Assembly: GCF_964204645.1 (NCBI RefSeq)
Contig: NC_134028.1
Location: 25,952,153 to 26,016,152 of the forward strand
Length of the DNA: 64,000 nt
Reading direction: 5' to 3'
DNA from: Tubulanus polymorphus
Taxonomy: Eukaryota; Nemertea; Palaeonemertea; Tubulaniformes; Tubulanidae
The position numbers and the translations under genes were made by a program. Positions 1 through 64,000 of this stretch are shown piece by piece. The stretch's first letter is position 1; each line of letters starts with the position of its first letter. The notes under the pieces were generated by a model. The model had not been told where the DNA came from. It saw only the letters and a program-made list of their open reading frames with translations, and did no database searches.

Positions 1-2748
1 GAGAAATTTCAAAAAGACGGTTGCGTTCAGCAGAAATTGTTCAACAGAATTGCTCATAATTATGTGAAATTAATCTTACAACCAGCTGAAATGAAAGAAG
101 CATTTCTACAGGTACTGTACTGAGTGAAATCTCAATATAGTAGACTACTCTTAACTCGAAAGTTTCAAGTTGAATTGTCTCTTAACACAAAGACATATCT
201 TACTCGAAATATCACCTTATTCAATGAAAAAAAAATTATTTGGAGTATTGGAGGAGTCTACTGTATTCCTAGTATTCTCAATCTTCAATTTTCAGTCATA
301 TCCAAGTCTTCTGGCTCAATCCGTGTATGCTACCTTCTGTGCGGCGTTTCCTGATTCGTACAGACAATTCAACGACGATTTCAAAGAAAATTTACATTGC
401 GTTATATCGCTGTGGGTCGTCGGATTGAAACCGGCTCCGAAATCATGGAAAAAGTGGAATCTGGATGAACTCGAACCCGCAAACATTAAACTCCGCGAAG
501 AAATGATGCAAAATAAGAATAAACCATCGAAGAAAAGTAAGTTATTATGGGAGATTGAGTCATATTTCAGAGAAGCACAGCCATTATTCACAAAGGGCTC
601 ATAGTAGTAGAGCTAGGGCAAAAGTCATTTGGGGTACCAAAGTCACGAGTAAGCACTTTTTACTTCATGAAATGTTTGTAAAAAGTTAGCACATTTTAAG
701 GGCCTGAAATAATTTGTTCAAAGATAAGCACTTTGGAGACTACCCAGATTTAACTATTTCAACAAACTTCCTTTACTTTCTTGAAGAAAATAAAATCAAA
801 TTTCAAGGTAACTGGCTTCCCTGAAAGGCAATATTTTATTCATAATCATATTAAACTCGATCCATATCTATCTAGGTTCGAGCACGATGACATTCGATTT
901 GGACATTCCAAGTCATCATTCTTCGCAGACGACATTGAATTCAAATCGCAGTACAAGCAGCAAACATTCATCGACTCATCGATCGATCGGTGCAGCGGCG
1001 CATCCGCTCAGAGGAATATTACGAGATACCGATGAAATTGAGACGGTAGCCGACGCCCAAAATCATCACCAAAAACGTGTTTTACTTCGCAGTAGAGGAC
1101 AAAATATCGACGAATTACAACCCGACGATGAAATAGAAGATAAATCGTCGTACCACGCTTCTAATAGTAACAAAGGAGGAAATCGGAAATCCGACGAATT
1201 CTGGAATTCTTCATTTAAGAAGAAAAGGGAAGTAAGTCGATGTAATGAATGTGGTTATCTCTGACACGAGTAGGGTCTTCTGTTTCGATGAAAGCTCATA
1301 ATACATGTATTGTTATACAGTAGACTCCTAACTCAAATCAATTAGGAGCAGAGATTTGTGTTCAAGGTGATAATTAGGAGTCAGACTGTAAAATTTCACA
1401 CACATTCCATTTCAATGGTTCTAAAATTTGTTTTCGAGAAGTGATAATTTGTCTTAGAAGCATTGGAATAATTTAGGAGTCTACTGTTTTTTCAAGAATA
1501 TCATAGTTTCAGTAGTAAGAATCGGAATCATTATTTTGTAGTCACATCCAGCTTGTAAAGGTCCAGACTTTACGAAACTCGTGTTCAACATTAGGGGACA
1601 ATCGCCTCTCGTCGCGCAGGTGATGAGAATGAAAAACCTGCGTCAACAATCAGGCTGCGATATCAAAATACAACGAACAGAGATACACAATCTTCCTCCA
1701 TATCCTTTACTTAAATCTCTGTGACTCAATTTCACCCAAAGTTAACTCAAAAATGAACTGATTTAACTCTTATTCATACATAACTGTGGAACCGGCTCCT
1801 GTAAAATAGATCTTCACATATTATGCCTATAATCTGTTTCATGTTTCATAAGTAGGGCTAAAAAATTGATACCTTGATACCCGGAAAGTTTTAACCGGCC
1901 GGCCACCTATCTGTCCTGCACATTACTTTCTTTTTAAACCCAGTAGCTACCGAGATGAACTAATTACAAATTTTATTGCATTTTACGAAAGTGACCCAGC
2001 CGATTAGGAGAAACAAGATATCAATTCTTTTAAGCCTTGGATTCCATATACTAGCCCACTCATTCAATCATCGCGATAATCCTTAACTCAATTGTACTGA
2101 AGGTTCGAGAACTTATATGGATCTAATCCAAGAATCATTCAAGGGAGTAACTAAACGCAGTAAAGAATTCGAACAGTAAGTCACTAAGCGAAGAACATTG
2201 TAATTATGGTAGACATTTGATGATGAGATGTTTGTAATTGAAGGCATGAAATTCGATTTTAGAATGTATGAGAATGGAAAGAAAGAATGGGGCTCGTATC
2301 TGAGAGATTATCATCGCAAACAGAAGGATAAAATGGCTAAGGAATCGGCATTTCTGGCGAATCCGAGAGAAGTAAAACGTATTAGTAATTTGATCATTTT
2401 AGAACAAAGGGTAAGTTGATACAAATAGTACAGGACGTAGTTCTGAGTTAAGATTCGACTCATTGAAAATAAACTAATTTTAACTCATGAGTTTTAACTG
2501 CGGAACTGGACCTAAAATTTTAAAATTTTAGAAGTTATCAAATACAATCTTAGAACTGCGTGAATTCAATTCTACTGTCAATGACTCCTCAAACAAAAAT
2601 ACCTCACTTAATTGATAAGTCTACAACAAACTCATAAACTAAATGAATTTATAATGGTATTTTTTATGGATGATTTCAGAAAGATCAGGATTCAGTGACA
2701 GCTGGAGCCGATTTAGCCCTAGAAGCTGCTCTCATGGCTCAAGAGTAA
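1..2748 (+). CDS. FAM227-family protein, 3' part (5' end outside window)
   Basis: Exons seen: 1-111, 296-536, 876-1231, 1542-1720, 2110-2146, 2213-2410 and 2680-2748 (stop TAA). All phases join to an open frame of 396 residues, N-terminus missing. The second exon carries the hallmark FAM227 block: SVYATFCAAFPDSYRQF, then a Trp-rich stretch ending KPAPKSWKKWNLDELEP. Later exons hold a Ser/His-rich low-complexity part, the conserved GQSPLVAQ segment, and a QRTEIHNLPP segment leading to TYMDLIQESF. The C-terminal part is charged (Arg/Lys/Glu). I know the family only as animal proteins of unclear function, with expression linked to testis and cilia. I cannot decide between FAM227A and FAM227B. 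The small exon at 2110-2146 and the 66-nt intron after it are the least certain; they were chosen because they are the only pair that keeps the frame. The gene is convergent with the TK2-like gene. Confidence 0.75.
135..265. repeat. Degenerate MITE copy with AGTAGACT ends
   Basis: The intron after the first FAM227 exon begins with AGTAGACTACTCTTAAC near 138 and ends with GGAGTCTACTGTAT near 252-265. These ends are imperfect inverted repeats and match the ends of the better copy at 1317-1487. No coding potential is seen inside. Confidence 0.4.
1317..1487. repeat. 171-bp MITE with perfect 15-bp inverted ends
   Basis: The left end ACAGTAGACTCCTAA (1317-1331) and the right end TTAGGAGTCTACTGT (1473-1487) are exact reverse complements. 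The element lies in the intron of the FAM227-family gene. TA precedes the left end, which would suit a Tc1/mariner-type target site, but the right flank does not show a clear matching TA. The interior is AT-rich and non-coding. Confidence 0.7.
1855..2025. repeat. Dispersed repeat, copy 1 (second copy at 38810-39010)
   Basis: This intronic stretch shares several blocks with 38810-39010: GGGCTAAAAA-TTGATACCT at the left, a CCGGCC...CACC block, TTTTATTGC-ATTTAC, and CCGATTAGGAGAAACAAG at the right. The ends (TTGATACC... and ...ACAAGGTATCA in the second copy) are inverted, which suggests a MITE of about 170-200 bp. Confidence 0.5.
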
Positions 2749-2799
2749 CCAATCATTCATTCGTAATTTTTGTGATATTTTTCTTTTCGAAAAGTGTTG

Positions 2800-2805
2800 A
2801 ATAAA
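2800..2805 (+). terminator. AATAAA polyadenylation signal of the FAM227-family gene
   Basis: An AATAAA hexamer lies about 52 bp after the stop codon at 2748. On the other strand TTTATT (AATAAA in minus sense) occurs near 2903-2908 and would serve the convergent TK2-like gene, so the two 3' ends lie within roughly 100 bp of each other. Confidence 0.6.
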
Positions 2806-3114
2806 ATGTATTCATTAATCAGAAACAAACACTTAATGTCCTTATTTCCGATATATGCCAACATTTGAATTGGAGACTCAACTCTTTGAATATCTAAAAT
2901 TAATTTATTCTCATCATCAAATTATACAAAAGTCTTACCATCTATTTACAAACAATCAGTTTATGTATTTACAATCAACTTTTTCAAGGCAGTTTTATAG
3001 CATTTTGTGATTAGAATAATTGAATTACTTCCATAATTAATTCAGTTTAAGATAAATGCAAGCAAGCACAGTTTTATATCTATACATATTTTGGCTGGTG
3101 AGAATGTTATAATC

Positions 3115-3255
3115 AGGGGCCAGTTGCATAGTCATGGCTTAGACTTAAGACCAGTCTAAGACCAACTTAGTTCTATAGCCAATCTAACAACTTAAGACCA
3201 ATCTTAGGATTTGAGATAACTTTTGGACTGAAGTCACGACTGTAACTGGCCCCAG
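3115..3255. repeat. Palindromic MITE with GGGGCCAGTT ends
   Basis: The element starts GGGGCCAGTTGCATAGTC and ends GACTGTAACTGGCCCC, giving inverted ends of about 16 bp with mismatches. The interior has CTTAGACTTAAGACCAGTCT and TTCTATAGCCAATCTAACAA blocks that reappear at 23020-23180 and 63745-63810, so it belongs to a dispersed family. It lies between the convergent FAM227-family and TK2-like genes. Confidence 0.65.
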
Positions 3256-3297
3256 ATCATTATGTTAATTTACCTCGCGACGAGGAATCGGTTATTT

Positions 3298-5731
3298 TCA
3301 CGCGTAGCCACAAAGAATTTCCCTTCGATGTAACTCGTAAACGTCTTTCATTTGAGGTAAGTTTCTATTCGCGTCCAACACCTGAAAATATAATTCGAGA
3401 AATACCGGTTGTTCATTAAACACAGGCGTGAAATAAATTCAAAAGCCGAATGGAGGATGAATTCAATTCTTACCAGTACAGGAGCGGGTAGTTTGGCAAC
3501 TGTTTGCTCGATCAACCATTTCTCGTGCAGATCGTGTAACTTTTCGATCAATTCCTAAATCAGACAAAAACGAAATCAAATGAAGTGATTTCGTCTGACA
3601 GAGATCTAAGACCCTCTCCATCCGTCGATATTCTCTAATATCTACTATCACTGAGTACTTACAAATGGCACACCGGAGTCTCCAGTCTCCTCTTTTCGTG
3701 CACGTTTTTGTATCCGATCGTAACATATTTCAGGGTCCGCTTTTAGATAAACTACAAACAAAGATTTTAGAGACTCGAAGATCTGGAGATTTCAATACTT
3801 CACTTAGCAATACTTAACAATACAACAGTAGAATTTAGTTAAGTTGTCATCGGATTAGTTATCAAATTAAACTTCCGGGTCAAGTTCCACAGTTTTGAGT
3901 TCAGGTCCTGTTGTCAATAGATGAATATTCTTAAATTGCGATTTGTATTTCCAATTCAATTTACTAGCCGACATGTCTTCATTTGGATAAGTTTTCAAAC
4001 AATCATTAATCCACCTATTTGACTGCGCATGCATTCAAAAACAGATGAATTCACATGGTTCACTTACCAAACAGATCAACTTTTACGTCTTCGATATCAA
4101 TAATAAATGAAAACCAATCCGAAAGCACTGCGTATTCCAACTCAGTGATTATACCACTGCAAAATATAATTCATCTTTCAATAATCGGCACATTTCATCC
4201 CAGTAGTTCGATTACTAAGAAATACTTTTCTGTGAATATACGAACTTACTCCCTGTAACTGTTCTCAACGAAACAATAACGCGTGCTGTACAACGACCTT
4301 TCTAACATTTTCACTGCTTTCTTCTACAAAACCGAAACATACAATCAGTATTCTCGAATGAATTAAACTAAGTGTGAAGAGGGTTGCAGAAAATTCGTCA
4401 TTACCGTTTTGGTGCGATGCATCTGTAGTCGCGTGAGTTGGGCGTAGTTGTTGAATGAGAAACTCCAGCGCACCGGATCCTGATACAGCAATTCCTGAAT
4501 AATCAGAAAAAAAATATCATGAAATATCGAAGTCGTTTTCTTCTTAAGGATTATTATGAATTATCCAGATGCGGATCCAAGGGAAGGGTGCAGAGGGATA
4601 CCAAAAAATATTGCGCTGAAAATTTCACGGGAAAATGAAAAATATTAAACTGGTACATAAAAATGTTAAAATTCACAAGCTTGTCCTCTTTAGTTCCAAA
4701 AATGAGTTAATGATTTTCCATGAGTTTTCTATCGGGGTGCCCTTTATATGACATGCTCTATTTTGAGGGTGAACCCCTCCTTGAGTGACGGCCTAGAGCT
4801 TTCTTACCAATGCATTGTGCCCACGGAGATTGCACCATTTTTCCACTGGCTCTTTAATCGCCTGAAACAAATTGAGCAAAATTGTATAAATATTTCAACT
4901 CTAGTCAGTAACCTGTCTGTGGTTTAGTTTCACGATCGGATATTTTCACAAACCACATAAGCCCATCCGATTATAAAAAGCTTACCACCAACGATTAGGT
5001 AACTAACTATTTCAACTCCAGCACAAGACCAGAAAATAAAGGTTGGTTTCAGTTATTTACCTCAACCACCGGAGAATTATCAAAGAATTCAATCAAAGTT
5101 GACTTTCCACAGCCAATATTGCCTTCTACAGATACAGTGAATTTTGACTGACGAGGAGACTTCAGATTCTTCAACAACGTCAGACAGTCTGAAAAATTTT
5201 CTAAATTTCAGTTTATCAACTTCTTTATATCGAAACGCGAGATGTTACATGTGAGAGACAACATGCTTGTTGGCGGCTGATATCATGTATAGCTACCCCA
5301 TAATCTAGACCAATTAGAGACAACATTTCTTATCATTTCCTAAATATTGATTGTGATGGTTTGTTTTCATGCTTGATTTTATAACTTATGGCGCAATACA
5401 TCAATATGAGACTTTGGTGGCTGAGATATAGCATTAACCTAGCCTACTAATAATAGTAGTTAGTAGGGGGACCTTTAAAATAATTTTATTGATAATTAAA
5501 AAAAGATAATTTTTTAATATCTATCACCTGGCATCCAACCTCTATATCTTTTAAGCATATAACTTAAAAAAATTTATTGAAAAAGCCATAATCAAAATTC
5601 GATTGAGAAGACAACGAAAGACAGTTGATTGTGATTGAATTGATTTTTGATATAAAAATTTTGCTAACAGTTAAAAATCTCATCTCACCAATATCAGTAA
5701 CTTGCTTTTCGGTATGCCACAAACCAAGCAT
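3298..5731 (-). CDS. TK2: Deoxynucleoside kinase, thymidine kinase 2-like
   Basis: Nine exons on the minus strand, 5' to 3': 5731-5689, 5188-5061, 4861-4808, 4494-4405, 4323-4250, 4156-4068, 3751-3663, 3554-3474 and 3381-3298 (stop TGA). They sum to 244 codons and join in frame. The protein has the P-loop EGNIGCGKST, the substrate-site block EPVEKWCNLRGHN, the RWSFSFNNYAQLTRLQMH helix, the ERSLYSTRYCF motif and a basic LID segment RIQKRARKEE. This is the dCK/dGK/TK2 family, which phosphorylates deoxynucleosides with ATP for the salvage pathway. The order and motifs fit TK2 or the insect dNK better than dCK, but a single multisubstrate enzyme is possible. The start MLGLWHTEKQ is the only Met in the open part of the first exon. 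I see no convincing mitochondrial presequence. Its 5' end faces RPL10A. Confidence 0.88.
4905..4957 (-). repeat. Dispersed 50-bp repeat block (copies near 21613 and 30282)
   Basis: Read on the minus strand this intronic stretch contains GTGAAAATATCCGATCGTGA followed by AACTAAACCACAGAC. The same block is found on the plus strand at 21613-21650 and, more diverged, at 30282-30320. It is probably an arm of a MITE family whose full borders I could not define. Confidence 0.45.
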
Positions 5732-5902
5732 CTTTTCCTGTAGATTCCTGACGTGGCTACTAAGGTTTCTCAAGAGTTTGAAAACAATTTTGATTTGTTT
5801 TTCGCAAGAACAAATTTCCCGGGAAAATTGTCAACGATCACAGCGCCGCCTATCGTCCGCGTTCAGAGGTCAGTCTTTCCTTCCGCCATCGTATCCGGCA
5901 AA
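5732..5902. promoter_or_regulatory. Divergent TK2-like / RPL10A promoter with 5'-TOP tract
   Basis: Only 171 bp separate the two start codons. On the RPL10A side a pyrimidine run CTTTCCTTCC at 5875-5884 sits about 20 bp before the ATG. It looks like the terminal oligopyrimidine start of ribosomal protein mRNAs, which couples translation to TOR signalling. No TATA box is evident. The TOP assignment is an inference from position and composition. Confidence 0.55.
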
Positions 5903-8852
5903 ATGAGGTACGTGTTCAATCTCCAGTCGAAATCGTATTTAATCTTTACTTCTGTCATTCCAAATTTTCAATTAATACATTCAAAGATTTTTGAAAACAT
6001 AAGTTACGAATATTGTTTGATATTTAGCTCGCTCGATATCATCTTTAGGTTTAATTTACATTTTGAAGAAAGGTTTTTATTTTTTTTGGCCAACCAAGTC
6101 AAATAAGTCTAAATATTTGAATGTTGCAGTTCGAAGTTATCACGAGACACTGTATTCGAGGCTGTTGATGCAGTACTCGAAAGCAGCAAGAAAAAGAAGA
6201 GAAAATTCACAGAAACCGTTGAATTGCAGATCGCTTTGAAGAATTATGATCCTCAAAAGGACAAACGTTTCTCCGGAACCGTCAAGTATGAAGATTTATA
6301 AATTTCAAGTGTGACCTGAGTTCTATCTCAGGAAGTTGGGCTCATTTATTGACCTGACGGACCTGCACCCAGGGTCTTTAATAAATTGGGGAGGTCGCAG
6401 GCGCCAAATGGCTGGTTGCCTGTCACCAAACATTTTAATTAATGTCATTTGCATCGTAGATGTAAATCGTTTAAAGAATGTTGCCTCAGAACAGGTAAAC
6501 ATTATGGTTATGATAGAATCATTCTAAATTTGTTGACTGGTGTAACTGAATAGCAAGTAATAAAGACCCTAGACCATCCTTAAGTTTTTACTTAAAACAG
6601 ACTGAAACCCCAACTGAAAAATGATTCACAACTTGAACTGTGTAAGATCTAAAAGATCTTAGGGTTAAAGCTGTGAAAAGGGTCGGAGTAACTCTGATCC
6701 TTTGATTAACAGTCATGAATTGCATTTACTAGAATGATGCCATGTTGGCCAAATATCCACTTCCTTGAAAATTTGAAAGGCTTTCTGGATGTAAGTTGAT
6801 AGTCTTTCGAAATATAACTAGGTTGAAGAAGGTACCTCGTCCGAATATGAAGATATGCGTTCTCGGAGATGCTCAACATATGGATGAAGCCACGGCTAAC
6901 GACGTACCCTGCATGGATGCTGAAGGCTTGAAGAAACTCAACAAGAACAAGAAACTGGTGAAAAAATTAGGTGAATAATATAATTAACAAATATATCTGA
7001 ATCCTGGGTTCGCGGGGTTGACATTTTCAGAGAAAAATCCTTCTATACTGTACAATCGCTATATTTGCTACTGTGGCAAGTGAGTACTCTTCGAGGTGAC
7101 ACCAGTGATTATTGCACTTAAAGTTCCTGACCATTTAGATTGACTTGCTTCAACCTCCTTCAAGTAAATCAGACGATTCTTGCTGATATCTTTTAAGATT
7201 GATAATACCGTTGATGATGTTTAGATTGGCAACTGGGGATCTGGTGCAAAATTTATTTCAAGATTCATTGGAAATGCACTCGATTATTACCATACAACTG
7301 ATTGTATCGTTGCGCACTTTTGTACCTTATTTCTATGATGAGATGAAATAATGTTGCATGTATTACCTTACATAAAATCATGGTGATATTCATTTCTGAG
7401 AATAATTTATTCATTCAACGCAGCCAGCCTCATTTGTCTCACGACTCGAGGTTTAAATTTTTCAAATTTCAAAATCCCTCCTTTTAAAAAGCGATAATTT
7501 CTATGATGAGATGAAATAATGTTGCATGTATTACCTTACATAAAATTATGGTGATATTCATTTCTGAGAATAATTCCTTCCTTTCCAGCCTTAATTATCT
7601 CCTGACTTGAGGCTGTAAATTTATCGCAAAATCCCTCCTTTAAAATATGATAATTTCTATGATGAGATGAAATAATGTTGCATGTATTACCTTACATAAA
7701 ATCGTGGTGATATTCATTTCTGAGAAATTGGAATCTGTAGTCATTAAATTTGTAATCAAAGTGAAACTTGTCACAGGAAGTCACGGAATACCCGTGGAAT
7801 TGGGTTTGGCTAATTAACAATGTCCAGGTGTCAGTTGGTCTAGATTCAGGACCTGTCAACATTTAATGGCCAGCTTATTAACTTACGACCTATCTTTAAG
7901 ATATAAGGCCACTTTTTGCTTGACTTATGTTACAACTGAGTTCGCACAGATCAGGGAAATCTAATCATCGGATAATCAATTTATGTCGATGAGCAATGAG
8001 CATTTTGTAACGCGTGAAATTTCATATATATACATATTTCTCTTCAGCCAAGAAATACGATGCTTTCCTGGCGTCTGATTCGTTGATTAAACAGATTCCT
8101 CGTATCCTCGGACCCGGTTTGAACAAAGCCGGTAAATTTCCGACGATGTTAACTCATAACGAGTCAATGACCGGTAAAATCGAAGAGGTGAAGGCCACCA
8201 TCAAGTTCCAGATGAAGAAGGTATGTGGTAGACATATGAAGCCTTTAGATCTTAATATCGTGTAGGGTGGCCGCTGACCTGCAATTCTGATATGTTATTG
8301 ACCGCGCCTTTCTTAATCGATACATGATTCATAGAAAATGAATAGATGAGATTTTAAACCAAGAAATTCGTTGGATTCCATTACGGGAATTTTTTTTCGA
8401 ATTGGAGGAAAGTGGTCACCCAGATTTCATGCGAGTGACTTATTTTCGAATATCTTCGAAATGCTGGCAAGACATATTAGTATTGCACGTCAGTAGGATT
8501 GAAGTAGATGCGGTCTTTTCATTATTTCCTTTTGATTGTACAGTCTAACTCGCTTGATAAGCCCTATAGTCTTCGATTATGACAACTTCCAGTCATTACA
8601 TGACCTAACCAGAGTCCGACTAATGGTATTCAATACTGTTATAATCAGTTACTAATTGTTGGTTGTGTTTAATTTCCACAGGTGTTGTGTTTGGCTGTTG
8701 CTATCGGTAATGTGAAAATGACCCGCGAAGAGCTGGCCGGTAATATTCAACTAGGAGTCAATTTCTTGGTTTCTTTGTTAAAGAAGAACTGGCAGAACGT
8801 TCGCGCTTTATACATCAAGAACACGATGGGTCCTTCGATTCGAATTTATTAA
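5903..8852 (+). CDS. RPL10A: 60S ribosomal protein L10a (uL1)
   Basis: Five exons: 5903-5907 (only ATGAG), 6130-6285, 6822-6970, 8048-8220 and 8682-8852 (stop TAA). They total 217 codons plus stop, the same length as the human protein. Recognisable blocks include [73 protein letters not shown] and [15 protein letters not shown]. The protein belongs to the L1 stalk of the large ribosomal subunit, near the E site. Intron 3 (6971-8047) carries three snoRNA copies, as is typical of ribosomal protein host genes. An AATAAA follows the stop at about 8871. There are no breaks or odd residues. Confidence 0.97.
7331..7404 (+). ncRNA. Box C/D snoRNA copy 1, probably U45-like
   Basis: A C box ATGATGA lies at 7335-7341 and a D box CTGA at 7396-7399, flanked by TTATT / AATAA that can form a terminal stem. 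The gap and overall size (about 74 nt) fit box C/D snoRNAs. Inside, GCATGTATTA is complementary to UAAUACAUGC of 18S rRNA (recalled from the human sequence). If the following CTTA acts as a degenerate D' box, the fifth-nucleotide rule points to the U known as Um172 in human, a site assigned to the U45 family. The C' box would be the weak GTGATAT near 7383. The snoRNA would be released from RPL10A intron 3. Confidence 0.75.
7498..7572 (+). ncRNA. Box C/D snoRNA copy 2, probably U45-like
   Basis: Second copy of the same RNA: C box ATGATGA at 7503-7509 and D box CTGA at 7564-7567. From C box to D box it differs from copy 1 at only one or two bases. It starts about 168 bp downstream of copy 1. 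The flanking DNA, with a shared CCCTCCTTT...ATAATTTCT block before copies 2 and 3, was duplicated too. Confidence 0.75.
7653..7728 (+). ncRNA. Box C/D snoRNA copy 3, probably U45-like
   Basis: Third copy: C box ATGATGA at 7659-7665 and D box CTGA at 7720-7723. AATTTC before and GAAATT after form a perfect six-base terminal stem, the best of the three. The guide GCATGTATTA is unchanged. It starts about 156 bp after copy 2 and lies 319 bp before the next RPL10A exon. Confidence 0.75.
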
Positions 8853-9662
8853 TTTATACCAAATCCGAATTAATAAAATCTGAATATGAGAAAGAGAATG
8901 AGTTTTTTACTAAATCGGTGAACACCACCGCTATAGGTTTTGCCTTGGTATCGAGCATTTTATTGATTCTTTGAGGTGGAAAACTATCGACCTAGGCAGT
9001 ATTGCAGCTTAGACTGGAGAGATCGGTATCCACACTCGGATAAAAGGACGAACGAGGAATTTGTTCAATTCTGGTCCAATGGTTGCGAACTTATTGTAAA
9101 CCTTGAATTACGTCCCAGAGATGCATTTAGAAATTATTCTAAGTGCGTCTTTCGTTTCAGCACAGAAACGTTATGCACATAGTTCTATAACAAAGGGAGA
9201 TATTCGCAAGGGAAATTACTTGCTTGCCACAGAAGGAATATCGATCCGTGTCAGATCTTAACCGTCTAATGCTGCCGCTATACACAACGTTGACGGCGAA
9301 CATGTGAACTAATCTAGAGCTCACATGCCACAGAAGGGTGGGGTGAATAGTCAGGTTGCCTGTCACAGACCGTTAACCAGTCTAAGGGATAAACGCGCGA
9401 GTCCACGCTCGACCGGCCGCTAATGAATGACGGTCAAGATCTAACATGCAAGCCCGGCAAATTTGAAAGACTATTTCTTGGTTTTTATACAACATCAGTT
9501 TAATCAATTGACAAAATAAAAAATGTACAAATATTCAGCAGTATATCATCTTCGGATTTTATCGTTTTACCGATAAGACTTTTTACATTGTATGTTATAT
9601 ATCATTTATCGTCGCATTTATTCAAATTCCAAACTGATTTCATACGTTAAGAATACATGAAA
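8853..9662. other. Intergenic interval, no gene seen
   Basis: Between the RPL10A stop and the 3' end of the 372-aa gene I find no conserved coding frame. There is the RPL10A poly(A) signal near 8871 and a stretch near 9343-9385 (GGTTGCCTGTC...AACCAGTCTAAG) that resembles the hairpin repeats at 42839-42898 and 50077-50125. TTTATT near 9615-9620 can be the minus-strand poly(A) signal of the next gene. Confidence 0.5.
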
Positions 9663-10781
9663 TCATGGTTTGTTAAACGCGGTTTGAAAAGAAGGAAGCC
9701 TTGTTGAATCATTCTCCTCTAATTCATCCGTGCTATCAGTTTTTTGTTCACGGCTCGCATGCGCAAATTGTTCTCGATTTTCTTGCTGACAAGTATCGAC
9801 AACCTCGGTTTCCGAATTCAACATTTCTATGAACGGAATTGCCTCGGAGATCGACATGCCCATCGGTACTACACCGTCCAGTAAATTCAGACTTTCCATC
9901 AGTAAGCAATTAGTGCCGCTAGCCCCTGTTTGATAAGTAAAAACATCCGGATAATCGAAATAAAACGACGACCCATGAGTCGAGCGTTGCCCCCAGCCGA
10001 CATGAGTAGGCGCGAACGGAAACACGTCCGTTGCAGACGGAGGCGGTGTTATACTTTGATAATACGGAATGTTTATTTCGGATAAATCCTGGGAATCCGC
10101 CACTACGTAAGATCTTCGTGTCGACACCTGTTCGCTTGGAATCAACGAGGGGCCGTCTACACAGTCCACCGCTGAAGACTGATTCGACGCCCAATCGGTT
10201 CTTCTTTCTATCAACGGAGTACCGATATCAAACGGCCGCGTAAGATCGTCGAATACTTTCGATAAATCTTTCTTCGGAATTGTTTCATCAGTTTTGAAGT
10301 CCTGATTAGATACGTTGTATCCTCCGTTGATCGGCTGGTCCATACACACCGGACCGGTCGGACCAACTCCATGTTTCGCGAGCGCTTGCACGAAACTATC
10401 CCAAGCTTTCGAATCGATTTCTTTCTCTTTTTCTTTCACTTTAGGGGTCCTCCTTTTTGTTTTCTCGCTCTTTCCATTGTTTCTCTTTTTAGTAGGCGTA
10501 TTCTTCTTTTTCAAAGGACTGTACCTATTTTCAGCAGTATCAGACTTACACGAGCTTTTCATCGGACTGTCAGACAGTTTGACACTGCTGAAACGGCCGC
10601 ATAACTTTGACGGTGATTGCGGCTGCGTGGCCGGTGATGACATTTGAAATTTAACAGCCGGATACGCTGTTGTTTCAAGCGTTGATATAAGCGCACTGGA
10701 CGCGCTAGTAACGAACTGCAACAAGTCGTTATCAAACGTCGATAACTTGTAACTTGTTTTCGCCATTGCCGTTGCCGTCAT
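9663..10781 (-). CDS. Uncharacterised Ser/Pro-rich nuclear-type protein, 372 aa
   Basis: The coding part is one exon of 372 codons plus stop. The ATG at 10781-10779 follows an acceptor (TTGCAG) by five bases, so an untranslated first exon is expected; a matching donor (AAAAG|GTAAGA) lies at about 11237. I do not recognise the family. Visible features: an N-terminal helix-like segment (residues about 9-35), several SP or TP sites, a very basic stretch KKKNTPTKKRNNGKSEKTKR near residues 90-125 (a likely nuclear localisation signal), a DSKAWDSFVQALAKHG segment that looks conserved, and an acidic, Ser/Thr-rich C-terminus. It could be a transcription regulator. A single coding exon, TATA box and ATF/CREB-type site resemble immediate-early genes, but this is inference only. 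Confidence 0.65.
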   Translation of the reverse strand: MTATAMAKTSYKLSTFDNDLLQFVTSASSALISTLETTAYPAVKFQMSSPATQPQSPSKLCGRFSSVKLSDSPMKSSCKSDTAENRYSPLKKKNTPTKKRNNGKSEKTKRRTPKVKEKEKEIDSKAWDSFVQALAKHGVGPTGPVCMDQPINGGYNVSNQDFKTDETIPKKDLSKVFDDLTRPFDIGTPLIERRTDWASNQSSAVDCVDGPSLIPSEQVSTRRSYVVADSQDLSEINIPYYQSITPPPSATDVFPFAPTHVGWGQRSTHGSSFYFDYPDVFTYQTGASGTNCLLMESLNLLDGVVPMGMSISEAIPFIEMLNSETEVVDTCQQENREQFAHASREQKTDSTDELEENDSTRLPSFQTAFNKP

Positions 10782-11237
10782 GATTTCTGCAAGTGAGATA
10801 TAAATTTTTGAAGATTCGTTTTGTTTTGCTAGCGATGGACAGTAATGCAAAAGATACAAATGTAGTCTGATCATTATGATATCAATGAAGAATCAATCAA
10901 TTGATCACCAATCGACGAATATCGATGAAGCCAGCCACTAGTCTATTAATTGTGGCGCTCCTCGTGGGGTCGAAATTAGCACAGAATGATAACCCTTTAT
11001 ACATAAAAATATGCATATCAGCATAGTTGTATAAATTCGTATTTCAATATCTTACCGTTTATTGCAGAAACGGATCATTAGCTTGGTTTTGATTTTATCA
11101 CAGCGTGGTATACGCAAAAATATCGTTACTCAAATTATATCGAAACATGTATAGGCTATATTATACTTTCTATATCATTGGCAGAAAACGCTCCTATTAT
11201 TTCCCAACCTTTGAAAAACTGATAATGAACTTCTTAC

Positions 11238-11411
11238 CTTTTCTCCGTACAGTTCGAGTTCTGTGTTAATAGTTCTTCGTTATTCTTTGTCAGACAATAA
11301 ATGATAGCTCTTAGCAACTCTATATATTTGCGCGTGCAACACTGTTGACTGCAGTCAGACCTGTGAACGCGCGCACGCACCTGTTATCCGGCAGATGTGC
11401 ATTACGTCATT
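11238..11411 (-). promoter_or_regulatory. TATA and ATF/CREB-like promoter with 5'UTR exon
   Basis: On the minus strand ATGACGTAA (11402-11410) is an ATF/CREB-type site. About 75 bp downstream is CAAATATATAGAG (TATA box, 11320-11332). A transcript starting about 30 bp further would run through an untranslated exon ending at the donor AAAAG|GTAAGA (exon edge 11238) and splice to 10786, just before the ATG of the 372-aa gene. E-box-like sequences lie nearby (CAGATG on the plus strand at 11392). All of this is motif reading. Confidence 0.5.
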
Positions 11412-12700
11412 GACGACACTAATTAACACGTTATTATAGTTTTTGTATTTGGACGCCTTGTTTTTCTCAGCTTCAACCCCTGGGGTTCATTGAATCAGGG
11501 AGGTGGGAATAAACCGTTGGCGCCCATATCTAGTTCATGTCTGCCGGCTCAACTCAACGAACTTTGCTCTCTCTGAAGCACTTGCCGAGACCCGCGGAAC
11601 TTACGCTAGCTTGTAGCCGAGTTATCTATCGCATAAGGCATTACTAGTAAAACCTCGAACATAAAACATATTTAGCATGATCCGAAAAGTTAAGGGCCCC
11701 TTTGACCGGGGCAATAATTCGAATCAAAAAGGCATTCGGTCGTTCATCGATTCCGAAAATACAAGAGAGGGCAAATTCAGTCGTCTCTATCAATCCCAAA
11801 TATAGAACAGGGCACATTTCCTCAAAACAAGGTAGATAATCTTTAACAAGAAGACACACCATTCTTCAGGATTTCATCATTCATTATTGCATGGAAACTA
11901 ACTCAATTCAGTACATCTTAAGAGGAATGTATCAGGACTGAAATTTCACCAAAAAGCAGTAAATCTCCAACATTTTCTGGTGATACCCCAGACCCGTTGT
12001 TTGTCGTGGATTTTATAAGTCGTGCTACCCTGTGGTCCCTGGATTCGCCCTTGAGAAACATTTGTCTCATGTGACCTAAAAGTTGTCAATGTGCGGTGTG
12101 ACCATTCGGAGGTGGGATGACTGTTGTCAAATGCAGTCGCTTATACAAGCAAGAGTTGGTGGCACCTACGAGCGATCATCGTGGTACCAAATCTTGCTTT
12201 TATAGGCGATCGAAGTTCGAACAAATGGGATGGGGGATACCGATCTGAGACCCTTTGTTCCAGGCACAGACTCCCGCGTGTTGAAGGGGTGCCGCACGGT
12301 TGGGCTGAAGTGATCGCACATGCCAAAAACACATCTAACGGCTTTCATTATTCATATTTACGTCACCTCTAAACGCTGAATCGACGATAATTAACGGATG
12401 CAATTAACACATAGGGCTACGTGCTATAAGCACCGTGAGGGGTCACGGGTAACTCCTCCTAACCGCCGGGAAGGGCAAACCTGGTGTTAATGTGATAAGA
12501 TGAGAATGTCGTTGAAATCTAAAGATTTATTTCATTTTTTAAAACTCGCAGTCATAGAATTTAATGATCTTCCTCTGTTTTATCGATCCGAAATTTAAAG
12601 GTGAATGTTTTATCGGTTGAATATTGTTCTTTTGATCTGAGAATGTGGAAGTCCTCCATCGTGATCCTAGAGGCTCACACTGCCATAGATACAGACTATC
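11412..12700. other. Intergenic interval, unassigned
   Basis: About 1.3 kb with higher GC than its neighbours at 11980-12480. Open frames on both strands here are short and show no family I know. I checked for tRNA and rRNA-like sequence and saw none. It may be a decayed mobile element or an unknown non-coding RNA. Confidence 0.35.
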
Positions 12701-12710
12701 ATGGACACAC

Positions 12711-12748
12711 ATCTCCATAGAAACGCGGACACATATCTCCATAGAAAC
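12711..12748 (+). promoter_or_regulatory. Two X-box (RFX-type) motifs
   Basis: ATCTCCATAGAAAC occurs at 12711-12724 and again at 12735-12748. Both fit the X-box consensus RYYNYYATRRNRAC exactly. They sit 67 and 43 bp before the ATG at 12778, the usual distance for RFX-driven ciliary genes. The two copies are part of a 24-bp tandem duplication, so they may share one origin. Confidence 0.6.
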
Positions 12749-12777
12749 GCAATCGATGGAGGAAAGAAAAAGAAAAA

Positions 12778-14880
12778 ATGAACCCCGAAAAGCGCGCTAT
12801 TCTATTTAGCAAAGTTCAACGGCATCTGAGAAACAAAGCGAAGTCTGTTCGTTTTGAAATACCGTTAAATTCGGAAGAAACTGAGAATCTTAGCGATGCT
12901 CTACAAAATTTAGCCGCCAACCAATTCCAAAATTACAAAGTTCGTCAATCAGAAGTTTGGTGTGAAAGATTTGTAGATAATGTGCCAACAGCCGTATTTC
13001 CGTTAAATGAACGTGAGTAATGGATCAACTAAGTAAAATTATCTTTCAAGAAAATGAAAATAAATTTGGCTCTATATTTGTAGAGAATTTCTTTCAATTC
13101 GTCTTCTCGGACGGTTGGTCGAACTTCAGTTCGTTGCGAGTATCAAACGGTCCACTGCTCGATAAACTAATAGCAACCTTGCATCTACTCGAGGAACACC
13201 AGACGATTACTAAATACACGAGTACCATCTTCGGAAAGCATCGTCAATATAAAAAAAGTTCATCTCTAAAAACGCAGTCATCCAACGAGGTAAATATTTT
13301 GTACAGGTTTGGTAATTCTAATTTAGAGATACATTCTCTTGCGGAAGTCATGCATATCTTTATGATATTTTCAGGGGACTATTCAAATCGATGAAACTAT
13401 CAAAATAGATTTTTCTCATTATATCGTTCCTAAATACAGACGTGAACGGGCGATCGTAGAGACACCTGCCTCGTTGCAGTCACCTATCGATCAGAAAGTT
13501 TCGTCATCCCGAACCTCGCCAGCTCTGTCGTCACAACCCGACAATAATCAAATTCTTCTCGGAGATAAAGATGTCTTCGTCGGCACCAGCACGGAGACGT
13601 GCGTCGGTTCGGAACTCGTTTATCCATCTTCCGATTCAGAATTCGATTTACATGAACTCACCGAAGAAGATGAACTCATCGATGACGTAGAGCCTCCGGA
13701 GATCGAAGCGGCAACGGTCGCAAGACCAATGTCGGTTTCGACGAAGATTCCAGTGCAAAGTGGGAAAAAGTTGAAGCGAAGCGACAGCAGAATTGTTCTT
13801 TACAATTTCTCACCGTATCATGGTTTTTATCGGGAGGAGATTTTAGAATTGAAATTCGTGCCGCCAGTTTTCGTCTGGGAGAAACACCCACCGTCTCCAG
13901 TCGAGTCACCGATGTTCCATTTATCGCCTCTGAAACAGGGTAAAAAGAACCAAGTGAATTGTGGCAAAAGTGAATGTCATTCGGGAAGATCGACAAGAGC
14001 AGAGGCGAGGAGATGGCTGCGTGGGTCTGATTCGACGGATGGTTCTCATAATTCATTTTTAAAGATATTTAGCAATTCGCACGTCGAATTGAGCGTAGCT
14101 GAAAGGTTGCAGCTTCTCGGCGACAGAAGTAAGCAAAAAACCTCTCAATTAGACGACGATGATTGGATACAGACAAAAATGCCAAAACCATTGAAGAAAG
14201 TGATACTGAACGCGATATGTCAAACACCAGCATTGCGAAAAAATACTAACTCCTTTAGAAGAAATAAAGCGGCTCGAAATCACAACCATTCTCCACGCCG
14301 GATGATTGGACCAGTTTCAACTGACGAATCGGAAACTTCTTCGTCGACACCAACAACAACAACAACTACTACTGCATCATCCTCACCTGGATCGAGTATA
14401 AACATGGTGAAAACCCGTCGTGCATTCTCCAAGAAAAAGTTGAACAGAGATAAACTGGACACGGGTAAACTGAACATGAAATACAGTACTGACGTGATCA
14501 GATCACCGGACGCTGATAGCAGCTCGCTAACGACTGCGTCTCCACAAAATATCACTGACGGCGTCGACGACGAATTAGATGGCAATAGTGGCGACGACAA
14601 GGAGAACGAGAAAACTGCAGAAGAAATCGAACGACAGAGAAAGTTGGATTTGCAGACGATCGAGGAGTTCTTTGAGAAATCTGACATGAAAACTGGGCCG
14701 TACGACGTGAAAGGACTCTTCAAACACGATCGCGCAGTTGACTTCGATGAGAATTGTCTGAACACGGTGAAGATGTTCAACGTTCGCAAGGAGCGTGTAA
14801 CATCTGATGTTGACTTCAGAACAATCACGACAGTTACAATAAACAGGCCGCTAGCTGATAAATATGCGAGTATCAAATAA
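12778..14880 (+). CDS. Uncharacterised protein, 648 aa, with two upstream X-boxes
   Basis: Exons 12778-13012, 13084-13289 and 13375-14880 (introns of 71 and 85 nt) join to 648 codons plus stop TAA. The ATG follows a purine-rich leader. I do not recognise the family. The N-terminal 190 residues look folded (FSDGWSNFSSLRVSNGPLL, then HYIVPKYRRER). A second conserved-looking block is YNFSPYHGFYREEI followed by FVPPVFVWEKHPPSPVESP, near residues 270-310. The rest is Ser/Thr-rich and charged, with a Thr run near residue 450, a KEN triplet (DDKENEK, a possible APC/C degron) near residue 540, and a C-terminal block TVKMFNVRKERVTSDVDF. Two X-boxes upstream suggest RFX control and a ciliary or centrosomal role, but no motif in the protein confirms it. 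Confidence 0.7.
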
Positions 14881-15936
14881 TGGTTTATCATCCAAACGTA
14901 ATAGACGAAATATGCAGCAAAGCCTCACTTTTTAAAACAAAACTTACTTTTGTCCGACTATTTTTCTTAATCCTGTAAACTTACAAACGAAATAATGAAA
15001 GAAATTGAACCGTTGCGTTAAGATATCGCTTTCTTTACCAAATGTAAAATTAATCTAATTCCTGGGCACATCATCAAACGGACATTTGTGAACAGGGTTC
15101 ACAGGGCTAGGTTTTTTTTCGTGTGACCCCCAGTATCTGCGTACATAGAAAAATCGCCAGATCTATGTGAATATAGCCGTCATCCGCAAACCATTCCATG
15201 GTGCACCAAGTCCATATCCTCCTTCGATGTTATTCCCAGCATGCAAATTACTTAAGTCTGGATCGGATCAGTCATCAACGAAAAATCATTTATTGAACTG
15301 TGAAATTTTGAATTTTTATTACAGCTATAGGCGATAATTTATAACCCAATAACCCAACAACGCAGTGTTTACTGAATAACAAAAATATACTGGTAGTTAC
15401 TAGCCGCACCTACACCGAGTGGACACTTTGATAAAAACATTAATTCATTAGCACTTACTCAATAAAGTTCCACAACTATCCCATGATTTAACAACGATTT
15501 TGCTCAACAGTGGAACTTACCGGGTAGATATAACGAACTCGGATACAATTCATCGGATATAACAAATATAGAATTTCAGAGAAACAAAAAATTTAATCAA
15601 TTTCACACTTTTTCATAACGAACATATCTCCTGGTCACGTGAACATCGCTGTATCGAAGTTCAACTGTAATAACATTGGCAAGCGCATGACCTGTGAAAC
15701 AAGTTCGTCCGTTTCCTGCACGTTCAACAACATCAGGAACAATCCTTTAAATAAAATGTTTGCACCAAAAAAAAAATCAGAGAAGAATATCATAGAATAG
15801 ATCATCTTAACAGCGCAATCTTAGCATAATTTAGATGACATTTCTTGGTGTAGGAACACATTTTAAGCACTGATAATCCACCAAATTTCGGAACAATATT
15901 GTTTTAACTAAGAACCAATGTTGTTCTGATTTTTAA
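14881..15936. other. Intergenic interval between two convergent genes
   Basis: This AT-rich 1.05 kb holds the 3' ends of the 648-aa gene (+) and RINT1 (-). No coding frame stands out. An AATAAA is present at about 15462 and TTTATT near 15287, usable as poly(A) signals in the two directions. Confidence 0.5.
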
Positions 15937-20913
<4,977 letters not shown>

Positions 20914-21828
20914 ATTGTTGAAAATCCCTAATTGCCGGCTAACGGACTAATATAGTTCGAAACCGTTAGTTAGGGTTTTCCCGTTAATCATTACATCGTC
21001 AGTAAAGAATTTTGCTTTGTGAACAACTGATAGTGCGGGTAATTTAAAAAAGAACAATTATTTAATTCATGGGGGCTTTTAATTCGTGATTTATGTCGCT
21101 TGTGACTGCGTTACATCGGGCCCAACATAGTCAGTTAAAACTATCAGTTCAAAATTCTAACCTTTTGGTCTGAAATAGAATATTTTCCGGCGTCGCTAGA
21201 AAGCTTGAAGAAGTAGGTCACCTACATACAGTCAATGAGTCAGTAGCCTACAAACTGCTAAACTTAACTATTTAGAAAATTCTAGGAAGGTCGGAGAACA
21301 GAGTAAAGTAAAAGAAAATAGAGCAGTCAAACCCTGGCCAGCAGATTGCCCAGATTGCTAGCGTAGCATCTTAACACTTACTAGTCCAGCCAGGCTTCCT
21401 TCATTGATGATCATTGATGAATCCCTGCTACAAATATTTTAACTACCACTCAACTTGACCCTAACACTAGTAGGCTATGCCAGGCATATTCCTATTGTTT
21501 ATGAGTCCAATGACCGGTACTTGTTAGCCTGCACTAACTGAGCTAGGTGACTAGTAGTTACCTAGCCTAGCTAGGTCCTAGCCGTTGGTGGTAGGCCTAG
21601 GCCTAAAGCTTTTTGTGAAAATATCCGATCATGAAACTAAACCACAGACATCAGTAACTTGCCGACTCAGCCCATCGTTCAGTTGTTGGTTTCTTGAGAT
21701 TATGGATTGATCTTTCAACTTCAAGATAGGACCGCAGCCTTTGAAATATGTAGATAAAATGAAGCGTGACTTAATCCTTTATCGCTTTAGGATAATCTTT
21801 TAAAGACGCTCGAAACAATGAGAACAGA
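20914..21828. promoter_or_regulatory. Divergent RINT1 / CCDC57 intergenic region
   Basis: About 915 bp separate the two divergent start codons. No TATA box or X-box is evident near CCDC57. A CTAGCCTAGCTAGG palindrome-rich stretch (21560-21600) precedes a dispersed repeat block GTGAAAATATCCGATCATGA at 21613, shared with 4905-4957 and 30282. Confidence 0.4.
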
Positions 21829-24800
21829 ATGGAACATTCTTACGATCAGATAAATGAAGAATCGTTGAAACAATTGGCTGATCAGAAAGAGCAAGAATGG
21901 AAACAGTTACAACAGATGAGGTAAAATTCTACTTGTTCTACATAGCTGATCCTAATTTAGCCTAGTTTGAATGTATTTGTAAGAGTTTGAAGAAAATCCA
22001 CAGGTTCGGTGATTGATATAGTTTATAAAAGCAAGAATGCTTTTTACACATTGTGACTTAAATTTCAGAACTCAAACTTTGGAAGCTGCGTTCAGAGAAA
22101 AAGAAAAGTTGTACGTCGAAGAACACAACCGATTCATCAAACTGAAAGAAGATTTTAAATACAATCTAAAACTTTTAGAAGACAGAGACAAAGAGTTGGA
22201 TAAATACGATGTTTTATTCAATGGTCAGTTGAAAATTCACTGTAGATAGTTGAATAGCCGATACACCAAAAAAAAAAGATGTCCTATTTGGAATAGAATT
22301 ATGGGTTTGCAAATCATATGCAAGGTTATGATAATGAGGTTCGACTAGAAATTTATGAGATAAGAATTTTTTATTAATGAATGCCACTAAGATTCAAATT
22401 TAACCGTTTTAAGCTTAGAATTTTTTCTTGGAAACCTGACCCAGTTGTACTATCGTTTTTCACGTCATAGTTATAGGATATCTTGGATTTCTCGATATTC
22501 CGAGCATTGTCTCTATATATGGCTGTTGTTTACAGATATCAAAGCGAAGATGTCTGAGAAAGATGCGGAAATCAGCGAGTTGAAAATAAAGATCGATGAA
22601 TTGAATGTAACGATCAGTCGAGAGATACAAGAGAAGTCAGACGTGCAAACACGATATCAACAGAGAATCAAAGAAAAACAACTAGAACTCGAACAGTACA
22701 GAACGTAAGTGTTGCAATTCCCCGTTGTATTTGGCTAAAATTTGTAATCAGTTCATTTCTATAGCTGCCAGGTCTTTTAACGTTATCTTGATCATGGTTT
22801 TAAAAAACGATGTTGCCTCTTGCATTGTGATGATTTTTGTTATTTTGTCATTATTATTCAGGAATAAAGATAATGAAATAGACGTCGAACGAGCTGAACT
22901 AGAGTCGTATAAACGAGAAATCAACAGACGCATGTTGGAACTAGAACAAGAATTAGAAATACAAAAACATGAATTGAATGCCGGTTAGAAAATTAATAAA
23001 TCTTATTTCCAGGCGTCCGTTGCACAGTCGAGGCTTACATCTAAGACCAGTCTGAGCTACATTCCCGATCTAACATCTTAGGACTGGTCTAAGGTCATTT
23101 ACCGCTCATAAGCAATCTTATGACTTAAGACGAGTGGAAGCTTATTTTGGCTCTATAGCCAATCTAACAACCAGGCTCATTCCAGAGACTTATTTCACAA
23201 CTGCTCTGGGGTCCAGTTCCACAGTTCCGAGTTAACTCATTGAAAATGAACTAACTTTCACTCAGATTTGTGGAACTGTGGAACTGGGTCCAGGTTAACT
23301 TCTTATCTGGTTCCAGAAGTTAAAGATAAGAACAATATTTGTTTGCATATTTTTCTAGGTTTTGATGACGTTTTGAGAAAACGTGAGCATGAGTTTCGTT
23401 TGAAAGTCGACGATCTTTCCAGCCAATGTCTGTCTTATGAAATCAAAGTAAGAAGCTTAATTCATAACTCTGAAAACAACACAATTCCTTGTTATTCCTT
23501 CAAATAGCCTCGGATTAATTTCACCAAATTCTAGGTGAAGTTATTGACAAAAGAACTTGAGTTGGTTAAGAATACCGAAATGAAAAATGCTGAGGAGATC
23601 GAAGCGATCGGTAATAATCATTGTGAGTTAGAGAAAAAACTCAAACAGAAGGAATGGGAACTTCAAGATACATCGGCAATTAAAGATGCCAAGTAAGTTC
23701 AGATCTGCTATGGTCGATTGAAAAATTATGTACAGGGTAGATAGGTGGGCAGCTGGGTCAACTTTTAAACTCAGAAAAGAAGAGAAACAAGCCTTATCGT
23801 ACCATTTATCTGATGGTCTACTTAACCAACTTTTGAGTAAACTTTTGGTCCCCGAGTTAGATTTAACTCTTGGGCTAATAATCAAATGTACGTAGTTCAT
23901 TTTCAAATACATGATTGTATTCATAATCAGCGTCAAACATTTACATAACTCTCACTGGAACCGCGTCCTGGTATTTTGTGAATTTCGCGCAATCTTTTTG
24001 AAAATTCATTTCTAAAATTTTTTAGAATTGCCGAACTCGAAGGTAAAATACATCACAGCGAACTTACAGTGAAACGTATGAAAGAGGAATATTGTAGAAA
24101 GTAAGTATATGTTACTGGCAGCAAATTTGTGATTCAAAAAATGCGCATTGTGGCCTATAACCGTATGTATTTCATTAAGAGCAATGATATCATGAATTAA
24201 AAGTAGATTTCTGGTGAACATAAAGCGATATCAATGCAGGACCTAGGTTTTAACATAGATTTGCTAGATTCAATTTGATTTGAGTTTTATGGTTTTAGAG
24301 ATTATTTTGGGAATATCCGGGAGGTTTATTTGTGCAGGGTGGCCTGGAAAACTGACCTGGAAAACTCAGGGAATAAAACAAATCAGGGAAAATTTATGGA
24401 TTTTGCAAATTTACCAAAAACCTGGAAAAATCAGAGAACTCTGATAATGCTATTGACGACACGTTTCTTCATCAATACGTTATTCATTTGAAAATGAATG
24501 AATTGTAACATTTTAAATCTAGACATTTCTCTGATTCACTGGAAAATGGACGGGATAATTGGCTGTCACTGTGTTGTGTTTACAAGGCAAACGCAGAACT
24601 CTAGTTGTGTATTTATTTTCAGACACGAAGAGTTGGACAAATTCGCGAGAGAAAAAGACGTCGCGGTGAAAGTTTTAAAAGATTCGAGTGAAGACCGCGA
24701 ACGTTCGTTACAGGATACGATTCGTCAGTTACAGTCGAAGGTCGAGGGACTCGAAATCGAAAACCGACGTCTTCAGTGGACGAATCAAGATTCGATGCAA

Positions 24801-27800
24801 GTAAAAGAGAAATCTATCGAAAGGTGAGAGCTGTCTATCGATGGTCAGGCAGGTCAACAAGATTTTTTGAGGGTTCGAATTGGGGCCTAGGATTGGGAAC
24901 CGGCACGCTGAAGGCATGGGGCAAGGCTTGAGAAATTGGGTGCCATGGAAGGTTTTTATTCACGCTTTAATGACAGAATAAGGGTGGCCTTAATTTCTTT
25001 TCTTTAAAAAAATCAGGGGAAAAAGCAAGTCTGATAAAAGTGGCCACTCTGTAGAATTTCTGTTTATTATGATAAGTATTATACATGTAATGTTAGTATT
25101 ATGATTATTTGTTTGTCAGGTTACAGGAAGAATTATCAGATATGAAATTGCGCTGGGATCAACAGTTAGTAGATCAGGCCCGATCCCGTGTCAATCTAGA
25201 CGTTGATTTGCAACAGCTTAAAGAAGAGAATGAAACTCTGAAAGGAGAACTTTTACAACGTAAAGAAGATTTAGAAAGGTCAGTCAGTTTTTGCAGAGAC
25301 AGTAAGAGAGGCACCTCCATCAGCAAAATCAGTCTGTATTAGGCATTGTATTAAAGGTTTAGTTGAATAAACATGCTGGAAATCAGGGAAAGTCTGGGAA
25401 TTTCTTTTTCCTTAAAAAGTCAGGAACTTCGTAAAAAAAGCTAAAAATCTGGGAAAAGTCAGTAGAATTTGTCGAGATTACTAGATAACTGCCCTCAACT
25501 CAGATATGATCTACGCGGATAACTGAATCTGGGAAGTATAATGACATTGTATACAAACTATATCATCTAACCAGGAGATCTAACATTGGACAAAATTTTT
25601 ACGGTCCCAAAGCAAGAATGTAACTATTTTCATGCTGGATGTAATGAATCAACTCAGTCATAATGAATAGATATGCTACTAGTCTCCTGAAGTTTACAGC
25701 CCATCTAATTTAGAAATGAAACGGTTATTTCAGGTATCGTAAAGATTTGAATTTAGCGATCGAACGTCAGGCGTCGTTAGAACGCGAGAAAGCTCAACTG
25801 GAACTCGACTGGCAGAAGAGATTCGAGGATATCGACCGTCATCAGTACGATAAAGCTGAGGACCTCGTTCAGAATCTGACTAAAATGAGAGATGAAGTGA
25901 GTAGACAGCATCCAACTGTTGGAACAGGGTCGAGTTCCTTGAAAATTTCGAAAATCTTTAATGAATTGAAATTTGGTCGTTTATCAGTTTTGATTTTGTG
26001 GGTGACACTGGGCTCAGGGTTCAGATACACAAAAACTATTCATTCATTTAATTTCTTCATTTATTCAGCTTATGTTGAATCGATGTATGAGTCAGGTACC
26101 GGTAATGAATTTTTGTGGAATTGGACTCAGAAATTTACGAAAGGTTCCTGTAGTTACTTAGGCTTCTAGAATCTAAATTTAGTTATCTTTGCTAAATTAA
26201 GGCCACCAGTTAACAGTCATCTTATGGAAAGTATTGATCAATTGATTTGCAGGCGAAAAGTGAATTGAAAGTTGTAAGAAGAGATTTAGAACATCGTGAG
26301 GATATGATTCGTACGTTAACTCATGATCGCGATGTCGCGTTAACAACTCTTCAACAACACGGATTATCTGTCGATCAGAATGTAGTCGTAAGTCGTTTTA
26401 TAAGTCGGAAATGTACACTGCAGTGGTAGCTTAATGTAGGTATCACGCGGCTGCCTGCACCTTATCTCGAACATTCTACAACCTGATCCCTGCAGCTCCT
26501 CAGAAATTTAGCTGCTTCAACCTCACAGCTCCTCAGACATTCTTCCTCCTGGACCTAGCACCCCCTCCCCACTTTATCCCCATTCTTCCATGTTCTCACT
26601 TGAGACATTTTGGACTGGAACTACAAACACCAGATATGAGATATTTTATCCGCACACTTTCAAAAACTGATCACCAGAGAATATAATGGTCATCCACTCT
26701 TCACACTAAAATGATATATACCTGGATACTCTGTTTGTTTGGTTTTACGTAACTTGGATCTTGGTTTCCCAAGACTAACCCTATTGGATTGTTCATCCAA
26801 CCTCACAACGGTAACTGATTTATTGTTAGATGTGTTTTTGTTATTTCAGTTGGAAAGTTTACAGTTTATTCCGCGGTCGGTTGAACAACAAATCGTTGAG
26901 TTACAGGAACAAAATGAGAATCTCGTTTCGGTGATTCGACAAATGAGAACTGACATGGAAGATCTAGGAGGTCAGTTGCCGAGCAACCAGGCAGACGGAG
27001 ATCGAATCCGTACGGAGAACGGTCGAACCGACGAATTGGAGAAAAAATTGAATTCGATGAAATCGGAAAACGAAGCTTTGGAGCAAAAATTGAGAGACCG
27101 TCAGAGAATACCAGCTGCAGTGTCTCCTATCAGTAATACAGATGTATTCAATGAGATAGGAGATAATCTATTAGTTCGTACACATGTTCAATCGCTCAAC
27201 GAAATGATTGGTAAGAGAAAAAGTTGTGGGAGACCTTGGTAAATTACCTGTAGTTCATTTTCCATTAGAACAGCTAAATCAAATCAAACCTAAAAATTGC
27301 TGTGGAATTGGGTTCAGTTTCATGAAAAAGTTTAAGTTTAAAACGATTAAGTTTGAATTGCTGTCCACATTGAACAACAACGACTGACTAAACCAAAGAT
27401 TTCAGTTAAACTTCTTCACAAAAAAAAGGGTTATGTTCAGTAGAAATGTTTAATATCCTCGGATGTTTGTATGTGTTTTTGTTGTAGGGGTTCTCAGAGG
27501 TGAGAAGGTCGATTTGTCGGCGCAAGTGAAAAAACAACAAGCTAAAATCTTTCATCTCGAAAACATGGTGTCTCAACTATCAAAGCAGGTATAGGGCACA
27601 AATAACATGATGCGCTTTTCTGCGCATTGTTCTCTTTTACCTTTAGAAGCACATGTTCCATTTTAGAATCCGAGGCTACAGTTTGCTTACTGCTGTTTCT
27701 CTCAATAATCCATGTAAAGAATATTGATATTTGAACATTTGATGTGAAAAAGTTTGACAATTCTACTAGACACCGATCTAATTCCTGATATTGCGATAAA

Positions 27801-30641
27801 AATCATTTTCGTTTCATTCATTTTAGTTTTTACTGTTTTTCGGCCAGTTACAAGAAATATCTCTTTATTATGATTTGTTTATTTGAAGCCGCGCGAAAAA
27901 CAAGTCGAAGTTGAACAGTTACAGTACGAACTCGGCGCTCAACAGCGAAGAGGACAAACAGAGAATTCCAGTTTGCGACACCGTCTCGGCGAAATCGAAC
28001 TAGAACTGGCGGAAACGCGTAAAGAGGCCGATGAATATTTTCGCAGTAATCTCGAACAAAATACGGAGGTTACAGCTTTGAGAAATGAGGTTCGTTTACA
28101 GCGTCTGGTTCTGTGCTCTCAATCAAGCTCACTTAAAACAACCAAAATAGTAGTGACTTTAGTAGTACCGGTACATGTAATCTGACTCGGATGCTTGTCA
28201 AAATATTTGGTCCCTTCTTATGTCATTGAGCTGAAAATTGATATACGTTTTGAAGTTTGAAAGATTTTGTTTTAGTACAACCATACAGTTCAGTTACTAA
28301 GCTGAAATCATCTTTATTTCTGACAGATTTCTGACTTGAAGATGAAACTTGCAGCGAAAAATCCGTCGATCAATTTTGGAGCTCAGGTACGCATTTTTAG
28401 CTCAGGTATTTAGTTAAGAATCTTACTTTTTAGAGCTCTTCAAAGACCAGTCTGCAGAGTAATTCGTAATATGAAAAATGAAAAAACTAAAATGCATTTG
28501 TATTGACAGATTTCAATTGAATGTATTCCAGTTTAAGAACATCGATTCTGTATAACCAATCAAAACCTGCCTTAGTTTAGAATTAGTGGAACTGTTGTCA
28601 TATAGATTTTGTTACATCTTTTTTGTCGTTGTTTGTTAAGGAGTTGGTAATACAGCAATTGGAAGACGAACTATCTCGCCTACGACACAGACACGGTCTG
28701 CACTCGGCTGCTGCAGGTGGTTCCGGCACAGCCGCTCAAAACACGGTCGTACAATTACAAGATAAACTACGTTCGGCAGCGAAACACATTCATCAGCTGG
28801 CAAAAGAGAAACAACAATTGATTGAAATCAGTAATAGAATGAGAAGTGAACTCGTTCGTGCTGGTAAGGAATGAACGGTTGTCCGTGTGTATGAAATTTT
28901 GTCACTCCATTCTTCCAGCAGGATCCCTACGACTCCTTGATTCCTTAAAATATCCTAGCCAGAAAATGTTTTAAAGGTCTTGAAACTCCTTTAATTTGAG
29001 GAAAACTGCCTAAAACTCTTTCAAAACGGTTTCAATTTCGAGAAATAGGCAATTATAAATGTTTGTTGTTGTTCAGTAAACTACGCCTACACCAATTAAG
29101 TCGGGACCAGGATTTAAGAAAAGGGGATTCATTTTAAACCATTATTAAAGTTCACAGTTTGTGCTGCTCATATATGAATTGAATATATTGTAGGAATACC
29201 TTTACCCACATCTCAGCCTACTAAAGAACCAGATGCTCCTGTAAGGCGTTATCAATTCACAACTCCTGCAGTGAAGGATAATAGTACAGATGTCGGTTTG
29301 ATGAAACAAAGATTTGAAAGTAAACTCGGACAGCTGGAAAAGTTACAATATGAACTTACTAAACAGGTACGGGATAATGATAGATTTCCATCCATATTAT
29401 ATAATACCGCTGAAAACATGTACAGCTTTGGAATATATTTGAGTTTGTGTCTGTGATCTGCTGCGTATTTCATTTCGTAGGAACTGGCCTTTGCTCAGAA
29501 GAAACAGCCACTAACTCAAGTCAGCGTCGACGTAGCCTCCAGTTCTGATGTCGATGATATTCCTGGTATACTAAAACACTCAAAATACCGTAAGTTTAAA
29601 TAGTTTTTTAGCAATATTATCGGGCTGGGTTACCGCATTTCATGGTCAACTGAGAAAACTAGTCCAGTTTAAGTTAAAACCAATCTATAAAACCAGCTCC
29701 TGAGGTCAGTTTTATAGACTGGTATCAACTTAAACTCAGGGGCTAACTCAATTGAAAACAAAATGAGTTAACCCCTGGGTTAAAGTTGATGCCAGTCTAT
29801 AAAACCGGTATTTCTCTGATGAATGTTTTTTCGCTATATTCAAGGATCGAGATCTGACGATGCGACGAAAAGATTCGGTGAAACTCAAAGAACGTCATCA
29901 CCTGCAGCAACTATGGATCCGCTACAGCTGACGTTATCTTCAGTCGGTGGGGAATCAATTCAAGACGTTTGGAAGATGTTAGACGACGGACAGAGTATTT
30001 TCACATCGCGTGGAGAACCATCGCATACAGGTATAGCAATTACACGCATGTGACCCCTTTGTCTCGGATCTCGCAGGACCTGTGATTTTCTCCGGGGCAG
30101 CAAGCAAATTCTGGGGCTGTCAGAGTGATGATGGGTTGAATGAACTGAGTGGGAAAATATTGAGCATTTGGTCATGCGGGGCTGAGGCAATCGGCTCTGT
30201 GGTGAGCACAGTCTAATGTAGTCAGCGACCTGTTGGAGGAAACTATTATCATCAGATATGGCTTATACCAATTGTGATTTGTGAAAATATCCGATCAGGA
30301 AACCAAGCCACATTCCGATTACTTGCCTATTCATCTACCAGTGATCGTGTCTTAAAACTTTATTTCGAAGGTACTATGCTGTTTTTTAATCCAATTTACC
30401 GGGTTTGATTTCAGCTGTTCCCGTAGAAAGTAAACTGCGAGCACCAGTAGAGTCACAACCTCGGGTCTTAACTCAGAATATCGGTAGTGGTTCTAGCTCA
30501 GGAACGATACAGTGGACGGTTAAAGGTCGACCTTCGCGGCTCGAAGAGAAACAATCGTCGAAACAACGAGTTTCCGATAAAACTCTCGGAAAACTGAGAA
30601 AAACAAAACCCAAAATAAGGAACTATAATGCGAAAGACTAG
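21829..30641 (+). CDS. CCDC57: Coiled-coil domain-containing protein 57
   Basis: Nineteen exons, all in phase: 21829-21920, 22069-22223, 22536-22704, 22862-22983, 23359-23447, 23535-23692, 24026-24100, 24623-24823, 25120-25278, 25734-25896, 26253-26387, 26850-27210, 27488-27588, 27889-28089, 28327-28386, 28641-28863, 29194-29366, 29481-29589, 29845-30030, then 30415-30641 as the last. They total 1052 codons. Nearly the whole protein is predicted coiled coil. Orthology rests on blocks such as KEQEWKQLQQMRTQTLEAAF, FKYNLKLLEDRDKELDKYD, KREHEFRLKVDDLSSQ, HEELDKFAREKD and SLEREKAQLELDWQKRFEDI, in the order found in human CCDC57. CCDC57 is a centriolar satellite and microtubule-associated protein needed for centriole duplication and ciliogenesis. 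The C-terminus is Ser-rich and basic. The start is the second of two nearby ATGs; the first is out of frame and stops at once. Introns contain several MITE fragments. Confidence 0.92.
23020..23295. repeat. Nested palindromic repeats in a CCDC57 intron
   Basis: Two elements lie side by side. The first (about 23020-23180) shares TAAGACCAGTCT and TCTATAGCCAATCTAACAAC with the MITE at 3115-3255. The second (23211-23295) begins GGTCCAGTTCCACAGTTCC and ends GGAACTGTGGAACTGGGTCC, near-perfect inverted ends around a 45-bp centre. Similar half-elements occur at 2435-2515 and 63100-63140. Confidence 0.6.
24330..24450. repeat. AGGGTGGCC-type repeat fragments in CCDC57 introns
   Basis: GCAGGGTGGCCTGGAAAACT with repeated CTGGAAAA / CAGGGAA motifs starts here. 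Related fragments lie at 24980-25055 (ending GTGGCCACTCTG) and 25375-25465. A further pair at 8264-8420 in an RPL10A intron begins AGGGTGGCC and ends GTGGTCACCC. They look like decayed MITEs of one family. Confidence 0.4.
29680..29815. repeat. Palindromic repeat in a CCDC57 intron
   Basis: The intron has alternating inverted blocks: CCAATCTATAAAACCAGCTC, GTTTTATAGACTGGTATCAA, and GCCAGTCTATAAAACCGG, with AACTCAGGGGCTAACTC / GAGTTAACCCCTGGGTT between them. A related arm is at 52770-52830 in RRN3 copy B (GGTTTTATAGACTGGTTTTA). It would fold into a long hairpin. Confidence 0.55.
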
Positions 30642-31993
30642 TTGAAAGATACAGTCAACTTAGATTAATCCGTTATCACAGGACTGATGATATTCTATGA
30701 ATTATCCATGTATTATGAAGTACAGGTAGAAATGTACAGGGAATGATATTACTTACACTGGACCGATCTGTATATAGATTAACTGAGGTGAACCTGTACA
30801 TAGCATTTACATGTTTGGCTGGTTCCAAACTGATATATTTATGTATGCAGATAGTAATTAGTTTACACAGCCGAGCTGTTTTTAATAAATACATATATAC
30901 GCAATATCGTCACCATGTTCATTCAAGATGGTCGATCTTTCATGTAATTATACGCCTATGGTGGTTGGACTATTTGTTTTTGAAAGTCCACGTGTTTAAC
31001 ATTATAATTCCTCGAGCACTCCTGGCATTTTGTATGAGAATATATATGATTGACTTTATAATTTGTCATTGGTTTAGTTAAGTTTAATTTATAGCAAATC
31101 CTGGATTGAGGCCTAAATCGTTTTAAGATAAATTGAATGGATTTTAAGAGTTAAACCTTTTCATGAAATTCCAGGGTCCGATTTCATAGGCTGAGTATCG
31201 CAAGTTATCCCTATTATGTGTAACATCTGGGTGAAAACCACCATAGTTAGTACCGTAACAATGAGAAACGGTTACTTTGACAAATTTCAAAATATTCCCT
31301 GGTATTACTTTTTCTTCCACTATGAAACCAAGCCCTGTGTTTTATTCTTGCAATTTACTTCTTTTTTTCAAACCAAAAAATTATCCCATCAAGACCAGCT
31401 TTTACTGTCATGTCAAGAAGGTGTCTAGGTGAAGGTGAAGACTACGGCCACGACATTGCACATTACACTGGGCCGTTGACAGTTGTTCACGCTCAACTGG
31501 CAACTATCAACTGGCAATGTCGTCTCAGGGCTTCCATATTTAATTACATTTACTACTACTATTAAAGCTAGAGAATATCGAACCTCAGTCCCCCGGCAGC
31601 CCGTTATTGGAAAAGTCTTGCCCGCAATCAAAACTTTAGAAAAGTCCGGTCCATTGGTCCACAGTTGCACATAGATGGCGCTTTGCGAGGTTAGTCAATT
31701 CAATAAAGTTTATTGCAAATTATTACGATGTACATAGTCCGCTGTGAAGGATACGATACGTTGTGAAGAAGTCAATACAAAGAAACATAATTGAAGGTTT
31801 AACATGAGTTAGCAGAAAGAAATTAGAGGGAAGACGTCTAAAAGTAAATAGGGCCTACACAAATTCAAACCCAAGCCAAAAATGACCGATTCAGTCAGAC
31901 AGAGTGAGAGTGAACATTGTTTCCTCCTCTGCAGTTTCAACAAGAAAAACCGAATTCGAGTTCATTCAGCAGCGTTTACCTATTCCGTTTCAG
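30642..31993. other. CCDC57 3'UTR and SNRNP35 upstream region
   Basis: AATAAA near 30887 probably ends the CCDC57 mRNA. 30945-31000 holds a block (ACGCCTATGGTGGTTGGACT ... AGTCCACGTGTTT) that recurs inverted at 43440-43490. Around 31430-31530 is a short inverted pair CAACTGGCAACTATCAACTGGCAA. The SNRNP35 5' leader probably ends at the acceptor TTTCAG|ATG at 31993. Confidence 0.45.
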
Positions 31994-32686
31994 ATGACTG
32001 ACGAACCGTTCTGGAGTCCGGAAGCCGTCGTTTACGACCCGCTGAAAATCGGAAGCATCGACGGCACCGATGAATACCCGCACGATCACGGTATCGTACG
32101 AGCGATGAACGCGACGTATAAACCTCCGCGACACCTCGATACCGACCCGAAACGCACCGTGTTCGTATCGCGGCTCAGTTCGAACACCGACGAAAAACGC
32201 CTCGCGGAAATATTCGATAAATACGGACGAATCGTGAATTGCGTCGTTATTCGAGATGCGATTACCGGTTTCTCGAAACGATACGCGTTCGTCGAATTCG
32301 AGAACGTGAATCAAGCGTTCCGAGCTCGCGAAGACGCGAATCGTACAGTCGTCGATTCCGCAGAGATATTCGTCGATATGGAACGCGAACGTACGTTACC
32401 CGGTTGGGTTCCGCGGAGACTCGGCGGCGGTTTCGGAGGACGCAAAGAGTCCGGGCAACTTCGGTTCGGTTGCTCGGAACGACCGTTTCGGAAGCCGTTA
32501 GATTTGAATACTGCGTCCGGTAGAAATTATAAGCAGGAATCGCGTAGAGAAGCATCGTACGCGGAAAATAATTACAACAATAGACGCGATAATTACCATA
32601 ACAACGATCAAGGGGTAAAGCGTTACCACGACGACAGAAGCAGAACTAGCGGCTCAAGAAAATATTCAAGTAACAAAAGATACTGA
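31994..32686 (+). CDS. SNRNP35: U11/U12 snRNP 35 kDa protein
   Basis: A single coding exon of 230 codons. The ATG was chosen because it directly follows a splice acceptor (TTTCAG) and gives MTDEPFWSPE..., then YDPLKIGSIDGTDEYPHD, matching the family N-terminus; an in-frame upstream ATG at 31904 would add 30 unrelated residues. The RRM has RNP2 VFVSRL and RNP1 KRYAFVEF at about residues 55-130. It is followed by ERERTLPGWVPRRLGGGFGG and KESGQLRFG, which are specific to this protein, and an Arg/Tyr/Asn-rich tail. The protein is the U1-70K counterpart of the minor spliceosome, part of the U11/U12 di-snRNP that recognises U12-type donors. AATAAA occurs near 32799. Confidence 0.95.
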   Translation: MTDEPFWSPEAVVYDPLKIGSIDGTDEYPHDHGIVRAMNATYKPPRHLDTDPKRTVFVSRLSSNTDEKRLAEIFDKYGRIVNCVVIRDAITGFSKRYAFVEFENVNQAFRAREDANRTVVDSAEIFVDMERERTLPGWVPRRLGGGFGGRKESGQLRFGCSERPFRKPLDLNTASGRNYKQESRREASYAENNYNNRRDNYHNNDQGVKRYHDDRSRTSGSRKYSSNKRY

Positions 32687-33162
32687 GAAACAATAACATC
32701 GCTCGCTAAGAAGTTCATTGTTGTTCTATAAAAGCATTTTATTAGATTAAAAATTTTTAGACCATTTTATTGTATACAATTACATTAAATTTAAAAAAAT
32801 AAATGTTCATCATTGAAGAAATTAAAATGCATTTAGAGTTATTTAAGTTTAACAGTCAAATTCAGGTCTCCTGACAGCTGTAGAACAGTTGAACTCAGTT
32901 AAGCTGTCTTCTTGAATAGTTATCACATGTATTTATTTAAGACCCATTAACAAAGACCTCACTTTCAATAATTTGTCACTATAATGACACTCCCAGCTAC
33001 AGGGTGGCTTCGGCCTGGACAATGATTTTACCTCTTGCTTCCGCTGGCCCCGAGCTATGATGACTTGAGCGAGTTATGCTGTATAGTGAAAACTCTGACA
33101 TGGGGATCATACATTTATAACATAATAAATGAATCGCCCCATGGCCACCTTGGACTTTCGAG

Positions 33163-36100
33163 TTAGGAGTGGTTTACTGTATTGGGTCTAACTCCTAAAC
33201 CCTTCCTCACTAGACTACTATTAATTGAAGAGATGGGAGTCTTTAAGAAACTGCTGTGTGAAGGCAAGTATCTCGTTAAAACTGGACTAGCAGAACTAGA
33301 GATTTTCTCTCGTAAACTCGTCTCCCATTGAAAGTATCCGCAGCCGCCGCTGCGTCCTGTCGGACACGCGTAGAATATTCTACCGACGTTCGGACCGGGA
33401 GTTTGTACGACTTTACGCTTCGTACGACGGCCGCATTTACAAAGAGGTGGAGTTACGTTAAACGAGTTACCAATCACGTTCGTCATATTAGATAAAGGCG
33501 TTCGAACCGAACTCGCAGGAGTTTTAAACGAACTCACAGGAGTTTTAAACGAACTCGCAGGAGTTTTAAATGAACTCGCAGGAGTTTTAAATGAACTCAT
33601 GCGAGTTTTGATATTTGATAGATTATTGCTTGAACTACAACACGATTCCGCAATATGAGATTGATTTGAAGGAGTTTTAAATGAACTCATTTGAGTTTTA
33701 ATGTTCGATTGATGATTGCTCGAATTACTGCATGTTCCCGTGAGTTGATTTCGATTTGAAGGAGTTTCAAGCGAACTTACATGAGTTCTAATATTCTCCG
33801 TCAAACAAACGTTATTCTTATTTCGTTGCATATCAGAAATATTCGAGACTCTTTCCACTATTTTCTCATTATCACTATCTACGAACACTTTAAACGCTGA
33901 TTGTTTCGATGAACTACTAACGCCTCCTTTTATCGATTTCAAAGGTGAATATATACGACTGCGTTTCGCAGATAGTTCTAATTTTTTTGCAGTCGGAGAA
34001 CGTTCGGAACGTTTATTGTAAGATTTCATTTTACTCATTTCCGGAGTCATTTTAAGCGGACTTTGAACTGGAATTCTAGAAGTCGCGTTGACCTGCTTAT
34101 TGGACGCTGCTGGCGATTTCGTTGAATTCTCGACAACTTTTCCAGAATTATTACGATCGACAAATAGATTCTCGTTCGATCTAGTAGGTGTCGGCTGATT
34201 CAGTATTTTCACTGGAACTGGAATCTTCGAAGGGCTGTTGTATGATTTTAGTACTGAGTTCAGAGATGAGCTGTGTGGCAGGGGTTGTGGTTTGAAACTC
34301 GCAATCTAGAATATGCAAAATAACGTCGAGTTAATCGTAAAGTAGGATAAGAACAGGGGCGGATCCAGGCTCAAAGAAAGGGGGAAATTTAGGGCCTTTT
34401 TCTGAACTTTGCCACCATTTCGTTGCTCGATACAATGATATTTTTGAACCTCTTCAACGGTAAGACAGCTAAATTGCCAGGACAAACTTTTGATATTTTT
34501 TCCAATTGTTCAAGCTTGATTTTGATTTTAATTACGAAAATAATTTTTGTCGTTTACAAAATCGGTTTATGCTTCGTCAGAATAGAAAGGTTCGACGTCA
34601 CCTTAAAGTTTGCAAGTATCATTGTCATTATCTATTCAGGAAGTCAAGGTTCAGTTCCACAGTGCTGTCTCCAATCTTAAATTAATTAAACCTAATCTGT
34701 TATCAGGGTCCGATCTAAGCACTTGTCCGATTGCCCGGGACAAGTATATTCCCATAAGGGCAAGTAGGTTATCATTATCACCTGTCCCCCGTGCTAGTGC
34801 AATTTTATGTCACAAAGCTTTTTCCCCACTCGATACAACGGATGATAGTGCCACCAATCGGACTGCCTGTGTAGCATAGCAAGTAGCTTTTGGAGGGGCA
34901 AGTGGAATTTCAGATATGCTGCCCCCCCCGGGCAAGTGGCTTTCATTCTTTAGATCGGACCCTGTAGTAAGTCGGAACTGGGTCACGATGTTTTCACCTA
35001 TATTGTGATACGTACTGGTTGTAACCAGTTGATTCATCATCTTACCCTCGCATCAAGAGATTTAGTTATGACCATCACGCAACCATCTTTGATCATTCTC
35101 ATCACTAGATTCGCAGTGTTTATCGCATCGTCGATACCTGTAAATATAAACACGTTATTACACGATCGAGCTGAATGACTACCGTCTGCTGGCACCACAC
35201 ACCGACCTGAATGTTCTCTTCCTTCAAAATCTAAGCCTAAATCTTGCATCGCACCCTTTAAACCATTCGGTCGTCTTTGGTAGAATTGCTGAAAATATGA
35301 AACTTGCATTAAAAATATGCAGATTACGTAGTACCAGTCAGCAGCCTGGAAGAAGGTCTGACCCTCAAACATAAAGATGTTCAACGCTTCACTGATTCCC
35401 GATGTTTTCGAGGATAGTAGTCACCCTGTCACACACTTCTGATCGATATCTGAAGGAGTTTGTTCCGGCCAGAAGGGAGTGGTTCAGGGCTGCAGATTGT
35501 AATGAAAACTCAGACATGGTCAACTTATTCTCCACCAGGTTAACACGACTCCTCGATAAAAATTTTAAAATAATTTGAAATAATTTTTTGTCTTGCTAAT
35601 AAATTGCTCAAAACAATTTTGCCAGTCCCAGTTTGTAAGACAACTGTTTACCGGTGTAGCGGTATACTTGTATTTACCCTGTACGTCGCTCTTAAATCAA
35701 TCCAACAGTTCAGCGATACCGGTTTAGACAGCTGCTTTCTTTTACATTCATATAACAGACAAACGCCGAGATCCCAATCTGTAAAATGTCCGTGGAGAAT
35801 CAACTGTTATAATCGTTCAGTGAAGAAGTACGGTCACACTCATTTAAACAGTCAACTCTGATCTATTCCAGATTTATGGCTAAAATTGATACCTCATTTC
35901 AGCAGTTGAGAGAGGCGTATGGACCCTGTAAATGTACTGAAATATTCACCTGACCATGTGACAAATGTACAAGACATTCGACCCTCAATTCGATCTCGAT
36001 TAAAGACGATATTCTTCGATTTCGAGATTTTTGTCAACCAGTTCGAAAACTTTGATAAACACGACCGTATCGGGATTCCATTTTCAACTTTTTCCTGAAA

Positions 36101-37019
36101 AAGAAAATGGGTAACAGGTTCCCACTGGTTCCCACAGGTTCCCACAACTTGAAAGTGGACGGATTGGTCACTGTATGTACCAGGTCATGTTAGTGGGTAT
36201 TGGGTACTGGTACTGTAAGTCAGTGGTACTAATTACAGTTTGTGGGTACCTGCGTGATTCCGGTCAGATTCGTACAAAATTCACTAAGAATCGGAGATTC
36301 CTCAGGCATCACGTATTGCTGAAATCTATCTTCGATTTCACCGGTCGCTGTGTTCATCAAAACCGCAGGAAATTCAACTAAAATTGATTTGAAAAAAGAA
36401 AAAGTTTTTAATTATTTTAGTACGAAGAGGTGCTGCAAGGGAATCACACGATACGATAGATAATTACTGATTTCCTGAGGTCGTTTTGTGGTCCTATCAT
36501 CCCAACATGTTGATTCAAAATCTAACACAATCACAAAATCAAATTTCTGACCTAAAAATGAAGTTCATTTTGAGTAGGTAATCAATGACCAATGTTACAA
36601 CGAGGTTTTATGCTGAATTGCATTGTCAATGAAGAATTGAAATGGGAACCGATTGATTACAAATTTCAAGTCTATCATCTCTACTTTTGAAAATGACAGT
36701 TCTATCCTTCAGGCTTCTTGCAGGCTAGGCTATGATAAATACCTCCATTTCTATAATTTTGTCTTGAACTATTTTTTGATCTTCGTTTCACCAAACCAAG
36801 TTCTCTAAAATATCGAAGATTTAAATCGGATGAATTCAATTGAAGAAGAAAAAAAGTGACACTGGACTGACTGAGTAAATAATGATTCACCACACGATCG
36901 ATCGATTGGGATGCCGCATCGATTGTCTTTCAACGGCCGATACTGATTCAACGATATACCATCATTTCTCTTTTTTAGAACTTTACTTACTGCGCTAACT
37001 GTTTCGCAGACTTGCCCAT
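33163..37019 (-). CDS. ERI2: ERI1 exoribonuclease 2, DEDDh exonuclease with GRF zinc finger
   Basis: Nine exons on the minus strand: 37019-36991, 36804-36743, 36551-36468, 36377-36250, 36094-35950, 35778-35678, 35288-35207, 35137-35046 and 34305-33163, giving 621 codons plus stop. The start MGKSAKQLAQELGLVKRRSK matches the family N-terminus. The exonuclease domain (about residues 35-250) has the catalytic DFEST of Exo I, then SEFCTNLTGITQ, WSDWDLGVCL (Exo II Asp) and GREHSGIDDAINTANL (Exo III His/Asp). The last exon encodes a Ser-rich linker with heptad repeats SSFKTPA, then a GRF-type zinc finger CKCGRRTKRK...FYACPTGRSGGCGYFQW. ERI2 is a 3'-5' exonuclease related to histone-mRNA and small-RNA trimming enzymes. 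One intron (35138-35206) is stop-free and in frame. Confidence 0.92.
33490..33800 (-). repeat. In-frame 21-nt (SSFKTPA) repeats in ERI2
   Basis: Within the last ERI2 exon a 21-nt unit, encoding seven residues of the type (A/M/V)SSFKTP, is repeated. Four units are directly tandem at about 33505-33600 and further copies (SSLETP, SSFKTP) are spread up to 33800. The tandem ones are near-identical at DNA level, so they expanded recently. Each unit offers a T-P site. Confidence 0.75.
34704..34964. repeat. 261-bp hAT-like MITE in an ERI2 intron
   Basis: The element starts CAGGGTCCGATCTAAG and ends CTTTAGATCGGACCCTG, inverted ends of about 16 bp with one indel. CAGGG ends suggest the hAT superfamily, but I cannot see a clean 8-bp target duplication. 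Inside are GGGCAAGT repeats in both directions (near 34730, 34763, 34898 and 34930). It lies in the ERI2 intron 34306-35045. Confidence 0.65.
35138..35206 (-). other. 69-nt stop-free, in-frame intron in ERI2
   Basis: The donor is TCAG|GTCGGT and the acceptor TTTACAG|GTATCG. Removing it restores GREHSGIDDAIN, the conserved Exo III motif. Its length is a multiple of three and it contains no stop, so retention would insert 23 residues right beside the catalytic His/Asp region. Confidence 0.7.
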
Positions 37020-37633
37020 CACAGTATCGTCTACGAAACCGAAACTTAAATTAATGGAATAATGTCATTTGAAACTGACCGCCATATTGAGATTGACTAA
37101 ATATCGGACGTGGACTTATTGCGAGGTATCGACGCGTATCACGGACTCGGGACAGGGACCGGCCCGGACACCGTCTCGGTAAACCGATCCGATTAACTCT
37201 ACATTGCGATGGCCCCATACGGTCCATGGGTTCGGTTTATTGGATGATCAGCTACAGTAGTCCCACCCCAAACTTCAACTACAAGCCCCTATGGTTTAAG
37301 CTGTGAAAAAGCAAAAGAAATTGCAGAAGTTACGTCATACATAGAACAGATCAATCAGAGAAAATAAGATTTCATCACTTAGATATTTTATTAATTTACA
37401 AAAAAGTACAAACTTACATGTACAAACAAACATGTTTGATGATAAGTGGTTTTTCACTGTACCCCAGTGAAAGATTAGAATTTGCTAACCAGTGAACCCT
37501 AACAGCTAAAATTTGGTATACGTTTTTGTGGGACAGGCCGCATAAAACATCTTCAATGAATGACCATCAACGCGATAAACTTTGCGTGAAACAGAAATGA
37601 AATTACAAGACAATGACTCGCGACTAAAAATGA
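37020..37633. other. Region between ERI2 start and RRN3 copy A stop
   Basis: About 600 bp. TTTATT at 37387-37392 is a minus-strand AATAAA suited to RRN3 copy A. The part near 37020-37200 is GC-richer and probably the ERI2 promoter. No other feature seen. Confidence 0.45.
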
Positions 37634-40600
37634 TTATAAACCAGGTGAAGTTCTGTACACAAGGAATTCTGTGGGCGACTTTGATTCGATGAGGCTCGTA
37701 TCTCCAAGAAAATCATCATCCTGTGTGATAATAAATAAATGACAATAACAACAGGGTTCATACTCAACATAGGCAAATCATGCATCTTGATAAAACTCAG
37801 ATTAATCATGTTCATATGTGGCATACGACATTGAGTTTGAGAAATTATCGTTACATTTTAATTGAGATAAAGAAGAAATTCATCATTTATATTGTACACG
37901 TACTCTGAACTAGCCAACCTGGCCGATTATTGTGGAATTTCGCCACCACCACCACCGCTCTTAAACTAATAATGTTTGTGTTCATACCTCACCAGCGCTG
38001 TCGTTGTCGTCGTCTTCTATTGGATTTCCGGAATATTCTCTATACAACGGTTCAATCGCGTGTTTTGACCTGTTTAACGAAATTCAAATCAAATATCATT
38101 TTGAGGAAATCAAAATCTTTATGATCACAATTCACACGGTTTAAACGTACCGAGGTAAAATGTAAGGATCGAATGGAAAGAACGATTCTAGTTGATTCGT
38201 GCGACTGTTTATGATATATGTTGTATAGAGTTTTGTCACTGGGAAAGCTGTAGGTTTGTTATGTTCAATGATTGTATCACAAAATGCAAGTTGGTGCTGC
38301 CTGCAATAAAACAATATATTACATTTTATTAGATTGGAGACAAAATCTACAACTGAAAAGCCTTAAAGTTTGTAGCCTGGACCCCTCAAACAATCTACTG
38401 TCTGTGGCTCGCACTCAACTATCTGACCACAAGAGAGGGTGCAGGTTACAGACACAAGATTGTCCGACAATGTACTCTATCAAAGAAATTTGGGGTTAGA
38501 TATTTTGCCAAGAAATGCATCTGATTTCATCCAGACTTCACCTCTCTAAAGGTGATACCTCAAACGCCTTGAAGGAGAGCACTCAGGGTACAGGCAAAAG
38601 ATTGATAGCAGCATACAAGCTTTCATCTTAGTTTTGGAATCAATGGTTTTGTCATAGTTTACCTGGTCACAGCTGCAAACGTTTTCACGATAACTGGCAG
38701 ACATGTTTTCAATGGATTTAACCAACACATAACGATGGATGGAAAATTCAAATTTTGAGCGATTTGATGTCCTGAAATACACGTACAAAACATAGAAGTC
38801 ATTATTGGGCTAAAAATTGATACCTCGTTCCTCCTTTCTGCTAAGTTTAAAAGATGACCCGGCCTGCCACCCTGTGTATTACTTGTTTTATCATCGCGAT
38901 CAGTTTTACCATAACACACCTTAAGCTATAGAAATGATTTTATTATAAGTTTTATTGCGATTTACAAAATCACCAAGCCGATTAGGAGAAACAAGGTATC
39001 ATTTTTGTTAAGCTTTGAATGGTCATTTCTAATGATCCCAAAAGGAGTTCAACAAATATACCATATCTCCTCACCTTTATTCGACTGTAAAATTTCCTTG
39101 TGTCTGAATATGAATATGTAGAATAACGCCTGGCAGACGGAGTAGAACGTCCCGTGACGAGGGACGTCGTCACATTCCGAATAACTGGATTGTTGAATAT
39201 AAGAATGAATCCATTGCGACATGTGTTCCATAGTAACTACAGCCGTACTGATCGGCACAAATAGACCTCGAGATATCAAACCACACATATACGCTACTGC
39301 AGCCTGACGATATATCGGTTGAGTGTTCGGATTCTTTACTTTCTTCCATAGATAATCGATAAACCCGTCTGCTAATGGCTACAAATCAATAATACTGTAG
39401 AATTAAGATTCAAGAATAAGGTTGAATCAGTGAACTGATGAATATAGAGTTTTTACCTGTTTGAAACTGCAAATATAGAATAGTAAATATTGCACGTGAC
39501 TCGACGAATGAGTCACTAAAATAACATCTTCAAAAACACCCAATAATTCCTTATACAACTTCTTCGTTTCTTCCCAGTTCAACTGACCTAAACAAGATAA
39601 CAAACCGCATGGTTATTTCTTGTTGAATGTGTCCAAGTATCAGCCATATGATAAAAGTATCAGCAATAGTAAGTTGCCTGAGGTATCAGTGATAGGATAC
39701 ATGTATCAATCAGTGATAGTAGCTTACCTGATATGATACACGTATCAGTGATATTGTGCAGTAGTAATTCCATTGCCACATCTAGTTTATGAGCTTCAAC
39801 ATGACTGAGTTCAGTGTCTCGCTGATTCGAAGCTAATTCCGATTCTTCCTTTACCTTCACATCGTCCGTACGGAATATATCTGACTCCTCATTATCGACA
39901 TTCATATCACCATCATCTTCCTCCTCATTTTCATCTAAAGCATCTTGTACTGCCCGTCGCGGAGATTGACTCTACAAACAAAATAATCAGACACAGATAT
40001 TCATCTAAGATAGCACAAAAATAATACACAAACTATATGGCATTTTCATTGATAATTGTTCTTAGAAGAATGTTGGCATTAAGTCAGCACTGGCATTAAA
40101 AAGGACTTTAACTGTATGTAAGAACAGAAAAACTGTTTCTTTTTTAGGATAATATGACTTTATTTGACAAAGATAAATAATAGCAAAGGTTTGCTAAGGC
40201 ACGATGTACATAATAGCAACACCAGTAGTTGATATCCTACTGCACACGGTGGATTTATTACAGGGGGTTTTCTTGAGAGTACAGTTCCCCATCAAGCGGG
40301 TTGCGATATGAATAAAGTACACCTATAACCATTAAAATCCCTTACATCTAATTCCATTAATTTTCCGATGATTAATACCAGTATTTTACGTCTGCATTGT
40401 GGTAAATATCGCGCGATATGAAGCAGATTTTTGATGTAACATTCGTGTTGATAAGCGGGTCGCGTGAGAAGTGGATAGCTGTCGACTAATATCGGCACTA
40501 ATACAGTTGGTGTCCTGTCAAATAAATCTTCAGTTAATAAAACCTGTTTGGCAGCACTTCAGAAAGCATTCATTAAATACACTTGTAGTTAATACGAATC

Positions 40601-41893
40601 TGTTTATAACACACTCAATAAAAGTGTCCTTAACCCTTTCAGTGCGTCTACACCGCAGTGCGGTGTACAAATCAGTGATGGACTTTGCTAGTACACCGCA
40701 CTGCAGTGTATTGATTTAATTAGTAATTACTAATTATCTCTATTGAAAGATGGCAGCACCTGTCAAACATAGTGGAATATTAGTAACTAACGATACACTG
40801 CACCGCGGTGTAGACGCACTATAGTGGTATTCCCTTTATTCAACACACCAGGGTGGAATTTTTTAGAATTTTCAAATTATCTTCAGCACTATAGGGTATT
40901 AATTAGCCAGCACTGAAAGGGTTAAGGGATTGATATATACTTACAAAGGAACAATTTTGATTATAGCCTGTAACACCGAGTGTATATTGATAAATGCTGT
41001 ACCATGTATAGTTCTCATCGAGTCTGGTGATACCCCCGCCGATGCACCAACTTTCTTGGCGTTTCCTGGGTGAAAAATATACAAAAATGTTATTCCGTGC
41101 GATCGTACAACAAAAACTCAAAACGAACAAATTCTTCGAACAGCTTTATTACCGGGTTTAAACTGATTGACAAATGATTTGAGACAAGCTTTCAGGAAAT
41201 ATGTATGAGCCGAGACTAGATTCACTATAAATGTTTTATATTCGATGACGACCAACGTATCTCTTCTTAACCAATCCAATTTCTATTGATTATGAAATAA
41301 AACAAATTAAAATCTGGCAGATCGATGAACTCTGCATCTGAAATGTTCACATATTTACAACTAGCTTCTTTTTCACACTTTTTTACAATAAAAAAACAGG
41401 ATTTTTCACAATTGTTTAAATAATTTTCCTGCATTTCACATGTCAAGATGTATCAAGATATAGACCATAGCAATTATACAACACATTCTCGACGACAGAT
41501 CGTCCATGAATTGGTAAAACTAAAAACTGTAGTCAGTTACTGACTGCTGATGGAGAACCTCCAGGTTTACGCTGGTCCAGATAACTGAGATCGATGACCA
41601 GGTTATTACTTACAAGAATATAACCGATTAAGCATTCCCAATGTTTATCTAAAGTTGTGATGCCGTTCTTCAGTAATTGCATTACTGAAATCATACTTGA
41701 ATCCTGTAATGAATGAATAACAAATTCTTCATTCAATAATTATAAAAAGTATGTTATCTTATAATCTTAATTGAACTAATTAAATGGAATTGAAAATGTA
41801 GATATAAAATACTGGTAAGATACTGACGCTTAATAGTGGATCGTTAAGTTTTTCCATGATGGCGTTATAACCGATAGAGTCCGGCGACTCAAA
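37634..41893 (-). CDS. RRN3: RRN3 / TIF-IA, tandem copy A (N-terminus not found)
   Basis: Twelve exons on the minus strand, all in phase: 41893-41828, 41703-41614, 41282-41153, 41065-40945, 40514-40346, 39971-39728, 39587-39457, 39378-39075, 38771-38663, 38300-38151, 38069-37988 and 37720-37634 (stop TAA), 560 codons. Blocks match RRN3: QHECYIKNLLHIARYLPQCR, SHVQYLLFYICSFKQ, HGTFYSVCQALFYIFIFRHK, LNPLKTCLPVIVKTFAAVT, AFCDTIIEHN and LESFFPFDPYILPRSKHAIE. RRN3 bridges RNA polymerase I to the rDNA promoter factor SL1 and is a growth-control point. The first residues are missing: the most upstream exon I can place corresponds to residues 22-37 of copy B. Translation might begin at its internal Met (MEKLNDP) or in an unseen upstream exon. 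Copy B at 50887-55904 is a tandem paralogue in the same orientation. Confidence 0.88.
38810..39010. repeat. MITE copy in an RRN3-A intron (copy 2 of the 1855 family)
   Basis: Starts TTGATACCTCGTTCCTCC and ends GGAGAAACAAGGTATCA, imperfect inverted ends of about 17 bp. It shares internal blocks with 1855-2025, including CCGATTAGGAGAAACAAG. The equivalent intron of RRN3 copy B (52139-52406) lacks it, so it inserted after the duplication or was lost from B. Confidence 0.6.
40634..40921. repeat. 288-bp piggyBac-type MITE with TTAA target duplication
   Basis: The element starts CCCTTTCAGTGC and ends GCACTGAAAGGG, perfect inverted ends, and is flanked by TTAA on both sides (40630-40633, 40922-40925), the target site of piggyBac transposases. 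Inside, GCGTCTACACCGC near 40643 pairs with GCGGTGTAGACGC near 40804, and TGCGGTGTA / TACACCGCA blocks are repeated, so nested hairpins can form. No transposase. It lies in an RRN3 copy A intron. Confidence 0.85.
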
Positions 41894-43700
41894 CTGAAAA
41901 TAAAGATCGGCACTTCCGAACTCAAACATAAAAAAACAGCAAGCCATAAGACAAATTGCGAGCCCTGGGCAGCGGCTGGTTCCCTAGGGTAGTTTTTTAT
42001 TCTTTCAAAAAGCATAACCGAATAGAGCAAAAATATCAAATGTAACCATAAACACTCAGGCAGTCGGATCACGAAATGCTGGGTCTCAAATCAAAGCTCC
42101 ATGATCTCTGAATAGCAGACTTATAATGATAGATTCAGGGCTGGCAGAAGCAAGTTGCCATTGGCCCGGCTCATATCTGACAGCACGCAGTGGCGGATCC
42201 AGATCCAGGGGTCAAATCTGAGTACCTACTGAGTAATATTGTCTCCCGAGAAGCTAACCGAAGAAATTAGAAACTTTAGGTGCTCTCAGACCTCAGATGC
42301 TATATCGGCAATTTTAAAACAGGAATCACATATTATGTGCCTATGGTGCACCGATTCACTAGCCCGGTTAGGTATCGCATGTACAACAGAACAAGTATCG
42401 GAGAGACAAACATGATACGTTTCTGAATTAAGTCACTGCATGCATGCAGGCACTCGCAGTAGGCTGGATCCGCTATTAGCTTGAGGTGTGAGTCGTGGGA
42501 AAAATTTGCACCTACTTATAACTTAGTACTTTTCAAGATTCCCGCCAGGAGAAATTCGCTGCCGGGCTTTTGACTGATCAGACCAGTTTTCGGGTATTAT
42601 GATTCAGATCGATTGAGTCACTTTGTTTATGAATGTTACAGACCATAATGTGAAGAATATAACTCACGGTTTGCGACTCCATCATTGGGGATAGGCGGTA
42701 GGGCCCAATTGGGGACAGATTTCCACACTTAAAACTTGTAAAGACAGCTTTCCAATATATAGGGTTGTCCCTGAAGCAATCAAATACTATCGGCTGATGC
42801 TGCCATCTAGTGCTTTGAAATAAGCCGTTCGTAGACTGGTTGCCTGTCCAATTCTGCGCCACCTTCTGGTGCAGAATGGACAGGCGACCAGTCTACAACT
42901 GCCAGGGCCAAATTCGGTTTTCGTATCTAGTCGACTAGTGGTCGGAACTAATAGGCCTAACCGAAGCTGCTTAATTTTCGAACTATTTCCGGAATATAGT
43001 TCCGACTAACGGACATTCGGTTTCGTTTAATTCGACCGATAACCGAAGGTGGCCATGGGTTCGTGAAAATGATTTACGGCGGGCCGGCCGTGAAAAGCAG
43101 TTAATTTTATAGCAGGGCAGTGAAATGGGGGTGTTACTAAAAACTTTGCGCTACTAAAACGAAGGCCTATGCACTTCGAGGTATTAAAAATATGCATGAC
43201 TATAAAGAAATCCGAAGACCTACTCGGAATCATCACTTGGGGCGCTTTGTACCACCTCTGCCGGAAACGTAAATTTATCAGTTTTCTCGGGTTCATATAA
43301 GTCTACGTGTTTAGTAGTCCTTCGTTTTAGTAACACTTGTTGCTTCACTAAACGAATGACAAATTTCAAAATCAATCATATTTATTCTCACAACAATTAT
43401 ACACAATGCCAGGTTTGTGCTCGAAACGTTAGCTCCTCAAACACGTGGACTTTTAAAAACTAGTCCAACCACCATAGGCGTATAAACTATAAACGAGAGT
43501 TTATACGTCCATGGTCCAACCATAGACTCTAAAACAGAAACGTCTATGGCCCACAACCATGGACACTTTTAGCCTATTTTCTCAAATTTCAATAGTAATT
43601 TCATTTCTTTAACTATGTATGAAATTGTACTAACAAAGTTACATGTAAGGTATTTCGAAGTCTTTATCTATGATACATTTCCACTACAGCTGATTTATAC
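41894..43700. other. Spacer upstream of RRN3 copy A
   Basis: I searched this part on the minus strand for the missing first exon of RRN3 copy A and found none convincing. It contains a CAGTGGCGGATCCAG end at 42186 typical of hAT-like repeats, the hairpin at 42839-42898 and the inverted copy of a CCDC57 3'UTR block at 43440-43490. Confidence 0.45.
42839..42898. repeat. Hairpin repeat, about 28-bp stem
   Basis: AGACTGGTTGCCTGTCCAAT...GCGCCACC is followed, after a three-base gap, by TGGTGCAGAATGGACAGG...CGACCAGTCT, its near reverse complement. A single arm recurs at 50077-50108 (GGTGGCGCAGAATTGGACAG...), matching at about 30 of 31 bases, and looser at 9343-9385 and 6410. It looks like a short snap-back element or terminal region of a mobile element. 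Confidence 0.65.
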
Positions 43701-43729
43701 AATTTGCACCAATTTCAATAAATCGGGAT

Positions 43730-44055
43730 AATGGATATCTATATTACAAGGTTAACTTTTTTTCTGCCTAATTTATTACATCAAGATTTTGGATATCTAT
43801 ATTACAAGATTCACTTTTTTTCTGCCTAACTTAATACATCATATTACAAGGTTAACTTTTTTCTGGCTTATTTATTACATCGAAATTTTGGATATCTATA
43901 TTACAAGGTTAACTTCTTTTCTGGCTTATTAATTACATTAAGATTTTGGATATCTATATAACAAGGTTAACCTTTTTTCTGCCTAATTTATTACATCACG
44001 ATTTTGGATATCTATATTACAAGGTTAACTTTCTTTTCTGCCTATTTCAATACAT
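43730..44055. repeat. Tandem repeat, about 57-bp unit, about six copies
   Basis: The unit TTTTGGATATCTATATTACA AGGTTAACTTTTTTCTGCCTAATTTATTACATCA (given in two parts) recurs with small changes and one shortened copy. No coding sense in any frame. Confidence 0.8.
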
Positions 44056-44499
44056 TCTTTCTTGGGTGCTAAACACCCAGTGGCCAGTAGGCTTTTATTC
44101 AAACCCAGGCCCATCATATAGTGCGAACCTGCTAGTATTATTTGGCCGATATACATTTTTATTGTCAGCTAAACTATATGCGTATTAGTGAATTAACTTC
44201 ATCATCAATTAATAAACTTTAGAGATGTTTTCTACTCATAGATGGCGACATCTGTACCCAGTGAATGGTATTCAATTCATTTCAGTAATTCTAAATATTG
44301 CCCCTAATATATAACTGAAGAGTGTGCTGCCAGCATTGAGCACACTGGTCCTGTAAACAACATGGTTCTACAGATTTAAGAAACCGTCAATCATTCCCAC
44401 ACCTTGACAAATCCAGAATTCCGTAAAGCCTTAAGATTCAATAAATCCTTCGCACAAGAACCAGAGTTACACTTCCTGTATTCTTTTGATATCAACCAA

Positions 44500-45900
44500 T
44501 ATTGAATTATAATTACCTTATTCGAAGATGCTGAATTAATCTTTATCGTAGATACCTAATCAATCAATTAATGTCCTCTATGATTTAAATTGTCTCGGAC
44601 AATATCTTATATGGGGCTTGACATTTCCACATGAGAATAATTTCAGATCCGGTACAAATTTGGATTGATCACTATTTCAAACTGCTAATTTTTCATCAGA
44701 GCTTTTGATATCTAGTTTGACGAACCCAGAATTCCCCAAAACCTAACTGATCCAATAGATCCCACATACATGTGGCCCAGTTAGACGCAGATGACATTGC
44801 ACGATACAGTCGTCTCATCCACTGCACTATTTTGAATAAGTTTCACTTATATTCATTATATTGAATTGATTTTAATTGAATTCTAGGTATCTAAGCGAAC
44901 CATTAATTAGCAATCATACTAGCTATATTTTAATTGTCAGTTGAAAAATATATATATGGAGCCTGGAAATCTACATGAGTAGAATTTCAGATGTGGTGAA
45001 TTCATCACTATTTGAATTCATCAGAAATTAAGATAAAAACACATTTAAGTGGTAAATTAGAAATTCTTTTATAGCCAAATTGCTATATTATCTTTATTTC
45101 CCTAAAGTACACTGTGTATAAGGACTGAAAGACCTTGTAATGACTGGACCTCCCCGGTGCGGTGCAAGACATGATGCTAGAAAATAGTTTGAAGGAGAGG
45201 GGTTAGTAAAAGAGAGCTATTAGCAAGAGGAATAAGACCTAAGTTTAGGATATCCTGTCAGAATAAGGCTCTCAATCTGACATACACAGTGAAATTGAAA
45301 TATTCCCCCTTCCAAATTCAGGATTGTATTTGTGCACATACAGATTTGTTTTATTTCCCTTCGATCGGAAGTAAATCTGCGTGAAATGATTTTGGCAATA
45401 AGTATCAAAACTAATACAGCTGTATGAAGACACAATAGGTTCACTAGATACAGATAAATAAATGTGATCAGATACACATGTATCAGCTACATTTTAAATG
45501 TCCATGGACCTGAATTAAAAAATAATATTACATAACATATTGAATTTACCTTAATCGTAGATATCTAAGTAATACGTTAATGAGTAATTCATCTTAGATT
45601 CTAATTGTCAGTTAAACAATATCTATTACGCGTCACCTGACACACAGTATGGTTTTAGATATTATTTGAATCAGTTAGGCTTTGGTAAATTTTGTCAATA
45701 TTGAAGGGCATGACCAGTCGCCGTAAGCACGGTAGTTGGAGATGTAAATACTGATCAGTTGATGAGACCTATTCAGATGTGCTCATACATATATCAGCTA
45801 TATTTAAATTTTCAGTTTAACGACATTTATATTATGGACCTGTATTACATACCGTATAAATAGTTTTTGATCATAGAAATATTGAATTCATCTACGATTC
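44500..45900. repeat. Degenerate long tandem repeat
   Basis: Blocks such as CGTAGATATCTAAG, AGCTATATTTTAATTGTCAG, TCAGTT(G/T)AA(A/C)AATAT and TATGGA(G)CCTG recur in the same order near 44540, 44890, 45550 and 45790. Units are a few hundred bp and diverged, so borders are approximate. Confidence 0.5.
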
Positions 45901-46389
45901 GTTTCAAATTTTTCAAATTGATTACCTTCGAAAATATCAATGCCATCAAATTTGTACATCTACAATTCAGCAAATAGTTAATATTTGTACATCAACACTG
46001 GTCTTACGTTATGTTCTATGTTTCCTAACAATGTATATCTACACGGACAAATAGCCATAGTTGACTATGTTTAACTATGGTAAGTTGGAAGATTAAACTC
46101 ACAATTCATGTTGAAACTATATCTCAGTTTAGGAGTTAACTCAACCAGGGAAGTGTGACTCAACAGACTTACGAGTCCAAACTAGGCACTCAACACGACC
46201 ATTTATCCCTAGTGACAAACCTAACTTGTCTTATCTATCGACCAAGGATCGAAGACCAAAATCGTGCATTAATGAAGCTTAGCTTTTATTAGACTCACAT
46301 TGCATAAACATTATCAAATAGTTTCCTCGAAAACACTATATTATCCATCAGACTGGTTTGAAAAAGGTGATAAGAAAAAAAATCAATAC

Positions 46390-46620
46390 TTTACTACAGA
46401 AGTCCGCTATTGTCTTCGCCGCTCCTGGATTTCAGTGTTTATAACATGCACTATTATCTATGCTGCTCCTAATAAGATACACTATTGTCTTTGCTGCTTT
46501 TAAAACAGTGTTTATCGTGAATCAGTGTTTATGAGATAATCCATTAGCTTTGTCACTTGAATCAGTGTTTATAAGATTCACTATTGTCTCTGCTGCTCCT
46601 GATATTTAATCTTTTGTAGA
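46390..46620. repeat. Short-unit tandem repeat (CAGTGTTTAT...CTATTGTCT)
   Basis: The blocks ATCAGTGTTTATAAGAT, CACTATTGTCTTTGCTGCT and CTCCTGAT recur about four to five times in a 45-60 bp rhythm with internal deletions. Confidence 0.55.
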
Positions 46621-47019
46621 AATAAACCACCGATTGTAGAAGAATCCATCATTGAGTGATTAATCCGTTACTGGTTCCTCAACTTTTCATCTGGGCTTCT
46701 GCAGTTTTCATCAGCAAATGGGTCGATCAGTATTCATCTACTTGTGAGTGTCTTCTTCAGGCCAATTTTTCCGAGATGTAGTTTGGCTGAAACAAAGTGA
46801 AGAAAGCAAAACATTTCAGACAGATTTATCATAATTTACGTGTCATTTCAAATTACAAGCCACCCTGGTTTCACAAAGTAAAATTCATTGATGTCAATTG
46901 CTGATTTAAACCCCAATAATCAATTGCAGTAGTAGGACTAGTTCATCACTGTTTAAGACTAGTGAAGATAAAAGTTCAGCCATGTGGACCGGTAAATAGA
47001 TTGCGATGATAGTCAATTA

Positions 47020-47760
47020 TTAAATAATATTCATATGAGGACTGAAATTTCTATATACAGATAATTTCATGTATATCAACTTACCTTTAAAGATTGCTGG
47101 GTTCAGTTCTGGTCTTTTCTGTGCACCGTTCCAGTTTGTAGATTTTGGACGAGTAGTTGATCTCAAGCTGGGCTTTTTCTTATAGTTGAAATTCAGCTGC
47201 AATGATTTAAAGAAGATATCCTGTAATGACAAAATATTTCATTCAGAATTTATCATAATAATTTCCATAAAAAATCCGACTTACATTTCAAGTAAGGTGG
47301 GTTCAGTATCGGTTAGAACAATTGGTTGATGCAATTGGTTGATGATTTGATTCAAGCTTGGATTGTTCAGTGGGCTAAGCTTATCTGTAGATATTTGATG
47401 AGTCGTTGATTTAAAGCTGGGCAGTTTCATATAGATAGGATTTAGCTGAAATGAGCAAACAAAGATATCCTGTAATGACAAAATATTTCATTTAGAATTT
47501 ATCGACATAATTCCATATATATCAAGTTACCTTTTATGATTGCTGGTTTCATAATCGGCGATTATCTTATTAATTGGTTAGTTAGTTGGCCTCATCTGTG
47601 CACTGTTCCAGTTGGTCGATTTTGGACGAGTAGTCGATCTCAAGCTGGGTTTATTCTTATAGTTGAAATTTAGCTGCAATGATTAAAAGAAGATATCCTG
47701 TAATGACAAAATATTTCATTTAGAATTTATCATAATAATTTCCATAAATAATATACCTAG
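47020..47760. repeat. Tandem repeat, about 240-bp unit, three copies
   Basis: The block AAGATATCCTGTAATGACAA AATATTTCATT(C/T)AGAATTTATCATAAT occurs at about 47210, 47460 and 47690. Between them, TCTCAAGCTGGG(C/T)TT, ATAGTTGAAATT(C/T)AGCTGC and GATTTTGGACGAGTAGT are shared. A partial unit (ACTTACATTTCAAG...GCTGGGTTCA) recurs near 48155-48185. Confidence 0.75.
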
Positions 47761-48374
47761 AATAGCCTACTCGGTTATATTCGTAACACCGAACAAATTA
47801 TAAGCGAACATACAATTCCTAGAAGAGTTTCCATCCGATTGAACTTTTATATATTTCAATTCCAAGTATGCAAATTCACATGTATGAAAACGTGCCATTA
47901 CTTAGTGCTAAAAAGCAGGGTTTTTACGTGTTTTTCAAGAATAAGTCCCCTAAAAATAACTTGATCACTATGAAATTTTTGTGGGCTCGAGAATTCATTA
48001 TAAGCCAAACCATGACACCAAAAATCAACACTATTGGTTCAACAGCCAATGTTTATGCCTCGTTGACACACCGGTACTCTATTCATTTTCAATGAAAACT
48101 GCTTCTCCAGGCCATTTGCATAGGCAAACCTACAGGCAAACCGCCAAAAATCAACTTACATTTCAAGTTTGCTGGGTTCAGTTTATCAAATATCAAATTA
48201 CCTTTTATGATGGCTGGGTTCATTATCGGAGGATCTCCTTAGTTGGTTGGTTGAGTTTCATCCAAATTGGCCCCTTCTGTGCACTGTTCTGATGAGCTCT
48301 CGTTTGACTTTTTGAGTTGGTGTCCCTTACGATCGTGACACACCTGCCAGGAGCGAAACAGGCAGGAATCGAAG

Positions 48375-48665
48375 TACAGATATAGTTGTGTGATCGTCCG
48401 TCGTTTTTACATCATTTTTTTCGACAATTTTACAATATTTGGTCTTTTTTTCATATAAGTAGTCCGAAAGTTTACAAGGTTAATAATTTTGTCTAATTTA
48501 TACATTTCTTTGGTCTTTTTGTTCATGTAGTCCGAAAGTTTACAAGGTTGAAGATAATTTCTAATATCTTTTTCGAAATCAAAGTACAGATATAGTTGCG
48601 TGATCGTCAGTCGATTTTACATCATTTTTTTCGGAATCGAAGTACTTCTTTGTCTTCTTGGGTTT
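48375..48665. repeat. Direct repeats around TAGTCCGAAAGTTTACAAGG
   Basis: AGTCCGAAAGTTTACAAGGTT occurs at about 48461 and 48529, preceded by TTTGGTCTTTTT. GTACAGATATAGTTG(T/C)GTGATCGTC(C/A)GTCG occurs near 48376 and 48583. These are two unequal copies of one unit of about 200 bp. Confidence 0.6.
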
Positions 48666-48879
48666 CGTCGAAGCTGAAATTGAGTAAAAGAAAAACATTT
48701 TGTAGTCACACATTTCTACATCATTAATCCTAATTTATATGTGAATCAACTTAACTTTCAAGATTGCGGAGTTCACTATTCTTTTTTCGGCATCTTCTGT
48801 AGTCGCTTTCTACCATCTTCTTCTTCAACTTCTTGGGAGTCCTGAAATGAAAAAAAGAGAAGAGCGATGAAAACCTGGT

Positions 48880-49090
48880 ACGGAACAAAACAATGTTCGA
48901 AAGCTTTTCAGCTCTCCGTCGCCGGTCACATGCCGAGAACACCAGACAATGAGCCAGCCAGGAATATACTGCCCTCTACACGCCCTCACACAGAACGCGA
49001 AAACCAGAATGACAACGCCTCACATTCCCCATCTAACCGCAAGGTGTACTGGGCGACGTCAGTAACTGACAAACCTGTAAGATTGCACGA
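48880..49090 (+). mobile_element. Possible reverse-transcriptase C-terminal remnant, plus copy
   Basis: A frame reads FQLSVAGHMPRTPDNEPAR, resembling the AGH-x-x-R-x-P/S-D segment near the C-terminus of many non-LTR reverse transcriptases. It aligns with the minus-strand copy at 49480-49660 (RQLSFAGHVSRMSDKESVRK) at protein and DNA level. Only about 200 bp survive. The family is not determined. Confidence 0.4.
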
Positions 49091-49129
49091 AACACAAATA
49101 GCGCAGTACAACCAGCTTGACCGGGTTGA

Positions 49130-49420
49130 GATTCAGGATCTCAACTAGCACTCAAAAGCGTGACAAGAGACTTCATCCACTGACCGAGGTTGTCACAAGG
49201 ACACAATGAAACTAGCACTCACAAGCCGACAAGAGACTTCATCCACTGACCGGGGTTGTCACAAGGACACAATGAAAACTAGCACTCAAACTAGAAATCA
49301 AAGAGCGTGACAGTAGAATCATCCCTCAGTCGACTCAGAATACCAGAAACAAAGAGCGTGACAGTAGAATCATCCCTCATCCGGGCGGTCACAAGGACAC
49401 AATGAATGCTAGTAGCGTGA
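49130..49420. repeat. Short direct repeats between the two remnants
   Basis: ACAAGAGACTTCATCCACTG ACCG(A/G)GGTTGTCACAAGGACACAATGAAA occurs twice at about 49159 and 49225. AACAAAGAGCGTGACAGTAG AATCATCCCTCA occurs twice near 49310 and 49350. CACAAGGACACAATGAA occurs a third time near 49390. Confidence 0.7.
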
Positions 49421-49479
49421 CAATCCAGTATAACCACTCCATTTGTATCCCGCGCAATCCCGCAGATATGCCCGTCATT

Positions 49480-49680
49480 GACATCACTCAGCACACTTTG
49501 TAGATAGGTGGGGGCAATGAGGCCTCGTCATCCTATTTTTCTTGTTCCATATAAGAGCGTGTAAAGGGCAGAATTTCCTGACCGACTCTTTGTCTGACAT
49601 CCTCGACACGTGACCGGCGAAGGAGAGCTGACGCTTTCGGACATTAGTTTTGTTCCAGCAAACGTTAAAATTCGACAGAG
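49480..49680 (-). mobile_element. Possible reverse-transcriptase C-terminal remnant, minus copy
   Basis: Reads RKRQLSFAGHVSRMSDKES on the minus strand. It is an inverted counterpart of 48880-49090; shared DNA includes TCAGCTCTCC-TCGCCGGTCAC and CTGCCCT-TACACGC. The upstream frame (49700-49900) has a hydrophobic Leu-rich stretch without a family I know. Confidence 0.4.
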
Positions 49681-49689
49681 AAATTGGCC

Positions 49690-50886
49690 CTGAAAAATAA
49701 AACGGGTTAATTGCTGAAAAATAGAACGGATTAATAAACACGGAACAGTACAGGACAGCACAGAGACGAACAGTAACACATAAAACATAAAGACGTCGTT
49801 CTTCAGGAAGCAGGAACAGGAGCAGGAGCGCAGCGAAGATCGCCAGGAGGAGAATCCACGGTAGCATGTTCACAGTGTGAGTAAGCTGAGGTGAATGGCC
49901 TATGCTTGTGGTGTACACCGCGGTCAGCCGGTGACGTATTCAATAGCGCGTATAAATGATATCAACAACTCTGAATAGCCGCAATTGTGTCCCTATTGTT
50001 GAATGGTTTTACATTAAGAAAGGTTCCACCGACGGGTTGAATACGCACCAGTAGAGCTGAACAACTGCGAATGCAGGTGGCGCAGAATTGGACAGGCGAC
50101 CAGTCTAAAGGTAGAGACCGGCAACCAGTCTAAGCTGTTCGGAGATATTAAAGGGTGACTCCGGGTGGCGGATGTAATTCGGGGGAATCCTATCAAAATC
50201 CGCATTAAGATACCAGATCCTCCTGATGCTCAGATCCTCCTGATGCTCAAACCCTCGACCCTCAAAAATCCACGTCAACTCTTTGACTTTATTACAGCTT
50301 TATTTACAAGAAATAACAATTAATATTCATATTACATAATCAGTTGATAATGTACCACAGGTATTACATCGAGTTAAGGGAAATTAATAATCGATCTGAT
50401 TCACAGCTAGAAGTATACACAACTATTCACCATTTGCACCTGTTACAATTTAATTGTAACAGGTGCAAAATTAAAAAATTATCTCTAAAACATTTGGGAA
50501 ACAAAAGTTAATTCAAACTGATTACCAGATTTCGCTCAAGTTAGATTTTTGGTTCCCACAGTTATACAAATTCTAAATTCTCGTATTCTTAAGTTTTTCA
50601 TGGGTGATTTTCAGAAATGTTCCCAACCTGCGTACTAGAGAGACGTCAACATTTAACTGACTGGTAGATAAAGGTGAAAATTTCAGCAATTTCAGTTTTT
50701 TTTTCAGAAAAGAAACTTGCCCTTGCTAACCGCTGCTAACTGAAGTGTGAAAAGAATTTTCCAGATTTTTCCCAGATCGGACAAAATTTCATCAAACTTT
50801 TATAAAAAAAGAATCATTCCCAGATCATTGCTGATTTCCCGTTACCATGGGAACCATGTGTCTTTCTATTGCGAGCGAATTCTATT
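49690..50886. other. Spacer before RRN3 copy B 3' end
   Basis: Contains the single hairpin arm at 50077-50125. Near 50440-50470 is the perfect palindrome pair TTTGCACCTGTTACAATT / AATTGTAACAGGTGCAAA. TTTATT at about 50286 and 50303 can be minus-strand poly(A) signals for RRN3 copy B. No gene seen. Confidence 0.5.
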
Positions 50887-53800
50887 TTATGTATGTTTAA
50901 ATCCTGGCGATGAACCATACAGAAGTAATTGGGTCGGTGATTTTGCCATTGATACCTCCACTGAGTGATCCGGCAACTGCTCCTTCAAGAACTCATCTTC
51001 ATCCTAAATAATAGTAACGATGTTGATATTCTGAAAACAGATCTTCCAAAATTATCAAAACAAAGAATTGACGAGCATTGCGTTGTGTTCATACCTCACC
51101 AGTGCTGTCGTTGTCGTCGTCTTCTATCGGATTTCCGGAATATTCTCTATACAACGGTTCAATCGCGTGTTTCGACCTGTTTAACGAAATTCAAATCAAA
51201 TATCATTTTGAGGAAATTGAAGAACTAAATCACAATCAGGTACCAGCAACGTTACTGTGGCAAGTGAGGATTCCACCAGGTGTCGCTAGTTGTTACTCAG
51301 TTTCCGCACTTCAATTCCTTCTACATTTCAATCAAATTTGAGTAATTTATTCTCATAATGCCATACACTCAGAAAGTTAATCTATCTAATCGATGACTTG
51401 TTTGAAAATTTTTGGATTTGGAAGCCTAGAAATCGGATTCAAATCTCAAATGAATTTCACTACGAATAACCCAGTGTTTTGGGGTGCCATTTGATGAGTG
51501 TCCATTCACGTAATTCAAACATACCGGGGTAAGATGTACGGATCGAATGGGAAGAACGAATCCAGTGAATTCGTGTGACACAGTTGACTGTATGAATGAC
51601 TCCGATCTAAAGTAGTCACTGGGATGAATGCTCGGTTGTTATGTTCTATTATTGTATCACAGAAAGCTATTTGATGTTGCCTGCAAAAATACAAATATTT
51701 AATACGGGTCATATTAGTAACAGTATAATAGTAAAACCTGCCACAACCAACACTTTTCCTCGGAACCAAAATTTCATGAGAGCCTCTAGCAGAGATTTTA
51801 CTGTAGGCACTGAATTATCAAACATGAAGACTGGTAGTACTTTGTAGAGGTACACACACTTGATTGCATGTAAAATATTGAGCTTTCCCTGTACCAGGAT
51901 ATCAAAAACCATTGACCAAAAATGAAGTTAATCCACAAACATCACATTAGTTGACACCAGATTAACGTGCGACTTCTTAACAACACTTTTTTATGAATCA
52001 GTTATTTTTGGAATTTTCACAACACTTACCGAGTAACGGACGAAAACGTTTTCACTATAACCGGCAGACAGATTTTCAAAGGATTCAATCGGCACGTTAC
52101 GATCGCTTGAAGATTCAAATTCAAACTGAATTTATAACCTGAAGAATGCATTCAATAGAAATTCATTACAATAAGGTTTTACAATTTTACCAAATAAAGC
52201 AGATACAGGACCTAGTCGCGCAGTCATGACTGAATTAGACTGGGTTTGAGTTTAGGATGAGCTCTAGAGCCAAGACAGTCTTAGACTGACTTGACTGTGC
52301 AAATGGCTCCTGAAGATAAAATCATATCGAGGAAACTGATTATCAGCCTTCGAAGATATCTTCTACAGAGGACAGTGATATTCAGCCCCCAAGGATAACT
52401 CCTCACCTTTTTGGCTTTGTAAGATTTCTTTGTGTCTGAATATGAATATGTAGAATAACGCTTGACAGACAGAATAGAACGTCCTGTGACGAGTGACATC
52501 AACGACTACCGAATAACTGGATTGTTGAATATAAGAATGAATCCATTGCGACATGTGTTCCATAGTAACTACAGCCGTACTGATCGGCACAAATAGACCT
52601 CGAGATATCAAACCACACATATACGCTACTGCAGCCTGACGATATATCGGTTGAGTGTTCGGATTCTTTACTTTCTTCCATAGATAATCAATAAACCCGT
52701 CTGCTAATGGCTACAAATCAATAATACTGTAGAATTAAGATTCAAGATTGAATCAGCAAACATTTTAGAGCTGGTTTTATAGACTGGTTTTAACTTAAAC
52801 CTGGGGGTTAACTCTAAAATGAATTATTGCGTTAGCTAAAGGGTTAAAGATAGCACCAGGCGTTGATTAATATAGGGTTTTTACCTGTTTGAAACTGCAA
52901 ATATAGAATAGTAAATATTGCACGTGACTCGACGAATGAGTCGGTAAAATAACATCCTCAAAAACACCCAGTAATTCCTTATACAACTTCTTTGTTTCTT
53001 CCCAGTTCAACTGACCTAAACAAGAGAATGATTCCGTTAAGAAACTGGATATTGAGAGTTCATTCGCTGGCAATTAGTTTTGAAGGTATTTAATTATAAA
53101 ATGTCTAATGTTAAGTATTTGAAGTTCATTTTCAATGTCTAATGTTAAGTATTTGAAGTTCATTTTCAATGTCTAATGTTAAGGGAAGTGCGGAACACCT
53201 GTGGAGTGAGGTGGATGATCCTAGATATTGAAAGAATGGTGATAACACAGGGTTCGTACATTCCAGGGCAAGTGGAATTCCAGGTGTTAAACATATCAAA
53301 TGTCCGAAAGATTGCAACAACAGCAAGCTGCTGGCTAAGAGAGTACCGGGTCTAGGCAGCAATAAAACAGACAATACCTGATACGAAACACGTATTATGA
53401 ATATATTGCAATAGAATCTCCATGAGTATATCTAATTTATTAGCCTCCGAGTGCGATAACTGATCGGTCGATTTCTCCTGCACTTCCGCCTTCTCTGCAG
53501 ATAGCGATTCATCCTAGAATACAAAAAAATAAATTAAACGAGATTGAAGAATACCTATACCTTGTTACACCAAGAACAGAATACAAACCATCACGAAAAT
53601 CTCGTCGACATTCATCTCTTCATCTTCATTATCATCATCTTCAGTTTCGTCGTCTATAGCATCTAAAATCGCTTGTCTCGGTGACCGCGTCTAGAAATGA
53701 ATTAATAGCAATCGGTCGAATGAAAAATCCTTCGGATGATCATCAGGGTTTATACAGATCGTTCATTCCTGGATATACCAGTAGGGTCTCGACATATCGT

Positions 53801-55904
53801 AATGCTTAAATTCAACTGTCTAGAAATAGTAAATTTGGATACCAAAAGCACTTATACGATAAGAACTTAACTAATTTTTTCAAAAGTAAGCACCTATAAG
53901 AACTTTGAAGACTCGCTATGAACCCTGTTAAGTTTATCTAGAGTTGACCGGATATCAAGTAAAGGACGGGTTGACCGAATCAGTTTAACTTACATCTAGT
54001 TCAAGCAGTTTTCCGACGATCAACGCGAGAATCTGGCGTCTGTCGTTGGTTAGATATTGCGGCATCAGTAACAAGTTTTTCAAGTAGCATTCGTGGTGAT
54101 AACCCGAACGTGTTATATACGGGTAATAATCGATGAGTAATGGCATTAGAATCTTCGGCGCCCTGAAATCAAAAACCACTATTCATCTTGAATTCTTCTT
54201 CAGATTTTAATTCTTGTGGCAATAGAGGATTCTGCTGGTGCAAACAAGGAATCATCAGGTTCACTAATGCAACTATATTTTACTTACATGGGAACTATTT
54301 TGACGATTGAACGAAGAATGGCATGAATATTGAGGAAAATTAAACCATCTTTATTTCTTTGCTCATCGATTACGTCGTTTACATCAGTGTCATCACCTGC
54401 GATAAACAATAACTGCGTCAAACAAAACTCCACCTATTTTCACAGTCGTGAGTTAAGATTTTACAATCGAATCTTGTGTGGAACTGAGTCATAATGTTCA
54501 GGATCCAGTTACATTTTGGTTAATGAAGATTCGACTCTAAGAAACAAAATTATTTGGACAGGAAGTATGCAAATTCAACTTGGAACTAACAGAGACGGAT
54601 TTACAGGGTGGTCTTGGGAGTTTGGATCCTGCTGTTCTTGTCAAGAAAGCGATCGCAAATTTGACCAATGGAATTTGCGTATATCTCCAAATATATATTA
54701 ACATCAAGGGTGGGACTAAGCTAGTGGCTTTTAACAAGACTGCTTCATCTGAGAAATGCCTTTTCCTTTTTTCTAGGCCCAGTTCCTGTTAATATACCGT
54801 GATATTTCCTCCAGAAATGAATCATCGAAGTAAGCTTTGTCAATTAAGAATTATTACGTTTTCCGATTAAATTCGTGAAACAGGGCCCCAGTCTAGAGTT
54901 GTGGAATTGTATCCAGCTAGCTGCGAACTACAAGAGCAAACTGTCAATGATAGTTAACTCACTCGGTCTAAAACGTGTGATGAACGATTTCAAACATGAT
55001 TTCAGGTAGAAAGTATTCGCCGATATCAGATTCAATATAAACGTCTGATATTCGATGACAACTCGCGGTTCTCTATTCGGCCAATCTAATTTCTGGAATA
55101 AAAGACCAAAATAAAATCATTTTAAACCTCGATATATACAGAGATTAGTAAAACGCTGTAATCATCAGTACTCTTACCAGCACTGTTCCTATGAGGTGTT
55201 CGAATTTTTTGTCTAAGTTCGTCACAAAATCGCTGAGACCTCTCAACACTTTCACAATAAAGACACTCTGAAAATTGAAATTTTACATCAGCATATCTCA
55301 ATACGACCATTCACTGATATTGATACTAGGCATTTAAACCTTGAAGATTTAGTCAATAAAACTACGGCCCTACCGGTAGACAGAATGTAAACAGCAAGTA
55401 AGATAAAGGAAAGGCCCTAAACTAAATCGACATCATTGAAGGGTAAAATTCTAGCATAGCCTAGCAGTTTAAAAGAAACACAGAGTGGCCTGGTATTTGA
55501 ACTTTGGGGGTTAATAGTAGCTTAGCTCATGGAGTAGTGCAAGTACTATATGCTGGGCCTATAGTACGTCCTGGGATATTAGATGATCTTATTTTACCAT
55601 AAAACTTCAAATACAATCCCTTGCCCTGTCATTTACTGTTTTCATCGTAATTATGCATAATACAGGATACTGATAGTGTAGTCTCATACCTAGCTAACGT
55701 TCCCCAAACAACCGGTTGTAGGGAACCCGTAACAACGACTGGTATTCAGACTATTGATAGTAGTCATGACTGAACGAGCGATGATAAATTTACCTTCACA
55801 TTGGGATCAGAGAGATTGCTGATCAATACATTATATGGTTTCGATGCTGAGCTGCTGCCGTTTTTGTAATTCTCTAATATTTCACTGATCTCTATCGGCT
55901 CCAT
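50887..55904 (-). CDS. RRN3: RRN3 / TIF-IA, tandem copy B (complete)
   Basis: Thirteen exons on the minus strand: 55904-55794, 55267-55178, 55092-54963, 54396-54288, 54162-53994, 53690-53595, 53513-53378, 53015-52885, 52710-52407, 52138-52030, 51680-51525, 51176-51095 and 51003-50887 (stop TAA), 579 codons, all in phase (one edge is uncertain by a base). The start MEPIEISEILENYKNG follows an acceptor, so a 5' untranslated exon exists. RRN3 blocks: HHECYLKNLLLMPQYLTNDR, SHVQYLLFYICSFKQ, FYSVCQALFYIFIFRHK, LNPLKICLPVIVKTFSSVT, SFFPFDPYILPR. An acidic loop (DDETEDDDNEDEEMN) and an acidic C-terminal patch (EDDDNDSTGEDEDEFL) are typical. Copy A has one exon (39971-39728) where B has two. B is divergent from POLR3A with 374 bp between starts. 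Function: recruits Pol I to rDNA. Confidence 0.93.
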
Positions 55905-56278
55905 GATGCGCTGTAACAACAATAATACAATAACTGGACGGATTAGTAACAGACTAAGCATCGTAACGCGATTAAAAACCATATTTTAATCAATTTCTCA
56001 TCAGTGCAATTTGTCGAACTTTCGCCAGATTATTCAAATAGATATGTAATTAAAAGTGTGATGGTAAAACATTAAATTAACTGACCGATTCGTTCTAAAT
56101 CTCTCTAAATGCTCGACAAATAAAAACGTGCTCAATGGGAGCCGCCATCTTGAATCCAATAGACGGCGCTTTCGTCGAATTGTAAATTTGTCCATGTGAA
56201 GCAATGATCTATAGACCCGATGTAAAACCTCGTAAAAGTGACTGTTTTGTGCGTTGAAACAGTCGTGACAGCTGCAGC
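55905..56278. promoter_or_regulatory. Divergent RRN3-B / POLR3A promoter region
   Basis: 374 bp lie between the two start codons. The stretch 56120-56175 (GGGAGCCGCCATCTTGAATC near the middle) contains GCCATCTTG, a YY1-like site typical of TATA-less housekeeping promoters. No TATA box is seen. An RRN3-B 5'UTR exon must also lie here. One region would thus serve a Pol I factor and the Pol III catalytic subunit. Confidence 0.5.
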
Positions 56279-63704
<7,426 letters not shown>

Positions 63705-64000
63705 GTATGTCATCGTACACCAGCAGGGGTCAATTGCCCGGTCATCGTTTAGATTTAAGAGTAACTTATAGTTCTATAGCCGATCTTGCAATATGTCTTT
63801 AGGTTGAAGATAATTTTTGGACTGGGCCTAGAACCAGAGTTAACTCTGAATAAGGCCGAATAAATTAGGGTTTTCAACTTTTTGACAGAAAATCCTATCG
63901 CATTCCTCTGGATTATTAGGGTTTTCTGATCTCCGTCAGAAAATGCTGTTGTGTTCCTCTGGATTAATATTATTATTCACCCACTTTTTAAGGACATTTT

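Follow-up and report, generated by a model that had tools for sequence, protein, structure and literature searches.

It is at RRN3 that signals of growth and stress are brought to bear on rRNA synthesis, and the window considered here (the whole 64,000-nucleotide stretch of Tubulanus polymorphus DNA that was analysed) raises the question of whether an animal may keep two such factors at work side by side. A single RRN3 copy has been described in vertebrates other than human, in fly, in worm and in two yeasts, and the extra human TIF-IA copies are 4-25 million years old, incomplete and without detected protein (PMC2231382). A sequence-only reading of the window had placed a pair of intact RRN3-like genes here in the same orientation, and exon models with GT-AG introns and no internal stop bear this out: the two copies, A and B, form a tandem pair on the minus strand, 13-14 kb apart, their introns are all GT-AG, and in each the joined exons are open throughout with no broken frame. 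The coding parts are as follows.

41929-37634, minus strand: coding span of RRN3 copy A, 12 exons (GT-AG model, open frame, Pfam match)
41929 or 41893-41828, 41703-41614, 41282-41153, 41065-40945, 40514-40346, 39971-39728, minus strand: copy A exons 1-6
39587-39457, 39378-39075, 38771-38663, 38300-38151, 38069-37988, 37720-37634, minus strand: copy A exons 7-12
55904-50887, minus strand: coding span of RRN3 copy B, 13 exons (GT-AG model, open frame, Pfam match)
55904-55794, 55267-55178, 55092-54963, 54396-54288, 54162-53994, 53690-53589, 53513-53378, minus strand: copy B exons 1-7
53015-52885, 52710-52407, 52138-52030, 51680-51525, 51176-51095, 51003-50887, minus strand: copy B exons 8-13
53588-53514, minus strand: extra phase-0 intron of copy B, not in copy A, whose exon 39971-39728 reads through

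Save for that one additional intron, the intron positions and phases of A and B correspond one to one. By its exon model copy B comprises 581 amino acids and not the 579 codons first counted, its final exon being corrected to end at 50887. Copy A has 560 amino acids from its first acceptor-bounded exon, the N-terminus having at first been left out, and 572 with the in-frame ATG at 41929 as start; translated from there it reads MFEFGSADLYFQFESPDSIGYN, alignable with MEPIEISEILENYKNG...YN of copy B. We note that the start codon of copy A is ambiguous: ATG 41929 is aligned with the start of B, has a poor Kozak context and falls within an apparent polypyrimidine tract before the acceptor, while ATG 41857 has good context, but with the loss of 24 N-terminal residues. 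Motif scans of 41.9-47 kb gave no further upstream exon for the N-terminus of A, and an upstream N-terminal exon for copy B was likewise looked for and not found. An in-frame MAAPIEH leader near 56150 was considered for copy B and not adopted, its donor being only weak.

Both products match the Pfam model for the Pol I-specific transcription initiation factor RRN3/TIF-IA family (PF05327, cut-off 25 bits) almost equally, A with 404.0 bits over model positions 27-555 of 558 and B with 403.5 bits over 14-555. Human RRN3 in structure 7OBA (7oba_O) is matched along its length, at 392 bits (E 3e-116) by A and 416 bits (E 2e-123) by B, and the yeast Rrn3 structures 3tj1 and 5g5l give weaker matches (E 6e-19 to 6e-25). 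On these matches both genes are members of the known RRN3/TIF-IA family. As compared to human RRN3/TIF-IA (7OBA; PMC8660638), the homology is full-length and the C-terminal acidic patch and SP motifs are recognisable; the differences are that there are two coding genes here and one in human, and that no counterpart of the N-terminal extension of the human protein was found here. A search of the whole 267.8-Mb assembly gave RRN3 model matches at loci A and B only, the most conserved DNA tract of the pair occurs in it exactly twice, and neither a third copy nor a relic was found across it.

The two copies have different neighbours, an ERI2-like gene and POLR3A, and the second of these stands head-to-head with copy B.

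55905-56278: divergent intergenic region of 374 bp between the start codons of RRN3 copy B and POLR3A
56141-56152: YY1-like GCCGCCATCTTG, within that intergenic region
56279-56323, plus strand: first coding exon of POLR3A, ATG at 56279, head-to-head with copy B

A downstream exon of POLR3A has a Pfam RNA_pol_Rpb1_1 match, and the 374-bp region might act as a common promoter serving both Pol I and Pol III output. Copy A is without a POLR3A-linked promoter, and the 5' regions of the two copies are non-homologous. A use of the copies in different tissues or stages, as first suggested, has its single hint in these unlike 5' regions and in the short divergent region that B has in common with POLR3A. 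The spacer was also searched for ERI2 or POLR3A relics, as from a wider duplication, and none was convincing.

Several further features of this neighborhood may be recorded. At 33163-36564 on the minus strand lie the ERI2-like pieces: one is an open frame in which Pfam recognises a GRF zinc finger and whose 21-bp and 90-bp tandem repeats encode repeated SFKTP motifs, and another was judged exonuclease-like by eye alone. An open frame with an RRM lies at 31886-32686 on the plus strand and reads like SNRNP35 (U11/U12 35K), a minor-spliceosome protein. The POLR3A region contains a 60-bp tandem repeat of 9.5 copies (59599-60168), and between the two RRN3 genes lie inverted segments (48882-49099 and 49656-49441) that are about 74% identical and are probably transposon remnants. 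Elsewhere in the assembly, among the 39 of 9786 candidates that were scored, one 5.8S rRNA match was reported (L010; G000:C8:6271837-6271975; 139 bases, 91.5 bits); the main rDNA array may be absent from the assembly or unscored. COX1 was looked for and not found, and marker families (molluscan haemocyanin, annelid linker, arthropod cuticle), scanned without a positive control, gave no match.

How old is the pair? Outside exons 8, 9 and 12 (numbered as in copy B) the copies share 51.5% of their amino acids; dN there is 0.41 and dS, at 1.92, is saturated (Nei-Gojobori), as compared to dS 0.16 and 95% amino-acid identity within those three exons. When A, B and human RRN3 are aligned three ways and the converted residues are set aside, A and B are 53% identical, A and human 40%, and B and human 41%. 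Because A and B are only this similar and dS is saturated, against 40-41% identity to human, the duplication is by these measures old. The acidic loop and C-terminal tail had been thought to differ most between the copies; they are not the only such parts, for amino-acid identity is lowest in exons 1, 2 and 4 (32-38%), followed by exons 13 and 7 (43-44%) and the acidic exon 6 (52%). The relative rate against human gave 36 A-only and 30 B-only departures (p=0.54), and on the sequence comparison neither copy evolves faster and neither decays. We consider it likely that an old duplication gave two selected, working Pol I factors, that patches of them were later converted, and that the two are probably used under different conditions.

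Both copies might instead be functional but redundant, with conversion and selection for more product (dosage) keeping the core alike, a scenario with which the equal rates, equal Pfam scores and homogenised core exons would agree. However, likeness has not been preserved over the whole pair, given that beyond the patches half of the residues are different and dS has reached saturation, and the 5' regions of A and B are unrelated; we regard redundancy as unlikely, if worth keeping in mind, and favor two working factors with separate uses.

A further alternative is that one copy, most likely A, was recently retired or is untranscribed with its frame still open. The ambiguous start of A would suit this, as would its lack of a POLR3A-linked promoter and the loss of one conserved proline (common to human and yeast; in A, L-P-T has become L-V-T), but A equals B in relative rate and Pfam score and all of its splice sites are intact. 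When neutral drift of the A coding sequence was simulated, a mean of 7 stops had arisen at 0.1 substitutions per site, and none of 1000 runs was stop-free. Since even this much neutral change breaks the frame, any loss would need to be very recent, and retirement of A seems improbable to us. The same result carries the main argument for selection on both copies: neutral sequence would gain stops fast, and here both frames are intact despite saturated dS. The earlier suggestion of two functional Pol I initiation factors thus finds good, if indirect, support, to which the equal Pfam scores, the equal relative rates and the separate poly(A) signals of the copies add; the pair itself is a real observation, and its members are probably two functional genes.

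If the copies diverged so long ago, the near-identity of exons 8, 9 and 12 calls for an explanation of its own. It is confined to three patches of 135-240 bp, 95-99% identical between the copies.

A 39599-39443 and B 53027-52871, minus strand: conversion tract 1, exon 8 and intron edges, 7 mismatches in 157
A 39416-39177 and B 52748-52509, minus strand: conversion tract 2, intron edge and first part of exon 9, 2 mismatches in 240
A 38110-37976 and B 51217-51083, minus strand: conversion tract 3, exon 12 and intron edges, 3 mismatches in 135

Two of the tracts reach 38-40 bases into introns that are otherwise unalignable between the copies: of the last 40 intronic bases, 38 match before exon 9 and all 40 before exon 12, as compared to 12-22 at the other acceptors. 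Within exon 9, tract 2 comes to an abrupt end, and beyond that point the silent differences are back. Among codons for identical amino acids, the third position differs in 14 of 158 in exons 8, 9 and 12 and in 94 of 192 elsewhere (Fisher p=5e-17), and the longest run of identical third positions, 55, was reached in none of 20,000 shuffles. Sharply bounded near-identity across silent and intronic sites in a diverged background is what interlocus gene conversion would leave, and on the sequence pattern that is the explanation that fits. The tracts show no G+C enrichment of the kind expected from biased conversion (33-39%, with 40% in coding sequence), and the residual divergence differs among them, which suggests separate conversion events.

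Strong constraint on DNA or protein might also be proposed for these patches, mostly exonic as they are, but the 38/40 and 40/40 identical intronic bases, the sharp edges and the inclusion of silent sites speak against it, and conservation to human is no higher in the patches than outside them (35% identity against 40%), which argues for conversion and leaves constraint very improbable. Misassembly could in principle yield short identical tracts, but an artefact in which haplotypes or misjoined reads were taken for two genes or for patches is next to negligible given the saturated differences outside the patches, the different neighbors on one contig and the tracts' own differences.

Turning to control of the two factors, T200 of human RRN3 is a target of JNK2. 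By binding to RPA43 in the stalk of Pol I, RRN3 renders the enzyme competent for initiation, and human S199 and T200, at the RPA43 contact, can bear inactivating phosphorylation (PMC8660638). In the three-way alignment copy A has L-T-P at S199, T200 and the next residue, and copy B has M-A-P. The expectation that the copies would diverge in regions of regulated phosphorylation therefore holds in part: both copies retain the KSPT...SPG motifs near the C-terminus, neither has the CK2 serines S170/S172, and the clearest regulatory difference is at T200, with Thr-Pro in A and Ala-Pro in B. This is a hint of different stress control. One locus for the RPA43 OB domain was found in the assembly, so that both RRN3 products would share one docking partner.

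These observations lead us to propose the following history. An ancient tandem duplication of RRN3 would have given two full-length genes, both held under purifying selection, and each product would contact Pol I at its RPA43 stalk and dock region, as human and yeast RRN3 do, and make the polymerase initiation-competent on rDNA. Along most of their length the copies would have drifted until 53% of the protein residues were still identical, and at least three short ectopic conversions would later have overwritten parts of single exons together with some adjacent intron; these events probably fell at different times, the one in exon 9 last. Copy B would be expressed from the short divergent region that it shares with POLR3A, and A from upstream sequence of its own that is unrelated; the two would probably be used under different conditions, and only A has the Thr-Pro phosphoswitch where RPA43 is contacted. 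From the sequence evidence we infer that both proteins function and are differently regulated, with B co-driven with the largest subunit of Pol III and A driven separately, and with stress control that may differ between the two. It is tempting to go further and speculate that control is divided, B without the T200 switch acting as a stress-insensitive initiator co-driven with POLR3A and A, on its own promoter, as the stress-gated one; we hold this to be doubtful. If it were true, selection would be keeping the regulatory exons apart while conversion occasionally homogenises the core exons.

The human TIF-IA triplication resembles the present case in that RRN3 was duplicated on one chromosome, but the extra human copies are young and incomplete and here both copies are old and complete (PMC2231382). 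Mosaic paralogues under gene conversion are known from the red/green opsins (PMC3924837) and from Tigriopus GOT1 (PMC3728101), and in them, as in the RRN3 pair, segments of high and of low divergence are sharply set off from each other; those paralogues, however, have divergent islands in a homogenised background, whereas the RRN3 pair has three small homogenised islands in a saturated one. In the open-licence literature we found no report of intact RRN3 duplicates in other animals, which is weak evidence of absence, nor, in what was searched of it, of an RRN3 duplicate combined with gene conversion. The protein family and the conversion process are thus each known, and their combination in RRN3 would be the unreported part.

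If our reading is correct, short conversion of exon size can take place between paralogues even after their other silent sites have become saturated, and such patches would mislead dating by whole-gene divergence. An intact RRN3 pair kept for so long would be a natural experiment in the splitting of rRNA control, with T200 as a concrete site.
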